64,000 nt of DNA from Acidobacteriota bacterium (GTDB lineage Bacteria > Acidobacteriota > Terriglobia > Acidiferrales > UBA7541): positions 1 through 64,000 of the forward strand of contig JABDFR010000003.1 of the NCBI GenBank assembly GCA_013286465.1, written 5' to 3'. This document shows positions 1 through 64,000 of this stretch, one piece after another; positions within the stretch are counted from its first letter, which is position 1; each line of letters starts with the position of its first letter. The notes under the pieces were generated by a model. That model saw only the letters and a list, made by a program, of their open reading frames with translations, was not told the DNA's origin and searched no databases. The position numbers and the translations under genes are program-made.

Positions 1-80
1 CAAACGCCGGCAGCGGCAGCATTTCCCGGTTAGGCCCGCAGTTCGCCGATTGCCAGCCGAGAATATGCAGAGTTGAAGCC

Positions 81-1313
81 TTATACCAAGTCGACTATGG
101 AACCGAACTCGGGATCGGTTAGCCGTCGCCACGTTCGAACGGCGTAGTCATCGGACATCCCGGAGACGTAATCACACAACAGCCTGGCTCGCTTCGCTGC
201 CGAGCTTGCATTTTCGATCATCGTTTCAGCGTCTCTGTTAAGCAGGCGGTATTTGCGTGAATCTCGGCGAATATAGCTGAGGCATAGGACCTTGAATAGC
301 TGCATGAGCATTCGCTCCGCCTTGTATTCGAGCTGTTGAACAGCTGGGGAGGCGAACACTAAGTCTTCCGAAATCTTTTTCAGACATTTTAGCTGGCGCT
401 TTCTGCGATCCAAAACATCTAGTTTATAGCGATATCGATTCGTCTGGGACGGTCCGTCGATTTCAGTGATTTCGCACGCTTCTATGAAATCTCCTATACG
501 ATGTGCAGCGAATTTCGTGATGGTGTCGGTTCGAATCGCGTCAACGAGCTTTTCTACTATTCGATCATCTTTATGATCGCTTTTCCAGTCCTTAAGTTTC
601 TGCTCGGTGATAAACCTTGCATAGATCCCGTCCACCAAATCTCCGACGGAATATGCTACGTCATCAGCGTGGTTCATGATCTGGCATTCGATGCTCAATT
701 TGCCTTGATATTTGGGAGGTAGCCCTCGATTCGCGAATCTGAGGTACTTTCGCTGATCGTCATAGATAAAGTGGTTCTGCGTTTTGACGTCCGAGCGAGT
801 CTTCTTGTACTTCAAGACACCGTCCAGGAGCGCCCGAGTAGGATCCATTCCCTGCCTTTCTCCAGGGGACGGGCCGTGCCAAATAATCTCCGTTAGAAGT
901 CTAAGGGTCTGCGCGTTTGCCTCAAATCCGCCACAGTTTGCCATCAGTCTATTCAGTACGCGCTCACCAGCATGTCCAAACGGAGCATGCCCTATATCGT
1001 GGGCGAGACAGATGGCTTCAACTAGATCTGGATCGATGTAGAAGTCGCCCCCTAAGTGACGACTTTTCTTTCTGAGAAACACGCAGATAGACCTGCCGAT
1101 CTGCGAGACTTCGATCGTGTGAGTCAGGCGAGTTCTATAGAAATCATACTCTCCGGGTTTAAACACCTGCGTCTTTGCTTGCAACCTCCGAAAAGCATAG
1201 CTGTGAATGATGCGGTCTCGGTCAACTTGAAACGAAGTTCGATAGGAATCAGTCGGACGCGGAGACAGGGCTTCCTCATCGAAGGTACCGTAAAAATTGT
1301 TTTTGCATTCCAT
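81..1313 (-). CDS. HD-domain deoxynucleoside triphosphate triphosphohydrolase (dGTPase-like)
   Basis: Predicted soluble metal-dependent dNTPase of the dGTPase/HD superfamily, releasing triphosphate from dNTPs. Seen: a conserved N-terminal stretch around residues 30-60 (FRRLQAKTQVF), the first metal His in TRLTHTIEVSQIGRSI (H65), the HD pair in CLAHDIGHAPFGHAGE (H105/D106), and a late metal Asp in MNHADDVAYSVGDLVDGI (about D217). These are the four ligands of the family. The length of 410 aa fits the shorter dGTPase-like subgroup. It lies 256 bp downstream of a protein kinase on the same strand, so the two may share a transcript. Chromosomal dGTPases are usually dNTP-pool enzymes, while some deplete dNTPs against phage. 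The kinase neighbour makes a defence or stress role worth considering, but that is inference. The 256 bp between the genes holds only short reading frames that I could not assign. Confidence 0.88.
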   Translation of the reverse strand: MECKNNFYGTFDEEALSPRPTDSYRTSFQVDRDRIIHSYAFRRLQAKTQVFKPGEYDFYRTRLTHTIEVSQIGRSICVFLRKKSRHLGGDFYIDPDLVEAICLAHDIGHAPFGHAGERVLNRLMANCGGFEANAQTLRLLTEIIWHGPSPGERQGMDPTRALLDGVLKYKKTRSDVKTQNHFIYDDQRKYLRFANRGLPPKYQGKLSIECQIMNHADDVAYSVGDLVDGIYARFITEQKLKDWKSDHKDDRIVEKLVDAIRTDTITKFAAHRIGDFIEACEITEIDGPSQTNRYRYKLDVLDRRKRQLKCLKKISEDLVFASPAVQQLEYKAERMLMQLFKVLCLSYIRRDSRKYRLLNRDAETMIENASSAAKRARLLCDYVSGMSDDYAVRTWRRLTDPEFGSIVDLV

Positions 1314-1569
1314 TTGCAGGTTCCATGTTTACAGGCGAATGCGATAATCGTCAGTGAAATCAGATCGTTCGATATCTTTAGGGTTAGTAATCCATTAGAC
1401 ATAAAGACGACGTGCGGCCATTCTCCAAGATTCGTCTTGGCGCTTGACCATCCCTTTCTGGCCGTCCAAATCTGCGGGCAGCGGGTGGTGCGGCCTTCTC
1501 GGCTCACTCGCTCGTTTTCGGAGGCTCGCCAATCAGGCGAATGCTACGCCACTCGCCCCGGCTTAATTC

Positions 1570-3276
1570 TTACGTAAAGAACTGAACGTTTCCGCAGGCG
1601 TCGCAGATGAGGGGCCGTAGAAACAGGGACCTTCCACTATGTTCCGCGCTTTGGTTGACCGTTTTATAGAGCTGAATGATTGCGTGCTGACTCGTCACTC
1701 CGGCCATCGCGGGTGCGGGATGGTAATTTCCACGCCCGCACACCCGACAAACTATGGGAACTCCTTGACCGAGAGCTTGGCCGCCCCGATCGATTACCAT
1801 GAGCGTCTCGTCAACGAGTTCGAGAAGCTCAGCCGCGGAGGGCAGGCACTTTTCGGGTTCTACAACTACGCATTTATCCAGCAGATGGTTTATTAGGAAC
1901 ATCGCGGGATCTGCTTTGAACATGACTGAGACGTCATGGCGCTGCTCGTGTTGAGACTCGCGTGGAAGCTTCAGCTTTCCCGCCACCATACACCACAGCA
2001 GCTTTCCCAGCATGTAAACGTCGAAATTCGGGCGAACATCCTCTAGACGCTCGCCCAAGTCCGCCCAGTCAGGTATATAGTCCCTCGATCCCACCCGCTC
2101 GTCCTCAAGTGTGGGACGGTCCTCCGCACTCGGAAGAAAAACTATTCCGAAGTCGCCTAAAACCAGGTCTCCATCGTTGCCGACAAATATGTTTGCGGGC
2201 TTGATGTCTCTGTGGACGATGTTCTCGGCGTGCAAATTCGTAACGGCAGCTACGATCGAGCGAAATGCACGGAGCGCGTCGCGAGCCTTTCCGCGATACC
2301 GCGGAAGGTGATGCAACAGGCTTCGTTTCGGGAAGTACTCGGTGACGATCCAGCCCTCGTCGGCGTTTGAGTCAAGGAGTTTCAGCAGGCCCGGAAAATT
2401 CCGCTTGAGAACGTGAACCTCGCGCTTGAGCCTCTCGATGGCCTCTGCCTGTGCTCCCGGCTTGTCGGAGCGCACCTTAAATATTTTTAGTGCGCCGAGT
2501 TCCGACGGCACTTCCGGTCGCGCATAGTTCCACAGGCAATCGGCAAGGTGTGCGGCATCGTCGTGGCTAGGAGATGCCCACAAGTGAACAACGTCACGCA
2601 GGCTGTTCTTCCGCTCTATCACCCTCTTAGCGCTCCTCGCGAGGTAAACTTCGCTTTGTCCACCGCTGCCGAGGAGAGAAATTCGCTGCCATCCGCCTTC
2701 GTTTTCGGGTCTTTGCGCAGTTTCGGTCGGGTTTCCGCGTTGATCGAAGTCGGACTGCGCCAGAAGCCTCTCAAGCTTCATCCGTCCGATCGTAGCCTTG
2801 ATTGCCGCGAGGGACTGGGCCACAGATGCCGGTAGATTCGCAGCGAACGACTCTTCGGTGTTGCAGAGTTCGCCGATGCGGCCGATTGTGGAATCGCTAA
2901 AGCGCGCGTGATACTGCACCAAACAACTTTGCAGCGTAAGCGCAAGTTCCGACGCCCAGGAGGCGGCTTGCATCGCATCACTCGATTCGAGCCGAGAAAA
3001 TATGAACGCGGGCAATTCCTCGGTAGCCGCTGTGGCAGCAATCGCAACCACGGCCAAGGCTGGCGTGCTGATCGGTTGGCCGTTGACTATACGGCCGCGT
3101 ATCGGGTGACCTAGCAGGGTGTTGCGAAGGATATCGTATATCTTCGCCTTGTCGGCAGTGTTGGATTGGTGGTGGACCTTCGAAATCCAGTCTGCGGCCT
3201 CCTGACGGCTGGTCAATCCGTCTCGATAGGACTCAATGATTTTGATTACCTTGGCCGGGCCAATCATAAACCGCAC
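1570..3276 (-). CDS. Ser/Thr protein kinase with N-terminal helical domain and C-terminal zinc ribbon
   Basis: Cytoplasmic Hanks-type protein kinase of 568 aa. Residues 1-190 form an unrecognised, mainly helical region rich in Ala/Ser/Leu. The kinase domain begins near residue 198: glycine loop LGSGGQSEVYLA (202-213), ATP lysine in GALKIF (K264), catalytic loop VHRDIKPANI (H355-D357), and DFG (375-377) in LVLGDFGIVF. All key catalytic residues are present, so it should be active. There is a non-standard insert of about 45 residues between the glycine loop and the lysine. The C-terminus carries two Cys pairs (C510/C513 and C558/C561), a likely zinc ribbon and a possible substrate or nucleic-acid sensor. 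There is no membrane segment and no PASTA repeats, unlike cell-wall kinases. The start has an AGGAG ribosome site 8 nt upstream. It sits directly upstream of the dNTPase gene. The substrate is unknown. Confidence 0.85.
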   Translation of the reverse strand: MRFMIGPAKVIKIIESYRDGLTSRQEAADWISKVHHQSNTADKAKIYDILRNTLLGHPIRGRIVNGQPISTPALAVVAIAATAATEELPAFIFSRLESSDAMQAASWASELALTLQSCLVQYHARFSDSTIGRIGELCNTEESFAANLPASVAQSLAAIKATIGRMKLERLLAQSDFDQRGNPTETAQRPENEGGWQRISLLGSGGQSEVYLARSAKRVIERKNSLRDVVHLWASPSHDDAAHLADCLWNYARPEVPSELGALKIFKVRSDKPGAQAEAIERLKREVHVLKRNFPGLLKLLDSNADEGWIVTEYFPKRSLLHHLPRYRGKARDALRAFRSIVAAVTNLHAENIVHRDIKPANIFVGNDGDLVLGDFGIVFLPSAEDRPTLEDERVGSRDYIPDWADLGERLEDVRPNFDVYMLGKLLWCMVAGKLKLPRESQHEQRHDVSVMFKADPAMFLINHLLDKCVVVEPEKCLPSAAELLELVDETLMVIDRGGQALGQGVPIVCRVCGRGNYHPAPAMAGVTSQHAIIQLYKTVNQSAEHSGRSLFLRPLICDACGNVQFFT

Positions 3277-3394
3277 TCCTGCTTAAGAGGTTAGTGAAAT
3301 GCTATATCAAGTAGTTCCGAAAAAACACGGCGAGGGGTGCATATTTATTCCAGCGATTTAAACCTTCGCTGGCGAAAAGCTATTTTCGTTGGCT

Positions 3395-3502
3395 CTAGCG
3401 GCGCGTAGCGCGGCCGATTTGATCGAGCGTGTCGGGAACTTTGCGGGCGAGGAGGTCGAGGGCGGCGACTTGCTGGTTGGGTTTAGCGCGGGTTTGCTCG
3501 CA
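3395..3502 (-). pseudogene. Possible C-terminal gene remnant (35 codons)
   Basis: An open frame runs from just after a stop at 3503-3505 to a TAG at 3395-3397. Its translation (…NQQVAALDLLARKVPDTLDQIGRATRR) has the composition of a real protein end, but it has no start codon and nothing coding upstream in frame. It may be the tail of a gene lost by deletion. The family is not recognised and the call is weak. Confidence 0.2.
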
Positions 3503-3688
3503 TTATTCGAGGGTACGTCATAGATGCGCGGGCTGCGGGCGAAGAGGGGGGAGAGTGACGAGAATTCAAGGGCCGCGCCGGGATTCGCGCGTGAGGATGC
3601 TGACGTCGGCCCTTCGATTCCTCAGGGTGAAGCGTCGCGGGGGCAGCAAGCCGGGCGCCCCTACGACGGCAAAAGCGAAAGTCAAAAA

Positions 3689-3707
3689 CGCCGGCTGGCA
3701 GCCGGCG
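3689..3707. repeat. Perfect inverted repeat (REP-like hairpin)
   Basis: CGCCGGCT-GGC-AGCCGGCG is an 8-bp perfect stem with a 3-nt loop. It resembles the short GC-rich intergenic palindromes common in bacterial genomes. It does not belong to the GGGAGGG/CCCTCCC family found later in the window. There is no T-run, so it is unlikely to be an intrinsic terminator. Confidence 0.5.
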
Positions 3708-3770
3708 CTACGACGGCTGTGGAAACGGGCAGGGAAGACGAAGAGCCTCGCCATTTCATCCGACGCACTT

Positions 3771-3793
3771 TAGTATTGACTAAGTCAGTACTA
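3771..3793. promoter_or_regulatory. Operator-like palindrome
   Basis: TAGTATTGACT-A-AGTCAGTACTA is two 11-bp arms around a central A with a single mismatch. The left arm contains a TTGACT that could serve as a -35 element, so a dimeric repressor bound here would block it. Which gene is controlled is unclear; the nearest downstream gene on the plus strand is nadE, 590 bp away. The binding protein is unknown. Confidence 0.45.
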
Positions 3794-3951
3794 TATGCTA
3801 CCGTATTGCCGGCTCCATCCGAGGGCCGCGGTAAATTCGAAACAGGAGGCGTGTGCTCATCCAAAAAGGGAACTGCCACCACCATCGCAGTAAACCTCGC
3901 CTCAAAATCCGCCCAGGCCCATGTTTCAAAGAACTGAAAGGCCCACCAAAT

Positions 3952-4222
3952 CTAATCGGGACACCAAATTATTAGAAACCCGCGCAACACCAACAAAACA
4001 AAGCAGGCAGCCTCGCTCTAATCGGGACAAAAACCGTGTTTTCAACGCGAACGTCAAAGCATCCGCGAAAGCACCCAGCCCCGCAAGCTACGCCGCAAAT
4101 CTCAGACATCGCAAACAAAAAGCGAATACGCGACCCCCTAATTTTGTAGCGATTAAAACGCCACCCGATCGATTGTTTTCTTACACTTACACCCCATTTT
4201 TAATCTCACCATGTAGCGATTA
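3952..4222. repeat. Four copies of an 11-bp motif, TGTNNCGATTA
   Basis: TAATCGGGACA occurs at 3953-3963 and 4019-4029, which is TGTCCCGATTA on the minus strand. TGTAGCGATTA occurs at 4145-4155 and 4212-4222 on the plus strand. The two pairs are in opposite orientation, and copies within each pair are 66 and 67 bp apart. The array lies immediately upstream of nadE. It could be a regulator-binding array or the remains of a repeated unit. Confidence 0.45.
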
Positions 4223-4384
4223 CTTCTCGCTGCAAAAAAGTAGCGCTGGAGTCCCCGCCGGCTTCCGACGAGCAACCAACACACCCAACCCCGCAGTCCC
4301 GGACGGACTCAAAAACAAACCCCCACCACCGCCTACCCTCCCGAATTGAATTCGGGCCGCGCAGACCGTATCCTATGAGCTCGC

Positions 4385-6022
4385 ATGAAGATCGCCCTGG
4401 CCCAATTCAACCCCACCGTCGGCGACTTCGACGGCAACTCCGCGCGCATCCTGGATTTAGCCCAACAAGCCAAATCCCGCGGCGCCGATCTAGCCGTCTT
4501 CACCGAACTCTGCCTCTGCGGCTACCCGCCGCAAGATCTGGTCGAGCGCCCAGCTTTCCTGGCCCGCAATCAATCCGAACTCAAGCGCCTGGCCAAAGCC
4601 ATCCCGCTGCCATCGATCGTCGGCTACGTAGGCCGCGCCCAGGACGACACCGGCAAACCCGCTGCCAATTCGGCAGCATTAATCGCCAATGGCCGCGTTC
4701 TCTTCGAGCAGCGAAAAATGCTGCTGCCCACCTACGACGTCTTCGACGAATCGCGCTACTTCCAGCCGGCGCATTCGCAAACCATCATTCCTTTGAACGG
4801 CGAGCAACTAGGAATTACGATTTGCGAAGATTGCTGGAACGACAAAATTTTCTGGCCGCAGCGCCTCTACGATCGCGATCCGGTAGCCGAGCTAGTCGGG
4901 AAGGGAACTACCCTGCTGCTGAATATCTCGGCCTCGCCCTACACCATGGACAAGCAAGGCTTGCGCCTGGATATGCTAACGTCGCTAGCCCGCGAGCATC
5001 GCGTCCCGGTCGTTTACGTGAATCAGGTAGGCGGCAACGACAGCCTGATCTTCGACGGCTCAAGCGTCGCGATCATGCCCGACGGCCGCATCGCGGCGCA
5101 GGCCAAAGCCTTCGAAGAAGATTTAGTTCTCTTCGACACCGCAACCGGCGAAGGCGACATCCACTGTCAACCGACGAACGAGCTGGAAGTAGCTTACCGC
5201 GCGCTAGTCTGCGGCACTCGCGATTATGTCCACAAATGCGGCTTCAGCAAAGCGGTAGTAGGTCTGAGCGGTGGCATCGATTCCGCGCTGGTCGCAGCGA
5301 TAGCGGTCGATGCCCTGGGCCACGAAAATGTCCTCGGGGTAGCGATGCCGGGCCCCTACTCCTCAGAAGGCAGCGCCCGCGACGCCAGAAAGCTAGCCGA
5401 AAATCTGAAGCTGTCGTTCCTGGTCCTGCCTATCGACGAAGTTTTCACCGCCTATCGCAACGACTTGAAAGGCGCGTTCCTGGGCCTGCCGGAAGACGCC
5501 ACCGAAGAAAACATCCAGGCCCGCATCCGCGGCAATCTGCTGATGGCCCTCTCCAACAAATTCGGCTCGCTGGTCCTGAGCACCGGAAACAAATCCGAAA
5601 TGTCGGTAGGCTATTGCACCCTCTACGGCGATATGGCCGGCGGCCTGGCAGTGATCTCGGATGTACCAAAAGTAATGGTCTACGAACTTGCGAAATGGCG
5701 AAATCGCGAGAGGGAAGTCATTCCCGAGGAAACGCTCACCAAAGCCCCCTCAGCCGAGCTCAAGCCCAATCAGAAGGACTCCGATTCTCTGCCGCCCTAC
5801 GACGTCCTGGATCGCATCCTGAAGGCCTACGTAGAGGATCTACAGAGCCCACAAGAAATCTCCGAGCTACACGACTTCCCGCTCGAGATGGTGCGCGATA
5901 TAGCCCGTCGCGTCGATCGCAACGAATACAAACGCAAACAGGCAGCCCCGGGACTGAAGATCACATCGAAAGCCTTCAGCGTAGGGCGACGCTTCCCGAT
6001 CGCCAATCGATTCGTGCCATGA
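4385..6022 (+). CDS. nadE: Glutamine-dependent NAD+ synthetase
   Basis: Last step of NAD biosynthesis: amidation of nicotinic acid adenine dinucleotide using ammonia from glutamine. It is a two-domain enzyme of 545 aa. The N-terminal nitrilase-type glutaminase (about 1-265) shows the Glu-Lys-Cys triad: Glu in FTELCLCGY (E41), Lys in EQRKMLLPTYD (K111) and Cys in ITICEDCW (C147). The C-terminal ATP-dependent synthetase (about 270-545) has the P-loop-like VVGLSGGIDSALV (SGGIDS at 295-300), followed by the STGNKSEMSVGYCTLYGDMAGG region typical of the family. Length and order match bacterial glutamine-dependent NadE. The ATG at 4385 begins the MKIALAQFNPTVGD opening normal for the family. A dsbA-like gene follows 34 bp downstream on the same strand, so co-transcription is possible. 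The codon choice, rich in C-ending codons, matches the downstream gene. Confidence 0.97.
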   Translation: MKIALAQFNPTVGDFDGNSARILDLAQQAKSRGADLAVFTELCLCGYPPQDLVERPAFLARNQSELKRLAKAIPLPSIVGYVGRAQDDTGKPAANSAALIANGRVLFEQRKMLLPTYDVFDESRYFQPAHSQTIIPLNGEQLGITICEDCWNDKIFWPQRLYDRDPVAELVGKGTTLLLNISASPYTMDKQGLRLDMLTSLAREHRVPVVYVNQVGGNDSLIFDGSSVAIMPDGRIAAQAKAFEEDLVLFDTATGEGDIHCQPTNELEVAYRALVCGTRDYVHKCGFSKAVVGLSGGIDSALVAAIAVDALGHENVLGVAMPGPYSSEGSARDARKLAENLKLSFLVLPIDEVFTAYRNDLKGAFLGLPEDATEENIQARIRGNLLMALSNKFGSLVLSTGNKSEMSVGYCTLYGDMAGGLAVISDVPKVMVYELAKWRNREREVIPEETLTKAPSAELKPNQKDSDSLPPYDVLDRILKAYVEDLQSPQEISELHDFPLEMVRDIARRVDRNEYKRKQAAPGLKITSKAFSVGRRFPIANRFVP

Positions 6023-6056
6023 ACGTACTAAGTAAGTTTGCAAGGAGTTTCGCCGA

Positions 6057-6959
6057 ATGAAACGCCGACTCTACGTAGTCCTCAGTTTAGTTTTGCTGTG
6101 CGGCATGGCCGGTACACGAGCCCAGGCACAGCAAACGCCGGCCAGCGCGCCAGACCAAGCACACCTGATCGCCTCGGTCGAATCCTACCTTCGCAATTTG
6201 TTCGGCTGGGGCAAAGAAATCCAAGTCAAACTGGGCCCAATTAAAGACTCCGAAATCCCAGGCTTCTACGACGTGCCGATCGCGGTAACTTTCCAGGACC
6301 AAACCGAGGACGGCATCGTCTACGCCAGCAAAGACGGCAAATTCATAATCCGCGGCGAGCTCTACAACACAACCAAAGACCCCTTCGCCGACATCCGCTC
6401 CAAACTAGTAACCAAAGATTCCCCGTCAGCCGGCCCCGCCGACGCCAAAGTAACGGTAGTAGAATTCAGCGATTTCCAATGCCCACACTGCAAAATCCTA
6501 AGCCAAAACCTAAAGCCGCTAGAGACCAAATACCCCCAAATCCGCATAGTCTTCAAAAGCTTCCCGCTAGTCCAAATCCATCCCTGGGCCATGACCGCCG
6601 CCCTGGCCACCCGCTGCGCCTACCAATCGTCACCCCAAGCCTTCTGGAAGATGCACGACGCCATCTTCCAACAGCAGGATCTAATCTCGGCAGACACTGT
6701 CTACGACAAACTAACCGAATTCGCCGCAGCCGCAGGCCTAACCCGCGAAGACTTCAAAGCCTGCCTAGCCGACCCCGCCACGCAAAAATCAGTAGACGCC
6801 GACCTAGCCCTAGGCAAGGCCCTAAAAATCAATAGCACGCCCACAGTCTTCGTAAACGGCCGAGAAAACGTAGGCGGCGACCCGGCGATGTTACAGCAAC
6901 AAATAGACTTCGAGCTAAATAGCCAACAACCCCCAAATCCTCAAACCCAAGCGAGATAG
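6057..6959 (+). CDS. Exported DsbA/DsbC-like thiol-disulfide oxidoreductase
   Basis: Periplasmic thioredoxin-fold protein, 300 aa. Residues 1-25 form a Sec signal peptide (MKRRLYVVLSLVLLCGMAG…AQA). Residues 30-115 form a small N-terminal domain whose VYASKDGKFIIRGELYN segment recalls the dimerisation domain of DsbC/DsbG. The catalytic domain begins near residue 125 with VTVVEFSDFQCPHCKILSQ; the CPHC active site is at 142-145. The cis-proline loop is in INSTPTVFVNG. The CPHC dipeptide is the strongly oxidising DsbA type, so disulfide formation in exported proteins is likely; isomerase activity is possible given the N-terminal domain. An AAGGAG ribosome site precedes the ATG. It lies 34 bp after nadE, with no functional link apparent. 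The 3' end is followed by about 95 bp before the candidate left phage junction. Confidence 0.9.
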   Translation: MKRRLYVVLSLVLLCGMAGTRAQAQQTPASAPDQAHLIASVESYLRNLFGWGKEIQVKLGPIKDSEIPGFYDVPIAVTFQDQTEDGIVYASKDGKFIIRGELYNTTKDPFADIRSKLVTKDSPSAGPADAKVTVVEFSDFQCPHCKILSQNLKPLETKYPQIRIVFKSFPLVQIHPWAMTAALATRCAYQSSPQAFWKMHDAIFQQQDLISADTVYDKLTEFAAAAGLTREDFKACLADPATQKSVDADLALGKALKINSTPTVFVNGRENVGGDPAMLQQQIDFELNSQQPPNPQTQAR

Positions 6960-7055
6960 AAACTCGATCAAGATAACCGCAAAGCCCAAGAAAAACGCCC
7001 GCTCCCCATCTGTGACATAATAACTATTACCAGATGTCAAGGGAAATGTGCGCCA

Positions 7056-7066
7056 GTCCGATTGCT
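7056..7066 (+). repeat. Candidate left attachment-site core
   Basis: GTCCGATTGCT, identical and in the same orientation to 36929-36939. The pair brackets exactly the phage-type gene block (7086-36827). No tRNA gene is present at either end. Eleven bases is short, so chance identity cannot be excluded. Confidence 0.4.
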
Positions 7067-7085
7067 CGACTGCTCGGCTGGGAGA

Positions 7086-7889
7086 TTAGCGAATTCGACT
7101 TACGCTTATACTTACTATGGCGCCTATCGTTAGCCACTTTGCGTTTTGCTTCATGCGATGCCAGACGTTGCCGCCTTTCGCGGTAGTTAGGGCCGCGTTG
7201 CGTTCCTGGACTAAGGACGCTGAGCGGATCTTTTCGTCTTCCAGATCGGCTTGGGATACGGACAGTTGCGCTTCGCATGATCGGCAATTCTGAATCCTGT
7301 CAAATAACGATTTTAGGTCCGCCGTCGGGATTGGGGTCGTATCAATGGCAGTCGAGTTCGGGGCTACGTCGGTAGGTGAGGTGGAATCGCCATTTTGACG
7401 CGGTGCGGGGCTGTCGGGGGAGTGAGATTTGCTGGCGAAAAGATCTGCGATGTCGGACTTCAATATTGAGATTGCTGGGCTGGCTACTTCGGACTGGGAG
7501 GAAAGAGACTTACGGCAATTAGTAGCTGTGGCATCGGGGAGTATCGCGGTTTCGGGCCGCAGACTTACCTTCTTGGGATTTGGTTGCTCGATACTCAGAG
7601 TTGCGCCTCGCGTGGTGGATTGCGGAAGGTCAGGAAATTGCTCTAGAGCATTTGCGATCTGCTGGGGTGTTTGCACGGTTTTACGCGTGGCGGCGATTTG
7701 GGATAGTGTGGCCTTCAGGTCCGCGTCTCGGGTCTGCTCTCGCAATTCCGCTGCGTTGATGATTTGTTGCTGGGTGGCGATGGATTTTTCGAGGCGTGCG
7801 CGGTCATTGCGGGATTCTCGCCAAGTGATCGCGGCGAAGGCTATCACGATGACAAAAATAATTGCGAAGGCAGTTTTTTCTAAAGTCAT
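7086..7889 (-). CDS. Phage membrane-anchored coiled-coil protein (possible inner-membrane spanin)
   Basis: 267 aa, last gene of the phage block. One N-terminal membrane helix (residues 5-24, TAFAIIFVIVIAFAAITW) is followed by a charged heptad-like region (about 25-75) and a long Ser/Thr/Pro-rich low-complexity stretch (80-190). A further coiled-coil segment lies at about 190-250, with the end at SVSRIR. A membrane anchor plus periplasmic coiled coil, close to a lytic transglycosylase, is the layout of Rz-type i-spanins. The length is well above typical spanins and I see no partner o-spanin. A structural or host-derived membrane protein remains possible. The codons for NCRSCEA give one Cys pair of unknown use. 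Confidence 0.45.
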   Translation of the reverse strand: MTLEKTAFAIIFVIVIAFAAITWRESRNDRARLEKSIATQQQIINAAELREQTRDADLKATLSQIAATRKTVQTPQQIANALEQFPDLPQSTTRGATLSIEQPNPKKVSLRPETAILPDATATNCRKSLSSQSEVASPAISILKSDIADLFASKSHSPDSPAPRQNGDSTSPTDVAPNSTAIDTTPIPTADLKSLFDRIQNCRSCEAQLSVSQADLEDEKIRSASLVQERNAALTTAKGGNVWHRMKQNAKWLTIGAIVSISVSRIR

Positions 7890-8156
7890 ACGGCACCCGA
7901 CGGCTGTAGTGAAACTAATCGTTGAAACAAAAACTTGCGAGATGACAAACTAGGGTCAGGCCAAACGTCGCTAGAGAATGTCTGGATCTTTACGACTAGA
8001 TGTTCTTTCCTGCAAGAAAAAAATCATGTGGACAACAGCTTTCGCAAGTGAACTGGGTTAGCGATCAACAGGAAAGCCCTCTAACAAGGCTGGGCCAGCC
8101 TGCGCGAGCGAGGGCATGCGGCGAATGGAGGCCGCGATCTGTACAAATCATCTGCG

Positions 8157-8612
8157 TTACCGCAGACCAATGTAGTTCGACCTTCTGGCCTCGACTTCAG
8201 CTGCGTAGTCGGAGTTCGCGCCACCGTTCCAGAATTGCAGAGCCTGATGTTCGTTCCCGCGAGCGATTTCTAATTTCTTGCTAAACAGGGCACAGCCGAC
8301 TTCAACACCAACCGTCGGGTCGCACAACTCGCTCAGGAACCGGCCCGTGAAGCCTGTCTCTCGAGCGGACTCTCCCATTACCTGCATAAGGCCCCAAGAG
8401 ATCGCGCGACTATAAGCTTCAGTATTTGTGGGTGGTTCGACCTTATTGTTGGTAAATAGCGGGGCTACGTACTTCGCAAAAAATCCGGGTTCGTAACGAA
8501 TAGCATAAGGATTCCATGCGGATTCTTGTTCAATGATAGCGCAGACGAGGGAGGGATCTAGCGAGTGGCGGCTGGCTATAGCTCGGGCAGTCGTAATTAG
8601 GGAGTTGTCCAT
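8157..8612 (-). CDS. Phage lytic transglycosylase (SLT-type endolysin)
   Basis: Compact 151-aa peptidoglycan-cleaving enzyme of the soluble lytic transglycosylase (goose-lysozyme-like) fold. It shows the catalytic Glu region CAIIEQESAWNPYAIR (E28 or its neighbour), the AISWGLMQVMGESARETG motif that lines the glycan cleft, and a terminal LQFWNGG segment equivalent to the AYNxG motif of the family. It has no signal peptide, so export would need a holin. Small membrane proteins at 8652-8903 and 7086-7889 on either side support a lysis cassette. It cleaves the MurNAc-GlcNAc bond non-hydrolytically if it behaves like relatives. About 267 bp between its 3' end and the next gene hold no recognisable gene. 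Confidence 0.85.
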   Translation of the reverse strand: MDNSLITTARAIASRHSLDPSLVCAIIEQESAWNPYAIRYEPGFFAKYVAPLFTNNKVEPPTNTEAYSRAISWGLMQVMGESARETGFTGRFLSELCDPTVGVEVGCALFSKKLEIARGNEHQALQFWNGGANSDYAAEVEARRSNYIGLR

Positions 8613-8651
8613 TTATATGTCAAGTCACGATTCACAAAAACTCTGCCGTCG

Positions 8652-8903
8652 TTAGTGCCGCGGGCCGTTGAGATTGATCCAACGGATCGGCGGTGGGTCG
8701 TGATGGGTAATTCCCTGCTGGTCACAGAGTTGATTTAGGCGCTCATAAAGATGAGGGAGGTGATTTAACGCCATATCTTCGACGAAAACGCGGAGGAGCT
8801 CATCATTTCGGATCCGTCGATAGAGCCATCGAAGGAACAAAATGAACTGCACGGCGGCGGCGACGGCCAGAGCAGCTCGGTATGGGTCGAATAGAAATTG
8901 CAT
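8652..8903 (-). CDS. Small phage membrane protein (possible holin)
   Basis: 83 aa with one clear N-terminal hydrophobic helix (about 9-26, RAALAVAAAVQFILFLRW), then a basic RR-rich turn and a soluble amphipathic tail rich in His and acidic residues. It lies 39 bp upstream of the lytic transglycosylase gene on the same strand, the usual place for a holin or antiholin. A single membrane segment with a soluble C-terminus would fit a class III-like holin, or merely a membrane-anchored accessory. There is no strong ribosome site before the ATG, so the start is uncertain. Confidence 0.5.
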   Translation of the reverse strand: MQFLFDPYRAALAVAAAVQFILFLRWLYRRIRNDELLRVFVEDMALNHLPHLYERLNQLCDQQGITHHDPPPIRWINLNGPRH

Positions 8904-9060
8904 GGAGGGCCTTTGCGTGGCGGATTAGTGTTTTGTCTCTGATGTCGTGGCAAGCAAAAAGAGAGAGAAACGTCGCCGAATTTGACCGCAATTAATGCTG
9001 AGCTCAAGATGCGGCAACATCCGCGATTCCCCAAGCGCTTCGTTCAGCACCGGACACCAG

Positions 9061-9618
9061 CTAGCCAAATAGTGATCCCAGACCCAGACCGAGTCCGCCG
9101 AAGACGCTGTCCAGACCACTGTTGTCGGCGTTGCCGCTGGCATTACTGCGGACGCCGAGCAGCTGCCCAGGCACGCTCATGCTTTTGCCTAGCAGGTTGG
9201 CATCTATCCCGAAAGTTTGGTTCAGAGCATTCAGCCCGGCGAGACGCTGCTGCTGAGCATTATTTGCGAAGGAAATTTGATTTTGACGGGCCTGCTGAGC
9301 CAAGTTTTGCGCCTGTTCCCTGCCAAGCTGCGCGGTAAGATCGTTGAAGCCTGCAGCATTATTGGTACGGGCAACTTGATTCTGCGCGGATTCCTGGAGC
9401 GCGTCGAACGCGGTGCGGGCCGCTCCCATGCCCTGCTGAGTGATTGCGTCTTGTTGCGACTGAGTGTAACCCGGGTTAGTCAGGAGATTCAGAATCGTCG
9501 GCAGGAGGAGGCTGCGGTCTTGATTTGAGTTCTGATTTTCCTGGCCTAACAGTTGGTTTTGCGTGGCAAGCTGCTGATCGGTGAGGTTGCGGGTTTGCTG
9601 CTGTGCCGCTCGGCTCAT
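9061..9618 (-). CDS. Gln/Asn-rich phage virion-associated protein
   Basis: 185 aa. The ATG at 9618 is preferred over an upstream TTG because GGAGGG lies 5 nt before it. The protein is strikingly rich in Gln, Asn and Ala (about residues 10-140) with long amphipathic helical stretches such as TAFDALQESAQNQVARTNN. It ends in a Gly/Leu tail (FGGLGLGLGSLFG). There are no Cys or His motifs. Similar Gln-rich helical proteins encoded near the tail end of podovirus late operons are ejected internal or tail proteins. That comparison is by composition and position only. It is located between a GNAT-like gene and the lysis cassette. Confidence 0.5.
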   Translation of the reverse strand: MSRAAQQQTRNLTDQQLATQNQLLGQENQNSNQDRSLLLPTILNLLTNPGYTQSQQDAITQQGMGAARTAFDALQESAQNQVARTNNAAGFNDLTAQLGREQAQNLAQQARQNQISFANNAQQQRLAGLNALNQTFGIDANLLGKSMSVPGQLLGVRSNASGNADNSGLDSVFGGLGLGLGSLFG

Positions 9619-9739
9619 TGAACCCTCCAAACATAAAATTTGAATTCTTGGGATTGCGGTGCATCGAATCTAAATCTGCAGCACGAGCTAGATCCGGCAT
9701 CGTTACTGGCTCGTTGACGACGGTCTCAGCCCTGTCCGC

Positions 9740-10144
9740 TCAGGATGAGCGGAGACGGATCGAATATGGAGTCCAAGCGTCATCACGGACCCAGCCCAAT
9801 TGGGTCAATCGGCGGCCGAAGCGACGTGCGATTTTTGGGGGAATCCACGCATGAGCGTCTTCGAGGCCCTTGCGGAGCAGGTCGCTCGCGGCAGCCGAGT
9901 GTAGCGAAATTAGATTCGTTAGGCGCTGTCTCGGAGTGTCGCGGTCGGGATCAGCGAGCAAATAAATTTCGCAGGTTACGCGAGCTAGTGCGCCCATGGT
10001 GATCTGGCCTTTCGTGTCTTCCTGGATAAGTTTTGACACGAAGAGCGGATTTTCCAAGTCAGGAAATTGATAGTCGAAGGATTGGCGCGCATGGATGTTT
10101 CTCAGAGCGTCGAGATCGGATAATGAGTATTCGCGGACGTTCAT
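9740..10144 (-). CDS. Phage-encoded GNAT-like N-acetyltransferase
   Basis: 134 aa. The opening MNVREYSLSDLDALRNIHAR is the usual first strand and helix of GNAT acetyltransferases, followed by a central β-rich part (GQITMGALARVTCEIYLL). The typical acetyl-CoA loop (R/QxxGxG/A) is not obvious. The C-terminal half instead carries a helical RRFGRRLTQLGWVRDD segment. This fits the small diverged GNAT-like proteins often found in phage late regions, where substrates are unknown. It is co-directional with the flanking virion genes. Confidence 0.55.
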   Translation of the reverse strand: MNVREYSLSDLDALRNIHARQSFDYQFPDLENPLFVSKLIQEDTKGQITMGALARVTCEIYLLADPDRDTPRQRLTNLISLHSAAASDLLRKGLEDAHAWIPPKIARRFGRRLTQLGWVRDDAWTPYSIRLRSS

Positions 10145-10241
10145 TTTATGTTCTAGTGAGCTTCGACGAACGCAAGCCTGCAGCCCAACCGACCGACCCC
10201 CCGATAGCTCTCCGAGCGTACCGACTCACATGCCCCCGTTT

Positions 10242-10577
10242 CTAGAAAACGTGGTGCCGCATGATCGGATGCAGTTTGGCAACGGATTCGGTGAGTTCAA
10301 AACTCGAGTCAAAGGGCGTGACTCCAAGTGGCGATAACGCGTTCGCGATCGCTTCCGGGATTATTTTCGGACTGAGAGGGTGCGGAAGCTCTTGCCAGGC
10401 CGGATTCTGCGACAACGAATTATGCGTGCCTTCGTCGGCTTCGACGAGCGCCAGTATTTTTATGTCGGGACTCGCCGCAGACCTCGGATCGGCGTGTAAG
10501 TAGTGCGAGGTGGTGAAATGAGCGGATTCGACTTGCCATGCTGAAAGAGTGGTCACGTAGTAGGTACGGCCTTGCAT
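10242..10577 (-). CDS. Hypothetical phage protein
   Basis: 111 aa from an ATG at 10577, chosen because AGGA lies 6 nt upstream; the longer frame begins at 10646. No family recognised. It begins with a β-like MQGRTYYVTTLSAWQ, contains a His-rich stretch (SAHFTTSHYLHAD) and the acidic DIKILALVEADEGTH, and ends HPIMRHHVF. No signal peptide or membrane helix. Its place between the Hint-domain protein and the GNAT-like gene suggests an accessory virion or assembly factor. Confidence 0.55.
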   Translation of the reverse strand: MQGRTYYVTTLSAWQVESAHFTTSHYLHADPRSAASPDIKILALVEADEGTHNSLSQNPAWQELPHPLSPKIIPEAIANALSPLGVTPFDSSFELTESVAKLHPIMRHHVF

Positions 10578-10767
10578 GTTGTTTCCTAGGGAATCTGGAA
10601 TCGTACTTTGTAGTTCGTCACGCTCGAACTGCACTGCATCGAGCATTGAGGCGGGCGAAGACTTAAGAATTCCGGCCGCGCGCGACGGGTTTTGGAGTGA
10701 AACAAATGGGGGCGCGATCAGACGGCAAAAGCGCCAGCGTAGCGTTCAGGACTCAACTGAAAAACGA

Positions 10768-11796
10768 CTAGGAATTAAACGTGTAGTTGTGAGTGAGGAT
10801 GCTTGCGCTATCTTTACCCGCGAAAAACTCGTGGATCGGGGCGCAACTTATGGTTACTTTCTTGCTTTCCTCGCGGACCACCTCGATTTTTTGCAGTGTC
10901 ACGTTAGCGTATCGCCCGACCAGAATGTCGGCTAAGCATAACCGCTCCGCGCGCATCGGCGAACCGTCCGCCAGCGTGAAAATGTGATGCGGCGTCACAT
11001 CCAAGGTTTCGTGATTCGAGAGATGGAGACGAATGAAAGTATCGGCGGGCAGGATTTCCAGTCGGACGATTCGGGTCCAGGCGCTCTTGCCTCGCGGGCC
11101 GACGCCACCGTTGCCCGGCGCTAGGATGTGGTCTCCTACCTTGCAAGCGTCGATCGGGACGGTTCCGCGATCTCGCTCGACAACCAGCATACCTTGGCGG
11201 ATGCAATTGCCGCTGCCGCCGCCCGATCCACCTCCTGATCCGCTCGTCGGAGTCGCAGCGATCATTGCGCCCTGCGATAGAGGAATTCGAGCTTGGAGCG
11301 ATTGTTGCTGAGCAGCAACGTTTGTTTTTGCTGCTTGAGCGTTGGCGGGAGAGCCGGAACCCCCACCTACCCAATTTAGCGCGGCGGCTGAATCATCCCA
11401 GTACGGATAGAAGAAATAACTGGTTCCGGGAGCTAGGCCAGTGATGGCCAGTGAACCGTTGGGGATTGCAGTACTAGTTCCATCAGCTCGATAAACAGCG
11501 AAACTTGACCATGACCATGTCACGCTCGTAGGTGTGGAAGAGTACGTGAACGAAGCATTCCAAGTCGGCGGGATGCTGCCTTTGGCTAATACCCCCGGCT
11601 TGGAAGGATCGATTGCATTTGACGTAAGAGCGTCTGAGGACACGCGGGCGAAGTCGGCACCGTCGGTTATTGCGGAGTCGAGTGACAACTTGTTTGTGGT
11701 GCCAATTGCATTGACGCCGGTGAGCAGGCGTTTTAGAGATTCGTAGAGATGAGATGACGTTGACTTCAAGGCTTCGATTTGGGGAATCGTAATCAT
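10768..11796 (-). CDS. Phage protein with fibronectin-like segment and C-terminal intein-like Hint domain
   Basis: 342 aa. Residues 1-60 are helical. About 63-150 look like a fibronectin III-type β-sandwich, with paired Trp and the LAPGTSYFFYPYW motif. A Gly/Ser linker runs from about 184 to 197. Residues 198-337 form a Hint (hedgehog/intein) module: initiating C198, the T-x-x-H block TPHH (268-271) and the terminal H336-N337, followed by only five residues (YTFNS). Inteins need Cys/Ser/Thr after the Asn. Here Tyr follows, which is the pattern of bacterial intein-like domains that cleave rather than splice. Self-cleavage or attachment of the N-terminal part to another molecule is therefore plausible, but not shown. 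It sits in the tail part of the late operon, so a virion surface protein is likely. Confidence 0.72.
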   Translation of the reverse strand: MITIPQIEALKSTSSHLYESLKRLLTGVNAIGTTNKLSLDSAITDGADFARVSSDALTSNAIDPSKPGVLAKGSIPPTWNASFTYSSTPTSVTWSWSSFAVYRADGTSTAIPNGSLAITGLAPGTSYFFYPYWDDSAAALNWVGGGSGSPANAQAAKTNVAAQQQSLQARIPLSQGAMIAATPTSGSGGGSGGGSGNCIRQGMLVVERDRGTVPIDACKVGDHILAPGNGGVGPRGKSAWTRIVRLEILPADTFIRLHLSNHETLDVTPHHIFTLADGSPMRAERLCLADILVGRYANVTLQKIEVVREESKKVTISCAPIHEFFAGKDSASILTHNYTFNS

Positions 11797-11971
11797 AGTC
11801 AGAGAGCTGTTAGGTCTAGACGAATTCGTGCCAGAAAGTTTCTAAAGTTTGCTGGCTAAAAATAGAGCGATGACTCGAATGCGAGTTGTTAATCCAAAGA
11901 TCGAATATCAACAGAACACTAGGAACTGGGAGGCAAGAGAAACTGTCCGTCTGTACGTAATTCGGCGTGCA

Positions 11972-13789
11972 TCAATGGGACGGCGATGCCATTTTGACCT
12001 CGCCAATTACGGGACTCCGGAAAGAGGACCCAGAATCAGTTTCGATGAGAAGCAGGCATCTCTCCGAAATCGCGTACGCAGCAAATCGGTGTGTGCCAGC
12101 GGACTTTGCGAGTGCCACGGTCAGAGTCGAGCGACCCATCTCGTCGAAAGGAACCAGGCCTCCCTCTAGTACGTTTCCTTCGAGACCGACGGGTCCGCCT
12201 TGGACGGAAGAAAGCGAACCATCGATGATCGCGCCGCTGTCCGAGAGAGAGAATCTGCCGAGCTCATAGATTGCCGACTCGTTTGCAGCACGGAGTTGGA
12301 ACGCAAGCGCCTTGCCTGCGAGATCTGCAATCACCACCGGATCCATTTCATGCCTTGTGATTTCACCTTCGAGAATCCATTTTCCAGACTGCCCAGAAAT
12401 CTTGCCTGCGACCGCGGGGAATCTCCCGCTGGATACGGGAGAGGTTCCTGGACCAGATCCGGTGACTTCGCGGGAATTCCCGAACGATGCGGTAAACGTT
12501 ATCCGAATCGGCGGATTCGCGGAAAGTGCGTTTTCTATTCTTAAGTCTACGTCGTCTGTTCCGTCTTGAGCTTTTCGCGATTCGTAATTCCCTGCGACCG
12601 AGGCTCCCGATTCCAAAGCGCTCCCATCGCTCGATTTCAGGTCGATTTCCCCTGCGGTGATCTTCCCGGCACCATCGGAGCGTAGGCTTCCGACCGCTGC
12701 GATTGCATTACCGCCATCGTCGTGACCGCGAACAATAAACGTATAGTTTCCTTGGAACGCAGCGGGCGGCGCAATCGTGAAAGTAAAGGAATCGCTCTTA
12801 GTGGGATCAGCCACGGAGGTTGCCGTGATCATCGGCGTATTATTGGGAGACTGCGGGGCGGTGTTCGGCGGCGTATAGATTACGCTTAGCGGTTGTTGCG
12901 CGCTTAATGCCCCTGCTTGTGCCGTTGGTTCCAGCGACCAGCTCACTCCTTGGCCGGCGACATCGTTGTTGACGACGGCATTAATCGTCACGCCGGCGCT
13001 GCCCGCATTGATCTGTGCAAATGGATTCGAAATCGAAACGCTTATAGGCTGTGCCGAGGCCTGAATGCGGATGTCATCGAAATCGGAAACCGTCGTGGTC
13101 GTAACGGAAGTGGCAGTGATAGTCGGCGTGTTGTTAGGGGCGGCCGGCAGCGTCGCCGGTGGCGTATAAATCACGCTAAATGGTTGCGCAGAGCTGAGCG
13201 CGCCGCACGCAGGGCTGCAGGCGGCGCCTTGCGCCATCAGCGCCCAAGTTACGCCGGCGTTCGCAGTGTCGAATAGAACCTGCGCATTCAGCGTAACAGG
13301 TTCGGCGTCTGGCGCAATATTGGTGATCTTATTAGTGATATGGACGACGACTTGGGGTGCGCCGATCGTAAATGTGTCCGTGAGCGTGACAGAGGAGTTG
13401 GCATCAGCTGTCGCAGTTAAAATCAAACTATTGGGTGTTGGTGGCAAAAGCGGAGCCGCAAAGTTCACCGTGGTCGTGGACGTGAAGGTATCAGGTCCGT
13501 TAGCGGTCACAGTGTTCGATTGGCCGCTAAGAGTTCCGCACGCTGTAGTGCAGGGGGTGGTCGTGTCTCCGTTACTTGGCTCGTTAAGCGCCAAGGTGAA
13601 ATTAACGCCGCGATTTAGCGTGTCATTTTGGGTTGTGACCGAAAAAACAAAATTCGTGCCGCCGGGTACGGTTACAGGGGTACTCGTGAAAGCAATGGAT
13701 AGTGGTCCGACACTGTTGCCGCCGCCTCCACAGCCACAAAGTAAGATTAGAACCGCACCGGCAAAAAACAGCGCCGAAAACCGCCGCAT
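11972..13789 (-). CDS. Surface lipoprotein with Ig-like repeats (phage-region cargo)
   Basis: 605 aa from the ATG at 13789, which follows a GGGGGG ribosome site and begins a proper lipoprotein signal: MRRFSALFFAGAVLILLCGC with the acylated Cys at position 20, then a Gly-rich linker. Three related bacterial Ig-like segments follow, each ending near a VIYTPP…P.NNTP.ITATSV motif (around residues 160-220, 230-320). The C-terminal half begins with FQGNYTFIVRGHDDGGNAIAAVGSL and is built of β-strands containing IDGSL/LEGG motifs. Such proteins are common as exported acidobacterial lipoproteins of unknown role. Being in the late operon between the Hint-domain gene and the large tail gene, it could be a lysogenic-conversion protein altering the host surface. 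Confidence 0.75.
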   Translation of the reverse strand: MRRFSALFFAGAVLILLCGCGGGGNSVGPLSIAFTSTPVTVPGGTNFVFSVTTQNDTLNRGVNFTLALNEPSNGDTTTPCTTACGTLSGQSNTVTANGPDTFTSTTTVNFAAPLLPPTPNSLILTATADANSSVTLTDTFTIGAPQVVVHITNKITNIAPDAEPVTLNAQVLFDTANAGVTWALMAQGAACSPACGALSSAQPFSVIYTPPATLPAAPNNTPTITATSVTTTTVSDFDDIRIQASAQPISVSISNPFAQINAGSAGVTINAVVNNDVAGQGVSWSLEPTAQAGALSAQQPLSVIYTPPNTAPQSPNNTPMITATSVADPTKSDSFTFTIAPPAAFQGNYTFIVRGHDDGGNAIAAVGSLRSDGAGKITAGEIDLKSSDGSALESGASVAGNYESRKAQDGTDDVDLRIENALSANPPIRITFTASFGNSREVTGSGPGTSPVSSGRFPAVAGKISGQSGKWILEGEITRHEMDPVVIADLAGKALAFQLRAANESAIYELGRFSLSDSGAIIDGSLSSVQGGPVGLEGNVLEGGLVPFDEMGRSTLTVALAKSAGTHRFAAYAISERCLLLIETDSGSSFRSPVIGEVKMASPSH

Positions 13790-13891
13790 CAAACCCCCTG
13801 AAAGAAAATAGGCACAGCAGTGTATAGAAGCGAGCCGCACCCCGCAAGTTGGACGGGAATAAGAGCGATGAGGTTGCTTCGATCTGGAGCT

Positions 13892-16273
13892 CTAATTGTG
13901 GCCGCGAACGACGGACCACGGGTCCGGTTTCGCCCACGCCGTAAACTTTGTCACTGAGAACCAGTTCGTAGCGCTGCTCGTGCTCAACTGATAGGCAATG
14001 CGCTCGCCGAGAATGCTCGCGAAGATTTCCATGTCCTCGGTGGCGGGTGACGCCAACGGCCAAGTTCCTATTGACTGCGCGACATTTCCAGGCAGCAGCG
14101 CCGTAAGCTGCAGAGTGCCGCTGCCCTGCGCATTTGCCGTTGCATAACCCACCAAATTACGCCCGCTTAACGGCATGCGACTCAAGAACGCCGTTGTGTA
14201 GTAGGAATTTATGGTAGCGCCGTCGTCAGAAAACAATCCGGGCGTTAAGCCCAAAACCTTGCCCGATGAGGAATTGTTGCCAAAGAAAATCTGATCGGTA
14301 CCATTCGCGCGCTCGATCAAATTGCAGGAATTTGCCGCGATATTCCATTGCGTCCATTTCCGGCCGTGTCCAGGCGAAGTGAGCATCGTGGCTAGCGGAT
14401 CGGTGAATCCCTCGGTGTAGTCAAGGACTAGCACCTGTGATGGTTGCGTCGCAGCGCCCAAGGGAACTCCTACGAGAAGCCGCTTATGTTCTGTGTCGAC
14501 TTGCACCCAGATTCGCGATCCAAACTGCCAGTTAATCGTGTCCCACGTGGGTTGAATTTCCTGTGAGAGCTTGATCGGGTTCCCGCCGTCGAACAGGTAG
14601 AGCCCCGCGCGGCCCGCGATCACCGCCCACTCCTCGCCGATTCCTACACCGTGTACAGACGGCGTCCCAACTTTATTAGAAACTTCCTCCACCGACCAGA
14701 GATCCGGCTCGTTTACTCCGTCGTCGGTGGTGACAAACAGGCTTCGCTCTTTTACCAAGTAGAGATAGTTGCGCAACCTGAATGCGGCTCGAATTCCCTG
14801 CCCGTTGTTTTCCGCCACCTCCATAAGCCCAGTGACACCGTCGTAGCTTTCGGCATTTAACGCTCGCGATCCGCGGATGATAGAGGCGTTCTGTGGTTGC
14901 AGCGTGGGAAATACTTCAATGTTATCGACAAGAAAAGACTCGCCGGTGGGCGAGGGCACACCATCGGCATAAACCCGCAAAACCATGTCGTTTGGAATCG
15001 AAGTTTGCGGCGGAATTAGTTGCGAAATATATTCGACATATCCAGTGGTTGCTTGTAACGCTGTAACTGCGAGCCCCGTGCCAATCGTACCTGCGGTCGG
15101 GCTGAAGCAGTTGATGCGCAAAGTTCCTTGATTGAGATTACCGCTTCGCTTGACTCGTGCACGCACGGAGTAATCGACATTTTGCACGAGGAGCGGATCG
15201 CCGGCCGGGTCTTTCACGGCTGCTTGCGCGATCATCCCCCTAGCGACTGTGTGTCCGTCGCCTGTGATGCGGTAGGCGTCGCCCCAGACGACATCACTCG
15301 ACTCCTGGCTAGCTCCCGCGCCCGACGTCGGATCACGTGTCCAACCCAGCGGACGGCCGTTACCGGTCGAATCCCAACCACCGTCGAAAGTTATGTTTGT
15401 CCAGTTGTCCATCTTCGCGCGCTCGCCCCACCAAAAAAGGCGCTCCGAATAATCGATCACTCCCAGCTGATCTGGAAGTTCGATTTGCGCGAAAAGGTAG
15501 TCCATGCTCACGCCTGATAGCAGAATCGTATCGTCGAAATCAACCGTGAGCGTGGTCGTGCTGTTATCGTTGATGGTCATCGTTGCCGGCACTTGGAAGA
15601 AATCGGCGCCACCTGCACCAGTAAAGCAAAGCAGTCGTTGCACTATATTCGCTGGGCCCGTTGGGATGTTTGTCAGTGTTACCTGTTTTCCGCCCGCAGC
15701 CGTCCAACTTATGGGTGGCGATGGCGCCGTCCAGAACCCTTGCCGTGTTACAAAGACGACGCTGACCTGATGCACACCCGCCGAGATGTTCCCGGCTGCT
15801 GCGGCGTCGGCGGCAGTCGGCCCTTCGCCTGGCCCAACTTGGCTCACGCGATCAAAAAAAATGTCATCGAATTGGCGCGGAAGATCCTGGCCCAGTAGCG
15901 AATCGCTAAAGGCCATATATTCCCGGCCGAAGAGGGTTGTCGAGGCAAGATACTGGTTCGGCGTTCCACCCGCCGCCACAAGTCCGAGAGTTCCTGGAGT
16001 TGTTTCCTTATACAGATTTCCAAGCGAGTCGAAGACGAGCAGCCTGTCGACAAGATTGGCCGTGATGTAAGTCCTCAAGCCGTTCACGCCAACCGCGCCG
16101 CTGAGCGCCGCAAACTGCGACGCGAGTCCAGCGCGCGTGCGAACGCCTCCAGGAAAAAATTCGACGTCCGCGAGACTAGGCGACATCCCAGGCGGAACAT
16201 CGGAGGGATCCAGTAGCGTAATCCAGCCGCCGAACGTATCAAGCGGAATGGGGGCGAAGGTTTCAATAGACAT
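13892..16273 (-). CDS. Large phage tail/head-completion structural protein
   Basis: 793 aa, β-rich throughout, with no signal peptide. The start MSIETFAPIPLDTFGG is followed by DPSDVPPGMSPSLADVEF and FFPGGVRTRAGL. This arrangement resembles the large podovirus-type structural proteins that build the tail tube or hub. Later parts (about 340-470) look like a jelly-roll module, with many Thr/Gly-rich strands and the ERLFWWGERAKMDNWTN segment. It lies between the connector-like protein and the Hint-domain protein in the minus-strand late operon. Exact role within the virion cannot be fixed from sequence alone. The ribosome site is weak. Confidence 0.6.
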   Translation of the reverse strand: MSIETFAPIPLDTFGGWITLLDPSDVPPGMSPSLADVEFFPGGVRTRAGLASQFAALSGAVGVNGLRTYITANLVDRLLVFDSLGNLYKETTPGTLGLVAAGGTPNQYLASTTLFGREYMAFSDSLLGQDLPRQFDDIFFDRVSQVGPGEGPTAADAAAAGNISAGVHQVSVVFVTRQGFWTAPSPPISWTAAGGKQVTLTNIPTGPANIVQRLLCFTGAGGADFFQVPATMTINDNSTTTLTVDFDDTILLSGVSMDYLFAQIELPDQLGVIDYSERLFWWGERAKMDNWTNITFDGGWDSTGNGRPLGWTRDPTSGAGASQESSDVVWGDAYRITGDGHTVARGMIAQAAVKDPAGDPLLVQNVDYSVRARVKRSGNLNQGTLRINCFSPTAGTIGTGLAVTALQATTGYVEYISQLIPPQTSIPNDMVLRVYADGVPSPTGESFLVDNIEVFPTLQPQNASIIRGSRALNAESYDGVTGLMEVAENNGQGIRAAFRLRNYLYLVKERSLFVTTDDGVNEPDLWSVEEVSNKVGTPSVHGVGIGEEWAVIAGRAGLYLFDGGNPIKLSQEIQPTWDTINWQFGSRIWVQVDTEHKRLLVGVPLGAATQPSQVLVLDYTEGFTDPLATMLTSPGHGRKWTQWNIAANSCNLIERANGTDQIFFGNNSSSGKVLGLTPGLFSDDGATINSYYTTAFLSRMPLSGRNLVGYATANAQGSGTLQLTALLPGNVAQSIGTWPLASPATEDMEIFASILGERIAYQLSTSSATNWFSVTKFTAWAKPDPWSVVRGHN

Positions 16274-16633
16274 AGATTTGGTTTTCGTCGGCGATTGGTT
16301 GCGAACGCGTGTTTGGACCCCTCCGCGCGTCCGACAGTTCGTCCGCCAAGAGATTTGGCAATTAAATACAGATTAGTTGATCATCGAAAAGTGCTCGCGT
16401 GCCGCCATCGCGACTATTGTTTGTCGCGCCAAAACTTTCCGTTCGACAGGGGCTTGGAAATAACTTGGAATTCAGAATCCGAGACGAACTCCGCTCAGGA
16501 CATCGCGAACGCGGGCGGCTATGCTATCATCACACGCTTACGTTTCGTCGCTGCACGCAACCTGTATGCCAATTTGCGAATCGAAAAGCTTGGGATTCGG
16601 ATCGTTAACTCCGTTAAGAGACGAGGGCTCCGA
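16274..16633. other. Divergent intergenic region
   Basis: 360 bp between the minus-strand tail gene and the plus-strand NHL gene. It must hold the promoter of the NHL gene and possibly one for the downstream half of the late operon. I see no strong hairpin, direct repeat or consensus -35/-10 pair. Confidence 0.4.
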
Positions 16634-18709
16634 ATGCGGCAATTTTTCTTGGGCTGCGCGCTGATTGTGTTATGCGCGTTGCCGTTCCGGTTAAAGCGCG
16701 TAGAGGCCGGCGCAGGAATCGACGAGGCCTCAAGTAAAGTTCGGACCGTAGCCCGCGGCGTAGCCACCGGCGGCATAGCTACGGATTTCGCCGATAGAAT
16801 CTATTTCTCCGCCAACAATCGAGTTTATCGAATTTCGCCTGACTTGCGCATTGGTGCCAATGGTCGGGCGATATCAAGCGACGGGCTTGACGCTATTGCT
16901 GGTTCCGGCGAGCGTGGATCGCTGGGTGATGGTGGACCGGCGATTTTGGCGCAACTTGACTTGTCGACCGCGGGTGCTTCAACTCCGGCCTCTGCGAAAG
17001 GAAATCTCGCCAGCGACATCTCCGGGAATCTTTTTCTTGCAGACACTCTAAATGACACTGTTCGTCGCATTGACGCGGACTCGCAGTTGATTTCCAGCGT
17101 CGCTGGACGTTGGGGTTCTGGGAACTTGTCCGCAACATCCTCCGAACAAATTTTACGTCCGGCAGCGGTGGCCGTGGATGTCTCGGGGAACGTCTATATC
17201 GTTGGCAACGACCAACTATGGCGACTGGATCCATCGGGCTCACTGTCGCAACTCGCCAATGTAGTTGATCCAGTGGCATTTGCGGTCTCGCGCGACGGAG
17301 ATTCTATTGCCGTCGCGACCCGAGGCGGTGAAATGTTTGTCGTATTTGAGCGTTCGACGCCGGGCCACTATCAAGCGGCATTTACCTGGCCCGCCACTAA
17401 TCAAGAAACCCTCGGCGACGAACTTGCCGTCGGCCAAGCCGATAACCAAGGCGAACCGGCTTCTCGTGCGAGCAGATACTCAGGGCTGGCATTCGACGCC
17501 TCCGGCAAGATTTTCGCCGCTAAAGGAAATGGAAATATTATCGAGCGGTTTGATTTCAAGGCGCCTGCTCACGCGACGATTGCCGGCAACGGACGCGCCG
17601 GGTACTCCGGTGACGAAGGTGCGCCGTTGGAGGCAGAGTTTAATGCCCCTGGCGCACTCGCAATTGATCGCGATGGCAATCTATTAATAGCCGACACCGG
17701 CAATCTTGCCATTCGCGAGATCACCCATGCCGCCGCAGTCGCTGGAGTCACGCTCACTCCCAACACCTTTACGTTTTCGAATGAGCCAACGGGAGGCTCC
17801 AGCGCGCCGGAAGTCTTTACGCTAGCGAACAATTCGTCGGTGCAAGTCACCGGTATCGCCATCGATTTCACCGGCACGGCAACGCCGCCGGATTTCACGC
17901 AGACGAGCACCTGCGCCACCACGCTCGACGCCGGATCGAGTTGCACGATTAGCGTCGTATTTTCGCCGCAGGCAACAGGCAATCGCTCCGCGGCCTTGCA
18001 TGTCGCGGACAGTGACCCCACGAGTCCTCAAACCGCGGCACTTTCTGGGTTTGCGGATGACTACGAGCTGGCGCTGCAATCCGGAAACACAGACACTTTG
18101 ACCATAGTCCAGGGCGGTACGGCTAACTACAATCTGGCGGTGGTCCCAGACAACTCGTTCTCCGGTACTGTTACGGTCCAATGTCCTGTGGGATTACCGC
18201 TCGACGTATCCTGCGGATTAGCCACTGGAACGGCATCCGGCTCGTCCGGCGGGGCTAGTGGTTCGAGTGGGTCAACCACTCTGGCGCTAACAGTTGCACC
18301 AGGAGCGCCACAGAATTTCACGTTGGCGTTGTCGACGATGGCGAAAAATCAGGACACGCTATCGCCACGAGTGTTACGACGGCCAAGATCCTCAGGTCCG
18401 GAACTCGGACTCGCAATTCTGGGAACCGTGGCTGCGCTATTCAGTGCCTTGCGAGTTCGCAATCGGCGAAGTCGATCCCGTTGGCGGCCAATCGCGATGT
18501 CCTCTTTGCGATTTCGGGCGCTAGGGCTGGTAGTGGCGATCACCACTCTAATTTTTGCCGCCACGGGGTGCGGAGGTAGCGGCACACCAACATTGATCCA
18601 GAAACCAAATCCTGGCACACCGGCAGGAACATATCACTTCAATGTCATCGGCGCTTCACAGGGAGCGTCGCGCGCGTTCACGATTACACTAATCGTCCAG
18701 AGCCCGTAG
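16634..18709 (+). CDS. Exported NHL-repeat/choice-of-anchor-D protein inserted in the phage block
   Basis: 691 aa from the ATG at 16634, which opens a signal peptide (MRQFFLGCALIVLCALPF); the open frame upstream of it is non-coding-like. Residues about 40-370 contain NHL/β-propeller repeats, such as DISGNLFLADTLNDTVRRID, VDVSGNVYIVGNDQLWRLD and IDRDGNLLIADTGNLAIREI. A choice-of-anchor D β-sandwich follows (FTFSNEPTGGSSAPEVFTLANNSS to TAALSGFA). The end carries two hydrophobic segments separated by a basic RNRRSRSRWR stretch and a final PAGTYHFNVIG…TITLIVQSP strand motif. It is plus-strand and convergent with the head-tail connector gene. It is probably host-derived cargo with a cell-surface or extracellular role; the ligand is unknown. 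Confidence 0.75.
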   Translation: MRQFFLGCALIVLCALPFRLKRVEAGAGIDEASSKVRTVARGVATGGIATDFADRIYFSANNRVYRISPDLRIGANGRAISSDGLDAIAGSGERGSLGDGGPAILAQLDLSTAGASTPASAKGNLASDISGNLFLADTLNDTVRRIDADSQLISSVAGRWGSGNLSATSSEQILRPAAVAVDVSGNVYIVGNDQLWRLDPSGSLSQLANVVDPVAFAVSRDGDSIAVATRGGEMFVVFERSTPGHYQAAFTWPATNQETLGDELAVGQADNQGEPASRASRYSGLAFDASGKIFAAKGNGNIIERFDFKAPAHATIAGNGRAGYSGDEGAPLEAEFNAPGALAIDRDGNLLIADTGNLAIREITHAAAVAGVTLTPNTFTFSNEPTGGSSAPEVFTLANNSSVQVTGIAIDFTGTATPPDFTQTSTCATTLDAGSSCTISVVFSPQATGNRSAALHVADSDPTSPQTAALSGFADDYELALQSGNTDTLTIVQGGTANYNLAVVPDNSFSGTVTVQCPVGLPLDVSCGLATGTASGSSGGASGSSGSTTLALTVAPGAPQNFTLALSTMAKNQDTLSPRVLRRPRSSGPELGLAILGTVAALFSALRVRNRRSRSRWRPIAMSSLRFRALGLVVAITTLIFAATGCGGSGTPTLIQKPNPGTPAGTYHFNVIGASQGASRAFTITLIVQSP

Positions 18710-18755
18710 ATACTCCAGCGAGTTACACGAACGCTCGATTCCCGTCTCGGAATAC

Positions 18756-19457
18756 CTAGAGATAGATTACTCGGCGGTGGAAACTATATGGCTTCCGCCT
18801 CCGTGCTTTGAATTGCTCAGGACGAATGTAACGCTCAATTAGCTTTTCGGTTGCCTCCATCGCAGTCGTTTGCATGTCGGCGGCCAGAGCGCGCGCGCCT
18901 CGTGCTCTGGCCGCCACCGCCGCCGTGGCGTACGCGAGTGCGTCGTTCGATGCGCGAATCAGTATTGGATCCGTGCCGAGAACCAATTGCGGCAGAACTT
19001 TCTCATAACGCAGACGTACCGTGACCTCGGAAGTCGCGCCGAGCAGCTGAATTGTGTCCTCCCGCCACTCCCACATCCGAAGGAACGAACCCGGCTGAAG
19101 ATTTGGCAGACCGCTCACGATCTTTTCCATCGGAACAAACAAATCGCTCGACCCTGACTGGTGCTCCCATAGTTGATGCGGCACCATCAGATCGGTCGGC
19201 AGTTGAGGCGTGGAAGTGTCTGTCAGCTCCGTGGCAGTAAGGCCGCTCGTCAGCGGAAGATCAAGATCAACTTGTGAGACTAAGACTGAAACGCCAGCTT
19301 CGGCGAGTTCGCGTTGCAGCGCGCGATAGGCCGAATTCAACAGCGGCATCAGCGTCCCGTCGTTGAACACGGAGCCGGCGGCATCGTTGATCAGTGCGCG
19401 CGTAAGATTCAACGCCGTCTCGGTCTGGTCGTACGCAGTAGTGGATAGTACCGGCAT
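18756..19457 (-). CDS. Phage head-tail connector/adaptor-like protein
   Basis: 233 aa from the ATG at 19457, chosen because GAGGGAAACC precedes it; 16 extra residues are possible from 19505. The body is helical with a central β part. LNLTRALINDAAGSVFNDGTLMPLLNSAYRALQ resembles the N-terminal helices of phage DUF-type connector proteins that probe a DNA end or portal ring, and QLPTDLMVPHQLWE and WEWREDTIQLLGATSEVTVRLRYE follow. The C-terminal helix (ALAYATAAVAARARGARALAADM) and a basic tail end the protein. It lies upstream of the large tail gene in the late operon, the usual connector position once the NHL insertion is ignored. Confidence 0.6.
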   Translation of the reverse strand: MPVLSTTAYDQTETALNLTRALINDAAGSVFNDGTLMPLLNSAYRALQRELAEAGVSVLVSQVDLDLPLTSGLTATELTDTSTPQLPTDLMVPHQLWEHQSGSSDLFVPMEKIVSGLPNLQPGSFLRMWEWREDTIQLLGATSEVTVRLRYEKVLPQLVLGTDPILIRASNDALAYATAAVAARARGARALAADMQTTAMEATEKLIERYIRPEQFKARRRKPYSFHRRVIYL

Positions 19458-19581
19458 GGTTTCCCTCGTAAATCGCGATGTGAGTCGCCCTGCGAGCGCC
19501 AGCAATCGAGCCGATTATCGTCACCGGCTCAACCAAATGCTTAATTCGCTTCATTCTTGCCGAGCCGCCGACACGCCACTG

Positions 19582-19854
19582 CTATGAAGAAATTGTTGGC
19601 TGTTGAGGCTCATCTACGACTGGCAATGGTGATTGCCGCAGGTATAGGGCTACGCCCAGGATCGCGCTGATAGCCGCACTGACCCCGCCAATGGTCAGGG
19701 TATGATGAAAACCGGCATCCAGGTTGAAATGGTTCGGATCTATGCCAATTGCAGCGAACCCAGTTACGACTCCGTTAGCTCCGCCGGAAACGCCCGCCGC
19801 GATAATTCCGCGAATCCAAATTTCCCATTTCGCGAGAGTGTTTGAACGGCGCAT
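19582..19854 (-). CDS. Small two-helix membrane protein (holin-like)
   Basis: 90 aa with hydrophobic segments at about 13-37 (IWIRGIIAAGVSGGANGVVTGFAAIG) and 49-70 (LTIGGVSAAISAILGVALYL). They are separated by a short polar loop (DPNHFNLDAG), with a Pro/Gln-rich soluble tail. Two membrane helices and this length fit small phage holins. It is distant from the lytic transglycosylase (11 kb downstream), so another membrane role is possible. It lies between the tailspike and connector genes. Confidence 0.5.
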   Translation of the reverse strand: MRRSNTLAKWEIWIRGIIAAGVSGGANGVVTGFAAIGIDPNHFNLDAGFHHTLTIGGVSAAISAILGVALYLRQSPLPVVDEPQQPTISS

Positions 19855-19940
19855 GAGTGATTTTTGAAATTCGATTCGACAAAAACGATCCGTCAGTATC
19901 AGCCGTTAAGACTCCGGCTCCATCAACACGCCGCTCGATC

Positions 19941-22900
19941 TTAATAAAGCGCAATGAAAACGTTGGCATACGTACCGCCCACGCTGCTCGGTTGCCCGAA
20001 ACTCGGTACGCTGATGCTCGCCGGAAGCGCCCCACCAGTTGAACTCGTACCCGATGTCGCTGAAGAGAGCTGCACAAAGCCACCGTTGCCCGCTGTGCCA
20101 AAATAAATTTTCGCGGTCGTAGCATTGCCAGTGAACGCGAAAATGTAATATCCGGGCGTTAGCGTCACAGTACCTTGCGCGCAAGCCACCGACGTTAACC
20201 CCCCGGATGAGAATGCAGTCGCGCCCCAGTCGCAGAGCCGCGAGCCACTCATGTTGTAGATCCCCACGTCGTAGCAATCGGCAAAGCTGCCACACAGAGA
20301 GCCCGCGGTAGTGTCCGGCGTCGCAATGTCAATCGTCATGTGCCCAAACTGGACTTGCATCGGCACGAGAAATGCTACGACATTGATCGCATTCGCACCG
20401 GATGGCCCAGTGTTCTGGCCGGCGCCGTTCGCCCCAGGAACAAACGCGGTGAGCGCGCTTCCACCCCCACTGCCGCACGCAGCTCCGGCATCTTGCAGCA
20501 ATCCTGCCGTTCCCCACTTTGCGCAGTTGCCGCTGGTCGGCGAGCCGCTGTAGTACGGAACAGTCCCGCCATTCGGATTAGTCGTGTTACCAGCAAATGT
20601 GTAGAACGGCGCGAGAGTCTGGTTAGTGAGAAGCGCAGATCCCGAACCGCTCGGCGTTCCTCCGACATCAGTAAAGGAGAGGTGTGACGGACAAGAATTA
20701 ATCTGATAGTACGGCGTCCCGCCCTGATAAGTGCCACCGGCTGTCGTGGACCGAAAGACGTAACAACTTCCAGGATTCGTGCCGCCAGGCGCGCCCCAGC
20801 TGAGACTGACGGCGTTGTTCGAGCCAGTTAGAGTGGCTGAGATTTCGCTCGAAGCGGCCGATACATTCGAGGTCGACGCTGATCCCGCCTCGATGCTGTA
20901 GTAATAAGTTCCATTGGCCAGTGTGCCGCCGGTGGTGGGCGTACCAGCTAAGCCCGAGGGCGCAATCGCTTGGGCGAGGCTCAAGGCGACGCTGTCACTC
21001 GCACTTCGATTCAGCCCGGATTCGAACCCCGGATGCGTGCCGTCGCCCCACATCAAACCGGCGACAGGGTTGAGTGCCATACTTCGCTGCGAATTTCCGG
21101 ATTGCGTGAACGCGACCGGCGGACCATGGATATTTCCGAAACAGCCCGCGCAAGTCGAGTTTCCGTTTCCTATTTGAGTCTCCAGCAACGTACCCTGATT
21201 CTTGGTAATGAAGTCCACGCCCTGATTGTGATGAATCTCGACATTTCCCAGCGGATTTCCACTACCGTCCACAACCGCGCCTGCAGCCTCAAGGTAAACG
21301 CTATCAAGACTGCCGTTAAGAACCTGGACGGCGTTGAATATATTGCTGCCGATGCAGCCGCTTACTTGCTCGATGTGGATGGAATTGAATTCGGCTGGCG
21401 CATTGAGAACGATAAACGGACTATTGCTCACGCAGTCGTACTGAAAATCCTGTTTAAAAATAAGGTCTGAAAACAAAGTAAACGAATGACCGCCACTATT
21501 TGTCACTGTGAAGAAGGGGTTGCCATTGTTCTCCTGCTGATCGTTCTCGAAATCTAGCGTCCCCTCGCTGACCGAAGTATTGGTGCGATTGTCCACCAGG
21601 TAGTAGGAACTCGAAAGTATGTTGCGCATCACTCCGATTCCGCCACCGGGCTGACTCGCGCTACCGACGTAAGCGAGCACCATAGCGGGCTGGTTCGTCG
21701 CGCTTCCGTTTGTATTGAGCGCCCCATTTTCGAACCACCACCAAAACGTGTTGTAGATAGCGAGCGGCGTGTTGTCAACGGTATCGACCAGTGGTCCACT
21801 TTTGTTGGCGACGCCCATCTCCACATTGAAAAATGTCGGGCTATTCGTCGAAAAAACCTGCACCGCTTGATTGTTTCCCTGAATCGCGAGATCGCGAAAT
21901 GCGACCGGGGAAGCGGACCCGGTGTTTGTCAATAAAAACACGGGAGCGAGATTCGCACTGGTTGACCCGACACCAACCCGCGTCAGCGGCGGGCGTGAGA
22001 ATTGCGGCCCATTCCCCCCAAATGAGCCCCCGCCCTGAAATGTCAGTCCAATGCAGCCCGGCGGAATATAGATGGGCGCCAAATTCACCTGCCCGCCGCT
22101 CGACGATGTATTGGCGGCCGTGAGTGCAAACGTGAATTGCGTCGAACTGCCAACAGTCGCGATCAGCCACGTTCCATTAAACAAATCGTTGGCCACGCCG
22201 CTAATGATCACTGGAAAATTCGTTGTGTACGCCGTTGGAAGCGTTCCTCCGCTCACGGTCACCGTGACGACGTTGCTCGTGAGGGTGATCGAGTTAATGG
22301 TCAGTGCGTTCGGTAATGTCATCGCATAGATAGGATTTGCGCCGGATGCCGGCGGGAAGAAAACTGTGCCTCCTCCGGTCGAACTGGTGCACGCGGCGTT
22401 GATCGCCGCTTGAATCGCAGCTGTATCGTCCGCAACTCCGTTTCCTTGTGCGTTGTACGGCGGCGCAGTCACGTCGATCCACGGTCGGGGGCCGGCGTGA
22501 CTCTCACTTCCGCTCACACTAAGCGACCCAGTGCTTATGCTCGACGGATTAAATACTCCCGCGCTGAGCGTGCCTGTTACGCTCGCATTACCGCCAACCG
22601 TGATATTTCCCCCAAGCGCTATCGATGTCGCTGTCACGGAATTGAAGGAAGGAGTCGATGGGTCATTCGGCAGGATTGTGTCCTTAATCGTGTAGGGATT
22701 GATGCCGTTACCCGACACCTGCACGACGTACCGCCCTGGCGTAGCGTAAAAGTGATAGTTCCCCAGACCGTCAGCCTGCAGAGGATTTGGAGCTGGCACC
22801 GTAAGAGTGGCGTCCGTATACAGCGCGGCGAGCGGCGAGCACGGCGTTCCCGCCGCACCGCTCGTGCAGACTGTCACGGTCGCTCCGGCCAGCGGCCGGC

Positions 22901-23030
22901 CGTTGGCGCCGAAGGCGATGTCATCTTTCCGGGATCCTTGCGCGAACGTCAGCGGCGCGCTAATCACCAGGAGTGCGATGACAAATACGGACCGAACAAT
23001 GCTACGGCCGGACTTTTGATTCGACATCAT
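19941..23030 (-). CDS. Large tailspike-like protein with pectate-lyase fold and signal peptide
   Basis: 1029 aa. Unusually for a virion protein it opens with a Sec signal (MMSNQKSGRSIVRSVFVIALLVISAPLTFAQ). Residues about 35-110 form a domain of phage-fibre type (GANGRPLAGATVTVC… NPLQADGLGNYHFYATPGRYVVQVSG). A low-complexity T/S/G region precedes a pectate-lyase/β-helix entry motif, PPYNAQGNGVADDTAAIQAAINAAC (from about 185), and a long right-handed β-helix-like body with turn motifs. A fibronectin-like module lies near 690-800, and the last 180 residues are Ser/Gly-rich β-strands. β-helix tailspikes usually bind or cut surface polysaccharide. The signal peptide suggests instead, or as well, a secreted protein. 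It is between capsid-side genes and the holin-like gene. Confidence 0.7.
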   Translation of the reverse strand: MMSNQKSGRSIVRSVFVIALLVISAPLTFAQGSRKDDIAFGANGRPLAGATVTVCTSGAAGTPCSPLAALYTDATLTVPAPNPLQADGLGNYHFYATPGRYVVQVSGNGINPYTIKDTILPNDPSTPSFNSVTATSIALGGNITVGGNASVTGTLSAGVFNPSSISTGSLSVSGSESHAGPRPWIDVTAPPYNAQGNGVADDTAAIQAAINAACTSSTGGGTVFFPPASGANPIYAMTLPNALTINSITLTSNVVTVTVSGGTLPTAYTTNFPVIISGVANDLFNGTWLIATVGSSTQFTFALTAANTSSSGGQVNLAPIYIPPGCIGLTFQGGGSFGGNGPQFSRPPLTRVGVGSTSANLAPVFLLTNTGSASPVAFRDLAIQGNNQAVQVFSTNSPTFFNVEMGVANKSGPLVDTVDNTPLAIYNTFWWWFENGALNTNGSATNQPAMVLAYVGSASQPGGGIGVMRNILSSSYYLVDNRTNTSVSEGTLDFENDQQENNGNPFFTVTNSGGHSFTLFSDLIFKQDFQYDCVSNSPFIVLNAPAEFNSIHIEQVSGCIGSNIFNAVQVLNGSLDSVYLEAAGAVVDGSGNPLGNVEIHHNQGVDFITKNQGTLLETQIGNGNSTCAGCFGNIHGPPVAFTQSGNSQRSMALNPVAGLMWGDGTHPGFESGLNRSASDSVALSLAQAIAPSGLAGTPTTGGTLANGTYYYSIEAGSASTSNVSAASSEISATLTGSNNAVSLSWGAPGGTNPGSCYVFRSTTAGGTYQGGTPYYQINSCPSHLSFTDVGGTPSGSGSALLTNQTLAPFYTFAGNTTNPNGGTVPYYSGSPTSGNCAKWGTAGLLQDAGAACGSGGGSALTAFVPGANGAGQNTGPSGANAINVVAFLVPMQVQFGHMTIDIATPDTTAGSLCGSFADCYDVGIYNMSGSRLCDWGATAFSSGGLTSVACAQGTVTLTPGYYIFAFTGNATTAKIYFGTAGNGGFVQLSSATSGTSSTGGALPASISVPSFGQPSSVGGTYANVFIALY

Positions 23031-23173
23031 CGTGATTCCCTTCCTCGCCTAATGTTTTTAGTCCCAGCGTTCCTATTGTGCATAGCTATTCAGCAAACGC
23101 GACGATTTTGTGCGCGCCCCGCGGGTCTGGACCATTCGATTGGCGCGCCCTGCGCCGCGATTCCTGAAGCGAT

Positions 23174-23866
23174 TTACGTCGTTTCCTCACCGTGCTTTCG
23201 ACGAATTCCGTGTTTCGCGGCTTTTTCGGGATCCAAAACAGCCTTGCAATGTTTACAGACCGCGACCTGAGGCTTCACCTTCTCCCCGCAAACTGGGCAC
23301 TCGATCAGTTTCTGCGGAACGAAAGCCCAATCTCGCTCGACACCCAGCGAGAGCGCCGCTCGACGGTGCATATCAGAAATTTCACGATAAGAATGCCCTC
23401 GCGCCCACATCGTATCGCCCTCGGCTACAAGCTGTTGATACCATTCCAAACGCGTCGCCTGTGCCGTCGCAATCTCGTCTTCACTCGGACGCGCCCCCGC
23501 GCTAACGAAAATGCCATGCGGCTCGAGATCCTGTATGAGATCAGCCGCAATTTCGCGAGCGGAAATAGTGAATGGGAATCGGCGGTTGTCACCTAGGTCG
23601 AGAGCGTCGCCTCGATTCGTGATCAGCAGAATTGCATAAAGCTCGCCTTTCGGGCACGCCGGAATATGAAATATGCCGTACGTGCGCGAGATGTAGAAGT
23701 CTTGATCACTCAGGTTCACGATCGAGACGGTAGCTTCGCGCGATTCACCGGTGGATATCGTCGGTACGGAAATCAGACATCGTCGATCAGTGTCATGGAT
23801 ATTGGAGGCCAAGAGTTCTCCTGGAGGTTGCTGATTTTGATACCATCGCGCCTTAAGCCCGCTCAA
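23174..23866 (-). CDS. Phage-region protein with C-terminal zinc ribbon
   Basis: 230 aa beginning at a TTG (23866), the first possible start after a stop in frame. The N-terminal 120 residues are β-rich (TVSIVNLSDQDFYISRTYGIFHIPACPKGE), ending in a helical region (IATAQATRLEWYQQLVAEGD). The C-terminus has CPVCGEKVKPQVAVCKHC, a two-CxxC zinc ribbon, with a basic tail (RRKHGEETT). The family is not recognised. It lies downstream of the capsid gene and is probably a minor virion or accessory protein. Confidence 0.6.
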   Translation of the reverse strand: MSGLKARWYQNQQPPGELLASNIHDTDRRCLISVPTISTGESREATVSIVNLSDQDFYISRTYGIFHIPACPKGELYAILLITNRGDALDLGDNRRFPFTISAREIAADLIQDLEPHGIFVSAGARPSEDEIATAQATRLEWYQQLVAEGDTMWARGHSYREISDMHRRAALSLGVERDWAFVPQKLIECPVCGEKVKPQVAVCKHCKAVLDPEKAAKHGIRRKHGEETT

Positions 23867-24031
23867 CGATCTCGAAGCTACGAGATGTGGCGGGTGACTT
23901 CGAGCTTGCGAGCAACGTTTAGAGCGATTGACTTCGGGTGCTACTCACAACAAATTTAAATTGGATCCGAGCACGATAGACCTTGCCGGCGGCAGCTGCG
24001 AACATCATTCACACTGAGACTTGGCGCCATT

Positions 24032-24631
24032 TTATCCCTGCGGCGCAGCAACGAAGGGCTGGTCGTGGAATGCCGGCACGGCGTCATCGAGAATGTCGTC
24101 AGCGCGCTTTTCCCAGCACTGATCGTTTCGAACTTCGCGACTTTTTAGAGCTTGGCGGGCTTCGCGTCCTGGTTGACGGCGGGCCCATTCAATTGCTCGG
24201 ACGGCGTTGTCACACGCATTTGCGTCGAGTGCTATGAATTCCCCGTGTGGACCAGCCAGCGTGAAGCAATGCTCATACTCCCCGCGGGACGGGTACGGAC
24301 CGAGCGCTGGGATCAGAATGCCATCCGCTCGCTCGACCGTGAGCGCTCGCCAAGTCTCAGGCGTGCCATAAGTTTCAGGCGCGAGCCAACGCTCGATATG
24401 CCAACGATTTTGCGGCAGATATTTCGGCTCGCGGCGGAGTTCAATGGTTTCCCGAACGATGTTTCCGCTCGCATCACGGTCCGTCCATCTTCCGCCAATC
24501 CAACTGAGCCGCGACCATCCCCACACTACCCGGAAATTGGGTTCGCCAAATCGATTCCAACCACCCGCCTCCGCCACGCGTTTATCAAGCGCGACAGGTG
24601 CTGTGTGAGTTTCGCGAAGAACTTGGATCAT
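24032..24631 (-). CDS. Hypothetical phage protein, Trp/Arg-rich
   Basis: 199 aa, soluble, rich in Trp, Arg and Glu. Notable are the WNRFGEPNFRVVWGWSRLSW and RWTDRDASGNIVRETIELR stretches, followed by PKYLPQNRWHIERWLAPETYG. Similar aromatic-rich proteins encoded between capsid and tail genes occur in podovirus-like prophages, but no function is known to me. The 26-bp gap to the small virion protein at 24657 indicates co-transcription. No ribosome site is evident before the ATG. Confidence 0.6.
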   Translation of the reverse strand: MIQVLRETHTAPVALDKRVAEAGGWNRFGEPNFRVVWGWSRLSWIGGRWTDRDASGNIVRETIELRREPKYLPQNRWHIERWLAPETYGTPETWRALTVERADGILIPALGPYPSRGEYEHCFTLAGPHGEFIALDANACDNAVRAIEWARRQPGREARQALKSREVRNDQCWEKRADDILDDAVPAFHDQPFVAAPQG

Positions 24632-24656
24632 TGGAGGGCTACAGGTCTTTCCAGCG

Positions 24657-25019
24657 CTATTGCAAACGCAAGAATTGAGCTTGGAACGCGATTACGTCTG
24701 TTGTTACGCTGGATGGGTAAGCTCCGGCTCCTATTTCAGTGCCGCTACCGACGAAACATTTTACTTTCCAGTTGTTGAGCGCATTCCCTTGAACGGATAC
24801 GTAGTAGCCGGCATTTCCATTTTGACTGTCAAACATCACCTGCTGCGGCGGGCTAGCGGCGTCCAGTGCTTGGCCCGATTGGCCGATTTGCTCGATCGCC
24901 GTCGTCCAGTCCAGCGTGTCACCGCCAGTTGCGTAATTCCCCGAAAAGGCGACGGTGCCTGTTACCCACGTCACGATGCCCGAGGCATCAACATTCTGAA
25001 CACTAATCGTGATTGCCAT
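24657..25019 (-). CDS. Small phage structural protein
   Basis: 120 aa from the ATG at 25019, chosen because GGAG lies 6 nt before it and because the upstream part of the frame is low-quality Arg/Ser-rich sequence. β-rich: MAITISVQNVDASGIVTWVTGTVAFSG, then a YYVSVQGNALNNWKVKCFVGSG core and an FQAQFLRLQ end. It lies just after the major capsid gene in transcription order, where capsid-decoration or head-completion proteins are often encoded. A GGGAGG/CCCTCCC hairpin repeat separates it from the capsid gene. Confidence 0.55.
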   Translation of the reverse strand: MAITISVQNVDASGIVTWVTGTVAFSGNYATGGDTLDWTTAIEQIGQSGQALDAASPPQQVMFDSQNGNAGYYVSVQGNALNNWKVKCFVGSGTEIGAGAYPSSVTTDVIAFQAQFLRLQ

Positions 25020-25067
25020 AATTTGCTCCGACTGAGATGTAGGATGGCCAAGCCTGAAAGGAAGTGA

Positions 25068-25100
25068 AGGGGAGGACCTTTCGACCCTCCCGATTTGCGG
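25068..25100. repeat. GGGAGGG-family hairpin repeat, copy 1
   Basis: GGGGAGGACC-TTTCG-ACCCTCCCG followed by ATTTGCGG. It lies between the capsid gene 3' end and the next minus-strand gene. Confidence 0.7.
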
Positions 25101-25206
25101 ATGAGCACGGGCGAACTGGAACATGCAACCCGCGCACGCGACGTCGAACCGATGGGAATCAAAGTCCGCACACGAGTCCGACGCCGGCGCACGCGTCCCG
25201 CGTTTC

Positions 25207-26472
25207 TTAATAGCCGCTAGGAATCGCCAGCGTGTCGATGAACGCTCCGCTTCTCGGACTCTCGTTCCAGACCTGCAGTCCGGTAACGAAGTAAAAGATG
25301 TATGCAGCCGCAAGCCCTCCGCTAGTCCCATAGATCGGGAAAACCGTCTGGCCGCCGACATCGTAGAAGTCGATGTCCTGCATCACCGCCCGGCCCCAGT
25401 GCGACAGATCCAGGAAGTCCACGCGCGTCGAGTTAGCGTTGATCGAAGACTTGATTGGAACGCCAGCCATCGTCTTCTCGCCCGTAAAGAGCAGATCGAC
25501 ATCGCTAGCGCGCCCTCCCGCTCCTTCCTTGATGATTTGCGAGATCGTGACGCCCAGTTGCTCCCAAGCATGCTCTTGCTCGAGCGACGTATACGCGATG
25601 AGCTTCCCAACTTGGCTAGTACCCAAAGCTTTGCGCACCTTGTTGATAGCCAGGCGTACAACTCCCGGCGTGAGTGCCGAGTTATTCCCTGCGACGCGTG
25701 GCGTCGCAAGTTCAACCGGATAAGTGGCGCGGTTAAGATTGAGCCAAGTCCCGGTCGTGGCGTTAGTCTGGTGGTAAAGAATCACAAAGAGTGAAACCGG
25801 CTGCGCTCCGGTCAAGCCGTCGTGTACGATAACGTCGTTTGCGGATGTACCACTAGGAACGTTGTCTACCGTAATCGTCCCCGCAAATGGGTCTACCGCG
25901 GTCACACTCGTGGTAACTCCAGCTGCCACATTGCGGTTGGTAGTAAGCGTCGGATCGTAGACCTGGATTGTCTGGTTGTAGTAAACGAGCACGCTGCCCG
26001 GGGGCTTCGCCATCGTAAAGGTGCTCCCAGAAATGCTCGCAATCGTACCTAAAACCCCATTTCCGTTCGTCTGCATTACCTTATCGAGGAACGCACGGAA
26101 CTGCTGCATGTTGTTCTTCACTTCGCGTTTGGCGGCGTTCTCAATCGCCTTCTCCGGCGAGTTCGACGCGTACTCCACCAACTTCGATATTTCCACCGCG
26201 TGGCGGAAAAAGATGGGCGTCACTTGCGCTACGTCATAAGTCGTTCCCGACCCACGACCCAGATCTCCACCATCGAGGTTGGCCAGGCCCGGCTTGCCTC
26301 CCGGACGGATTTGCAGCGGGAGGCGCATGTTGCGCGAGCTTACGCGCTCCGCATCGCCACGCTGCTGAATCATCGTCAGCAGTATGTCGTCGCGCTCATA
26401 AAGCAGCGGCAACTTGTCGCGGACCTTTTCGAGTTGGAGCGCAACTGTCTGTGCATTTTGCATTTGTGCCAT
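25207..26472 (-). CDS. Major capsid protein (HK97-fold)
   Basis: 421 aa. The N-terminal arm contains the helical LEKVRDKLPLLYERDDILLTMIQQR. This is followed by the GGKPGLANLDGGDLGRGSGTTYDV region, a Ser/Thr β insertion (about 150-240) and a C-terminal axial domain beginning near VRLAINKVRKALGTSQVGKLIAYTSLEQEHAWEQLGV and ending in GTSGGLAAAYIFYFVTGLQVWNESPRSGAFIDTLAIPSGY. Position after the scaffold-like gene and before the small head protein is that of phage capsid genes. There is no protease upstream, so processing is uncertain; scaffold-type assembly is likely. GGGGAG lies upstream of the ATG. The family assignment is by layout and overall character. Confidence 0.75.
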   Translation of the reverse strand: MAQMQNAQTVALQLEKVRDKLPLLYERDDILLTMIQQRGDAERVSSRNMRLPLQIRPGGKPGLANLDGGDLGRGSGTTYDVAQVTPIFFRHAVEISKLVEYASNSPEKAIENAAKREVKNNMQQFRAFLDKVMQTNGNGVLGTIASISGSTFTMAKPPGSVLVYYNQTIQVYDPTLTTNRNVAAGVTTSVTAVDPFAGTITVDNVPSGTSANDVIVHDGLTGAQPVSLFVILYHQTNATTGTWLNLNRATYPVELATPRVAGNNSALTPGVVRLAINKVRKALGTSQVGKLIAYTSLEQEHAWEQLGVTISQIIKEGAGGRASDVDLLFTGEKTMAGVPIKSSINANSTRVDFLDLSHWGRAVMQDIDFYDVGGQTVFPIYGTSGGLAAAYIFYFVTGLQVWNESPRSGAFIDTLAIPSGY

Positions 26473-26926
26473 AGCTTGTAACTCCCCTTGGGTGGATTTT
26501 TAATTGCGGTGGTGTCCTTGACGGATGAGAAGTGATCTATCAAAAATCAGTCGCGGCGAGAGCACGCGCCATCAGACGGCTCACCCTCCTCGGACATTCG
26601 GGCTCGCCGTCCTAGTGGTACGCGAGATATCCGGTGCGATCCGCGCGGTCATTTTCCCGCGCCCTATTGTGTTGAGCGATTACTTACCGGTTTGGCTCGC
26701 ATACCAAGAATTTTCGTCCGAGTCTCGGAATCCTGTTGACGCGGGGTTTCCTTCGCGCTCTGATGCAAGCGTCGAGCTTGTGTCCTGTGCTGAGAGGCAG
26801 TTTCGGCGCCGCGCACTCGGGGCTGCCAAATTCGCCGCAGCGTAGTCTTGGGAATTATGATAGTTTGTGGCAGCACCCGCCGTCCCCGGGCCTGCCACAG
26901 ATGGATATGTGTCGCCCGGAGGGCGT
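26473..26926. other. Divergent region between capsid gene and exported-protein gene
   Basis: 454 bp that must contain promoters for both directions. Short open frames occur but have no gene-like translation. A GGCTCACCCTCC...ATTCGGGCTCGCC stretch near 26578-26610 may be a degenerate piece of the hairpin-repeat family. No consensus promoter was found by eye. Confidence 0.4.
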
Positions 26927-27634
26927 ATGAAGCGAGGTTTCACCCGGTTCGTTCCGCTCGTCGTCTTGGCTATCTCGGCAGTCGCGCTTCCATTGCACGC
27001 CCAAGGCAACGGGAATTTCTGCGGCTCCAGCCAAACGATGGCCGTGAAGTGTTACGTAAGGAATGCCTTAGAAACGAGTACCGTCAATCTACCTTCCGGC
27101 GTGACGACCCAACAATATCAAGCCTATGGCGTCGCCGTTTTGCGGATTTTGCAATCGGGCCACACCTATTTCATGGTCTTGGGTACGTCTGCTGCTATCT
27201 CTGACGCGATGCCACCTGGAAACAGCGATGGGTCAGCAAATCAGGCCGCCCAAGATGCAGCCGTGAATTCAATCGTGGACGCGGCACTAACCAACGGTCT
27301 GATCACATTACCCAGCAACGTCACCGAATCACAGGTCCAGGAATTTGCACGCGACACCACCGACAAGATGGATACGAACGACGGTCCATCGTTCTCACCC
27401 GGGGGCGTCCTTCGCCTAATTGACTCCTACCTCGTCACTTACACCGATTCGAACGGGATCGTGGACTGGACCTCAGTAAACAGCGCCATGAATACCGCCG
27501 TAACCAACATGATCAGCTCCGGGATGGTTAAGATCCCAGCCAGCATGACGGTTGCCCAAATGTCCCAATTCGCGGTCGGAGTCGCCCAGGCTATCGAGAC
27601 TTACAAGACGGCCACAAATCGAAAAAGTTTATAA
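26927..27634 (+). CDS. Small exported protein of unknown function inserted between phage genes
   Basis: 235 aa from the ATG at 26927, preferred because GGAGG lies 4 nt upstream and it opens a signal peptide (MKRGFTRFVPLVVLAISAVALPLHAQ). The mature part has one Cys pair (NFCGSSQTMAVKCYVRNALE). It contains two similar blocks built from a LPSxV motif and helices, beginning VNLPSGVTTQQYQAYGVAVLRIL and ITLPSNVTESQVQEFARDTTDKM, plus a third echo VKIPASMTVAQMSQFAVGVAQAI. So it is an internally repeated helical domain. Family not recognised. It lies on the plus strand, divergent from the capsid gene and convergent with the scaffold gene. Confidence 0.65.
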   Translation: MKRGFTRFVPLVVLAISAVALPLHAQGNGNFCGSSQTMAVKCYVRNALETSTVNLPSGVTTQQYQAYGVAVLRILQSGHTYFMVLGTSAAISDAMPPGNSDGSANQAAQDAAVNSIVDAALTNGLITLPSNVTESQVQEFARDTTDKMDTNDGPSFSPGGVLRLIDSYLVTYTDSNGIVDWTSVNSAMNTAVTNMISSGMVKIPASMTVAQMSQFAVGVAQAIETYKTATNRKSL

Positions 27635-27677
27635 TTGCACAGAGGGCGACCGCGCTAGACGCGGAGATCACAGATCG

Positions 27678-27713
27678 GCGAGGGAGCTTTCAACCCTCCC
27701 GCTCTTCGGCCAC
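27678..27713. repeat. GGGAGGG-family hairpin repeat, copy 2
   Basis: GCGAGGGAGC-TTTCA-ACCCTCCCGC followed by TCTTCGGCCACG. It lies between two convergent genes, so it could also stop transcription from both sides. Confidence 0.7.
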
Positions 27714-27753
27714 GAGAATGAGCGCCGCTCCCGCTTCTCGCCAGATTCGAACT

Positions 27754-28908
27754 TCACATATTCAGGATGTCGTTGTCGCTCATTCTCCGGTAATCGATAT
27801 CCTTCGGCATCAAAGCGCGAGGATTATCTCCACCCGGTGCCCCGCCGGCTATATCTACTCTCTTCGCTGCATTGCGCTGGCGCTCCTGCCGCGTGCTCGC
27901 ATGTGCTACGACTCCGTTAGTCCACTCACTCAGCACTCGTTTTGCAATTCCGGGCAACGCCTGTTTGGCCCGGCCCACCACCATCCCTACAATTGCACGT
28001 TGATTGTCCGCCGTATGTTGGCCGTTTCTAAACGCTTGACGGAGCTGTTGACCAAACGCACGATTTGATTGCAATGAGGCATCGATCGCCCGGTAGATTT
28101 CGCCCGTTAACCTCTGTCGCGTGTTCTTTGGCGTGCCCTCGGGCAGTAGGCGATCGAGCTGTGATTGAATCGAGCTGAGGACGCCTTCGACCGCCGCGGC
28201 GTTAGTTTCGTGAAAGAAAGTATGTTCCTGCGCAGCGTTCATCGACAGATTCTCCTCCGGCTGGTGCAAAGGAGCCCCGTCAGGCGTTGCCAACGATCCG
28301 CCGTTTGTCGACGGTTGCGCTTGGGCAGAATTCCCAAAAGCAGTCGGATCGGCTGGCAGTCGATCTCTCTCCGCAGATGCTGTCATCGCGTTCATCATCT
28401 GCGCCAGGCTTCGGAACGCATTCGGGTTCAATCGATAGATTGCCGCAGCCAGCTCCGCGTGCGATTCCGGCCGGTTGCTGAAGAACAGCGCGTCGATCCG
28501 CGCCAAATCTGCTACTTGGGTGTTCGCGGCGCGCGCATCATCCACGGTCGGGAACAGCTTCTGAATTTCCCGCGCTGATTCTATGTCAGGGAATATCTCT
28601 CGAAACGATTGGGCTTCGCGCCATGCATCGCGAAGCTCAGGGTTCGATTCGAAAATCGCCTGAAATTGCGCCGGCTCAGTTTGCCCCGTGTTTTGTTGCG
28701 TTTCGTTCCCCTGCCCGGGATGATTCACCTCAATGTCAAATACATCCCGGGCTAAGTTATCTGAAGAGGGCGGCGCGATGTGCGTCACAAGACCCAGAAT
28801 CTCGTCATCGCTAGGCCGATACGCAGTTGCGGTAGCAGGTGTGGGCGCCGCTACTTCTACTCGCAATGCTCCAGAATGGGACTGTGCCGGTGTAGTTGCT
28901 GCGTTCAT
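27754..28908 (-). CDS. Phage scaffold-like/head assembly protein
   Basis: 384 aa from the ATG at 28908, chosen because GGAGGGCGG precedes it; 53 extra residues are possible upstream but look non-coding. Acidic, Ala/Gln-rich and almost wholly helical: GLVTHIAPPSSDNLARDVFDIE, then coiled segments ELRDAWREAQSFREIFPDIESAREIQKLFP and EGVLSSIQSQLDRLLPEGTPKN, and a basic C-terminal region (QERQRNAAKRVDIAGG). No Cys. These traits and the position between portal and capsid genes are typical of scaffolding proteins, which bind capsid through a basic C-terminal helix. No catalytic protease triad is visible. Two PilZ genes intervene between it and the portal gene. Confidence 0.65.
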   Translation of the reverse strand: MNAATTPAQSHSGALRVEVAAPTPATATAYRPSDDEILGLVTHIAPPSSDNLARDVFDIEVNHPGQGNETQQNTGQTEPAQFQAIFESNPELRDAWREAQSFREIFPDIESAREIQKLFPTVDDARAANTQVADLARIDALFFSNRPESHAELAAAIYRLNPNAFRSLAQMMNAMTASAERDRLPADPTAFGNSAQAQPSTNGGSLATPDGAPLHQPEENLSMNAAQEHTFFHETNAAAVEGVLSSIQSQLDRLLPEGTPKNTRQRLTGEIYRAIDASLQSNRAFGQQLRQAFRNGQHTADNQRAIVGMVVGRAKQALPGIAKRVLSEWTNGVVAHASTRQERQRNAAKRVDIAGGAPGGDNPRALMPKDIDYRRMSDNDILNM

Positions 28909-28995
28909 ATTTCCGCCCTCCGCCTTGTCGCTTCCCTTCCCAGATGGTTCTCCGCAGGCCCTAACGCTTCTCCTGCTCATGCCGATGTGATTTGT

Positions 28996-29826
28996 GTGTC
29001 TAACTCCGACAAAACCATTCCTGTAACCCCGCACGAACCCCGCGGCGCCGAACGTCGAAAGCATCACCGTGTGAAAGTCTCGCTTCCCGTCCGCATTCGC
29101 GGCGGCATTGGCACCGCCGACCCGTTCGAAGACCTAGTAAAGACGACCGACGTCGCTCGCGAAGGCCTGCTCATCGAAACATCCCGCAGCGGATACTACG
29201 CCGGCCAATCTCTTGAGGTAACTTATCCCTACAGCAATGAAGCCGATGCTATCAATACCCCAAAGCGGGCCACTGTCGTACGTGCCTCTACAACCTCGGC
29301 CTTTGGCTTCGCGGTGGCCCTGAAGATCGAACAAGGCCGAGTAGAGCCAGCGCTAGAAAAACGCGAAAAGTCTCCGTCAGGCGCCCAACGACTCGCCGGG
29401 TCAGTACATGTTCTCGTCGTAGATTCAGACGTCCTCGAGGGCGAAAAACTAAGAATCATGCTTGAAGAGGACGGCTACCTAGTTGCAAGCGCTGCAACCG
29501 CGCAAGCAGCTTTTGACGTAATCAAGTCAGACTCGCCTGACGTAATCGTCTCTGAGGTTGAATGCGGTGAGCCCTCTGGGCATGACCTCTGCGCAATCGT
29601 GAAAAAGAGCGAGCGTCACAAGCACATCCCGGTGATTTTGATGATGCGCTCCGCGTCCCCGGCGGATTACGCAACTAGCCATGAACTGGGTGCTGTGGTT
29701 TGCCTCGCTAAGCCTTTCAAACCAGAGCGCTTACTACACGTAGTGCACTTGGTGGCGCCGCCGCCATCTCAGAGATCAGCCTACAGCGCCCAATTTAATA
29801 TCGCCTCATTCGTCAGGACCGCATAG
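28996..29826 (+). CDS. PilZ-receiver fusion protein (copy A)
   Basis: About 276 aa from the GTG at 28996. The start is uncertain, as no good ribosome site is visible and the longer frame overlaps the scaffold gene. Residues 18-112 are a PilZ-type domain: basic ERRKHHRVKV, then the second motif as DVAREG, in which Ala replaces the usual Ser of DxSxxG. Residues 137-255 are a CheY-like receiver (VHVLVVDSD…AKPF). Position E187 (DVIVSEVECGEPSG) occupies the phospho-acceptor site where Asp is expected. The c-di-GMP motif is therefore imperfect and phosphorylation is unlikely. It ends VAPPPSQRSAY like copy B. Plus-strand within the minus-strand late operon; probably host-derived regulator. A motility, adhesion or polysaccharide role is typical of PilZ. 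Confidence 0.8.
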   Translation: MSNSDKTIPVTPHEPRGAERRKHHRVKVSLPVRIRGGIGTADPFEDLVKTTDVAREGLLIETSRSGYYAGQSLEVTYPYSNEADAINTPKRATVVRASTTSAFGFAVALKIEQGRVEPALEKREKSPSGAQRLAGSVHVLVVDSDVLEGEKLRIMLEEDGYLVASAATAQAAFDVIKSDSPDVIVSEVECGEPSGHDLCAIVKKSERHKHIPVILMMRSASPADYATSHELGAVVCLAKPFKPERLLHVVHLVAPPPSQRSAYSAQFNIASFVRTA

Positions 29827-30028
29827 CGCCTCGATCGGTTTTCAAAATCACCTGACTAGCGCAATTACAAATTCATCCACAGGCGTTCGGAAAAGTTACC
29901 CTCTATAACGGAAGTACTATGGCTTGCCCGCCGCAATCCATCTATAAATAGATTGAGTGTGAAGCGCCGGCGCGCCGGTGCTCGGCGCCAGTTTGTTCAC
30001 GCTCTTCTTGAATGAGGCTCATGTTCCG

Positions 30029-30862
30029 ATGAATCCGACGAATCCAGCCGAAACCGCTTCCGCACCCCCGAAGCCTGTCGTAACCAGCGCTGACCGGCGC
30101 CGCCGGAAACGCGCCAAAATCACAGCGCAAGTTCACGTCCGCGGCGGCATCGGCACGATCAACACGTTCGAAGATCTCTGCACCAGCATCGATGTGTCTC
30201 GCGATGGCCTGCTCTTCACCACCATTCGTAAAGACTATTGGGTCGGCCAAATTCTCGACGTTACTTTTCCATATTCTTCCGCAGCCACCGCGATCAATAC
30301 TTCGCAGCGCGCCAAGATCGTCCGCATGTTCGAGACTCGAGACGGCAGGCCGGCGGTCGCCGTCCATTTCGACGCGGCGGCAAATCGCGACACAAAACTA
30401 CCGGCCGGCACTCGAGTAGCCGCACAAACCTTCGCGCCACAGACAATGGTTCTGGCCGTCGAGTCCGACGAGCGCCTAGCGGAAACTATGCGCTCCCTCC
30501 TACAGCAGGACGGCTATCACGTAGTCATCGTCAAAAACGCCAAGCAAGCGCTCGATGTACTGAAAACTACCGTTCCCGCTGTGATTCTCGCAGAATTTGA
30601 AGGCGAGGAGCTTGGCGGTCAAGATCTCTGTCTCATCGTAAAAAAAGACGAGCGCCTGAAACACATCCCGGTGATCCTAATCACGCAAGCCGCGCAACCC
30701 GCTGATTATTCCACCAGCCACCAATACGGCGCGGTAGTCTGCATGGCTAAGCCGTTCAAGCCAGAAAGATTGCAGCACGTAGTTCGCCTAGTAGCCCCGC
30801 CCCCATCGCAAAGATCCGCCTACGGCGCAAAACTAGGCTTCGGCGTAGAAAGAAGCCTTTAG
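30029..30862 (+). CDS. PilZ-receiver fusion protein (copy B)
   Basis: 277 aa from the ATG at 30029. A paralogue of copy A, 200 bp upstream on the same strand. PilZ domain at about 22-118: DRRRRKRAKITAQVHVRGG and a complete DVSRDG (55-60), so c-di-GMP binding is more likely here. Receiver at about 140-258 (TMVLAVESDE … AKPFKPERL). The acceptor position is again Glu (E189 in PAVILAEFEG). The shared receiver end (LVAPPPSQRSAY) and the high similarity suggest duplication. Glu at this site can mimic phosphorylation and lock the receiver on, or mark a pseudo-receiver; which applies is not shown. It ends 60 bp before the portal gene 3' end, with a hairpin repeat in between. Confidence 0.83.
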   Translation: MNPTNPAETASAPPKPVVTSADRRRRKRAKITAQVHVRGGIGTINTFEDLCTSIDVSRDGLLFTTIRKDYWVGQILDVTFPYSSAATAINTSQRAKIVRMFETRDGRPAVAVHFDAAANRDTKLPAGTRVAAQTFAPQTMVLAVESDERLAETMRSLLQQDGYHVVIVKNAKQALDVLKTTVPAVILAEFEGEELGGQDLCLIVKKDERLKHIPVILITQAAQPADYSTSHQYGAVVCMAKPFKPERLQHVVRLVAPPPSQRSAYGAKLGFGVERSL

Positions 30863-30870
30863 CCTTCAGT

Positions 30871-30905
30871 AGGGGAGGGTGCTTTAGCCCTCCCGATTTT
30901 CGTCC
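30871..30905. repeat. GGGAGGG-family hairpin repeat, copy 3
   Basis: AGGGGAGGGT-GCTTTA-GCCCTCCCGA followed by TTTTCGTCC, between the convergent PilZ and portal genes. Confidence 0.75.
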
Positions 30906-30922
30906 CTCTTGCCTTCCGTCAT

Positions 30923-33427
30923 TTATTGCGAACCGGTAGCGCCAGACGAATTCTGACCATCCGCCCCCGGAGCTATCTGCTGCTTCAAAAACTGCTGATG
31001 CAACAAAGCATGCGCCCGAACATTCGCATACCCAGCCGGCGACTCAATCTTAGCCACCTGCCCCGAATCGCTACTAAACCACCGCTTACAAGTAGCCAAC
31101 TCCACCGCGTGATCGTCCGCAAATGCATCCGGCAAAATACTCGGCAAAATCGTTTCCACCCCAGTTCTTGGATCTCGATGCAGCAAAGGCTGCTCAACCA
31201 CCAATTGAGCAATTTCGCGGAACTGTTTCGTCCGCGCTTCCTCGTCAGGGATTACAATCTCCTCAAGTCCAATCAATCGCTTAATCAAAGCCACATTTTC
31301 CGGATGCGCCAGAATCTGCTGCAGCTGCGGGTCGGGACTTCCCAAAAGTTGCAGAAGCACCGCCCTCTGTTGTGACCAGAGCGTCGGGTACTGCTCATCA
31401 GTCTCAGGATAAGAAAACAAATTCCCCTTCAAGTCCGCCAATCGAATCCACTTCGATTCAAAAGCCGACCCCGCCCCAAGCAAAGTCGTCTCCACATCAC
31501 TTGGCCGATTCTTCCGGAAACAATCCACCGCCAGCAACATCACGTCCGAGTGAAAGAACTTCATTCTCCGCCACACCAGTCCGATCCGCCCCATAGCCTG
31601 GTCGCGGGCCATTGAGTAGCCGGCCGCCGTGTCGGTGTTAGCCATTGCCCCGCCAAAGAGCGCCGGAAATGCCCCCGTCAAGAATTGCGCCACCGGTCCC
31701 ATCAAATTAGCCGAGTGCATCGCCAGATCAGGAGGAATTTGTGCCGGCGCCGGCTGAAAAAATCCCGACGCCAATGATTGCCCAGGTTTCGCCCGCGCCG
31801 GATAATGCGCGCCCGGTTCAGCCGTGGTGGATTGCAGCGCGTCAAAATCAAGCACTTCGCTATCCGCGTAAATCGGCGGGATCCCGTATTCGTAAGTTTC
31901 AATCTGAATATTCGAAAGAGTATTAAACCGTTCCTGCACCGAAATCAGCGCATCGCCCAGCGCCGGACGACCAGTCGATCCATCCCCCGGAAGCGCATGC
32001 AACACGCGCCAGTGATCGTCCATGTTCTCGCTTCGCGCCTCGCAGTATGTGTCCCCCGCAAACGCGACATAGCACCCATCCGGAAACAACGCCAGTAATT
32101 CGTCCCGCAACTTTTTATCTTCCAACTGGTAAAACGCCCACGGCCGCAACCACGTTCGCTGGAACGTGATCAAGTTCATGTTGTAGTCGCCGCCCTCGGT
32201 CAAAGGCCCGCCCTGCGACTGCGCCAACCGCGCCAGCCTCTCGTACTGCACCGCCCCGCTAGCCACGGGTGGTCCAATTTTATCCGCCGCCTGCGGATAA
32301 GCAGCTTTCAAGCGCGCCTGATGCACTTCCATATTCCACTGCAGGAACGGGTACTCATGCATCTCGTTAGCCCAAGGCGGAGTTTTCAGCTCCAATCCTC
32401 CGACGATGGTAACCACCTCTTGTCCGTTGGGGACTCGCAACCGAGTCTCGGCCGAAGGAATCGTAACTACGTCCGCAGGCACCCAATCTCCTAGTTCGAA
32501 TGCTGCACCGCAATCCGGGCAGATTCCCGGAGGGGGAGTAGGCGGCGTCACGGCCCCAGAGGCAGGGCTGATGGCTGGTGACGCGACACCGCCGGAAGGC
32601 AATAACGAGGCTCGAGATTCGATCTGATCCTGCAGGGGAGGGCCTTCTGACCCTCCCGCATTTCGGCCAGGCGAATTCGCTGCCTGCCCGCCCTGCTCAC
32701 CAACCACCACCCCACCGCAATCGCCGCACGACCAGTGCGCCCCACTCAACTCGACATCCCGCAACCCGATCTGCATCTCAGGATGGAATCCAAATCGCTG
32801 CCCATCCACCACATACCGCACATAAGCCCCAACTTTTCCGCTAGTCCAAAGCTGAAACGATTCATCCACGATCAAATTCCCGATGCGGTTGTTCCGCTCT
32901 ACCAGTTGCGCCACTTCAGTGGCCGATTTCGTCGCCGCAATATCCTCCTCTGCCTGCGCCGACTGCGGAAAAAAGCGCACCTGCGGCACATCCTGCGAAA
33001 GCACCGCGATGATCGATAACCCGAACGCCTGGTAAATGTTCGTTACGAACTCGTAGCGCGGCAAATCCTCCAAAGACGTCTCAGATGTAGTCGTTTGTTC
33101 GAACGGCAAATGCCAATTCTGATCTCGCTCGCTCCACCACAAATACTGCAGCCCGCGCCAAAATTGATGCGCCTTCTTGATCCGTCGAATTTCTTCCCGC
33201 CGCGAGAGTTCCGATTCACTCGTGAAATCCTGCACGATGCGCCGCAGCGCCGCTTGCAGCCGCTCCGGTAGGAACTCGTAATTCTCTCCGTAAGCCGCGG
33301 CTTCAAGATGCGAGACGGGGTCGTCGAGCAAAGCGGGCATAGTGTGCGCCGGCCCTTCGACCGGTACTACAGAAGCATCAGCGCCGGGAGCTTCGCCAGG
33401 AAAACGAATAGAAGAATCGTTAAGCAT
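30923..33427 (-). CDS. Phage portal protein with inserted zinc-ribbon segment
   Basis: 834 aa. Portal-type N-terminus with helical ARTEIRRIKKAHQFWRGLQYLWW-like character (RREEIRRIKKAHQFW), then a clip/stem region and an internal DALISVQERFNTLSNIQIE helix. The C-terminal part contains the LARDQAMGRIGLVWRRMK-like crown helices. Residues 234-306 contain two Cys pairs (C234/C237 and C303/C306) that would make a zinc ribbon. The loop between them is Pro/Ser/Gly-rich and includes a copy of the hairpin repeat, read in frame (residues about 253-265). GAGG lies 4 nt before the ATG. Portal rings form the DNA gate at one capsid vertex. The length exceeds the ~500-700 aa of many portals. Confidence 0.8.
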   Translation of the reverse strand: MLNDSSIRFPGEAPGADASVVPVEGPAHTMPALLDDPVSHLEAAAYGENYEFLPERLQAALRRIVQDFTSESELSRREEIRRIKKAHQFWRGLQYLWWSERDQNWHLPFEQTTTSETSLEDLPRYEFVTNIYQAFGLSIIAVLSQDVPQVRFFPQSAQAEEDIAATKSATEVAQLVERNNRIGNLIVDESFQLWTSGKVGAYVRYVVDGQRFGFHPEMQIGLRDVELSGAHWSCGDCGGVVVGEQGGQAANSPGRNAGGSEGPPLQDQIESRASLLPSGGVASPAISPASGAVTPPTPPPGICPDCGAAFELGDWVPADVVTIPSAETRLRVPNGQEVVTIVGGLELKTPPWANEMHEYPFLQWNMEVHQARLKAAYPQAADKIGPPVASGAVQYERLARLAQSQGGPLTEGGDYNMNLITFQRTWLRPWAFYQLEDKKLRDELLALFPDGCYVAFAGDTYCEARSENMDDHWRVLHALPGDGSTGRPALGDALISVQERFNTLSNIQIETYEYGIPPIYADSEVLDFDALQSTTAEPGAHYPARAKPGQSLASGFFQPAPAQIPPDLAMHSANLMGPVAQFLTGAFPALFGGAMANTDTAAGYSMARDQAMGRIGLVWRRMKFFHSDVMLLAVDCFRKNRPSDVETTLLGAGSAFESKWIRLADLKGNLFSYPETDEQYPTLWSQQRAVLLQLLGSPDPQLQQILAHPENVALIKRLIGLEEIVIPDEEARTKQFREIAQLVVEQPLLHRDPRTGVETILPSILPDAFADDHAVELATCKRWFSSDSGQVAKIESPAGYANVRAHALLHQQFLKQQIAPGADGQNSSGATGSQ
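32634..32670. repeat. GGGAGGG-family hairpin repeat, copy 4 (inside the portal gene)
   Basis: GGGGAGGGCC-TTCTG-ACCCTCCCGC followed by ATTTCGGCC. It is wholly inside the portal coding sequence without breaking the frame, unlike the other eight intergenic copies. Confidence 0.75.
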
Positions 33428-33508
33428 GCGACCTCGTAAATCTAGCTTGAGTGAACTATTTGAGTGAGATTACTTCGTAGAATAGCGTTTAAAGAACCCG
33501 CTCAACAC

Positions 33509-33967
33509 CTAGCCCCGTCTCGGCTGCATAGCGTCCGACTTATCTCGGTTGGTAATCTGCCTTATTTCCTCGATTTCCAGTATTCGGTTGATCTGCTGCC
33601 AACTTCGCCTCCGGTGCGCATTCGCCGGAAGCGCGATCCCCTGCCCTACAGCCGTCGGCATAGGCCCTTCACTTACGCCGGCCACCATCGAATTCCGCTG
33701 CTCTCTCGACTCGCCTGGTCGATGCCCGCTCGCCGCGGGCTTTTGCCCAATAGCCGGCGGTCCGCTGTGCCGAGCCTTTTTTTCGATCTCCGTGCGATGT
33801 TTCTCTCGCGCCACTCCCGCGTCCAGTCGCAACGGCGGCAGGCCCGCTATACTTAGAATCGAGTTCATCATCGCTCGATTCTCAATTCGCAACCGCGCGA
33901 CTTCGTCTTCCAACCCGCGCGCATACCGCGATTTGAAAAACTCTCGTAGATGTCTGCCCCAACTCAT
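33509..33967 (-). CDS. Phage protein with N-terminal coiled coil
   Basis: 152 aa. Residues 1-45 form a basic amphipathic helix and coiled coil (LREFFKSRYARGLEDEVARLRIENRAMMNSIL). After that comes a disordered Pro/Gly/Arg-rich middle with many charges, and a C-terminal helix (RRRSWQQINRILEIEEIRQITNRDKSD). No known family. It is tucked between TerL and the portal gene, where small assembly or head-closure factors are encoded. GAGG lies 13 nt upstream of the ATG, rather far. Confidence 0.55.
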   Translation of the reverse strand: MSWGRHLREFFKSRYARGLEDEVARLRIENRAMMNSILSIAGLPPLRLDAGVAREKHRTEIEKKARHSGPPAIGQKPAASGHRPGESREQRNSMVAGVSEGPMPTAVGQGIALPANAHRRRSWQQINRILEIEEIRQITNRDKSDAMQPRRG

Positions 33968-33989
33968 TTGAAATTAATTACCTCGCCGC

Positions 33990-35528
33990 CTAGCGCTGTC
34001 GACGAGCAAAATGGATCGGCGAACTGTGATCATGCTCAGCCAGTTGCGCCTTGCGCGCCTGAATCGCCCGTATCGTCGGATCGCCCGACGTAACTCGTGC
34101 CGCCAATCGCTGCTCGTAAGGCGCATCGCCAGCTGCCACGCGCGAGTGCCGAGACTTCAGCCCATATCGCGCAGCGTCAGCCGAATCGTCGCCGTCGATC
34201 TTCGCAATGTCCTCCACCCGCACATTGTCGCGCACCAAATTCGGCAACGTACGAATGAGTTCAACGCAATTCGACGTGATCAGCCACTCCTCGGCTTCCA
34301 GCATTTGATACATCAGCATCCAGCCGCCCACCCGATCGTTATCGGCTGGCACCGGACGCGGCAGTCCAAACGCCACGAACATGTTCCCGATCTGGTCGGC
34401 AATCGTCTCGTGATCCGTGTGCCGCGCGAACGCGTCAGGCGAAAGATAAACCGCCGAAATCTTTTCATCGACGCTGTGATCCAGAATCGCCGCCGCCAGC
34501 TCACGCGGTGACATATGCTGCCCCGTAAATTCTCGGTAGGTAACCGTCCGGCAAGCTGCGGCCCCTATCCCCAGCTCGCCGCCCGCCGATTCGCCGACAC
34601 GAGGCGCCGCCGTATGCCAATAAACCGCCGCTGGATGCTCAAATCCCCAGTCAATCGAAATCCATCTGGCCCACCAAGGCTCGAACTGAATCTCCTCAGG
34701 ACGACTCACGTGGAGTGCAGTATTGAAATTATCGAAATACTGCCCAGCGAAAACCGTCCAATCGCCCTCGAGAAATGCGCGCCGCAGATTTTCCGGCAAG
34801 GCGTCCAACGATTTCAGATAGTTCACGTCCGCCGCATAAATCGGATTGTCGCAAAGCCGCGCGGGGATGAAATCATAATCGCCGGGATCGTATTTGCCCG
34901 GCGAATCCATCCCCGCCGCCGCTTGCTTATCAATCCACAGCGATTTCACCCACGCATGCCCAATGTTTCCAGGATTTGTCGCACCGGCCATGTTGGGGCG
35001 AGCGCCCGATACAGGACAACGATTCCGCGAAGTAAGAAACTGCCACTGCGCCAGCGTAAACATCGTCAGTTCGTCGATGCCGATAAAGAGATACTCGGCA
35101 CCCTGATACTGATAAATATCGCTCTCCGACCGGCTATATCCAAACTGCGTCGTAGATTCATTGAACCAGGTGACGACGTGCTTCGAGTCGTTATAGCTGC
35201 GATAGAGTTCGCGAGGAATGTCGCGCCGAAAATACTGCAGCAGCGATGCTTCCAACTCAGGAAAGGTCCGCCGCAGCAGCAACGTGTTCACACCCGGATG
35301 CTCGTTGGCCCGGACAATTGCCTCCATCATCAAGGCCTTGGATTTACCAGGCCCCGCGGCCCCGCCGAACAATCGGTATTTCGCGCCCGAATAGTGAAAC
35401 CGCTGCTGCTTCGGAAATGGGTAGTAACAAAGTTTCCGCTGCCAAATCCGCGCACTGCCATCAAGGAGTTTCGGCGCCGCCGAATCTTCTATGAACTTCT
35501 CGACGCCTGTTTTTGTCGTAATGGGCAT
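33990..35528 (-). CDS. Phage terminase large subunit
   Basis: 512 aa from the ATG at 35528 (MPITTKTGVEKF). The 81 residues upstream in the longer frame are Cys/Trp-rich and look non-coding. ATPase: FGGAAGPGKSKALMMEAI is a Walker A-like motif and EYLFIGIDELTMFT a Walker B motif with the catalytic Glu. QFGYSRSESDIYQYQG and TNPGNIGHAWVKSL fall where coupling and sensor motifs occur. The C-terminal nuclease part has Asp residues in WISIDWGFEHPAAVYW and in KIDGDDSADAARYGLKS, compatible with an RNase H-like nuclease. It packages genomic DNA into the procapsid via the portal. A neighbouring small-subunit candidate lies upstream at 35997-36335. Confidence 0.88.
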   Translation of the reverse strand: MPITTKTGVEKFIEDSAAPKLLDGSARIWQRKLCYYPFPKQQRFHYSGAKYRLFGGAAGPGKSKALMMEAIVRANEHPGVNTLLLRRTFPELEASLLQYFRRDIPRELYRSYNDSKHVVTWFNESTTQFGYSRSESDIYQYQGAEYLFIGIDELTMFTLAQWQFLTSRNRCPVSGARPNMAGATNPGNIGHAWVKSLWIDKQAAAGMDSPGKYDPGDYDFIPARLCDNPIYAADVNYLKSLDALPENLRRAFLEGDWTVFAGQYFDNFNTALHVSRPEEIQFEPWWARWISIDWGFEHPAAVYWHTAAPRVGESAGGELGIGAAACRTVTYREFTGQHMSPRELAAAILDHSVDEKISAVYLSPDAFARHTDHETIADQIGNMFVAFGLPRPVPADNDRVGGWMLMYQMLEAEEWLITSNCVELIRTLPNLVRDNVRVEDIAKIDGDDSADAARYGLKSRHSRVAAGDAPYEQRLAARVTSGDPTIRAIQARKAQLAEHDHSSPIHFARRQR

Positions 35529-35602
35529 TTTGGGCGTGGCGCCTGTGCACACTGCAGGCGCCCAGCATCGACGCCGCAAAACATCGAGGCAACCATCGGG
35601 TT

Positions 35603-35767
35603 TTACGCCCCTGTGCGAATTCGCTTGCCCACGTAAAGCGCAGCAGATCCTGCAAGCAAGCATGCTGCAATCGCAGCATGGTGCACACTCAGCACCGCCC
35701 CAACAAGCACGCACCCAGCCCCGCCAATCTGAACCGAATAACCAACAGTAGATTTGTTGATAGACAT
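35603..35767 (-). CDS. Small membrane protein (holin-like)
   Basis: 54 aa from the ATG at 35767, 5 nt after GAGGTG. One or two hydrophobic spans (VQIGGAGCVLVGAVLSVHHAAIAACLLAGSAALYV) with a basic end (GKRIRTGA). It is the third small membrane protein of the phage block and sits upstream of TerL, which is an odd place for a holin. Function unassigned. Confidence 0.55.
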   Translation of the reverse strand: MSINKSTVGYSVQIGGAGCVLVGAVLSVHHAAIAACLLAGSAALYVGKRIRTGA

Positions 35768-35996
35768 GCACACCTCGACCAAAATGGATTTGAAATAATC
35801 AGACAATCCCATCAAGAAAGCTTTGTCGTGATTTCCATCGTGCAGGAATCCGCGCAGAACCTCGGCACCCTACCCGTTGCGGCAAAATCCCCGACGCCGT
35901 CATTCCGAATCCCTTTTCGGCGTCAGGGATCCGCATTTTACTTTTGCCGTGGAACGGGCGTCCGCAAAACATCGGCCGCAAAACCACATCACATCC

Positions 35997-36335
35997 CTAC
36001 TCAGGAGGATCGAGTGCCGGCGTCGCATCGTGATCCGGCCGGGGCACGCTGTGAATCAATTGCACGATAGCATTCGCAGGAATCTCATCAGACTCACGCG
36101 GAGGATCCAAAATCTTCACGCAGTCCCGCGCCGTATCCAGCAGCAATTTCGCGTCTTGCGCTGTGCTTTGGGCGGCGCTCTTCCGCTCGATCAGGCATTT
36201 GTATGTCTTCGCGACAACAGACTCGTCCACACCTTCGATCCGCATCGCGTCGGCCATTCTTAAGCGCCGCTTAGGCTGTCCGTCAGCCGGCGATTCTGCA
36301 GCTACACCCGAGATTTGAGGTTTTGTCATCGACAT
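35997..36335 (-). CDS. Possible phage small terminase subunit
   Basis: 112 aa, acidic to neutral, helical. MADAMRIEGVDESVVAKTYKCLIERKSAAQ reads like a DNA-binding helix plus oligomerisation helix, followed by DAKLLLDTARDCVKILDPP. It is encoded upstream of TerL with the same direction, the normal position of TerS. No residue motif proves it, so the call rests on position, size and helical content. The start may be the second Met (MTKPQISG). Confidence 0.45.
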   Translation of the reverse strand: MSMTKPQISGVAAESPADGQPKRRLRMADAMRIEGVDESVVAKTYKCLIERKSAAQSTAQDAKLLLDTARDCVKILDPPRESDEIPANAIVQLIHSVPRPDHDATPALDPPE

Positions 36336-36458
36336 GTTCGTGAAGACCCCGCAAGAAGTAAGATCGACTCGAAGCCTAAAATCAGATTAAAAAACTCCGG
36401 CCGCTAGAAGAAAGATAACGATCGACTTGAAACTCCACGGCCCGTCGCCGCCCCTGAA

Positions 36459-36827
36459 CTACGCAAGCACTTCTACCGTAACGCCGCTCCCGCCGGTAAT
36501 CGAAGTCAACTTCGCTCGTATGAATTTAGCGTTCACCGCCGTCACCGTGCGCGCCTCGCCCGCCGCAGCCGTAGACGTATCAATCGTCTGATAATGTGCA
36601 TCCACATCGTCCAACGCAGTCTGCAACGTAATGCTGATGGCGCTCGGCGCACTCGCGAAGATAGTCTGCCAGCGAACCGTGCGCCCCTGCTCGCCGCGCC
36701 CGGAGTAATCAGGCAGCGCAAACTGCTGGCTAGCCTGCCCCGCTGTAGGCGACTCCGCATTGAACGCCAACGCCACATCTCCAGGAAAGATCGCAAAGGG
36801 CGGATTCTGCGTATTGTAATTTGGCAC
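36459..36827 (-). CDS. Hypothetical phage protein, possibly structural
   Basis: 122 aa from a GTG at 36827, chosen because GGAGG lies 6 nt upstream (…GGAGGCTTT-GTG). The first gene of the minus-strand block. β-rich with Ala/Thr: PNYNTQNPPFAIFPGDVALAFNAESPTAG, then VRWQTIFASAPSAISITLQTALDDVDAHYQTID and a C-terminal VNAKFIRAKLTSITGGSGVTVEVLA. The character suits a small virion β-sandwich protein. No known family. Confidence 0.5.
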   Translation of the reverse strand: MPNYNTQNPPFAIFPGDVALAFNAESPTAGQASQQFALPDYSGRGEQGRTVRWQTIFASAPSAISITLQTALDDVDAHYQTIDTSTAAAGEARTVTAVNAKFIRAKLTSITGGSGVTVEVLA

Positions 36828-37165
36828 AAAGCCTCCAGAAGAAATGTCGAATTCAAAAGCAAACACGGGCAGGCAAGCACAATTTCAGAAGCTCAGTTGA
36901 TTCCGTTCGGGGGTCTTACTGGGGTTGTGTCCGATTGCTGCCACACAAATCGAGGTTACAATTAAAACTTATACCTGAAGAGTGATTACTTGTCAAGTAT
37001 TAGTTTTCAAAAGACATTGAGTTTCGGGCAAAAATCCCAACAAACCCCATTTTCACCCGTTTCGGCCAAGGCCATACGGAAGCCCACTTCCCATTTGGTA
37101 ACATTTCGAAACATTTTGCCGAATCCCAAGGGAGGATTCAGACTCTACCGCCGTTCGGCCCTGTT
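36828..37165. other. Right phage border region, no gene seen
   Basis: 338 bp between the first phage gene and the Gly/His-rich exported host protein. It contains the candidate right attachment core at 36929-36939. The region is relatively AT-rich around 36960-37000 and has no convincing open frame. It probably carries the promoter for the phage late operon, but no consensus is obvious. Confidence 0.5.
36929..36939 (+). repeat. Candidate right attachment-site core
   Basis: GTCCGATTGCT, identical to 7056-7066, in direct orientation just outside the outermost phage gene. Confidence 0.4.
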
Positions 37166-38419
37166 TTATTCCTGCGGTTTCCGTGGCTCAACCCGGGGTG
37201 CCGCGTCTTTATCCATCCAATGCGGCGGACGCAACGTAAACGTCACACCATTCTTGGCGTTCTCATCCACGGTCCTCTGGGTATCCAAAACATCCAACTC
37301 AATCGCGTTAGCTCCGCCATAACTCGTAACGTAATGCAACCGTCCGCCCTCAAGCCAATAATCGGTCACTCCAAAACTAGTCCCATCCTTAAGAATCAAC
37401 ACGGTAGAGTCCGCGCCTGGCGTAGGAGCCGCAGCGCTAGGCGGCGCGGTAGCCTCATCCGAGCTCGGTTCCGACTCGGGCGCTCCAGGTTCCCCATAAC
37501 GCGCCTGCGTCGTGTCACCCGTCACGTTCCCGGTAAAATCCGAATAACTGCCGCCCGAGTAATATCCATACCCGGGATAGAGATACCCGTACCCGCAAGG
37601 GTTATAGCCGTACCCAAATCCGTAGCCATACCCGTAATTAAAACCAAGGCCAAAGCAATCATCAAAGAAGCCAGGGAAAAATCCGAAGGGATAAAAACCA
37701 CCGAAAAAAACCGGTCTCCGCCGACGAACGGTCCCTCGCGCCCCCAGCGAAGCAGAAGGAATCGGCCGCCGGCCCAGGATCACCGCATTCGAATGCGGCG
37801 ATACGCTACCACGCGCTACAAATGTCCCTCCCGCCCCTCGCGGCGCAGTCTCAGTACTCGGCGACATGTTTTCCGTCAAAAAATACGTATTTTTCTCACC
37901 AGCAACGCCGCTCGATGGCCCCTCTTCCCAGACAAATCCGCGCTTCCCAAGATCTTTCGGCGCCTCAGGTCCCACCCGGTTCGAATATCCCGGCGTCGCC
38001 TCCCAAACATATCCAGGCTCCGCAATGTGCGTCGTCTGCGCCAACCGCGATACCACTCGCGCGCCAGAAGCAGTCCCCGATGCCCCGACCGGGCGCGTCG
38101 TCGCCGCAACTGTAGCTCCGCCATGCGCTGAAGCACCACTCGGACGCGGTGCGCTCGGATGCTGGCCACCACCAGAAGAATGGCTACCTCCGCCAGCGAC
38201 GTGCCCACTGCCGCTACCACCAAAATGCCCACCGCCCCCGCCGCCAGCATGGCCACCACCACCGCCTCCATGCTGAATAGCCAACGCCGGTGTAGCACTC
38301 AAAAGCACAATTGCGCCAAGGATTTTGGCCGCGTCCCGGAAGGCGCGCGCAATGACACGCCTCGCTGTGGAGTACCCACGAAGGCCTCTAGAAAGCCCGA
38401 TCTTCACGAAGTTCGCCAA
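37166..38419 (-). CDS. Exported Gly/His- and Tyr/Gly-rich protein
   Basis: 417 aa starting with TTG at 38419, which follows AAGGAG by 7 nt. A long signal-type N-terminus (KILGAIVLLSATPALA) is followed by an extreme Gly/His run (about 50-90, GGGGGHAGGGGGGHFGG), a Ser/Pro/Thr-rich middle, and a Tyr/Gly-rich segment (YGYGYGFGYGYNPCGYGYLYPGYGYY). The C-terminal globular region has a DGTSFGVTDYWLEGGRLHYVTSYGGANAIELDVLDTQRT pattern found at the end of several exported acidobacterial proteins. Gly-rich, His-rich tracts could bind metal or form a flexible surface layer. It lies outside the phage block, so it is a host gene. Confidence 0.7.
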   Translation of the reverse strand: MANFVKIGLSRGLRGYSTARRVIARAFRDAAKILGAIVLLSATPALAIQHGGGGGGHAGGGGGGHFGGSGSGHVAGGGSHSSGGGQHPSAPRPSGASAHGGATVAATTRPVGASGTASGARVVSRLAQTTHIAEPGYVWEATPGYSNRVGPEAPKDLGKRGFVWEEGPSSGVAGEKNTYFLTENMSPSTETAPRGAGGTFVARGSVSPHSNAVILGRRPIPSASLGARGTVRRRRPVFFGGFYPFGFFPGFFDDCFGLGFNYGYGYGFGYGYNPCGYGYLYPGYGYYSGGSYSDFTGNVTGDTTQARYGEPGAPESEPSSDEATAPPSAAAPTPGADSTVLILKDGTSFGVTDYWLEGGRLHYVTSYGGANAIELDVLDTQRTVDENAKNGVTFTLRPPHWMDKDAAPRVEPRKPQE

Positions 38420-38536
38420 GAGCGACTCCTTCCGGGGACGAGTTCGATTCTACTCTCTATTTGACGCGAAGCAACACATCGCAGTTGCGAAAATGCGACA
38501 CGAATAAACGCGAAGTGAAGTTCTACCAATCACAAT

Positions 38537-38569
38537 AGGGGAGGGTCCTTCAGACCCTCCCGATTCCCG
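38537..38569. repeat. GGGAGGG-family hairpin repeat, copy 5
   Basis: AGGGGAGGGTC-CTTCA-GACCCTCCCGATTCCCG, between the two Gly-rich exported-protein genes. Confidence 0.75.
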
Positions 38570-38650
38570 AAGAGATTAAAGCGAAGTAAACTTACAGAAG
38601 AAAAAATCAACGAACCAACGAATCCTCTCGATCCGCTAGCTCTAATAGAG

Positions 38651-39148
38651 CTAAGCCTTCTGCCGGGTAGCCGTAAAAGCCCGATTTCCGCGCCCCATTC
38701 CGCCATGACCACCGTGCCCACCGCCGCCATTTCCTCCGTTACCGCCACCGCCGCCACCATTCCCGCCGTGCCCGCCACCACCAGAAATCGTCCCCTTGAT
38801 CGTATCCCCGTCCAAAGTCCCCGAATAATTCGTGGTAAATGTCCCGCGCTGCCCCTTACGCGTAGCGGAAAAATTCACAGTGCTCCCACTTACGCTCCCC
38901 TTCACATCCGCAGTGCCGCGCTCCCCTCCAATAGTCCCAGTCAGCGAGCTCCCATCCTGCGTCAACGTAAGCGTCTGCGTCATAGTTCCATTCGGCGTCT
39001 CAAACGAGACCGACCAGGTCCCCGCGACATTAGCAGCCTTCGCGTCCGAAGGCGGTGCCTGCGGCGAATCCTGTCCGCGCGCGACGCCAGCCGACGCGAA
39101 AATCAATCCAGCCACCAAAATCGAAAACCAAAATGATTGCCGTCTCAT
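38651..39148 (-). CDS. Exported β-rich protein with Gly/His-rich tail
   Basis: 165 aa from the ATG at 39148, 6 nt after GGAGAGG. Signal peptide MRRQSFWFSILVAGLIFASAGVARGQ. The mature domain (about 30-125) is a β-barrel-like sheet of repeated TL-T-D-GSLTGTIGG turns (LTGTIGGERGTADVKGSVSGSTVNFSATRKGQRG), common in small acidobacterial exported proteins. The C-terminus is Gly/His/Asn-rich (GGGGHGGNGGGGGGNGG) with an RGNRAFTATRQKA end. The Gly/His character is shared with the downstream neighbour, so the two may act together or be related. Function unknown. Confidence 0.7.
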   Translation of the reverse strand: MRRQSFWFSILVAGLIFASAGVARGQDSPQAPPSDAKAANVAGTWSVSFETPNGTMTQTLTLTQDGSSLTGTIGGERGTADVKGSVSGSTVNFSATRKGQRGTFTTNYSGTLDGDTIKGTISGGGGHGGNGGGGGGNGGNGGGGHGGHGGMGRGNRAFTATRQKA

Positions 39149-39379
39149 AAAAACCTCTCCTTCACACCTTCGACGTAAAGCACCAAACAACGGTTGCAAC
39201 TACACCATCCACAAATATTAAAAACACGAACACGCACCGAAAGTTGCAAACCCAGAGAAACGCGCGGAGGTGCCCCACGCGCCGTTGCCCAAGGGGTACT
39301 TTCGCTCGAGCAGAATTCGAGGTCCAAAAACACACTCCGTCGGAAAAAGGTCTTGTGACGCAAAATCCCGAAAGGTTCT

Positions 39380-40243
39380 CTAAGCAGAGACCGCGCGCGA
39401 ACGATCGCCCTTACCTCGCAGATGCCAAATCAAAGCCGCCCCCAAAAACACCGAAGCCAATCCAGCCGTCTGCGCATTGGTCATCCCAAAAAACGATCGA
39501 GGATTAATCCGAATAAACTCCACCAAAAATCGCGCAAACCCCGTATAAATCAAATAAGCCGCAAACACGAACCCCGCAGGCCGCACCATTCCCAACTGTC
39601 CGTCGACGCGGCCTCGCGGCACTCGCTCAAATTTCTTGGCCGTTGCGTTAATCTTTTCGCCCGCCGGCAGAATCGGAGTCCGCGCCTGAGTCGCCCCAAG
39701 CCGCCACAACAACCAAGCAATCAACACTGCGGCCAAAAATTCATAGATCGGCGTGGGATGCACTCGCTGCAAGGTCGGCACCACCCCATTGGGAAAACTC
39801 ATTGCCCAAGGCAAGGAAGAAGGAATCCCATAATCACCATCCCCGGAAAGCAAGCAACCGATCCGCCCTATCCCATAACCAAGCGCCGCCGCTGGCGAAG
39901 CCGCGTCGAATAACGTCAGCAATGGTATTCGGAATCGATAACCCAAATAAATAAACGCCGCAATCCCCGCAATCAATCCCCCAAACCAAGCAAATCCATA
40001 GCCAGTAAAGAGCTGCCCCACCGGATCTGCGAAGAGCTCCTGCGGCGTCTCCAACACATGATAAAGTTTCGCCCCAATCATGCCGGCAAGTGATGGCACC
40101 GCCACCAATGTCTCCGCCTCGATCTCAATCCCCCGCCGCTTCAAATCCGCGCGCATCACAAAAAACGCGCAGATCATCGCCGTAGCCACCATCAACCCAA
40201 AGGTCGGCAGCGTAATCGGCCCAAGATGTAAAAACGGAATCAC
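39380..40243 (-). CDS. lgt: Phosphatidylglycerol-prolipoprotein diacylglyceryl transferase
   Basis: 287 aa integral membrane enzyme. Transfers diacylglyceryl from phosphatidylglycerol to the lipobox Cys of prolipoproteins, needed for lipoproteins such as the one at 11972-13789. The family signature is seen in PSLAGMIGAKLYHVLE and GYFAWFGGL-type segments (YGFAWFGGLIAGIAAF), with GYGIGRIGCLLSGDGDYG, the essential Arg motif (GRIGCL), and a late HPTPIYEF segment. About six to seven hydrophobic helices are evident. The N-terminus starts at a GTG (MIPFLHLGPITLPTFG), normal for Lgt. Host gene, right of the phage block. Confidence 0.95.
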   Translation of the reverse strand: MIPFLHLGPITLPTFGLMVATAMICAFFVMRADLKRRGIEIEAETLVAVPSLAGMIGAKLYHVLETPQELFADPVGQLFTGYGFAWFGGLIAGIAAFIYLGYRFRIPLLTLFDAASPAAALGYGIGRIGCLLSGDGDYGIPSSLPWAMSFPNGVVPTLQRVHPTPIYEFLAAVLIAWLLWRLGATQARTPILPAGEKINATAKKFERVPRGRVDGQLGMVRPAGFVFAAYLIYTGFARFLVEFIRINPRSFFGMTNAQTAGLASVFLGAALIWHLRGKGDRSRAVSA

Positions 40244-40283
40244 AACTGATCGGTATTTCGCATTTGACTTAGCTTTTTCCCAT

Positions 40284-40316
40284 AGGGGAGGGCCGGGTTA
40301 GCCCTCCCGCAGGCCG
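40284..40316. repeat. GGGAGGG-family hairpin repeat, copy 6
   Basis: AGGGGAGGGCC-GGGTTA-GCCCTCCCGC followed by AGGCCGCAAC, between lgt and the DUF1801-like gene. Confidence 0.75.
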
Positions 40317-40368
40317 CAACAGCGGCCGAACGAAAAAAATCAAACCACTCGGCCCAGAACGCCACAAA

Positions 40369-40824
40369 CTAAACCCACCCCTTCATCTGATAAGCCCGAT
40401 AACCACCCACCGCCAAAGCCGCCAGCTGCACAAACAACAACAAATCCGGCTCAGTAAAATTGAAACAGGATTTCCCATGCTTATGCCGTTTCAAATCCCC
40501 CGAAATATTTTCCTCCAATTCCGGATGCGTATAAATCGGCATCAAATGAAAACTAACGTAATTCTTCTGAATCAACACGCTCCCAAAATACATCGGCTTG
40601 CCCTTGAAGGTAGGCCCACGCGACACAAGCTCATACTTCCCAGGTTCGTCTCTAATAACCCGCAATTTCCCGTCAAACTCACTAAGAATGGCCCTCAGCG
40701 CCGCAAAAGTAGCCAGCGCCCCAGGCGATGAATTCTTCAAACCGCCAGCAGCAGATTTCGCACGGCCGGTCTTAGCGCGCTCCGGCTTTTTATGTTTCGC
40801 GCTACGTCGGGTAGGTTTAGCCAT
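40369..40824 (-). CDS. DUF1801/YdhG-like protein
   Basis: 151 aa from the ATG at 40824 (MAKPTRRSAKHKKPERA); a few extra residues are possible from 40842. A Lys-rich N-terminal tail (1-30) precedes a compact globular domain: LRAILSEFDGKLRVIRDEPGKYELVSRG, KGKPMYFGSVLIQKNYVSFHLMPIY, ISGDLKRHKHGKSCFNFTEPDLLLFVQLAALA. This resembles the YdhG/DUF1801 family of small proteins that bind or modify phosphorylated substrates. No enzyme activity can be stated. It lies in the same direction as lgt. Confidence 0.6.
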   Translation of the reverse strand: MAKPTRRSAKHKKPERAKTGRAKSAAGGLKNSSPGALATFAALRAILSEFDGKLRVIRDEPGKYELVSRGPTFKGKPMYFGSVLIQKNYVSFHLMPIYTHPELEENISGDLKRHKHGKSCFNFTEPDLLLFVQLAALAVGGYRAYQMKGWV

Positions 40825-41043
40825 CGCAAGATTGTACGACACACGCCATCGCAGCCAAAACTACACTTGAACTACACGCGTCTTCTCACAGTGGTGTCTC
40901 CGTACGGATGCGCGACGAAGCCAAAGCACAGTCATCCCGAAGCTTTTTTAGGGCTGAGCTATCCAGATCTGGGTTTGAATTTGCCGTTTCTTCAATCTTA
41001 AATCTGAAATTTGAAATTTCCTGCTCGCCCAACCTTCCCAATC

Positions 41044-42402
41044 TTAAGAAAGGTGTCTCCGTAAAAACTCCACCGTCTCCCGCCAAGCCAAAATCCTCGC
41101 CCGCGCCGTAGCCTCCGGCGTCCCTCCAAAAGCAAATCGAAACCCAAACGTAGGTATCTTCGACACCAAAGTAGTAGCCGGCGTATGCGGCAATCGCAAA
41201 GCATGCCCAGCCCCAGGATTCCGCACGTGCTTCACCTCATATCCAAATTTCCGCGCAGCCAACCGTTCCTCAATCGCCTGAGCCATCGGTTCAGAAGGCC
41301 AAATCAAATCCGCCCCAGCCGAAACCAGCAAAATCGGTGCCTGAATTTTCTCCACCTCAATCTTTGCCCGCTCCACAATCTCTTTCTGCTTAAACGAATC
41401 CCGATGCAAATTCACAAATCGCACCGGCTTCCGAAATGCAATCAACCGCGCCGCCGTCCAGACCCGAAACCAGCTCATCCGATAAGGCACGAACGGCAAA
41501 GGCTCGCCGCGATAAGTCCAAGATGACCGGTGCCCGTTGCGATCCCGCGCCGCAGCTCCGGCATCATCTGGGGCCTTGCCAGTTCCTTGCCAAACCACAT
41601 TCCCCGGCACAATCCCAGCCACAGCCCGAAGCAACGGAATCCGCGACGCCAACAAAAGCGCAAGCTCCCCGCCCCGCGAAGTTCCATGAATCGCCAATCG
41701 CCCAGCGTCCACTTCCGGCTGCCGGCCCAACCAAGCAATAGCCCGCTCAAAATATTCCAGCGGAATGCTATTCAAAGATGCCGGCAAAGGCTCAAATCCA
41801 AAATAAGGCAACGCAAACGCCGCGAATCCGTGCGCAGCCAACGCCGCAGCAATCTCCCAATCAAGCCCTCCACCAGACCCGCCAACGGTGATCACTGTAG
41901 GAAGCCGTCCGGCCGAATCGCCGCCAGGCGTAAGCCCGTCTCGCGCGGGAATGAACAACAACCCAGGCAGCCCGTCTTCCTCAACAGCCCGAATCGCCGT
42001 CCCCGGAGCCACAAAGTGCCGCTCCAGTCGCGCCCGCGCGATTCGCCGCACGCCCGCAGCCGACGCCTCAATCGTGATCTCCGCAGGCGTCAACTCCTTC
42101 TTAAGATACTGATCATGCTGCCCAGCATCGCCAGGATTCAACTCCAGCGACCAGAACAGTCCCATTTCATCCACCCCGCGATAACTTCCCGCGACCGACG
42201 CGTCCTCCGCAAGATCGATCGTCCCGTCCGCTCTAGCCACAAACTCGGCCCACGATTCCCAGCGCCGCGACGAGTCATCCATCGTCCAAGCGCTTACCCG
42301 CACCCGTCCCCCAGGCGACGCCCCAGTAACCCGAATGCGCACCTCCTCATCCACGAACGCCGTCGCAGGCGTGATAGAAACCCCCATCTCACCAATCTTC
42401 AT
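41044..42402 (-). CDS. BAAT-like acyl-CoA thioester hydrolase (α/β hydrolase)
   Basis: 452 aa from the ATG at 42402 (MKIGEMGVSITPA). The N-terminal β-sandwich (about 1-130) resembles the substrate-binding domain of acyl-CoA thioesterase/bile acid-CoA:amino acid N-acyltransferase proteins (ITPATAFVDEEVRIRVTGASPGGRVRVSA). The hydrolase domain starts near 145 with LPGLLFIP and TVITVGGSGGGLDWE. The nucleophile is Ser in AIHGTSRGGELALLLAS (S242). The Asp is in LLVSAGADLIWPS and the His in GAGHALRLP, so a full triad is present. Most family members hydrolyse or transfer acyl groups from CoA. The eukaryotic-type acyltransferases use Cys, so Ser suggests a hydrolase. Substrate unknown. Confidence 0.78.
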   Translation of the reverse strand: MKIGEMGVSITPATAFVDEEVRIRVTGASPGGRVRVSAWTMDDSSRRWESWAEFVARADGTIDLAEDASVAGSYRGVDEMGLFWSLELNPGDAGQHDQYLKKELTPAEITIEASAAGVRRIARARLERHFVAPGTAIRAVEEDGLPGLLFIPARDGLTPGGDSAGRLPTVITVGGSGGGLDWEIAAALAAHGFAAFALPYFGFEPLPASLNSIPLEYFERAIAWLGRQPEVDAGRLAIHGTSRGGELALLLASRIPLLRAVAGIVPGNVVWQGTGKAPDDAGAAARDRNGHRSSWTYRGEPLPFVPYRMSWFRVWTAARLIAFRKPVRFVNLHRDSFKQKEIVERAKIEVEKIQAPILLVSAGADLIWPSEPMAQAIEERLAARKFGYEVKHVRNPGAGHALRLPHTPATTLVSKIPTFGFRFAFGGTPEATARARILAWRETVEFLRRHLS

Positions 42403-42430
42403 GGCCAAATGATAATACGACAGCCTTTAT

Positions 42431-42465
42431 CGGGGAGAGTTCTTTAGCCCTCCCGCAGTCCGGCC
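42431..42465. repeat. GGGAGGG-family hairpin repeat, copy 7
   Basis: CGGGGAGAGTTCTTTAGCCC-TCCCGC followed by AGTCCGGCCACG. Its left arm is the most diverged of the set. Confidence 0.65.
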
Positions 42466-42680
42466 ACGCCGCCGCAAGCAAGCTGCCCAATGCACCCCGC
42501 AGTCCCCAGCTGTCAAGCTAAGTTGGGGCGCCTTTTAGTCCGGACAGATCAAGTGCAAATAGCCTCGGACATCTCGACTTGCTAACGGCACACCATCAAT
42601 TAAGCCATTGAATCTGAGCAGGATGTATGCTAAGCTTAAGTTGCGTTTGTTGCTCTTGTGTTTGCTTTTGACGCAGTAAC

Positions 42681-42717
42681 AAGGCTGCAAGGCAACGTGC
42701 CGAGCGGCCTTTTTTTT
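42681..42717 (+). terminator. Terminator-like hairpin inside the cold-shock gene leader
   Basis: AAGGC…GGCA-ACG-TGCC…GCCTT, followed by eight T residues, 59 bp before the cold-shock start codon. Possible temperature- or state-dependent attenuator of the csp transcript, or the end of a small upstream RNA. Confidence 0.55.
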
Positions 42718-42775
42718 GTGGACTAGAGGCGAACCAGCGCGCAAATAGCTTTATCCATAACGAGGTAACACTGAA

Positions 42776-42979
42776 GTGAAAGAACAAGGAACAGTGAAGT
42801 GGTTCAACGCCAGCAAGGGATACGGATTCATCCAACGCCAGTCCGGGGAGGATGTTTTCGTCCACTTTTCGGCGATCCAGGCCGAGGGCTATAAATCCCT
42901 CAACGAAGGCCAGGCCGTCGAATTCGAAGTCAAGAAGGGCCCCAAGGGCTTGCAGGCCGAGAACGTAGTCAGCCTCTAG
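42776..42979 (+). CDS. Cold-shock protein, CspA family
   Basis: 67 aa, single-stranded nucleic-acid chaperone. The whole cold-shock domain is visible, with the RNP1-like KGYGFIQRQ and RNP2-like VFVHFSAIQ motifs (residues about 14-36). The sequence begins [18 protein letters not shown] from a GTG at 42776. GAGG lies about 10 nt upstream. The length is typical. It is preceded by a long leader with a terminator-like hairpin and followed at once by an intrinsic terminator, so it is probably a monocistronic transcript. Confidence 0.95.
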
Positions 42980-42988
42980 TCTCTGACT

Positions 42989-43022
42989 GGCGGGGTGGCC
43001 TTCGGGCTGCCCCGCCGTTTCT
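42989..43022 (+). terminator. Intrinsic terminator after the cold-shock gene
   Basis: GGCGGGGTGGC-CTTCG-GGCTGCCCCGCC hairpin followed by GTTTCTTGT, 10 nt after the csp stop. Confidence 0.75.
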
Positions 43023-43090
43023 TGTGTTTGGCAGCAATTCTAAGCACTTCCCAGCCTCTTCTAATAAGTACGGCCTACTAGGAGGACTCA

Positions 43091-43348
43091 ATGCAGGTTC
43101 TGTCTGAAGGTCAGGTAGTACGTCATGACATCTACGGCAACGGCACCGTCACGGAATCCAATTCCGAGCGCACCATGATCGATTTCGACGATCACGGCGT
43201 AAAGAAGTTCGTCACCAGCATCTGGGTAGCCGAGTTAATCGGCGAAGCCCCAGAAAAGCCCCTAAAGCCACGCCGCGGCGGCCGTCGCAAGAAGTCAGCC
43301 ACCGCCCAAGCCAAGGCCATAGCCAAAGCCGCAGCCGCCAAAGCATAG
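43091..43348 (+). CDS. Small Tudor-like β-barrel protein with basic tail
   Basis: 85 aa, AGGAGG 5 nt before the ATG. Residues 1-50 (GQVVRHDIYGNGTVTESNSERTMIDFDDHGVKKFVTSIWVAEL) have the G-x-V-x-H-x-x-x-G-x-G-x-V pattern and F-D-D-H-G-V-K-K-F end of the small β-barrel domain found at the C-terminus of UvrD/PcrA helicases, where it binds partner proteins. Residues 55-85 are a Lys/Arg/Ala-rich tail (PRRGGRRKKSATAQAKAIAKAAAAKA) likely to bind nucleic acid. So it appears to be a stand-alone nucleic-acid- or RNA-polymerase-associated factor; this is inference from the fold pattern. A strong terminator follows. Confidence 0.65.
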   Translation: MQVLSEGQVVRHDIYGNGTVTESNSERTMIDFDDHGVKKFVTSIWVAELIGEAPEKPLKPRRGGRRKKSATAQAKAIAKAAAAKA

Positions 43349-43380
43349 TTCCCGATCAAATTCATCTCATTCAGAATTTC

Positions 43381-43412
43381 AAGCCCGTCCCAAAAGGACG
43401 GGCTTTTTTTTC
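43381..43412 (+). terminator. Intrinsic terminator
   Basis: AAGCCCGTCC-CAAAA-GGACGGGCTT followed by an unbroken T run, after the Tudor-like gene. Confidence 0.9.
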
Positions 43413-43436
43413 GCTGTTGTCCCGGCACTTTTCAGT

Positions 43437-43480
43437 AAGGGAGGGCCGGGTTAGCCCTCCCGCGACGGCCGCACTCTGGC
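43437..43480. repeat. GGGAGGG-family hairpin repeat, copy 8
   Basis: AAGGGAGGGCC-GGGTTA-GCCCTCCCGCG followed by ACGGCCGCAC, in the convergent space between the Tudor-like gene and the first receptor gene. It matches copy 6 almost base for base through the stem. Confidence 0.75.
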
Positions 43481-43508
43481 CGTCACGACCGTTTGCGGGG
43501 GAAAGCAA

Positions 43509-43544
43509 AAAAACGGGCGGCCCAAAATATGGGCCGCCCGTCGT
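43509..43544 (-). terminator. Intrinsic terminator of the first Oar-like receptor
   Basis: ACGGGCGGCCC-AAAATAT-GGGCCGCCCGT. Read on the minus strand it is followed by a run of T, 25 bp after the receptor stop. Confidence 0.9.
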
Positions 43545-43569
43545 GGTAAAAGGCTAGGCAAGACGGCGG

Positions 43570-46500
43570 TTAAAACACCAACTTCGCCCCAATCTGCAGT
43601 TGCCGCGCCCCAGTCGAACCATCATTCTGCCCAACCTGGCTAAGTGACTCTCCATAGAAAGGTGAGAAGAGGAAGTTGTCAGGCTTCGCGAAGTGCACGT
43701 GATTGAAGATGTTGTAACTCTCCAATCGTAGCTGCAGCTTGAACCGCTCCGAAATCGACGTGTTCTTCGCCAGCACGAAGTCCCAGTTATCCATCCCGGG
43801 TCCGTACCAGTGATTGCGTCCAACATTGGAAGGCACACCGAATGCCGGCGTCTGCGTAAACGCAGAAATCGGCGGTCCGGTGAACGCCTCATCCGTCCCC
43901 GGCTGGCGGCTCGAAGACCCCACAACCGTCGCTCGGTCCGCTAGCCCAGTGTGCAGCGTGTCGATCACACCATTTGCCTGACCATTGTCATCCGAATTGA
44001 AGATGTCGTACGGCAAACCGGTTTGAAATTGCCCGATGCCGCTCAACTCCCACCCTTCAAATGCACGTCCGATGAATCCCTGATTCCAACGCGAAGTACC
44101 ACGCCCGACGGGGGCCTGATATACAAAATTGATAACTCCTCGTTGCCTCACATCCGTCCCAGAATTTCCGTACTCATGTTGCGGAAGGAACGAATCCACC
44201 GGGAAATTCCCGTTACCGGCGGTAGGCAGTAGAGGATCCGACGAGTTATCGAGCGCGTGCGAGTACGTGTACGAGAACTGAATCAGCAAGCCGTGAAAGT
44301 TGCGCTCGCTGAGTTGCAATTGCAAACCATCGTAGAAAGATTTGCCGCTCGTTTCGTCTTCGAACGCATGGAGAAACGCATTGTTGTTAACTGGATCGAA
44401 TGGCAGCAAAGGCAAACCCGTATTCGGATCGGTCGTCTCTGCGCCGAAATACAAGTTCGTGAATTGCAGCGTCGATGCCGGGACGCCATCGGCGATCAAT
44501 TCATTCACTAACGCAGGCTGCGGCGGCGCGCTGTCCACCACACGCAGGATTCGCGTGCCGTGATTGCCGACGTAGTTGGCGTCGATGGTCAGATTGTGGC
44601 CCAGGTCTCGCTGAACGCCGAAGTTCCAGGTCACGATTCTCGGCGGCCGCATGTTTTGCGAGAAGAGATCCGGGAAAATCCCGGCGCCATCGGGTACCAC
44701 CGGATTCAAGGACAGGCTTCCTGGCGGCGTTGATCCTGTCAGCGTCTGGGAGCCTCCCGCAAAATTCGCGAACGACGGCTGGAACGGCGGATTGCCCCGC
44801 GCGTCCTCAACCAAATTGCCGTAGACGCGATCGCTGAAAACTCCGATCGCGCCGCGCACCGACGTCTTGCCGGTCTTAAACGGATCCCACGCAAACCCAA
44901 ATCGCGGCTCGAAGTTGCGGTGGTAGTCCGACCAGAGAGACGGATTTCCCGGGCCTACTGGAGTAAACGTAAACGGCGCCGTTCCGCTGGGATCCTGGAA
45001 TAGCGTCGACAACTGGCTGTGCACTTCGTACGGCACGCCGTAGTATTCCCAGCGCAGACCATACGTCAGCGTCAGGTTCGAACGGATTTTCCAAGTGTCC
45101 TGACCGTAGATTCCCACTTCGTGCTGCCGGAATCCAAGCAAGTCGGTCGGAGTGCGCACGTTATTGGGATTAATGAACTGCGTTTGTGACTGGATCGCCA
45201 CCAGCCCCATCAGCGTGCTGGCCATGTCCTCCAGTTGCGCGCTGTCGGCCGCCCCTGGGATGTTTTTCAGAACGGAGATACCGAAGTCGCTCGCATTGTC
45301 GAACGTAAACAGTTCACGAGAACCGAATCCCGTGAAATTGTTCGAATACACATCGCGGAATTCGCCGCCCCACTTGAACGTGTGCGTCCCGGACACCTTG
45401 GTCATATTGTCTAGCGTCTGATAGGTCCCCTGGAAACTGTCTTGTGCATTAGTTTCACCCAAGGGCTGGCAACCCATTGTCGCCACGTTTGACGGGGTAA
45501 AATCCGCTCCATTTCCCACCGGATCGATGAATCCGAAACTGTTGAACACCGAAACGCCATCGCATCCGAAGAAAAGATGCCCACGGTTCCCACCAAATCG
45601 GAGTTCATTGATGAATGTTGGCCACGGAGTTGATGTCAGTCCAACGGACAATCCTTGCGTCCGCTGGAATGAGGAAACTCCGCCCAGCCCGCCCGGGAGC
45701 GTGTCCGTGTGAAATGGGTTCGGATCGTTAGCCCAATTGAATATATAGCGCACGAACAAATTGTTGTTCGCGCTCAACTTCTGATCCACTCGCATCGTCG
45801 CGTTTTCATTTCTCGCTCGCGATACGCTTGGGAAGAAGAGTGTGCCGGTCACTCCGTCTCCGCTCGGTACGTTCGGCAACGGGTACAGCGCAAAGATCTT
45901 CTGAATCGTTGGATCGAGCGCCGCCCCAGCCGCGTTGTTGATCGAGCCAGGCGTGGAGATATCCACAGGAGTGCTCACGCCGTTCTGCGGATTTGTGTAC
46001 GTGAAAATTCCGGTCCGAAACGCGGCGGTCGGAACGATCGAGTTGTTCGTCAGCGTCGTGTTGAACCGGTCTCCTTCGTAATTCAAAAAGAAAAACGTCT
46101 TGTTCTTGATGATCGGTCCGCCCAGCGAAGCACCGTACAGATTCCGCACGTACGGATTCTTCGCCGCAACATTTCCGGTAACCGGATCGATCTGATGATT
46201 GAAGAAATCCCGCGCCCCCAGCGCATCCCACCGGCCGAAATAATAAGCATCTCCGTGGAACGCATTCGCGCCCGATCGCGTGATCACGTCAACCACCGCG
46301 CCGTTGTTCCGTCCATACTCCGGCGCGAAGTTGTTTGTCATCACGCGAAATTCCTGTGCCGAGTCCGGATTCTGCGAAGTCAATCCTCCAAGGTTTCCCG
46401 GCACATCCGCGTCATTATTGTCCACGCCGTCGAGCATAAAATTATTGTTCCGCTCGCGCCCGCCGTTCACCGACACTCCGCCCTCCGCGTCCGTCTGCAC

Positions 46501-47001
46501 CACTCCGGTGCTCAACAGCACCAGCTGATACGGATCTCGCAAAATCAGCGGCAGTTCGGTCATCTGCTTCTCTTCGATCACGTTCGAAATCGTCGCGTTC
46601 TGCAATTCCACCGGCGCCACCGACTGCGCGTTCACTTCCACCGACGCAGCCACGCTGCTCACTTCCAGCTTGATATTCAGCGTGAAGTTCTGATCGACTA
46701 CGAGGGTGACGGCATTCACATCCACTGTCTTGAAGCCGTCTTTCGTCACCGAGATGTTGTATACGCCCGGCGGCAACTGCGCGACCGTATAATTCCCTTC
46801 CGCAGAAGATTCTGCGGCACGATCGGTATTAGTGTTGACGTTGTGGACCGAAATGTTGGCTTTTGCTACCACGGCCCCGGTCGTATCTACAACCGTCCCG
46901 GTAACCGTCGCGTTCTGCGCGAATGCGGAGTTCGACGCTGCCATCGCCACCAGGGTCACGAAGACGAGACGCGCCGCCCATGAAAAATACTTCCACGCCA
47001 C
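43570..47001 (-). CDS. Oar-like TonB-dependent receptor (paralogue 1)
   Basis: 1143 aa outer-membrane receptor. GTG start at 47001 with GGAGG upstream. Signal MAWKYFSWAARLVFVTLVAMAASNSAFAQ. Residues about 30-110 form a carboxypeptidase-regulatory-like domain (TVTGTVVDTTGAVVAKANISVHN … PPGVYNISVTKDGFK). The plug domain contains the LPLILRDPYQLVLLSTGVVQ segment and NNNFMLDGVDNNDADVPG; the β-barrel runs to the end at LQIGAKLVF with a terminal Phe, as outer-membrane proteins require. Such receptors import large substrates or act in surface adhesion and secretion in acidobacteria and myxobacteria. About 60% of the plug region is shared with the next gene downstream in coordinates (47634), indicating a tandem duplication. 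Substrate unknown. Confidence 0.9.
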   Translation of the reverse strand: MAWKYFSWAARLVFVTLVAMAASNSAFAQNATVTGTVVDTTGAVVAKANISVHNVNTNTDRAAESSAEGNYTVAQLPPGVYNISVTKDGFKTVDVNAVTLVVDQNFTLNIKLEVSSVAASVEVNAQSVAPVELQNATISNVIEEKQMTELPLILRDPYQLVLLSTGVVQTDAEGGVSVNGGRERNNNFMLDGVDNNDADVPGNLGGLTSQNPDSAQEFRVMTNNFAPEYGRNNGAVVDVITRSGANAFHGDAYYFGRWDALGARDFFNHQIDPVTGNVAAKNPYVRNLYGASLGGPIIKNKTFFFLNYEGDRFNTTLTNNSIVPTAAFRTGIFTYTNPQNGVSTPVDISTPGSINNAAGAALDPTIQKIFALYPLPNVPSGDGVTGTLFFPSVSRARNENATMRVDQKLSANNNLFVRYIFNWANDPNPFHTDTLPGGLGGVSSFQRTQGLSVGLTSTPWPTFINELRFGGNRGHLFFGCDGVSVFNSFGFIDPVGNGADFTPSNVATMGCQPLGETNAQDSFQGTYQTLDNMTKVSGTHTFKWGGEFRDVYSNNFTGFGSRELFTFDNASDFGISVLKNIPGAADSAQLEDMASTLMGLVAIQSQTQFINPNNVRTPTDLLGFRQHEVGIYGQDTWKIRSNLTLTYGLRWEYYGVPYEVHSQLSTLFQDPSGTAPFTFTPVGPGNPSLWSDYHRNFEPRFGFAWDPFKTGKTSVRGAIGVFSDRVYGNLVEDARGNPPFQPSFANFAGGSQTLTGSTPPGSLSLNPVVPDGAGIFPDLFSQNMRPPRIVTWNFGVQRDLGHNLTIDANYVGNHGTRILRVVDSAPPQPALVNELIADGVPASTLQFTNLYFGAETTDPNTGLPLLPFDPVNNNAFLHAFEDETSGKSFYDGLQLQLSERNFHGLLIQFSYTYSHALDNSSDPLLPTAGNGNFPVDSFLPQHEYGNSGTDVRQRGVINFVYQAPVGRGTSRWNQGFIGRAFEGWELSGIGQFQTGLPYDIFNSDDNGQANGVIDTLHTGLADRATVVGSSSRQPGTDEAFTGPPISAFTQTPAFGVPSNVGRNHWYGPGMDNWDFVLAKNTSISERFKLQLRLESYNIFNHVHFAKPDNFLFSPFYGESLSQVGQNDGSTGARQLQIGAKLVF

Positions 47002-47202
47002 TGTTCCTCCATTACGCCCCGATCGAGTAGCGCTCCCGACCTCGCAGGCGCGAGCGGAGCCGCATCTCGATTCACAATCAACCTTGCATTTTCTAGGCCA
47101 GCCCGATTTGTTTGTCTAAATCTCGGCTAAGTGATATGCATCACGCAACTTAAAACAGAGGCACACAAACCGGCGGAATTTCAAAATCGAAGATCTTCGA
47201 AG

Positions 47203-47227
47203 TCATACGAATCTTCACATATGGTTC
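47203..47227 (-). promoter_or_regulatory. Conserved upstream motif of the tandem receptor genes, copy 1
   Basis: TCATACGAATC-TT-CACATATGGTTC, about 202 bp upstream of the receptor start. It matches the motif upstream of the paralogue (51288-51312) at 22 of 25 positions, with the same orientation and near-equal distance. Probable regulator site or promoter element. Confidence 0.55.
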
Positions 47228-47580
47228 TACGGAACCTCTTTTCGCGCCGCCATACAAGGCAATCTAAATCGTATACAGCAATTCCTGTAGTTTTTCATCG
47301 CGCAGAAAACTCATTCCTCGCAATATTGAATTCATATGAATTGACAATTGAAATCGCTCTGTTGACTTGCTCTGCGGCACTAGACTCCTCCCCGGTAGGG
47401 CGACGGCTTGCCTCGCCATCCCGGGTAACGCCTGCGAAAAAAGTAAGCTACGTGCGTCGGAGTAACGCGATCGGGCGTTCTCCGCAACCTCCCTAAATAC
47501 GCCCAGTGTCGACAAAACCAGATGGAATTGAATTCGGCGGAATTAAAATTTGCCGCAGTTTTCACTCGGTGCGCGTTCTC

Positions 47581-47619
47581 GATCTGAGGGAGTCCGCGCC
47601 AGCGGACTCCCCACAGATC
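47581..47619 (-). terminator. Terminator-like hairpin after the second Oar-like receptor
   Basis: GATCTG-A-GGGAGTCCGC-GCCA-GCGGACTCCC-CA-CAGATC: a long near-perfect hairpin 15 bp after the stop codon. No T run follows, so termination efficiency is uncertain. Confidence 0.55.
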
Positions 47620-47633
47620 GGTCTCGCGTAAAT

Positions 47634-50600
47634 CTAGAAGTGAAGCTTCAATCCAAATTGCATCTGTCGCGCCGTGGTTGTGCCGTCCGCGTGCAACGGC
47701 GTAGTTGTCGATTGCCCGAAGTCATCGAACTCGATGAACTGGTGCGGCTGGCTAAACTCCGGACGGTTGAATACGTTGTAAGCCTCCGCTCGGAACTCCA
47801 GATTGAATCGTTCCGTGATCTTGGTAGTCTTCGCCACCACCATGTCCCAATTGTTAATCCCGGGACCAGTGAAGACGTTCTTGCCAAGATTACCCGGTCC
47901 GCCGAAATCCGGCTCAGAGAACAAACCGGGATTCGGACCAAATTGCAGCCTCGGCGAACTCGAAGCCGCAAGTGGGATTTTCGCAGCGGTCGGATTGAAA
48001 TTCGCCCGCTGCGTGCTCCCGGTTCCATCACTGTCGCGTTCGTCGAAAATTTCAAACGGTGTTCCCGCCGAAAAAGTCGATATCCCGGAAAGCGACCATC
48101 CCTCGAGTACTTTGCCCACTACTCCCTCGCTGAGATGCGCCTTGCCGCGACCGAGTGGCAACTCCGCCGTGTAATTCATCACAAAGCGGTGCCGCGTATC
48201 GAACCCCGAATTTCCACGCTCCTTCCGCAAATCGAAAGAGTTCGCCGGGAAAACGAGATTGCCCAATTCGGGCCGGATCGTATCGCCGGAATCATCGATC
48301 GAGTGCGAATAGGTGTAAGCGCCCTGAAAGAACAGGCCATGTGAAAACCGCTTGGTGACGGTGGTCTGCAGGCCATGATAAATGGAGCTGGCAATACTCT
48401 TCTCCAAGTTGGCGTGAAAGAACGCGCTGTTGTTCGTAGCCGCAAACGGAAAAAGTCCCCCGTCTGACGCAGGAACGTACAGCAACGCTCCTGAAACTTC
48501 CGAGAACGCATCCGGTCCGCTCGGAATTTCACACGGAGGATTGGACGCGCGGCACAATTCGCGCAACTGCGCTACCAATGCCGGGTTTGGAGCGTTTCCG
48601 TCAACTACGCGGTGCAAGTGATTCCCCTTCACTCCCACGTAGTTCACTTCGAGCTGGATGTTGCCGCGTATTTCCCGCTGAACCCCAAGGTTCCACTGCT
48701 GAATCCGCGCCAGCTCGAATTTATTGTCGATCACCGCCGGAAATGACAGTGACCCCTCTGCTGGGAAGTCGGCGACGGTTGCACTTGGAGCCGCAGTGGT
48801 CGGAGGAATAGGCAAGTTCGAAATCTGATCCGCCGCTGTCGGTCCAAAGGTCAAAAACGCATTGTTAACCGCCGAAATTCCCGCCGGTGGATTCCCGCGT
48901 GTATTGCCCGTCACGTTGAAGAAGTAACGGTCGCGGTAAATTCCGTAGCCCCCGCGGACTGAGGTCTTGCCGGTCTTAAACGGATCCCACGCAAATCCCA
49001 CGCGCGGCTCTGCCCCCGTGTAGTCGGTCGGATAAAGAGGGTTCGATCCGCCGTGCGTGACTTGCTGAAACGTAATCGGGCTAGGCCCCGAGAGTTCCGC
49101 CGGCGTCACGTTGGAAAGCAAATTGTGAACTTCCCACGGCGTGCCGGTAATCTCGTAGCGCAATCCAAAACTAAGCGTTAGGTTCGGCGTCATTTTGAAC
49201 TGATCCTGCGCGAAGAGATAAACGTCTCGCTCCCGTTCGCCGCGGATATCGCTTCCCTCTCGCGTAGCATTCGCGCTCGGACTGAAGAATTGCTCTTGCG
49301 TCTCCGCATCCACGGAACCGAACAGCGACCACACCGCGTCTTGAAGTGGCTGATTAAAGTTAGACGCGAGGGCCGGGGTCGTTGACAGAGCGTTTGCTTG
49401 GTTTGAGAAGATGTTGAACTCGGGCGTCGAACGCGTGCTGAAGTTGTTCGAATCGTTCGAATATTCCGAAGCGAACTCCACCCCAAACTTCATCGTGTGG
49501 CGGCCTTTCGTCCACGTCACGTCATCGCCGGCGTTGAACGTTCCAAACGGCCGGGTCTGCGCATCGCTATCGCCCAATCCACCGCATCCGAGCGCCGTGA
49601 ATGTAGGCAGATTGAAATCCCGCCCACGGCCGAACACATCCGTCGGACCGAGCGTATCGATTATATTGAGTCCCGTGCATCCGAACTGCGCATTCGAGCG
49701 AACGCCACTGACACGCGCATCGTTCAACATGCTAGCGCCGATCGTTGACGCCAAGTGTACAGACGCACTCTGCGTCAACCCCTTAAACGACACGCCTCCA
49801 ATTCCGTCCGGAAGAATTTCAGAACCGCCCCCGTCGTCGAATCCCTTGTTGGCGATATAGCGAACCGACAAAACTTCTTTTGAGCTGAAGTTTTGATCCA
49901 CTTTCGCCGTGTAGTTGTTGGCGACCTGATGATCCGCTGCGCCAAAATTGAAGTGACCTGCAACGCCGGGTATCACGTCATCGCCCGCCGCGTTCGGAGC
50001 AGGATACAATCCCAATACCTTCTGCATTAGAGGATCGAGTGTCAGACCCCGAATGTTGTCAGGCGAGCTGGGCGTGCTGACGTTGTAGGCTTGCCCGGCA
50101 ACATTGAAAATTCCGGTTAGAAAAGCGGGGTCTGGGTCGACCGCTTGGTTGGTAGTAGTCGTCGCGAAACGTTGTCCTTCATAATTGAAGAAGAAAAACG
50201 TCTTGTTCTTGATGACCGGACCACCAACCGACACGCCAAAATCGTTTCGCGTGTAGGGATTCTTCGAAGTGTCCGCCTCGTGGTTGAAGAAATCACGCGC
50301 GCCAAGCGCCGCCCATCGGCCAAATTCATATACGTCGCCGTGGAGCGCGTTGCTTCCGCTTCGCGTGATAATGTCAATCACCGCGCCCGAGTTCCGCCCG
50401 AATTCCGGCAAATAACTCGAATTAATAACTCGGAATTCCTGCGTCACGTCGGGATTCAACGTTGCAAGCCCGGACGCCGGCACACCCGGATCGTTATTGT
50501 CCGCGCCATCAAGCTTGAAGTTGTTGTTCTGCTCCCGCGATCCATTCACCGAAAATCCGCCCAACCCGCTGTTCGTGCCAATGGCACCCGGCGTGAGCAG

Positions 50601-51083
50601 AATGAGTTGATATGGGTCGCGAAGGATGAGCGGCAATTCTCGAAGCTGCCGGTCGTCGATTACCGTACTGACTTGCGCATCCGATGTATCGATCTGCGCC
50701 ACCGTCTCGCCGGCAACCACCACCGATTGCGTCACCGCGCCAACTTCCAAACGCACATTCAGGGTGAGGGCCTCGTCGACATTCAAAACGAGAGCTGAAA
50801 ACTGCGCAACTTTGAACCCGGTCGCCTGAACGGAAACATCGTACGTCCCCGGCAGAATTTCGACGATCGTGAAGTTCCCGGTTTCCGATGACTCTACTGT
50901 CCGGTCGATGTTGGTTGCAATGTTATGCGCTGTAACGGTGGCTTTGGAGACTACAGCGCCGGAGCTGTCGGTGATGGTTCCTGTGATTTTAGCGGTTTGC
51001 GCGAACATGAACTTGGGGCACGCGATCATCACCACCGCGATGCTGACGAGCCGCAGCGCCCATGAGCCGAACTTCCATGCCAC
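47634..51083 (-). CDS. Oar-like TonB-dependent receptor (paralogue 2)
   Basis: 1149 aa from a GTG at 51083 with GGAGG upstream, matching exactly the start of the sister gene; the 21-residue longer frame is not needed. Signal MAWKFGSWALRLVSIAVVMIACPKFMFAQ. Regulatory-like domain TAKITGTITDSSGAVVSKATVTAHNIATNIDRTVESS … LPGTYDVSVQATGFK. Plug LPLILRDPYQLILLTPGAIG and NNNFKLDGADNNDPGVPASG; β-barrel ending MQFGLKLHF with terminal Phe. Close paralogue of 43570-47001 in order and many motifs, separated by 632 bp. The pair probably handles related ligands under common control, given the shared upstream motif. Confidence 0.9.
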   Translation of the reverse strand: MAWKFGSWALRLVSIAVVMIACPKFMFAQTAKITGTITDSSGAVVSKATVTAHNIATNIDRTVESSETGNFTIVEILPGTYDVSVQATGFKVAQFSALVLNVDEALTLNVRLEVGAVTQSVVVAGETVAQIDTSDAQVSTVIDDRQLRELPLILRDPYQLILLTPGAIGTNSGLGGFSVNGSREQNNNFKLDGADNNDPGVPASGLATLNPDVTQEFRVINSSYLPEFGRNSGAVIDIITRSGSNALHGDVYEFGRWAALGARDFFNHEADTSKNPYTRNDFGVSVGGPVIKNKTFFFFNYEGQRFATTTTNQAVDPDPAFLTGIFNVAGQAYNVSTPSSPDNIRGLTLDPLMQKVLGLYPAPNAAGDDVIPGVAGHFNFGAADHQVANNYTAKVDQNFSSKEVLSVRYIANKGFDDGGGSEILPDGIGGVSFKGLTQSASVHLASTIGASMLNDARVSGVRSNAQFGCTGLNIIDTLGPTDVFGRGRDFNLPTFTALGCGGLGDSDAQTRPFGTFNAGDDVTWTKGRHTMKFGVEFASEYSNDSNNFSTRSTPEFNIFSNQANALSTTPALASNFNQPLQDAVWSLFGSVDAETQEQFFSPSANATREGSDIRGERERDVYLFAQDQFKMTPNLTLSFGLRYEITGTPWEVHNLLSNVTPAELSGPSPITFQQVTHGGSNPLYPTDYTGAEPRVGFAWDPFKTGKTSVRGGYGIYRDRYFFNVTGNTRGNPPAGISAVNNAFLTFGPTAADQISNLPIPPTTAAPSATVADFPAEGSLSFPAVIDNKFELARIQQWNLGVQREIRGNIQLEVNYVGVKGNHLHRVVDGNAPNPALVAQLRELCRASNPPCEIPSGPDAFSEVSGALLYVPASDGGLFPFAATNNSAFFHANLEKSIASSIYHGLQTTVTKRFSHGLFFQGAYTYSHSIDDSGDTIRPELGNLVFPANSFDLRKERGNSGFDTRHRFVMNYTAELPLGRGKAHLSEGVVGKVLEGWSLSGISTFSAGTPFEIFDERDSDGTGSTQRANFNPTAAKIPLAASSSPRLQFGPNPGLFSEPDFGGPGNLGKNVFTGPGINNWDMVVAKTTKITERFNLEFRAEAYNVFNRPEFSQPHQFIEFDDFGQSTTTPLHADGTTTARQMQFGLKLHF

Positions 51084-51287
51084 TGTTCCTCCATTACGCC
51101 CCGGTCGAGTAGCGCCCCCATCCTCGCAACTGCGAGCGGAACGCATCCCGATTCACGCAACTACATTGCATGTGGCCAACCAGCACGCAACGCGACATGC
51201 CACGCGCCAATAAATCACGTAAATTCCGTTAGTTACGTATTGCCTGATAAGAATTCGAGGTCACTCGGCAGGTCTGTTTTGCAGATT

Positions 51288-51312
51288 CATACGAATCCCC
51301 ACATATGATTCC
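51288..51312 (-). promoter_or_regulatory. Conserved upstream motif of the tandem receptor genes, copy 2
   Basis: TCATACGAATC-CC-CACATATGATTC, about 205 bp upstream of the GTG start at 51083, the same spacing as in the sister gene. Confidence 0.55.
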
Positions 51313-51405
51313 GCATACAGGTTTTATGGTAGGAAAATATCGCAGCGCGCTTCAAAACTCAAACAAATGAATGAATATGAATCGATATGAATTCCGTAGT
51401 CTGCA

Positions 51406-51445
51406 AGGGGGGTTCTTTAGACCCCCCCCGATTTTCGGCCACGTT
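51406..51445. repeat. GGGAGGG-family repeat, copy 9 (diverged)
   Basis: AAGGGGGGTT-CTTTAGA-CCCCCCCCGA followed by TTTTCGGCCACG: the stem is homopolymeric G/C rather than GGGAGGG, but the flank is the same as in the other copies. Confidence 0.6.
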
Positions 51446-51487
51446 CGGCAAATCGCCCCGCCGCAAAAATCCCAATCTCGACTCGAC

Positions 51488-54400
51488 TTAAAAATCATAC
51501 CGCAGCGAAAATTGCATCTGCCGCGCCGAGTTCGCGGTGGCGTTAATCACTCCGAATTCCGACGGATCCGCCAGCGTCAACGATCCCGGCTGCGCGAACA
51601 TCACGTTGTTGAACACGTTAAACGCCTCCCAACGGAATTGCAGCTTCTGCCGGTCCGACCACGGCATGACGAAATTCTTGAACACTGCAATGTCCAAATT
51701 GAAGAAATCCGGACCGTGCAACGGGTTCCGAGTTCCGGTGTCTCCACCGAACGGAAAACTAAACGCACTCAGCGCCGTCGTCTGGTCCTTGAAGAATTGG
51801 ATGCTGCCTGTCGTCGGGTCCGTATGAATGTCGCGCGAAGTATCCGCGAAATCACCATTGAATACTGCCGGAGCATCTTGCGTGAAATTGATGGGGAATG
51901 CCCCCGTATGCGTATTCATCGGCAGTCCGGTACGAAACGTCAGAATTCCGGAAGTCGCCCAACCGCCGACAATCGCGTTCACCCAACCGGGAGAATCGCC
52001 TAGGAAGCGCTGCTTATGTCCAACCGGTAAGTAGTAGTCGTAATTCCAACTAATCAGATGCCGCGCGTCAAATGTCGAGTCCGCACGGCACGTACGCAGG
52101 TTCGTCAGATCGCAAATTAAGCCTTGACCGTTAAACGAGTACAGCACGAAATCATTCGTGATAATGGACTGATTGTCGATCGAGTGCGAATAGGTATAGT
52201 AAAAATCCGAGGTGAAATTGTGCGTGAAGCGCTTCTTTACGCTGATTAGCAAGCTATTGTAGCTCGAGTCCGAATAGTTCCCGATGTAACCGGCCGAACC
52301 CGTTTGAGGCAACATCCCAGAATTCGGCGGCACGATCCCGAATTCCGCGAGCGAAAGATAGCTGCTCGAGAGGTCACCGTTCTGCAGAAATGGCCCGAAC
52401 GCGTTGATCGTCGCCGCCGCCAGCCCCGTGCAATTACTAACCGTCTTGCTCAAGAAACTCGCAGCGACACTCGGGCACGATCCCGCCGGAAATCCCAAAG
52501 CCGCCAGTTGATTCGTTAATTGATTTTCGAACCAAGGCTGCGCCGAAAGGCCCGTAAGCGGAGTCCCCGCTAAAATCTGTGTCTCCAGTCCAGCATACGC
52601 CGCCTTCAGTCCTTGCCCCGAAGCCGCGTCCTTGAAGTCCAGCACCTGACCGGCATCGCCGACCGCGATGAGTTTGCGTCCCAGCCGTCCAAAATAATTC
52701 GCTTCGAACGTCCATCCATCCGGCAATTCCCGCTGCACCCCAAACGATATCGTGTACGCATACGGTGTCTTAATATTCTTATCAAACTGGAAGAACCTCG
52801 GAAAACCGCCTCCTGCCAATCCAATCGGATCGCCTGCGGAATCCACATTCGGCGTAAACGGCCGAGGCGTTACCGCCGGTGGCGGCGAGATAATCGACGC
52901 AGGAATCGAGTTCAGCCCGGTGAATCGAGGATTGCCTGCGACCGAATCGACCGGATCGCCTGCGATTCCCAGATTTAGTGTGGGATTTGAGTCAAACAGA
53001 AATGTCGATTGATCCAGTTCGAATGACAGCGTGCTCAACACGCGATCGTAAACAATTCCCGCTCCCGCACGGATGCTCGTCTTCCGATCTCCCAATACCT
53101 TCCCCAGGAAGCCCTGCCGCACCGACGGCGAATAGGCAATTCCCAACCGCGGGCCAAAATCGTGCCAGTCAGTGTTCGCGTAGCCAGGCGCGTTATTCGC
53201 TTTCCCTCCCAGGTTATAGCTCACCAGAGGTGCGGCATTGTTCCCTTCCACTCCCTGCGCTGCCGCTGACAGTCGCGCGTCGAACAACTGATTGATATTC
53301 ACGCTCGGCACGGACTCGAAACCATTCGCCTCGTACGGCACGCTGTGCACTTGCCAGCGCAATCCGAATGTCATTGTCAAATCCGAGCGGATATGCCAGC
53401 TGTCCTGCCCGTAAAACTCGTACTCGTTGTACACGAAGTATCTCGGTCGCCCGGTTCCCTGCGGCTCGGGCGTTCCGCTTTTGTCGTAATTGAAGAAACT
53501 GCTGGTCTGCGAATAGGTCCCCAACAGCGTCAGAAAACTGTTGTCCCACGCCTCGTCGGCCGCCACGGAATTGTTGATGTCGCTCGGGCGCAACGCGTCA
53601 TTCAGGTTGAACAAGAAACCGGCGGTCCCGACCGTCACGAAATTTATGTCGTTCTGCAGGAAGGAATGAATATGAATGGGTTTCACATCTGTTCCGAATT
53701 GCAGCGTGTGCTTCCCTTTCGCATACGTGAGATCGTCGCGGATCTCCGGCACTGCCACGTTGCGCGCCTGCCCGCGCACATCGTTAAAGGGTGCGGTGAG
53801 CGGGCCAAAACTGAACTCATTCGGCGCTGTCGGCCGGAAGTTGACCGGAAAATCCGCCACTTGCCGTGACACTCCCACCGAAATATTGTTGACCAGATCG
53901 TTCGTCGGATTCCAGGTCTCGCCGATCACCCAAGTGCGATCGTGTCCGTAGAAGCTGGCCACCGGATCGGGATCGCCGGGAAATTGTTCGGACTGTTGGT
54001 CGTCGTTGATGCTGTTGTACTGCATTCGCGCAAACAATTTATTCCGCGTATTAATATTGAAGTCGATCCGGCCGGTGTAATAGCCCTCTTTGAAGTGGAC
54101 GGGAGGCGTGAATAGAAATCCGCCGGTATTGACTCCATCTCCCACGGTCAGATCGTTCGCGTGCGGATAGCGCGAATTAATAAAGGAAAGCAGCGTTGTA
54201 TCGACACCGACGTTCGCCGGATCCATGGCCCGAACTTGGGTCGGCGTCAGCGTGGTAATGCAATTTGGCGTTGAATTCTGGCGGCTGTTGCCCGTACAGC
54301 CGGCATTGCTGTTGATGTACGACATTTCGCCCGCCCGGAACGAGTCCAGCGGCACGATTTGTTCCACGCGGTCCGCGAAGCCTTCGCGCAAAGCCTCATA

Positions 54401-55339
54401 ATTGAAAAAGAAAAATAATTTGTCTTTCTTGATTGGTCCGCCGAGGCTTGCTCCAAACTGATTCCGATTCAGCGCTTGCCGGCCGATTCCGTCCTTGTTA
54501 TTGAAAAAACTGTTCGCCGCGAAAATCGTATTGCGATTGTATTCGTGAACCGAGCCGTGCCAATCATTTGTACCGCTCTTGGTGACCAGAGCGATCTGGC
54601 CTCCCTCGCTCCGTCCAAAGTCCGCATTTCCACTTCCCGAAACGATGTTCACTTCCTGCACCGTATCGATCGGGATCGACCCGACCGCCGAAAATGCTTG
54701 GCCGATAGTCTCGTCGTTCACGTCCATGCCGTCGAGGGTAATGTTGCCTTGGTCGGCGCGCGAGCCCGTCACCGACCCAAGCTGGCTGTCATTTTCCGGC
54801 CCGTTATCGTCGGCGCTGATCACGCCAGGAGCCAGCGTCAAAAGCGCGGCGGCGTTGGTTCGAAACAGGCTCGGTAGATCTTGAACTTTCTGGGTGTCGA
54901 TTTCGCTGCTGATCGTCGCGTCGGTGGTATTCAGCGCTTGGCCCGCGCCTCCTGAGACCTCGACGGTAGTCTTGACGTCACCGACATCTAGAACACCATC
55001 CTGCGTCGCGATCTGCGTCGCCGCCAGCGCCACATTCCCGATCACCAATGTCCGGAAGTTTGCCTTCGAAAAGGTCAGCGTGTACCCGGATGCGGGAGGG
55101 ACTTGGCGAAAGTCGTAGCCTCCCACGTCGTTCGTCTTCGTCTCCGCGGAGAATCCCTTCTCCGCGTTCGTAAGCTTAACGTCCGCGTCGGGCACCGCGC
55201 CGCCGCTCGGGTCTCGCACCACGCCGGTAACGCCGGAGAAGGATTGCGCGTTTGCCGGTCCGCCGCTCAGAATGCCGAGCGCCAATAAAACGGTGAAAAA
55301 TATACCGAAAGCTCGGACGCAACACTTGGAATGTCTCAT
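51488..55339 (-). CDS. Oar-like TonB-dependent receptor (divergent, large)
   Basis: 1283 aa from the ATG at 55339 (MRHSKCCVRAFGIFF), preceded by a GGGGGCG site; the longer frame begins 18 residues earlier. Signal peptide to about residue 32 (GGPANAQ), then a regulatory-like domain SFSGVTGVVRDPSGGAVPDADVKLTNAEKGFSAETKTNDVGGYDFRQVPPASGYTLTFSKANF. Plug: QDLPSLFRTNAAALLTLAPGVISADDNGPENDSQ and an ARADQGNITLDGMDVNDETIGQAF-like motif; β-barrel end QMQFSLRYDF, terminal Phe. It is more distant from the tandem pair than they are from each other. It is divergently oriented from the receptor at 55916, so the 577 bp between them must hold two promoters. Confidence 0.9.
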   Translation of the reverse strand: MRHSKCCVRAFGIFFTVLLALGILSGGPANAQSFSGVTGVVRDPSGGAVPDADVKLTNAEKGFSAETKTNDVGGYDFRQVPPASGYTLTFSKANFRTLVIGNVALAATQIATQDGVLDVGDVKTTVEVSGGAGQALNTTDATISSEIDTQKVQDLPSLFRTNAAALLTLAPGVISADDNGPENDSQLGSVTGSRADQGNITLDGMDVNDETIGQAFSAVGSIPIDTVQEVNIVSGSGNADFGRSEGGQIALVTKSGTNDWHGSVHEYNRNTIFAANSFFNNKDGIGRQALNRNQFGASLGGPIKKDKLFFFFNYEALREGFADRVEQIVPLDSFRAGEMSYINSNAGCTGNSRQNSTPNCITTLTPTQVRAMDPANVGVDTTLLSFINSRYPHANDLTVGDGVNTGGFLFTPPVHFKEGYYTGRIDFNINTRNKLFARMQYNSINDDQQSEQFPGDPDPVASFYGHDRTWVIGETWNPTNDLVNNISVGVSRQVADFPVNFRPTAPNEFSFGPLTAPFNDVRGQARNVAVPEIRDDLTYAKGKHTLQFGTDVKPIHIHSFLQNDINFVTVGTAGFLFNLNDALRPSDINNSVAADEAWDNSFLTLLGTYSQTSSFFNYDKSGTPEPQGTGRPRYFVYNEYEFYGQDSWHIRSDLTMTFGLRWQVHSVPYEANGFESVPSVNINQLFDARLSAAAQGVEGNNAAPLVSYNLGGKANNAPGYANTDWHDFGPRLGIAYSPSVRQGFLGKVLGDRKTSIRAGAGIVYDRVLSTLSFELDQSTFLFDSNPTLNLGIAGDPVDSVAGNPRFTGLNSIPASIISPPPAVTPRPFTPNVDSAGDPIGLAGGGFPRFFQFDKNIKTPYAYTISFGVQRELPDGWTFEANYFGRLGRKLIAVGDAGQVLDFKDAASGQGLKAAYAGLETQILAGTPLTGLSAQPWFENQLTNQLAALGFPAGSCPSVAASFLSKTVSNCTGLAAATINAFGPFLQNGDLSSSYLSLAEFGIVPPNSGMLPQTGSAGYIGNYSDSSYNSLLISVKKRFTHNFTSDFYYTYSHSIDNQSIITNDFVLYSFNGQGLICDLTNLRTCRADSTFDARHLISWNYDYYLPVGHKQRFLGDSPGWVNAIVGGWATSGILTFRTGLPMNTHTGAFPINFTQDAPAVFNGDFADTSRDIHTDPTTGSIQFFKDQTTALSAFSFPFGGDTGTRNPLHGPDFFNLDIAVFKNFVMPWSDRQKLQFRWEAFNVFNNVMFAQPGSLTLADPSEFGVINATANSARQMQFSLRYDF

Positions 55340-55915
55340 CGAACGCCCCCGATCGAAGAGTCTATGGATGGCAACAGCGCTACGACTTGGCAACTCGTCA
55401 GCGACGAAACTACGTCAGTTAACTGTCGTTAAAGGCTCGCAATCCCTCGTCCAATCGCGCGGCGTCAGGGCGTCGAAATTAACCCATTTAACTGCTACTA
55501 CTTACAGGCGTAACGGAACCCTCGCCACTCGTGATAATGAATTCCCTACCATTATGCAAAGTGGAAAATATGGTTCGACGTAGCTGCCTATGATTCGAGG
55601 CTCAATCCACGCACCTGGGCTCGGATTGGTTGGAAATGTTCGGGAGGACACTCCTCTGGAACATAAAGCTTGAAAGTGCAACTACATTGAATTATATACT
55701 AAAAACAGGAAAGCTATGCGGTGCGGGACTTTAGTCGGCCTAGGCAGGGCGAGCGAATAACAGTAAGGTTCAGAATCAAGGCCACTTAGCTGAGCTGTTC
55801 GCCATCGGCCAAACTGGAACTTAAACTGCATTCGACACACGGGGCGTGTCTTGACTTTTCGGTCCGATCAATCCGTCAATTTGCTGAAAAAACTGTCAGG
55901 GGGAGAGGTGTGTTG
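55340..55915. other. Divergent promoter region of two receptor genes
   Basis: 576 bp between the minus-strand and plus-strand Oar-like genes. AT-richer stretches occur at 55680-55715 (TTGAATTATATACTAAAAAC). A TTGAC at 55852-55856 may form part of a promoter. The conserved motif of the tandem pair is not present. No gene seen. Confidence 0.45.
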
Positions 55916-58900
55916 ATGAATACGAGCAAGATTCTGCGTTTCGCGCTCGTGTTCGTGGCGTTTCTGCTGCCGAGCGCGGCTTTCGCGCAAACCAGCAACG
56001 GAACGGTCGCGGGCACGGTTACGGATCAAAGCGGCGCGGTAGTTCCGAAAGTCGATGTTAGAGCTGAAAGCTTAGTGCTGAACGTAGTCCGCGAGACAAC
56101 CACTGATTCCGCGGGCACGTTTCGTATCGAGTCGCTCACTCCCGGAACGTATAGCATCTCATTCAGTTCGGCGGGTTTCGATACTTACCAAGTGAACGAC
56201 GTTGGAGTCGCGGCGTCGCTTACTATCACTATTAATGCCAAGCTGAACGTCAGCCAGGTGAAACACACGGTCATCGTCGAAGCGAAGGCTGGCGAGCAGA
56301 TTGATACGCAGTCGGGCCAGATGGCGACCAATTTGGACACCACCGAAGTTTTGAACTTGCCCCAAAACTCCTTGAATCCCGCCGAGCTCGCGTTGACGCT
56401 CCCAGGCGTGCAGGACGCAAACGGCTATGGGTTTAGCAATGGCGTCGATTTCTCGGTGAATGGTACGCGTCCTCGCGGGAACAACTTCCTGATCGACGGC
56501 CAGGACGACAATGACTACTCGATTTCGGGCCAGGCATTTCAGCCCAGCAATATCGGGGCGGTCCAGGAAGTCACAGTTCTGACGAACGCCTACGCAGCCG
56601 AATATGGCCGCGGCGGCGGCTCCGTGACGAATTACATTTACAATTCCGGCTCGAACCAATTTCACGGTAAGGCGTGGGAAATCGCGCATTCATCGGATAC
56701 CGACTCGACAGACGCCGCAGTTGCATTCGGCGGAGGAACCAAGCCGGTCTCCATCGAGAATATTTTCGGCTTCGCGTTCGGTGGCCCAGTCATTCACGAC
56801 AAACTATTCGTGTTCGGCACCGGCCAGTGGGACCGCTTGCGGTCGAGCGCCAACGGCTCCACGCTAACGATTCCGACGGCCTCTGGTATCTCGACATTGC
56901 AGTCGCTTCTGCCCTCCCTCTCGACCAGCGGAGCGGCGAACTTGAACTATCTGCTCAGTTCGTTTGGGACCCTGGTTGGCAGCTGCCCTTCTGCAAACGC
57001 AAATTGCGCGGGAATGCCGATCAATCTTGGCCCCTCGCTTCCGTCCGTACCGATCGGCTTCGTGCAACGGAGTGGCGTCAGTGAACAGTCCAATGATCGC
57101 CAGTGGGACGTACGCCTGGACTACCACGTGTCGAGCAGCGACACGCTATATGGCAGCTACTTGCGAGATGACAGTGCTCTGACACCTGACTTCTTCAACA
57201 ATCCGGGCGCTTATCCGGGCTTTGACACTTTGCAAGGCGGCCCGTCGCAGCTGTTCCGCTCCGGTTGGACGCGGACGATCGGTGCCAACATCGTGAACGA
57301 GATGCGGTTCTCGTACACCAACATCGGATTTACCTTTGGCCCGACTCCGCAAACTGCTGCGAACCCGCTTGCCGCTTTGCCCGCGGTTTCGTTTGGAGCT
57401 GACGTTCCCTTCAACACCCTAGGTTTGGGGACCGGCTTTCCGCAGGGCCGCGCCCATAAGACCTGGCAGATTCAGGAAGCGCTCAGTTACACCGTTGGAC
57501 GTCACACAATCAAGGGCGGAATCGACATGACCTTCCTTTCGGTCGTGGATAGCATCCCGTTCAATTCTCGCGGTACCCTGCTTTACAACCCTGGCGGCGG
57601 ATTCAGCTCACTCGGCAACTTTCTCGATGACTTTTCCGGGACCTCGGGATCAGCCAGCCTGCAGTTCGGCAATCCGGTTATCAAGCCGAACGTCACGATG
57701 TACATGCCCTATATTCAGGACACGTGGCGCATGAAGGACAACTTGACCATTACCTTCGGCCTGCGCTACGAGTACTGGGGAGTTGTCGAGAACTCAGTGG
57801 AATTCCCTGCCGTCAACGCGGCGCTGGGCAATCCTCTTAGCGGCGCGGTCACCTTTCCGGGATCGTTCGCGTTTGAGGAAAAACCCGACCGGAATAACTT
57901 TGGGCCGCGCTTCGGCTTTGCCTATTCGCCGCACTTCGCTCCTTGGATATTCGGTCACGATAAGACCGTCATCCGTGGCGGCTACGGCGTATTCTACGAT
58001 GGTCTGTTCACAAACATCTTGGACAACACCGCGTCGACAGCGCCTAACGCTTTCGGCGGTGAAATCGTAGCAACGACGGGAACGAGCGGCGCGCGCGGGT
58101 TGGCTAATCTATCGACCCTGTTCAATGCCATCGCTCCGGTCAACAGCCCCCTCAACGCGATCGACACCGTCAACAACAACCTGCGCAACCCCGTCACCCA
58201 ACAGTGGAACCTCAACATCCAGCGCGAACTGCCTGGAAAATTCGTCCTAACGACCGCTTACGTCGGAACGCGTGGATCGCACTTGTTCGTGAACCAGGAC
58301 TTCAACCCGGTCGATCCGGAGCAGACTTCCGGCAACGGTCGAGTTAATCCTGGGCTTGGCGACGTGCTTTCGAGGACCAATGGTGCGGATTCGTGGTATC
58401 ACTCCGGACAAGTCGAACTGGAGCGCCGTTTCCACACGAGTCTCACTCTTCGGGCGTCATACACCTATTCCAAGTACTTGGATGACGGTTCGGAAGTATT
58501 CACGACGACGGGCGGAAGTTCGGTTGCTGAGATCGCCACCAATCAACATTTTGACTGGGGTCCCTCGGCATATGACCGGCGCCAGCGATTCGTAGCTGCG
58601 TACGTGTGGGATATGCCCTACGTCCACGGAAACACATTCGCGAAGGCTGCGACGAAAGGCTTTACTCTTTCGGGGATCATTACCACGCAATCCGGGTCGC
58701 CAGGAACGATTTACGACGGCCTTGACGCGAATGGTGACGGGCGCGCCAACGATCGACCGATCGTCGGCAATCTAGCTGTGCCGCTCACAAACAACGGAAT
58801 CGACGGCACATGGCTTGGATTGAACAACTCTCCTGGAACGTATTACAGCATTTCCAACTGCACTTTCCTAAACGGAACGCAGTTCCCGTGCATCCCGCAA

Positions 58901-59227
58901 AGCGCGAACTCGTTCCACTTCCTCATCCCCGCGCCCGGGACTCCGTTTGGGAATGTTGGACGCAATTCGTACTTTGGACCGGGGCAATTCTTCTGGAACA
59001 CCAGCGTTCAGAAGAAGTTCGATTTGCCGTTCGGCAAGCTCGAACAACAAGCGCTCACCTTCCGGTGCGAAGCGTTCAATGTGTTGAATCATCCGACTCT
59101 CACGACGCCGTCTGCGGGCCAGGGTCTGCCGTCGACCTTGAACCTGCTAGATCCGCTCTTTGCGGATAATGCGGCAACGATAAGCGGAGCCCGGACGATC
59201 AAATTCTGGCTGGTGTATAGCTTCTAG
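55916..59227 (+). CDS. Oar-like TonB-dependent receptor (plus strand)
   Basis: 1103 aa from the ATG at 55916, 7 nt after GGGAGAGG; a GTG at 55910 lies too close to it. Signal MNTSKILRFALVFVAFLLPSAAFAQ. Regulatory-like domain SNGTVAGTVTDQSGAVVPKVDVRAE … TPGTYSISFSSAGFDTYQVNDV. Plug: LNLPQNSLNPAELALTLPGVQDANGYGFSNGVDFSVNG and GNNFLIDGQDDNDYSI. β-barrel ends RTIKFWLVYSF, terminal Phe. The only receptor of the four on the plus strand. A strong terminator follows. The gene lies next to the response regulator pair, suggesting it could be among their targets; no direct evidence. Confidence 0.9.
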   Translation: MNTSKILRFALVFVAFLLPSAAFAQTSNGTVAGTVTDQSGAVVPKVDVRAESLVLNVVRETTTDSAGTFRIESLTPGTYSISFSSAGFDTYQVNDVGVAASLTITINAKLNVSQVKHTVIVEAKAGEQIDTQSGQMATNLDTTEVLNLPQNSLNPAELALTLPGVQDANGYGFSNGVDFSVNGTRPRGNNFLIDGQDDNDYSISGQAFQPSNIGAVQEVTVLTNAYAAEYGRGGGSVTNYIYNSGSNQFHGKAWEIAHSSDTDSTDAAVAFGGGTKPVSIENIFGFAFGGPVIHDKLFVFGTGQWDRLRSSANGSTLTIPTASGISTLQSLLPSLSTSGAANLNYLLSSFGTLVGSCPSANANCAGMPINLGPSLPSVPIGFVQRSGVSEQSNDRQWDVRLDYHVSSSDTLYGSYLRDDSALTPDFFNNPGAYPGFDTLQGGPSQLFRSGWTRTIGANIVNEMRFSYTNIGFTFGPTPQTAANPLAALPAVSFGADVPFNTLGLGTGFPQGRAHKTWQIQEALSYTVGRHTIKGGIDMTFLSVVDSIPFNSRGTLLYNPGGGFSSLGNFLDDFSGTSGSASLQFGNPVIKPNVTMYMPYIQDTWRMKDNLTITFGLRYEYWGVVENSVEFPAVNAALGNPLSGAVTFPGSFAFEEKPDRNNFGPRFGFAYSPHFAPWIFGHDKTVIRGGYGVFYDGLFTNILDNTASTAPNAFGGEIVATTGTSGARGLANLSTLFNAIAPVNSPLNAIDTVNNNLRNPVTQQWNLNIQRELPGKFVLTTAYVGTRGSHLFVNQDFNPVDPEQTSGNGRVNPGLGDVLSRTNGADSWYHSGQVELERRFHTSLTLRASYTYSKYLDDGSEVFTTTGGSSVAEIATNQHFDWGPSAYDRRQRFVAAYVWDMPYVHGNTFAKAATKGFTLSGIITTQSGSPGTIYDGLDANGDGRANDRPIVGNLAVPLTNNGIDGTWLGLNNSPGTYYSISNCTFLNGTQFPCIPQSANSFHFLIPAPGTPFGNVGRNSYFGPGQFFWNTSVQKKFDLPFGKLEQQALTFRCEAFNVLNHPTLTTPSAGQGLPSTLNLLDPLFADNAATISGARTIKFWLVYSF

Positions 59228-59254
59228 AACAGCCGGACAACCCAGAAATACAAA

Positions 59255-59290
59255 AAGCGCCCCGGAACCTTTCGGTTCCGGGGCGCTTTG
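59255..59290 (+). terminator. Intrinsic terminator of the plus-strand receptor
   Basis: AAAGCGCCCCGGAACC-TTTC-GGTTCCGGGGCGCTTT, a perfect 16-bp stem 30 bp after the stop; it may also serve the convergent response-regulator gene. Confidence 0.93.
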
Positions 59291-59360
59291 ACTTTCATGG
59301 GACCTTCGGACGAAGATCCCGGTATTGCGATTCAGTTGTGGGCTGCCTTATCGGTATGAG

Positions 59361-60251
59361 CTACGCGGAGACCACCTTGTGGCGGACGGCGTACCTCACC
59401 AGGTCACTGAAGGCTCCAATTTGCAGCTTGTGCATGATGTTGTTGCGGTGCGACTCGACAGTGCGGGTGCTGATGCCTACCTGAGAGGCGACCTCCTTAT
59501 TGCTAAGGCCCTCGCAGAGCATCTTGACGATTTCCTGTTCGCGTTGCGTGAGGCGCTCGATGGGGATTTCACCTTGGGCATCGCGCGGCGCGCCGGGCGC
59601 GCAAGAACGCGGGCCAAGGTAAAACATGTCCTTAATGCGTGGCGTGAAGAACGGCCGATCGTCGCGCACGGCTCGGACGGCTTCGAGCAAGTCTTCGTCG
59701 GCATCCGATTTCAGCACGTAGGCGCGCGCGCCGGCCCGCAAGCATTCGCGAGCGACCTCTTCCGCGAAATGCATGGTGAGCACAACTACCTTCACGTCTG
59801 GCGATTCGCGGCGGAGCTTTCGGGTTACGTCAAGACCGTTGTACTCCGGCATAGAGATATCCAGGACCACGATCTCGGGTTTGAGTTCGTCGACTAGCCG
59901 TAGTGTTTCGGCGCCGTCGGCAGCCTCGCCGACCACTCGGAACCCGTTGTCGGCGGCCAGCAAGGCGCTCAGGCCGCGACGCACTACTGGATGGTCGTCT
60001 GCAAGCAGCACCTTCACTGGACGTGTTCCTGTTCGCTTTGAAGCACCGTTGTGTGGCAATGGATTACGCTTGGGCACAATGGCGCCAGATGGCCGCGCGC
60101 GGGATCCGAGCCCGTCCAATTCGCTCTTCGGCGGATCGTCCCACGATGTCTCGACCGGGCGTCGGGCGGGCGTCGAGGCGGTCGCGAGAGCATCTGCGAA
60201 AGAGCGTTGCTCTTTTACGCGCGGTGGACGTTTGCTATTTGTTCCGATCAT
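59361..60251 (-). CDS. NarL/LuxR-family response regulator
   Basis: 296 aa from the ATG at 60251, with GGAGG 6 nt upstream; 15 more residues are possible from 60296. A 75-residue Pro/Arg/Ser-rich tail precedes the receiver (about 78-195), an unusual N-terminal extension. Receiver: VKVLLADDHPVVRRG, acceptor Asp in IVVLDISMPEYNGLDV, Thr in VVLTMHFAEEV, Lys in AYVLKSDAD. Output: four-helix DNA-binding domain LTQREQEIVKMLCEGLSNKEVASQVGISTRTVESHRNNIMHKL (about 222-275). All phospho-relay residues are present. It follows the histidine kinase by 85 bp in the same direction, a clear two-component operon. Confidence 0.93.
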   Translation of the reverse strand: MIGTNSKRPPRVKEQRSFADALATASTPARRPVETSWDDPPKSELDGLGSRARPSGAIVPKRNPLPHNGASKRTGTRPVKVLLADDHPVVRRGLSALLAADNGFRVVGEAADGAETLRLVDELKPEIVVLDISMPEYNGLDVTRKLRRESPDVKVVVLTMHFAEEVARECLRAGARAYVLKSDADEDLLEAVRAVRDDRPFFTPRIKDMFYLGPRSCAPGAPRDAQGEIPIERLTQREQEIVKMLCEGLSNKEVASQVGISTRTVESHRNNIMHKLQIGAFSDLVRYAVRHKVVSA

Positions 60252-60336
60252 GACTGACCTCCCTGTACTTCCATAACCTCGGTTGCGATCGCTCAACTGC
60301 TAGTTGCTGGAGCTCAACAATTGGCTGCCGAGCGCT

Positions 60337-62310
60337 CTAAGCGGTCGCCGCGGCACTCAGTACGTCCGCAGCCACTGGCAAGACTACTCGTACCGTAGTG
60401 CCGTGACCGGGCTGCGATGAAATATGCAGCTTCCCGCCGAGATGTTCGGCGCGCTCGTGCATTCCGACAATCCCGACCCCCAATGCTCCACTTTCCATGG
60501 CAACAAGCCGCTCGGGCGAAATTCCTCGTCCCCAGTCCTGAATTTCAACCGTTACTTGCCGATCTTCGCGGCGCAAACGAATTTCCGCTCTTGGGCTGGC
60601 TGAATGGCGGTGAATATTCGTTAGCGACTCCGTTATCACGCGGAAAATCATGGTCTCGTGTTCCCGCGACAGACGGCCAAAATGTTCGGCCACGTCGAGA
60701 GCGACCGGAATTCCGCCGCGCTCGCTGAAGCCCTTGACGTACCAGCGCACCGCGGCGGCGAGGCCCGCCTCATCGAGCATGGGGGGATGCAGGACATAGC
60801 AAAGAGTGCGGATCTCCTGCATGGCGCCTTCGACTAGATCCAGCGAGTCTAGTAAGTTGTTGCGCGTATCGTCGTTCACGGATTCACTACGCGCGGCCGC
60901 TCGCAGATTAAGCTTAACAGCGAGCAAACTTTGCGCGGTAGCTTCGTGAAGAAACTGCGCAGTGCGACGGTGCTCTTCGTCTTGAATAGTTAGAAGGCGA
61001 ATCGATAGTTGGTGCAAAGTTTCCTCGGTATTTTTGCGAGTGGTGATATCGCGCGAGAGCACGCAGAGGGAGTGGGGATGGCCGTCGACGGAAGGGATGG
61101 GAGTGATGTTTGACCGGAACCAGCGCAGACCGGCTCGCACCTTGAGTGGGTATTGAAGAGTTTCGGAGATTCCGGTTTGCAGCACTCTCTTGAGCATCGG
61201 GCGCCAAGTGCTGTGGAATTCCGCGCAGAGAAGCTGTTCCGACGACGTACCGATGATCTCTTCGCGAGGTCGAACCAAGAGCTCGTCATTGCGGGTCCAT
61301 AGTTTCAGGACGACTCCGTCCGCATCGAGTTCTGCGACGACTTCGTCGATCGAGCCAAGCAACGCGTCCATGCGAGCTTCATCCTCGCGGAGCGTGTGTT
61401 CAGCCTGAAACTGATCTGTAACATCCTGGATCAAGCCCACAATTCCTGCCGGCTTCCCTTCCGGGGTTTTTACTATGGTTCCGCTGCACCGGATGACCCG
61501 GCCGTCGCCGTCGGGCCGGATTACGCGCAGAGGTAATTCAAACGGGAGATGGTCCGCGAGAAACCTGGCACGACACGCGTCGAGCAATTCGCGATCGTCC
61601 GGATGGATCAGGCCGCGAAATATCTCGTACGAAGCGGTGGTATCGGAATCCAAGCCAAAAATTTCGTAGAGTTGATGCGACCAGACGTCGTGCCCGGTCA
61701 GAAAATTGGATTCCCAGGTGCCCACGCGAGCCAGATCCAAGACTTCGCGGAGCCTCGATTCCAAGCGTGGCATGAGCGACTTCGGATTGGTATTCGAAGT
61801 CTCCGTGGAGATAACGCCGACGGCGAAGCGGCCGTCGCGGGACCGGGCAGCCGGAAAACAAGAAGCCTGCCAGTAGCGAATCACGCCAGGCGAGCTGGGG
61901 AGTTCTCCAGCGATCTCGAAGTTGAGGCGGGCGCGGCCGGTTTTGGCAACGCGCTTCAGGATTTGGTCGAGGGATGAGGCGATCGACGGGACGAGCTGGC
62001 TGGGGGTCTTGCCCAATATCTGCCGAAGTGAAAAACCGCAAGACTCCGCCAGACTTTCGCTAACCATTAATATCTTTAAATCGGGGTCGAGCAGAACAAG
62101 GGCGGCCGGAGCGCGAACGAAGAAGGACGCCAGATCAATTCGATCGAGCCATTTGGCTCGCTCGCGCTTGCGCGAAGGGCTGCCCCGGTTCACAGAAGCC
62201 TTAATCGGTACCGTGTGCCTAATCACGGATGTTCGCCTTTTACCACTGTGCCGACGGCGCTCCGAAGAGGTGAACTGCCTATCGCCCGGAGACACCCGCT
62301 CGAATAGCAA
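60337..62310 (-). CDS. Triple-PAS sensor histidine kinase (NarX/DesK type)
   Basis: 657 aa from TTG at 62310; a GTG at 62226 (28 residues shorter) is an alternative and would fit a TTGACA-like element at 62335-62340. No membrane segment, so it is a cytosolic sensor. PAS domains lie at about 60-170 (AALVLLDPDLKILMVSESLAE), 190-300 (GTWESNFLTGHDVW) and 315-425 (ALLGSIDEVVAELDADG). HisKA_3 dimerisation domain with EHRRTAQFLHEATAQSLLA, His455, where Glu follows instead of the usual Asp. HATPase with GRGISPERLVAMESGALGVGIVGMHERAEHLGG and PGHGTTVRVVLP. It phosphorylates the regulator encoded downstream. The signal is unknown. Confidence 0.9.
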   Translation of the reverse strand: MLFERVSPGDRQFTSSERRRHSGKRRTSVIRHTVPIKASVNRGSPSRKRERAKWLDRIDLASFFVRAPAALVLLDPDLKILMVSESLAESCGFSLRQILGKTPSQLVPSIASSLDQILKRVAKTGRARLNFEIAGELPSSPGVIRYWQASCFPAARSRDGRFAVGVISTETSNTNPKSLMPRLESRLREVLDLARVGTWESNFLTGHDVWSHQLYEIFGLDSDTTASYEIFRGLIHPDDRELLDACRARFLADHLPFELPLRVIRPDGDGRVIRCSGTIVKTPEGKPAGIVGLIQDVTDQFQAEHTLREDEARMDALLGSIDEVVAELDADGVVLKLWTRNDELLVRPREEIIGTSSEQLLCAEFHSTWRPMLKRVLQTGISETLQYPLKVRAGLRWFRSNITPIPSVDGHPHSLCVLSRDITTRKNTEETLHQLSIRLLTIQDEEHRRTAQFLHEATAQSLLAVKLNLRAAARSESVNDDTRNNLLDSLDLVEGAMQEIRTLCYVLHPPMLDEAGLAAAVRWYVKGFSERGGIPVALDVAEHFGRLSREHETMIFRVITESLTNIHRHSASPRAEIRLRREDRQVTVEIQDWGRGISPERLVAMESGALGVGIVGMHERAEHLGGKLHISSQPGHGTTVRVVLPVAADVLSAAATA

Positions 62311-62801
62311 AACAGTAATCGCGTATAATTACTCTGTCAAGTACCCTAAGTACTCTCCAGAGTATGTGCCGAGAAGGCTAACAAAGGGTACTGTACGAGA
62401 CGCGAAACTACGTAGGCGGACCACGAAGGTTCTTACGTATTTCTTTAGGCTTACTAAGTATTAATCGGACTTGCTTCGCACTTGACCTCCTTTTATGCTC
62501 TGCATCCAAAAGAGGGGGCAAGAAACTGTATCTCAAGTTCGCCCGGCGTTCCGCCTCCCAAGCTCGGAATCCGGCGACGATCGCTCGGCCCTTGTAGGCG
62601 CCTTCACCCGAGGGTCCCACGGAGCACGCAACATCTCTAAGCCAACCGTAGGCCGACAGGGGCCAGCGATCGACTAGATGTCAGAGTCTGAAGTAAGTGC
62701 ACACGAATCGAAGGCGGCGCGGATTCGCCGTGCTTAAGTGAGAACCGGCGCAGGAGCGCAAACGCCGGACGACCATAGCTAGTAACACCGCAGGAAGTTG
62801 C
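62311..62801. other. Intergenic region upstream of the sensor kinase, with palindromes
   Basis: 491 bp. TACTCT-CC-AGAGTA at 62351-62364 is a perfect palindrome. Further elements: a GTAC-T-GTAC at 62388-62396, and two TACGTA-containing boxes, CTACGTA at 62408-62414 and TTACGTA at 62433-62439. All lie within 130 bp of the histidine-kinase start. They are candidate sites for the NarL-type regulator (autoregulation). The rest, 62480-62800, has no gene I can support. Confidence 0.5.
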
Positions 62802-63683
62802 CTACTTGTAGTCCACTACGACCTGTCCGTCCACAACGCGAATGTTATTCACTCCGGCCGGCAGCTTCATTTTTTCGCGATTTTCGGGTGAGTCCATGAT
62901 CCGATCGGCCACGGATTGCAGGGTGGAGGCAGGTAGCGGCATCGAACCGATGGCGCCACTGGTAGGCTCGAACTTCAAGTAGCCATTTTCAGCATGAATG
63001 TGACCGTCTAACTCCATCGATAAATCTTGCCCGTGAAAATTGAAGACAACGTAGGCCTTGACGACGTCACCGACCATATCTACCTTGACGTCGCGGACGG
63101 CGGATTGGACGTCTTCGAGCGTTGGCGCGACTTCGGTGGCTGGAGCGGAACCGGATCCCGGTGTCGGAGTAGGCGAGGACGCCGCGGGCGAGGACTGTTG
63201 CGCCGGAGCAGAATTCGCGGAAGATTGCGCCTCCAAATTATTGCTCGTGGCTAGGTTCGAGCTTAGATACGAGTTAAGTTCTGTGCTATCGAGTCGAAGT
63301 TTATGCGGTTCGCCCATCGACTGCGCGACTTCGGAGTCGCGAATTTTTTCTTCCGCGCGCGCAGCCGCTGACGGATCCGTGCTCACCGAGGGTGGAGTTC
63401 CCTTCCGCAGAATCAGAACCACGACGCCCAGGATCAACGCGAGCGTTACCCACCGTGCCACGCCATAGAATTTGCGCGCTTTGTCGAAGACGGTCGGATC
63501 GCGAACCACGTCGCTATTCTCGGTGCGTCCCGGACGAGAGGTTGCCGGCACGCCATCGACCGGGCGCCAACTGCTTTCGGGATCGGATCGATCGGCGTAA
63601 TAGGCAAATAGCGAATTGCAGCGACGGCAACGATCACCGGCATCCTGCTGATTGCCGCAATTGGGGCACACAATAGAAGACAT
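62802..63683 (-). CDS. Zinc-ribbon membrane protein
   Basis: 293 aa from the ATG at 63683, just after GAGGGAAGA. N-terminal zinc ribbon CPNCGNQQDAGDRCRRC (6-22). A single membrane helix near residue 75 (WVTLALILGVVVLIL), then a Ser/Ala/Pro-rich linker and a β-rich C-terminal domain (VVKAYVVFNFHGQDLSMELDGHIHAENGYLKFEPTSGAIGSMPLP). The pattern, zinc ribbon inside the cell plus extracytoplasmic β domain, is seen in many acidobacterial membrane proteins of unknown role. Not linked to the two-component genes by spacing (490 bp). Confidence 0.75.
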   Translation of the reverse strand: MSSIVCPNCGNQQDAGDRCRRCNSLFAYYADRSDPESSWRPVDGVPATSRPGRTENSDVVRDPTVFDKARKFYGVARWVTLALILGVVVLILRKGTPPSVSTDPSAAARAEEKIRDSEVAQSMGEPHKLRLDSTELNSYLSSNLATSNNLEAQSSANSAPAQQSSPAASSPTPTPGSGSAPATEVAPTLEDVQSAVRDVKVDMVGDVVKAYVVFNFHGQDLSMELDGHIHAENGYLKFEPTSGAIGSMPLPASTLQSVADRIMDSPENREKMKLPAGVNNIRVVDGQVVVDYK

Positions 63684-63802
63684 TCTTCCCTCGCAGACAC
63701 AAATCTAGCATGGGTAGGGGAAGCGCGTAATTGGTACGAGGGCCAGCGATGGCGGGGCGATACCTGTGCTGAGGAACAGGAGACGATTTTTAGTTGGGGG
63801 GA

Positions 63803-64000
63803 TTACAGAGAAGCTTGCGGATGGGAATCCCAGAGTTGAACCCTGCGGCGGACCAACAGAGATATGGTTAGACCAATGCAAAAAAGCAGAGCGGCTATGG
63901 CATTGATGCGAGCCGGCAGCGTAATTGCTTTTGTCGAATGGGGGACGCGAGTGAGAGGCAGCACGATGAACGTCATTGCTACGTAGACCAACCCACCATA
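63803..64000 (-). CDS. C-terminal part of a membrane protein (cut by window end)
   Basis: At least 65 residues in one open frame that continues beyond the window edge without a stop, so the start lies outside. Hydrophobic runs VYVAMTFIVLPLTRV and ARINAIAALLFCIGLTISLLV indicate two membrane segments, with the C-terminus RRRVQLWDSHPQASL in the cytoplasm by the positive-inside rule. Family not recognised. The apparent TTG start at 63991 is probably not real. Confidence 0.5.
   Translation of the reverse strand, partial: YGGLVYVAMTFIVLPLTRVPHSTKAITLPARINAIAALLFCIGLTISLLVRRRVQLWDSHPQASL

Follow-up and report, generated by a model that had tools for sequence, protein, structure and literature searches.

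A virion protein of an Acidobacterial prophage ends in a predicted A-type BIL-like Hint domain that may remove itself

The window analysed here, a stretch of 64,000 nucleotides, carries a prophage of a soil Acidobacterium flanked by host genes (NAD synthetase-like and thioredoxin/DsbA-like, both as judged by eye, and Lgt). Our subject, hereafter the Hint gene, sits in the minus-strand structural module of this prophage, which contains the following features:

33990-35771, minus strand: terminase large subunit of the structural module
25207-26472, minus strand: major head protein-like gene of the structural module
18756..19505, minus strand: SU10-type adaptor protein, which marks a podophage-type head-tail module (PF24175, E=7e-6; syntenic in the viral contigs L001-L006)
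16295-18709, plus strand: NHL/ASH-type beta-propeller gene, on the opposite strand inside the module
13892..16273, minus strand: 793-aa virion structural protein (phrog_3287, E=6.7e-6; 63-69% identical and syntenic in L001-L006)
11972-13840, minus strand: 622-aa lipoprotein-like gene with a CGGGGN lipobox-like start and Ig-like repeats (by eye), lying between the 793-aa virion gene and the Hint gene
10768..11796, minus strand: whole Hint gene, 342 aa, comprising an N-terminal helical segment, an FN3-like beta domain, a Gly/Ser linker, the Hint domain and a pentapeptide (from the sequence, AlphaFold2 (AF2) and the homologs L001-L006 and L020-L031)
10242..10646, minus strand: 134-aa protein directly downstream of the Hint gene, present in 5 of the 6 viral relatives
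9740..10144, minus strand: 134-aa conserved protein, from the comparison of viral relatives
8157..8612, minus strand: SLT-type lytic transglycosylase at the end of the structural/lysis module (PF01464, E=8e-15; syntenic in L001-L006)
7086-7889, minus strand: Rz-like spanin of the prophage module

Four small genes separate the Hint gene from the lytic transglycosylase, and the order from adaptor to spanin is largely kept in the six viral relatives, where the 793-aa virion gene is the direct upstream neighbour of the Hint gene. We found no similarity to the 622-aa lipoprotein-like gene in these six contigs, in which its two flanking genes adjoin; it is likely an inserted cargo gene. A counterpart of the beta-propeller, 28-33% identical, occupies the same place in L001-L006 and is also encoded on the opposite strand. 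An earlier sequence-only reading of this DNA had assigned the Hint domain to a phage virion protein, and the virion genes on either side bear this out; the phage family of which the module is part is one of Terriglobia and has an adaptor of podophage type (SU10-type).

The Hint gene opens with ATG and runs without an internal stop, and its product divides into four parts:

11257..11796, minus strand: residues 1-180, short helices and then an FN3-like beta-sandwich (strands at about 78-142 in AF2) with a YFFYPYWDD signature
11206..11256, minus strand: residues 181-197, Gly/Ser-rich linker ending GSGGGSGGGSGN, which reaches the predicted N-terminal scissile bond N197-C198 (sequence; median pairwise dN/dS 0.054)
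10786..11205, minus strand: residues 198-337, predicted Hint domain with Cys1 = C198, block B T268-P-H-H271, block F His322 and block G H336-N337 (AF2 with Foldseek, profile, invariant columns)
10771..10785, minus strand: residues 338-342, YTFNS, a short C-terminal peptide past the predicted scissile bond N337-Y338 (Y338, F340 and S342 invariant in the family)

The motif set (C198, T268-P269-H270-H271, H336-N337 and Y338-T-F-N-S342) lies downstream of SGSGGGSGGGSGN, after the Gly/Ser linker and at exactly the positions that the sequence-only reading had given, and the +1 residue after N337 is Tyr338 rather than Cys, Ser or Thr. Nearly all relatives have a Gly-rich tract ahead of Cys1. The FN3-like domain is modelled with block pLDDT mostly of 63-91 over residues 81-160, and is 38-52% identical to its counterpart in L059, L062 and L074, which are proteins with PF13550 and PF23666.

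Taken as a single sequence, the window protein matches the Pfam Hint family PF01079 weakly (E=0.044, 13.8 bits against a cut-off of 29.7) and lies under the curated cut-off for each of PF01079, PF13403, PF07591 and PF14623, so that routine annotation would miss the domain. Scans of PHROGs and NCBIfam with the window protein gave no match, a direct sequence search of the PDB with it returned chance matches alone, and the sole outcome of tblastn against 50,697 phage records was a weak similarity to an intein that lies in the ribonucleotide reductase of a Caulobacter phage. Its relatives reach PF01079 at 4e-5 and 9e-5, and L068 exceeds the curated cut-off for Hint_2 (29.5 against 28.4), while L062 matches PT-HINT over nearly the full profile (2-136 of 137, E=4e-4); at the level of sequence, the matches of L062 and L068 independently anchor the Hint assignment. 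The L062 similarity would also suit a PT-HINT of a polymorphic toxin that releases a C-terminal toxin, but the genes around the window Hint are virion genes, and the five residues that follow it (4-19 in relatives) leave no toxin payload. This candidate was rejected because no toxin domain lies past the Hint, and we regard it as extremely improbable.

The sequence-only reading had suggested profile searches and structure prediction as checks on its proposal. The first gave a divided answer, with the single protein below the Pfam Hint cut-off and a Hint-only profile finding as its best PDB sequence match the solved BIL domain 2LWY, an A-type BIL of C. thermocellum (E=1.5e-4, with the alignment extending to the terminal HN). 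Structure prediction returned the Hint fold in a confident Hint-only AF2 model (pLDDT 87.9, pTM 0.82). In Foldseek this model again matched 2LWY best (E=6.8e-10, TM 0.80/0.86, rmsd 2.4 A), followed by Tetrahymena BIL2, the gp41-1 intein, DnaB inteins and Hedgehog; even the poor full-length model (pLDDT 59.5) gave listed matches that were all Hint domains, with 2LWY first. Structural matches in BFVD include three phage proteins, A0A6J5MFV5, A0A6J5NYB8 and A0A6J7WKC1, known here by their auto-annotated names alone as Fibronectin type III or Hint domain containing. The Hint fold is thus settled as far as prediction allows, and by all sequence and fold features tested the domain is a predicted member of the Hint/BIL kind.

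Homologs over most or all of the length were found in the six viral contigs and in 14 Acidobacteria/Terriglobia MAG loci (L019-L032). In the family alignment, whose members are approximately 61-68% identical to the window protein, Cys1, TPHH, HN, Tyr+1, Phe+3 and Ser+5 are invariant in 19/19 Hint domains, and close relatives from Acidobacteria prophages and viral contigs share the tail pattern Y-T/N-F-x-S. The block F His is absent from one close relative, L003. Median pairwise dN/dS is about 0.13 over the Hint part, about 0.06 around TPHH and about 0.05 in the linker, values that are rough since synonymous sites are near saturation and that, as codon-based estimates, place the Hint part under purifying selection. 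A profile of the FN3-like domain was present in 18 of 399 genomes of the class, including the window's own, 17 of them in one family, and the same-family loci that were fetched with the ORF intact to its end also finish in HNY(T/N)FSS; a phylum-wide genome search with the Hint profile matched no genome beyond the window's own. In the nearest relative, from the same genus and 72% identical (L019, 1729-2772, and L086), the reading frame is broken by a stop within the Hint, immediately past HHIFTLADG, owing either to prophage decay or to an error of assembly.

The same C-terminal layout recurs on other phage tail proteins. Siphophage tail-tip proteins of the J/Rcc01698 type close with the same cassette: an FN3-like domain (YYFYPYWD signature), a Gly-rich linker and a Hint whose HN is followed by 4-6 residues. 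The long examples are L017, L035, L036, L057, L059, L062 and L074, which carry PF13550 (Phage-tail_3) and mostly have PF23666 (Rcc01698_C) or J-like PHROGs as well. Compared along its full length, the window Hint shares 36% identity with the L062 domain, and its identity with the L059 domain is 31%. A more divergent Hint-like set, which we call group B, forms the C-terminus of DUF4815/VrlC-type proteins and of Ig-like fibre proteins, including those of Xanthomonas and Stenotrophomonas phages, and some of its members adjoin tail-fibre genes in Xanthomonas phages. In group B block B reads SxxT or similar in place of TxxH, with Cys1 and HN invariant. As hhalign gave no sensible full alignment between the window's group and group B (38% probability over 54 columns, in the wrong register), sequence makes no case for their common descent, and we place group B with the inteins through its layout and its own profile matches to gp41-1 and other inteins (best E=0.0014). 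In all, a Hint-like domain at the C-terminus, preceded by a Gly-rich linker, is found in no fewer than three divergent sets of tail or fibre proteins from phages.

Several further observations concern these sets. Divergent Hint-like C-termini, with Cys1 and HN retained and SxxT or similar standing for TxxH, were seen on DUF4815/VrlC-type and fibre-like phage proteins in L037, L038, L039 and L041-L052; several phage records have two Hint-like places each, and in L051 two neighbouring genes are of that type. Genes beside the Hint genes in L037 and L038 end in S74-like C-termini, as judged by eye. A Terriglobia-class genome (L096, 2 contigs) encodes a 1194-aa protein with a Hint of a third group, C, which has SPCE in block B, an IHNYPILPC end and Tyr at +1.

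Such a distribution bears on whether the window domain is a degenerate intein that was trapped in a tail gene and persists as a selfish remnant. Phage genes commonly contain inteins, the BFVD matches include terminases and a ribonucleotide reductase, and the group B profile resembles the gp41-1 intein. Against this, the domain is under purifying selection at a constant C-terminal position behind a Gly linker, it has neither an endonuclease nor a +1 nucleophile, and the same cassette stands on unrelated tail proteins, which together make a remnant very improbable. The window domain does share fold and motif order with class 1 inteins (gp41-1, Npu DnaB and others), from which it differs in having no +1 nucleophile, no C-extein domain and no homing endonuclease; we rejected a class 1 intein because Tyr338 stands at +1 and because the domain does not lie between two extein domains, YTFNS alone following the Hint.

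Instead, the domain resembles type A BILs. These have a terminal HN with no +1 nucleophile and mainly cleave, according to the review PMC4031507 (the type is also defined in PMC7765530), and here we find the Hint fold, Cys1 with the block B TxxH, a C-terminal His-Asn, and no Cys, Ser or Thr at +1. The kinship is drawn from 2LWY being the best match by both sequence and fold, similar also in its terminal HN. Unlike the C. thermocellum BIL, the window Hint stands at the very end of a phage virion protein, behind a Gly/Ser linker and with a tail of five residues. The proposal of a C-terminal BIL-type Hint domain is upheld by the invariant motifs in 19/19 domains, the 2LWY profile match and the confident AF2 model, as is its observation of a non-nucleophile after HN, since Tyr338 is invariant in the family. 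With Tyr at +1, standard intein splicing is not expected. The Magnetospirillum magnetotacticum BIL, which we liken to the window domain by description, also has Tyr at +1 and, in the same review, did not splice until the Tyr was changed to Cys.

A wider survey points the same way. In 43 distinct C-terminal Hint domains, gathered by a pattern that itself imposes a Gly-preceded Cys1 and a near-terminal HN, there are always 4-19 residues past the HN, so that a scissile bond is present in every one; Cys1 and HN are also invariant in alignments made without the pattern (A4, A6 and A7). Outside the window's family the +1 residue is Cys, Ser or Thr in 2/23 domains, not above the 12% that these residues make up in the tails. 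This pattern of +1 residue and tail fits Asn-cyclisation cleavage without canonical splicing, which is the type A BIL definition.

Considering these data together, we think it somewhat more probable than otherwise that the window protein is a virion component of the tail-tip or fibre type whose A-type BIL-like Hint acts as an autoproteolytic, self-removing C-terminal maturation domain. What was computed is the Hint fold, the full motif set (Cys1, TxxH, HN), purifying selection and the recurrence of this C-terminal architecture among phage tail proteins. After folding, C198 would attack the N197-C198 bond in an N-S acyl shift aided by T268 and H271, leaving a thioester on the Gly/Ser linker, and N337 would cyclise with the aid of H336, cutting N337-Y338. 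As the Tyr at +1 would be unable to accept the acyl group, the thioester would mostly be hydrolysed, the Hint would depart, and the mature virion protein would terminate in a flexible Gly-rich tract. The Hint would in this way serve as a self-removing C-terminal folding or assembly domain, like the self-cleaving Peptidase_S74-type chaperones of tail fibres in its place at the C-terminus of tail proteins and in its proposed logic; as those differ in fold and chemistry and are not homologous, the analogy is functional only. The benefit to the virion is the weakest inferred step of this explanation.

Relatives that lack the Hint speak to the outcome. L064, L065, L066 and L067 have a long Gly tract followed by 3-4 basic or hydrophobic residues (KFV, RLYL, GRFA and GRLV; L056 is on the same contig as L066), a terminal peptide that may have a function of its own, and other Hint-less relatives, L007-L009, carry fibre-type repeats in the C-terminal slot. 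Judged from these sequences, the Hint occupies an exchangeable C-terminal slot of tail proteins. Hint-less relatives end much like the expected cleavage product, which suggests that a Hint-free form is a viable tail protein, and it is from the exchangeable slot together with this Gly-ended natural state that we infer self-removal to be the likeliest course, with ligation of the tail to the linker as its main rival.

In that ligation the Tyr338 amine freed by Asn cyclisation would attack the linker thioester, giving a mature ...GGGSGGGSGN-YTFNS end and making the Hint a spacer between the linker and a functional C-terminal peptide. Such a route, in which the freed amine attacks the thioester, is described for type A BILs in the review PMC4031507. 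Within the family the Y-T/N-F-x-S tail is well conserved, as a peptide to be discarded need not be; this counts for ligation and against self-removal, and the direct joining of poly-Gly to a short peptide in the Hint-less relatives is the layout that ligation would give. However, Hint and Hint-less relatives do not share their terminal peptides, which also vary from one Hint group to another, and the Magnetospirillum BIL with its Tyr at +1 failed to splice in the account cited above; we consider ligation unlikely.

Also counting against self-removal are the absence of the block F His in L003 and the loss of TxxH in divergent relatives. TxxH is wholly or partly lost with Cys1 and HN kept in group B (SxxT), group C (SPCE), L033 (TKTQ) and L062 (VPIH), and in groups B and C, and partly in L062 and L033, the N-terminal chemistry may thus be weak or otherwise assisted. 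These losses, and the replacement of other C-terminal modules by the Hint, would suit an inert fold kept as a tip or multimerisation domain without chemistry. Yet the window's family strictly keeps Cys1, TPHH, HN and a tail beyond the Asn, and a purely structural domain is not expected to keep a nucleophile, a cyclising Asn and a bond past the Asn, so that we hold an inert fold to be rather improbable.

A further alternative is acyl transfer of the Hedgehog kind, in which the linker thioester would be attacked by a nucleophile on the host surface or on a second virion subunit, so that the tail protein becomes covalently fixed. Cys1, TxxH and a flexible Gly linker are all in place for this, and the Hint stands where the fibre-type tip stands in L007-L009. 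Similar to Hedgehog/Hog and Vint domains, the window domain has the Hint fold (1at0, TM 0.76/0.78), Cys1 and TxxH, and profile similarity to Vint was seen in relatives of the window protein. Hog domains, however, use the first acyl shift only and need no HN, while in this set HN ranks with the features that vary least and is kept throughout; moreover, the Hint is the very C-terminus, and no acceptor or lipid-binding extension was seen. Membership of Hedgehog/Hog was rejected because HN is present and the sterol-recognition extension is absent, five residues alone lying past the HN, and transfer to another molecule seems to us quite improbable.

The sequence-only reading had called Hint domains in phage structural operons uncommon. 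Their occurrence in at least three divergent tail or fibre protein sets calls for a qualification of that statement, although we found no description of a C-terminal Hint on phage tail-tip or fibre proteins in the open-access literature searched, outside which most subscription papers lie. The passages on phage inteins found there deal with inteins of terminases, of a helicase, of a Mu gpF head protein and of other such genes. More broadly, it is possible, if doubtful, that unrelated phages (podophage-type Terriglobia prophages, J/Rcc01698-type siphophages, and phages with DUF4815-type and jumbo-phage fibre proteins) use Hint C-terminal caps whose conserved C1/HN chemistry processes the tail tip or joins the linker to another molecule, be it a peptide, a subunit that partners it or one on the host surface, making covalent self-processing a means of tail maturation or adhesion. 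Related Hint ends on the tail proteins of many unrelated phages suggest a little-noticed form of self-processing in building or arming tails. If active, Hint chemistry would join the ways in which phages mature their tail proteins and would account for a C-terminal domain in several phage groups that scans with Pfam and PHROGs have largely missed, and nature would here supply short, self-cleaving, C-terminal Hint domains preceded by Gly linkers, which could be useful in protein ligation.

Follow-up and report, generated by a model that had tools for sequence, protein, structure and literature searches.

Organization of the gene cluster

The window, a 64,000-nucleotide stretch of DNA from a soil bacterium of the Acidobacteriota, contains a cluster of head, packaging, tail, and lysis genes that houses a gene for a large spike protein. 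The features, with positions in the window, are as follows.

4385-6022, plus strand: NAD+ synthase, conserved host flank (true frame; the overlapping ORF at 4375 is spurious)
6057-6959, plus strand: DsbA/DsbC-like thioredoxin protein, conserved host flank
7086-7889, minus strand: Rz-like spanin (phrog_4349, E 5.9e-4)
8157-8612, minus strand: endolysin/transglycosylase (phrog_669, E 1.6e-9)
9061-11796, minus strand: further conserved cluster genes (9061-9630, 9740-10144, and 10768-11796)
13892-16273, minus strand: virion structural protein (phrog_3287, E 6.7e-6)
16295-18709, plus strand: NHL/Ig-like protein, opposite strand within the cluster
18756-19505, minus strand: head-tail adaptor (SU10_adaptor), in 18 of 20 loci
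19582-19854, minus strand: small holin-like protein, putative function, in 12 of 20 loci
19941-23030, minus strand: exported tailspike gene, 1029 aa (ORF with ATG start, Pfam and PHROG matches)
23174-23866, minus strand: conserved zinc-ribbon protein (domain match, conserved across loci)
24032-24631, minus strand: conserved cluster protein with no assigned function (PHROG scan, locus comparison)
24657-25361, minus strand: small conserved protein; the called start overlaps the capsid gene and the true start is probably later
25207-26472, minus strand: major capsid protein (phrog_14242, E 8e-7), in 46 of 201 genomes
26867-30862, plus strand: opposite-strand genes within the cluster, namely an exported protein (26867-27634) and PilZ and response-regulator proteins (28780-29826, 29978-30862)
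27754-29067, minus strand: scaffold-like protein, putative from position
30923-33427, minus strand: portal-like protein, putative from position and size; no Pfam or PHROG match
33990-35771, minus strand: terminase large subunit (phrog_979, E 6.3e-38)

Of 20 loci, 18 have the spike gene inside the virion cluster, as expected for the virion module of a podoviral tailspike. The holin-like gene adjoins it in the window and in several other loci; the two are apart in genus g6, and membership of the spike in a lysis cassette is not claimed. Neither integrase nor replication genes were detected among the cluster ORFs scanned.

A conserved signal peptide on the spike

Four parts can be distinguished in the spike.

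22941-23030, minus strand: signal peptide of 30 residues with cleavage at TFA/QGSRKDD, predicted by inspection of the sequence and from conservation (43 of 44 spikes)
22551-22940, minus strand: N-terminal domain, mature residues 1-130, with a fold compatible with podoviral tailspike head-binding domains (model fold matches, dN/dS)
21231-22484, minus strand: beta-helix with a pectate-lyase-like entry, about mature residues 153-570 (Pfam, model)
19944-21230, minus strand: C-terminal domains (model; fast divergence)

A preliminary description of the locus proposed a signal peptide of 31 residues ending in TFA-Q. The ending stands, with a Sec-type peptide predicted to be cleaved between A30 and Q31; the length is corrected to the 30 residues that precede Q31, MMSNQKSGRSIVRSVFVIALLVISAPLTFA. 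The sequence 5' of the start codon is gcgaggaagggaatcacgATG. The highest 11-residue hydropathy within the first 40 residues is 3.16, compared with −0.5 to 2.0 for the cluster's other head and tail proteins, each read from its called start; the spanin (3.49) and a lipoprotein-like protein (11972-13840; 2.97) on the same strand are also hydrophobic by this measure. A downstream start that would remove the hydrophobic segment, the case that the preliminary description had named as refuting its reading, is ruled out, because ATG, the only codon looked for, is absent from the 60 codons following Q31 and the conserved domain of the spike starts directly after the signal peptide.

The signal is shared by nearly all relatives. 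By eye, a hydrophobic stretch ends before QG or QS in all 20 of the first homologues. In a larger set of 44 spikes (43 loci plus the window's own), 43 have, by inspection, the n/h/c organization of a Sec signal peptide with small residues at −3 (A, V, S, T, G, L, or P) and −1 (A, G, S, or P) after the hydrophobic stretch; the exact A-x-A motif is found in 23. Three of the 46 matched loci (L108, L203, and L210) were excluded from this count as weak or partial, L210 being without a signal peptide. No start codon was present within 50 codons in L105, and the sole start within that distance in L093 is a GTG three codons before the Q.

The sequence of the signal peptide drifts (dN/dS of 0.22 to 1.1 in five pairs; a sixth pair had no second locus and was left out), while the following 130 residues are held at 0.025 to 0.05, comparable to 0.009 to 0.074 for the capsid. 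This is typical signal-peptide behavior.

Architecture of the mature spike

The tailspike architecture that had been suggested for this protein is supported, and the mature protein looks like a podoviral tailspike in which a modeled N-terminal domain compatible with head binding precedes a beta-helix. The receptor-binding or depolymerase body is indicated by the beta-helix model and by a match to PF12708 at residues 192 to 227 (E 5.8e-6) that falls 0.3 bits below the cut-off; at an E value of 1e-3, 15 of 38 family members match this entry. PHROG 7458, “tail spike,” matches residues 171 to 228 (E 1.7e-4). The N-terminal model matches the tail complex of podophage Pan3 (Z 10.2), the Pam1 tail machine (Z 8.5), and the P22 head-binding domain (Z 8.4), with Pan3, Pam1, P22, and Sf6 chains spanning Z 8.1 to 10.2, but carboxypeptidase transthyretin-like domains match it nearly equally (Z 8.2 to 8.4) and other bacterial proteins (Z 8.5 to 8.8) about as well as P22. 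The Foldseek match of the whole spike is weak (best PDB E value 6.5e-4, TM 0.12 to 0.16), and a PHROG scan of the N-terminal part at an E value of 0.01 returned just families without useful names (10 and 5 of 42 members).

Distances for the N-terminal domain correlate with those for the capsid (r = 0.847, 39 loci, reached in 0 of 2,000 permutations), and the distal part of the spike diverges fast, with identity down to 45 to 90%. The proposal that the spike is carried as cargo is rejected on these grounds: the spike belongs to the structural cluster time and again (18 of 20 loci), and divergence in its N-terminal domain tracks that of the capsid.

The exported spikes are rich in cysteine, with 1.71 per 100 residues compared with 0.01 for the capsid and 0.16 for the adaptor (20 homologues). 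Cys25 and Cys34 of the mature N-terminal domain are invariant, and an even total is found in 32 of the 39 complete spikes, as it is in 7 of 8 distant spikes from phages. In Granulicella mallensis, a cultured relative, the homologue has no signal peptide and contains a single cysteine over its 693 residues. Cytoplasmic assembly is the norm for tailspikes, and this background, together with the signal-less Granulicella protein, would fit a weak signal, with a cytoplasmic share assembled normally and an exported share that is a by-product or serves regulation. Such dual or failed export is improbable, as the signal is kept in nearly all homologues, across several genera and phage records, and cysteine counts are mostly even.

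Endogenization and inheritance of the cluster

In several genera of an Acidobacteriota family (Candidatus Acidiferrales), the cluster sits between the same housekeeping genes: NuoI upstream, with YpdA, ParAB, and MiaB farther out, and DsbA-like/NadE downstream. Both host flanks were found in the window genome and in 6 of 10 further genomes, one flank in two, and neither, within the stretches examined, in two (G015 and G030). The capsid and RpoB trees have 10 of 21 splits in common (at most 4 in 2,000 permutations), capsid distances are 1.46 times those of RpoB, and the cluster is under purifying selection. The capsid tree follows RpoB at the genus level; the two disagree at the root, and G011 has a long capsid branch. 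The portal tree has seven splits in common with the host, one with a support of 1, and two genomes outside the family (G061 and G164) depart from the host tree when the portal is used. No spike domain was seen in 34 of 80 capsid loci, several of which are cut contigs; no large exported ORF was seen in the long downstream stretches of L098, L192, and L205.

Judging from flanks and trees, the cluster is an endogenized, vertically inherited, gene-transfer-agent-like element. Gene transfer agents, as defined in PMC9662315, are Caudoviricete-derived, endogenized, and co-diversifying with their hosts; by that definition they also package and deliver mostly random host DNA and do not package their own genome in full. 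The cluster likewise encodes Caudoviricete-derived proteins and is fully endogenized between conserved host flanks, and it co-diversifies with the host within family f1, although not in two genomes outside it. It differs from those agents in its phylum and is a candidate for, rather than a known case of, DNA packaging and transfer. The naming of the protein as the exported tailspike of an endogenized cluster is very probably correct.

An ordinary, recently integrated prophage spread by repeated infection would account for the capsid matches in 27 IMG/VR loci (over 18 residues only in L110), which show no host flank genes in the stretches examined, and other acidobacterial regions are labeled prophages by Eichorst et al. 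2018 (PMC5900883). However, shared host flanks across genera, genus-level tree agreement, slow capsid evolution, and the lack of integrase and replication genes among the scanned cluster ORFs make this reading very improbable. Integrase PF00589 is present when five bacterial genomes are taken whole, which says nothing about the cluster.

Probably exported spikes in phages and in genus g12

An environmental phage (G206) that encodes DNA polymerase A, Prim-Pol, and an SNF2 helicase (Pfam) has a signal-bearing spike, as does its close relative G207; in the ORF lists of both, this is the sole large spike candidate seen. Because a phage with replication genes and its relative carry such a spike, export is taken, from these genomes, to predate domestication. 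In phage L260, the gene immediately before the spike gene encodes a peptidase M15 endolysin. An N-terminal profile recovered at least 37 loci from viral contigs, and its patterns favor exported relatives, as the cysteine motif is part of them; the whole spike as the query gave no match there. PF00589 was found in 0 of 8 distant IMG/VR records. In tblastn searches of 50,697 GenBank phage records, the window's N-terminal part and capsid protein had no match at an E limit of 0.01, nor did the G207 spike and capsid protein at 0.001.

In sister genus g12, the spike gene adjoins polysaccharide-synthesis genes, a setting not found in the window: glycosyltransferase genes lie alongside in all four loci examined and a flippase gene in three. 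One genome, G012, is 97% complete; it lacks a capsid match, and of the portal it has only an interrupted piece. The spike, going by this genome, can have an independent role, because the exported spike gene is kept there; in g12, it seems to have become a protein of the host exopolysaccharide locus. The earlier suggestion of a secreted, polysaccharide-active protein exapted from a phage holds in part: the g12 polysaccharide setting and the domesticated setting favor it, but export alone is no sign of exaptation, because the environmental phage and its close relative also have signal-bearing spikes.

Possible route of the spike to the particle

The best overall explanation, to which we give a little less than even confidence, is a Sec-exported, podoviral-type tailspike of an endogenized cluster that is oxidized in the periplasm and used by particles, as free enzyme, or both. 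The spike would cross the inner membrane, lose its signal peptide, and form disulfides in the periplasm. Lysis genes would then open the cell, so that cytoplasmic particles meet finished spikes and may take them up via the conserved N-terminal domain. Surplus spike may act as free enzyme on the surrounding exopolysaccharide, and the fast-changing distal part would set which polysaccharide is bound. Docking to the particle after export is itself a tentative proposal, held with slightly less assurance than the explanation as a whole.

Alternatively, the protein may be an exported polysaccharide depolymerase that is purely soluble, produced alongside the particles but never part of them, which loosens the exopolysaccharide of the producer before or at lysis and thereby frees particles, or which remodels the colony matrix. 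The glycosyltransferase and flippase neighbors in g12, the G012 spike without a capsid match, and the endolysin gene preceding the L260 spike are in line with such an enzyme, for which Pantoea WceF offers a precedent (PMC7949094). Left unexplained are the capsid-like constraint on the N-terminal domain and not on the enzyme part, the modeled resemblance of that domain to tailspike head-binding domains, and the fact that no other large spike was seen in the ORF lists of the related phages. We consider this alternative somewhat unlikely. A surface decoy or exclusion factor, by which the spike, once exported, would attach to polysaccharide of its own cell and keep particles from re-adsorbing or relatives from infecting, would use the receptor-binding architecture, export, and variable distal part; however, the cleavage site has no lipobox, no anchor was noticed, and no result obtained here points specifically to a decoy, making it the least probable reading.

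Comparison with known systems

With the podoviral tailspikes P22 gp9, Sf6 gp14, and LKA1 gp49, the window spike shares a pectate-lyase-type beta-helix and a gene in the virion cluster, and the modeled fold of its N-terminal domain, which precedes the helix, is compatible with their head-binding domains. It differs in its conserved Sec-type signal and its many, mostly even, cysteines; podoviral tailspikes are not otherwise known to carry a signal peptide. RcGTA TspA, according to the accessible text of a preprint (PMC13420450), is likewise the tailspike of a domesticated phage-derived element, has an N-terminal beta-sandwich, degrades biofilm, and is loosely attached. It comes from another phylum, the tspA gene is housed in a separate module of the genome, and that text mentions no signal peptide of TspA, whereas the window spike has one. 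Pantoea WceF is described in PMC7949094 as an exported enzyme with a tailspike fold, encoded in an exopolysaccharide cluster; the g12 setting is similar, but WceF has a Tat signal and the window spike gene lies among virion genes. Endolysin Lys44 of fOg44 also passes through Sec before lysis, but it is a lysis enzyme and not a spike (PMC6116005). For another class, the DGR target proteins of phages, PMC6199706 reports the opposite, an absence of signal peptides. Among the literature matches listed, as far as their text was available, none describes a Sec-exported tailspike or a gene transfer agent in Acidobacteriota.

Implications

The element is a candidate gene transfer agent in Acidobacteriota, a phylum for which literature searches found none described. 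Tailed phages are held to assemble in the cytoplasm, and here an export signal is common to the spikes of phages and of a domesticated element. Because related phages carry the same signal as the spike of the inherited cluster, the sequences suggest that the spikes of some phage-like particles are secreted before they are used. Conservation of this signal would imply one of two things, completion of a virion outside the cytoplasm or the use by phages of dedicated soluble polysaccharide enzymes, of which the authors of the 2026 preprint know none from phages (PMC13420450). Tailed particles of a lineage of environmental phages and of an endogenized, gene-transfer-agent-like element of Acidobacteriota might be assembled by a new route, in which the spike passes through Sec, is oxidized in the periplasm, and is mounted only after lysis; this reading is rather doubtful. 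If it is true, a spike already outside the cytoplasm could pass into a host polysaccharide locus, as in one genus.

Signal peptide and anatomy of the spike

The spike ORF (19941-23030, minus strand) begins with an ATG closely preceded by the purine-rich sequence aggaagg and encodes 1,029 amino acids, with the N-terminus MMSNQKSGRSIVRSVFVIALLVISAPLTFA / QGSRKDD (slash, predicted cleavage). The preliminary description had read this as a signal peptide that a downstream start might remove; the 60 codons that follow the predicted cleavage site contain no ATG. The hydropathy of the hydrophobic stretch is 3.16, against -0.5 to 2.0 for the other head and tail proteins at their called starts, and on the cluster strand the exceptions to low N-terminal hydropathy are a spanin and a lipoprotein-like gene. 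By eye, a hydrophobic N-terminus precedes the Q in all of the first 20 homologues. Small residues occupy positions -3 and -1 in 43 of 44 spikes (the window and 43 loci; L108, L203, and L210 were excluded as weak or partial), 23 of which have an exact A-x-A; for L105 and L093, no usable start codon was found within 50 codons.

A pectate-lyase entry falls within residues 171 to 239 according to Pfam, PHROGs, and NCBIfam. The AlphaFold2 model of the mature spike (38 sequences; mean pLDDT, 70; pTM, 0.51) has a beta-rich, beta-helix-like part at about 153 to 570. For the whole spike, the best solved structure in Foldseek is a phage tailspike, a weak match (E = 6.5e-4; TM, 0.12 to 0.16), and the 35 matches to predicted viral proteins at E ≤ 1e-3 are headed by phage pectate-lyase and tailspike-like proteins. 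Modelled alone (42 sequences), the N-terminal part is good over residues 1 to 90 (block means, 87 to 94) and matches a chain of the podophage Pan3 tail complex (Z = 10.2), a chain of the Pam1 tail machine (8.5), the P22 tailspike head-binding domain (8.4), and Sf6 gp14N (8.1), but also transthyretin-like domains of carboxypeptidases (8.2 to 8.4) and other bacterial proteins (8.5 to 8.8). Its 47 predicted viral matches at E ≤ 1e-3 include many phage pectate-lyase or tailspike proteins. The modelled fold fits docking on a particle without proving it. The main rival reading, that the spike is a soluble enzyme only, seems to us somewhat less likely.

Across five close genome pairs, dN/dS is 0.009 to 0.20 for cluster genes; within the spike, it is 0.22 to 1.1 for the 30 codons preceding the Q, 0.025 to 0.05 for the next 130 residues (identity, 94 to 98.5%), and 0.05 to 0.32 for the remainder (45 to 90%). 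This combination of a drifting hydrophobic signal, a putative docking domain under capsid-like constraint, and a fast-evolving distal part is expected of an exported spike that binds a receptor.

Cysteine content

The Cys content per 100 residues, over 20 homologues, is 1.71 in the spike, compared with 0.01 in the capsid, 0.00 in a scaffold-like protein, and 0.16 in the adaptor. Intermediate values were obtained for the portal (0.93) and the terminase (1.03). The spike's value is approached by the NHL protein (1.57) and, from two homologues, the 10768 protein (1.52), and it is exceeded by a zinc-ribbon protein (3.11). The Cys count is even in 32 of 39 complete spikes (binomial P = 7e-5, kinship ignored), and Cys25 and Cys34 are invariant across 42 sequences. 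The single control for the Cys/signal comparison is the Granulicella mallensis homologue, 31% identical to the window spike over 123 residues of the N-terminal part. It lacks a signal peptide (N-terminus, MSGIRYDG), and only one of its 693 residues is a Cys. In G. mallensis X5P3 (L229, L210, and L230), a related structural cluster, whose spike has no signal peptide, adjoins host genes by eye; prophage cluster 140, in the available part of PMC5900883, includes a G. mallensis region that may or may not be this one.

Distribution and inheritance of the cluster

The N-terminal 158 residues of the spike match 36 of 101 related genomes. In 18 of 20 loci from these genomes (20-kb stretches), the same virion genes surround it, including the capsid gene in 17, the remaining contig beginning too late; the two loci without this set of virion genes are both from g12, the sister genus to that of the window. 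Capsid searches gave a wider set of 80 loci (27 from IMG/VR and 53 from named genomes), of which 46 have the spike N-terminal domain and 34 do not, several of the latter on contigs that end early. In the ORF lists of 18 loci, other large proteins with signal-like starts follow the capsid gene in L173, L199, and L207, and no such protein was seen there in L098, L192, or L205. All 53 named-genome loci are labelled Acidobacteriota, mostly “Candidatus Acidiferrales” (probably the window's family) or subdivision 2 MAGs, and include “Candidatus Acidiferrum typicum” UBA7541. Genus g3 has a second spike-domain gene, 39 to 40% identical to the first and about 15 to 17 kb downstream of it:

L118, 7858-10947 (genome G015)
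G003:C23:7775

The window's family accounts for 44 of the 46 genomes, out of 201, that have a capsid match; most have a single locus, and a minority of the matches are split or truncated, with one bearing a stop. Capsid and spike tend to occur together: among 101 genomes, 28 have both, 8 the spike only, 6 the capsid only, and 59 neither (Fisher P = 3e-12, affected by relatedness and incomplete genomes).

Flanks were compared in 10 genomes besides the window's. The conserved upstream flank is NuoI, plus YpdA, ParB, ParA, and MiaB where the stretch extends far enough; the downstream flank is a DsbA-like gene and NAD synthase. Both are kept in six genomes (five g6, one g11) and one in two (G005 of g5, at a contig end, and G032 of g4); neither was found in G015 (g3) or G030 (g12). 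In the window contig, the downstream flank genes occupy 4385-6959. NuoI is found past the window's end, some 33 kb upstream of the terminase, with Lgt, thioesterase, and outer-membrane genes separating the two. Other features in and beside the cluster are as follows:

6057-6959, plus: host gene flanking the cluster in several genera, DsbA/DsbC-like thioredoxin protein
11972-13840, minus: lipoprotein-like gene (LLCGCGGG), inside the cluster
16295-18709, plus: NHL/Ig-like host-type protein
26867-27634, plus: small host-type protein with a signal-like start
28780-29826 and 29978-30862, plus: PilZ and response-regulator proteins inside the virion cluster, recurring in g1, g3, and g4
43570-55393, minus: three consecutive large CarboxypepD_reg/outer-membrane-barrel genes between the cluster and the conserved upstream host genes

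The DsbA/DsbC-like neighbor may be notable beside a cysteine-rich, predicted exported spike, or its position may be coincidence. The two PilZ proteins are possible c-di-GMP-linked regulators of the cluster. Both opposite-strand host-type proteins are encoded within the cluster and recur there in some relatives; the lipoprotein-like gene had no match in the searched loci of 20 relatives.

Capsid and RpoB trees (24 genomes) have 10 of 21 splits in common (label permutation maximum, 4 in 2,000), among them all five multi-member genera, g3+g4, and g5+g6. Capsid distances average 1.46 times those of RpoB (Pearson, 0.64), and the trees disagree in the order of members within genera, in the root, and in the long branch of G011. 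For the portal (15 genomes), 7 of 12 splits are in common (maximum, 3 in 5,000), one with a support of 1 in the portal tree, and two genomes outside the family depart from the RpoB tree. Pfam and PHROGs identified packaging, structural, and lysis genes among the scanned cluster ORFs and no integrase or replication gene. The cluster has the sequence-testable features of the gene transfer agent definition in the available part of PMC9662315, making it a candidate only. Many contigs classed as viral in IMG/VR (L084 to L109) bear this module, which bacterial genomes carry in endogenised form; the examined stretches of IMG/VR loci showed no host flank genes.

Signal-bearing spikes in phages

An N-terminal profile, whose search patterns include the cysteine motif, found at least 37 IMG/VR loci, eight of them distant (L260 to L267). 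Each of these eight spikes begins with a signal-like stretch (hydropathy, 2.46 to 2.95), seven have an even Cys count after residue 25, and four of the eight records contain the capsid family. Environmental phage G206 (L260; 43.8 kb) encodes a terminase, DNA polymerase A, SNF2 helicase, dCMP deaminase, and Prim-Pol (Pfam), and G207 (L261; 45 kb) has similar ORFs by eye; neither yielded an integrase. Among their listed ORFs, the only large spike candidate noticed was the signal-bearing protein. In L198, a large protein with a signal-like start precedes the portal gene. Searches of 50,697 GenBank phages found no relative of the spike or capsid (tblastn; E limit, 0.01 for window queries and 0.001 for G207). 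Because distant phage records, some with replication genes, carry a signal-bearing spike, the predicted export predates domestication.

Between terminase and portal, both phages also have a 290- to 300-amino-acid protein with a signal-like start:

L275, 1475-2347 (G206)
L277, 3710-4612 (G207)

Runs of proteins with signal-like starts occur in other phage structural regions, about five in L264 (3543-12013) and two in L266 (9767-14715), so these phages may commonly export fibre-like proteins.

Spike genes in polysaccharide loci and proposed role

In g12, the spike domain and capsid gene are on different contigs wherever both are found. The spike neighbors polysaccharide genes in all four loci, identified by Pfam (L050 and L051) or by blastp to L050 (L284 and L285), with glycosyltransferases in four and a flippase in three; L050 also has an FkbM methyltransferase near the spike. 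A conserved protein without a Pfam match, in three loci, is ligase- or polymerase-like by size and position only. Genome G012 retains this spike gene with the portal as an interrupted piece only, and no capsid match was found in it. On this gene content, we read the g12 spike as a second exaptation step, in a setting that parallels Pantoea WceF as far as the available part of PMC7949094 describes it.

The closest studied analogue of the spike is the loosely attached TspA of RcGTA, judging from the accessible part of PMC13420450. We take the spike as a tailspike variant with a predicted export step; literature searches, covering sources in part, found no description of an exported tailspike. 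In P22, the tailspike is the final component to be added, and in vitro it can attach to heads that are already complete. We propose that the spike would be exported and then oxidised, that it would dock on particles at lysis and also act as a free enzyme, and that its tip would evolve along with the polysaccharide.
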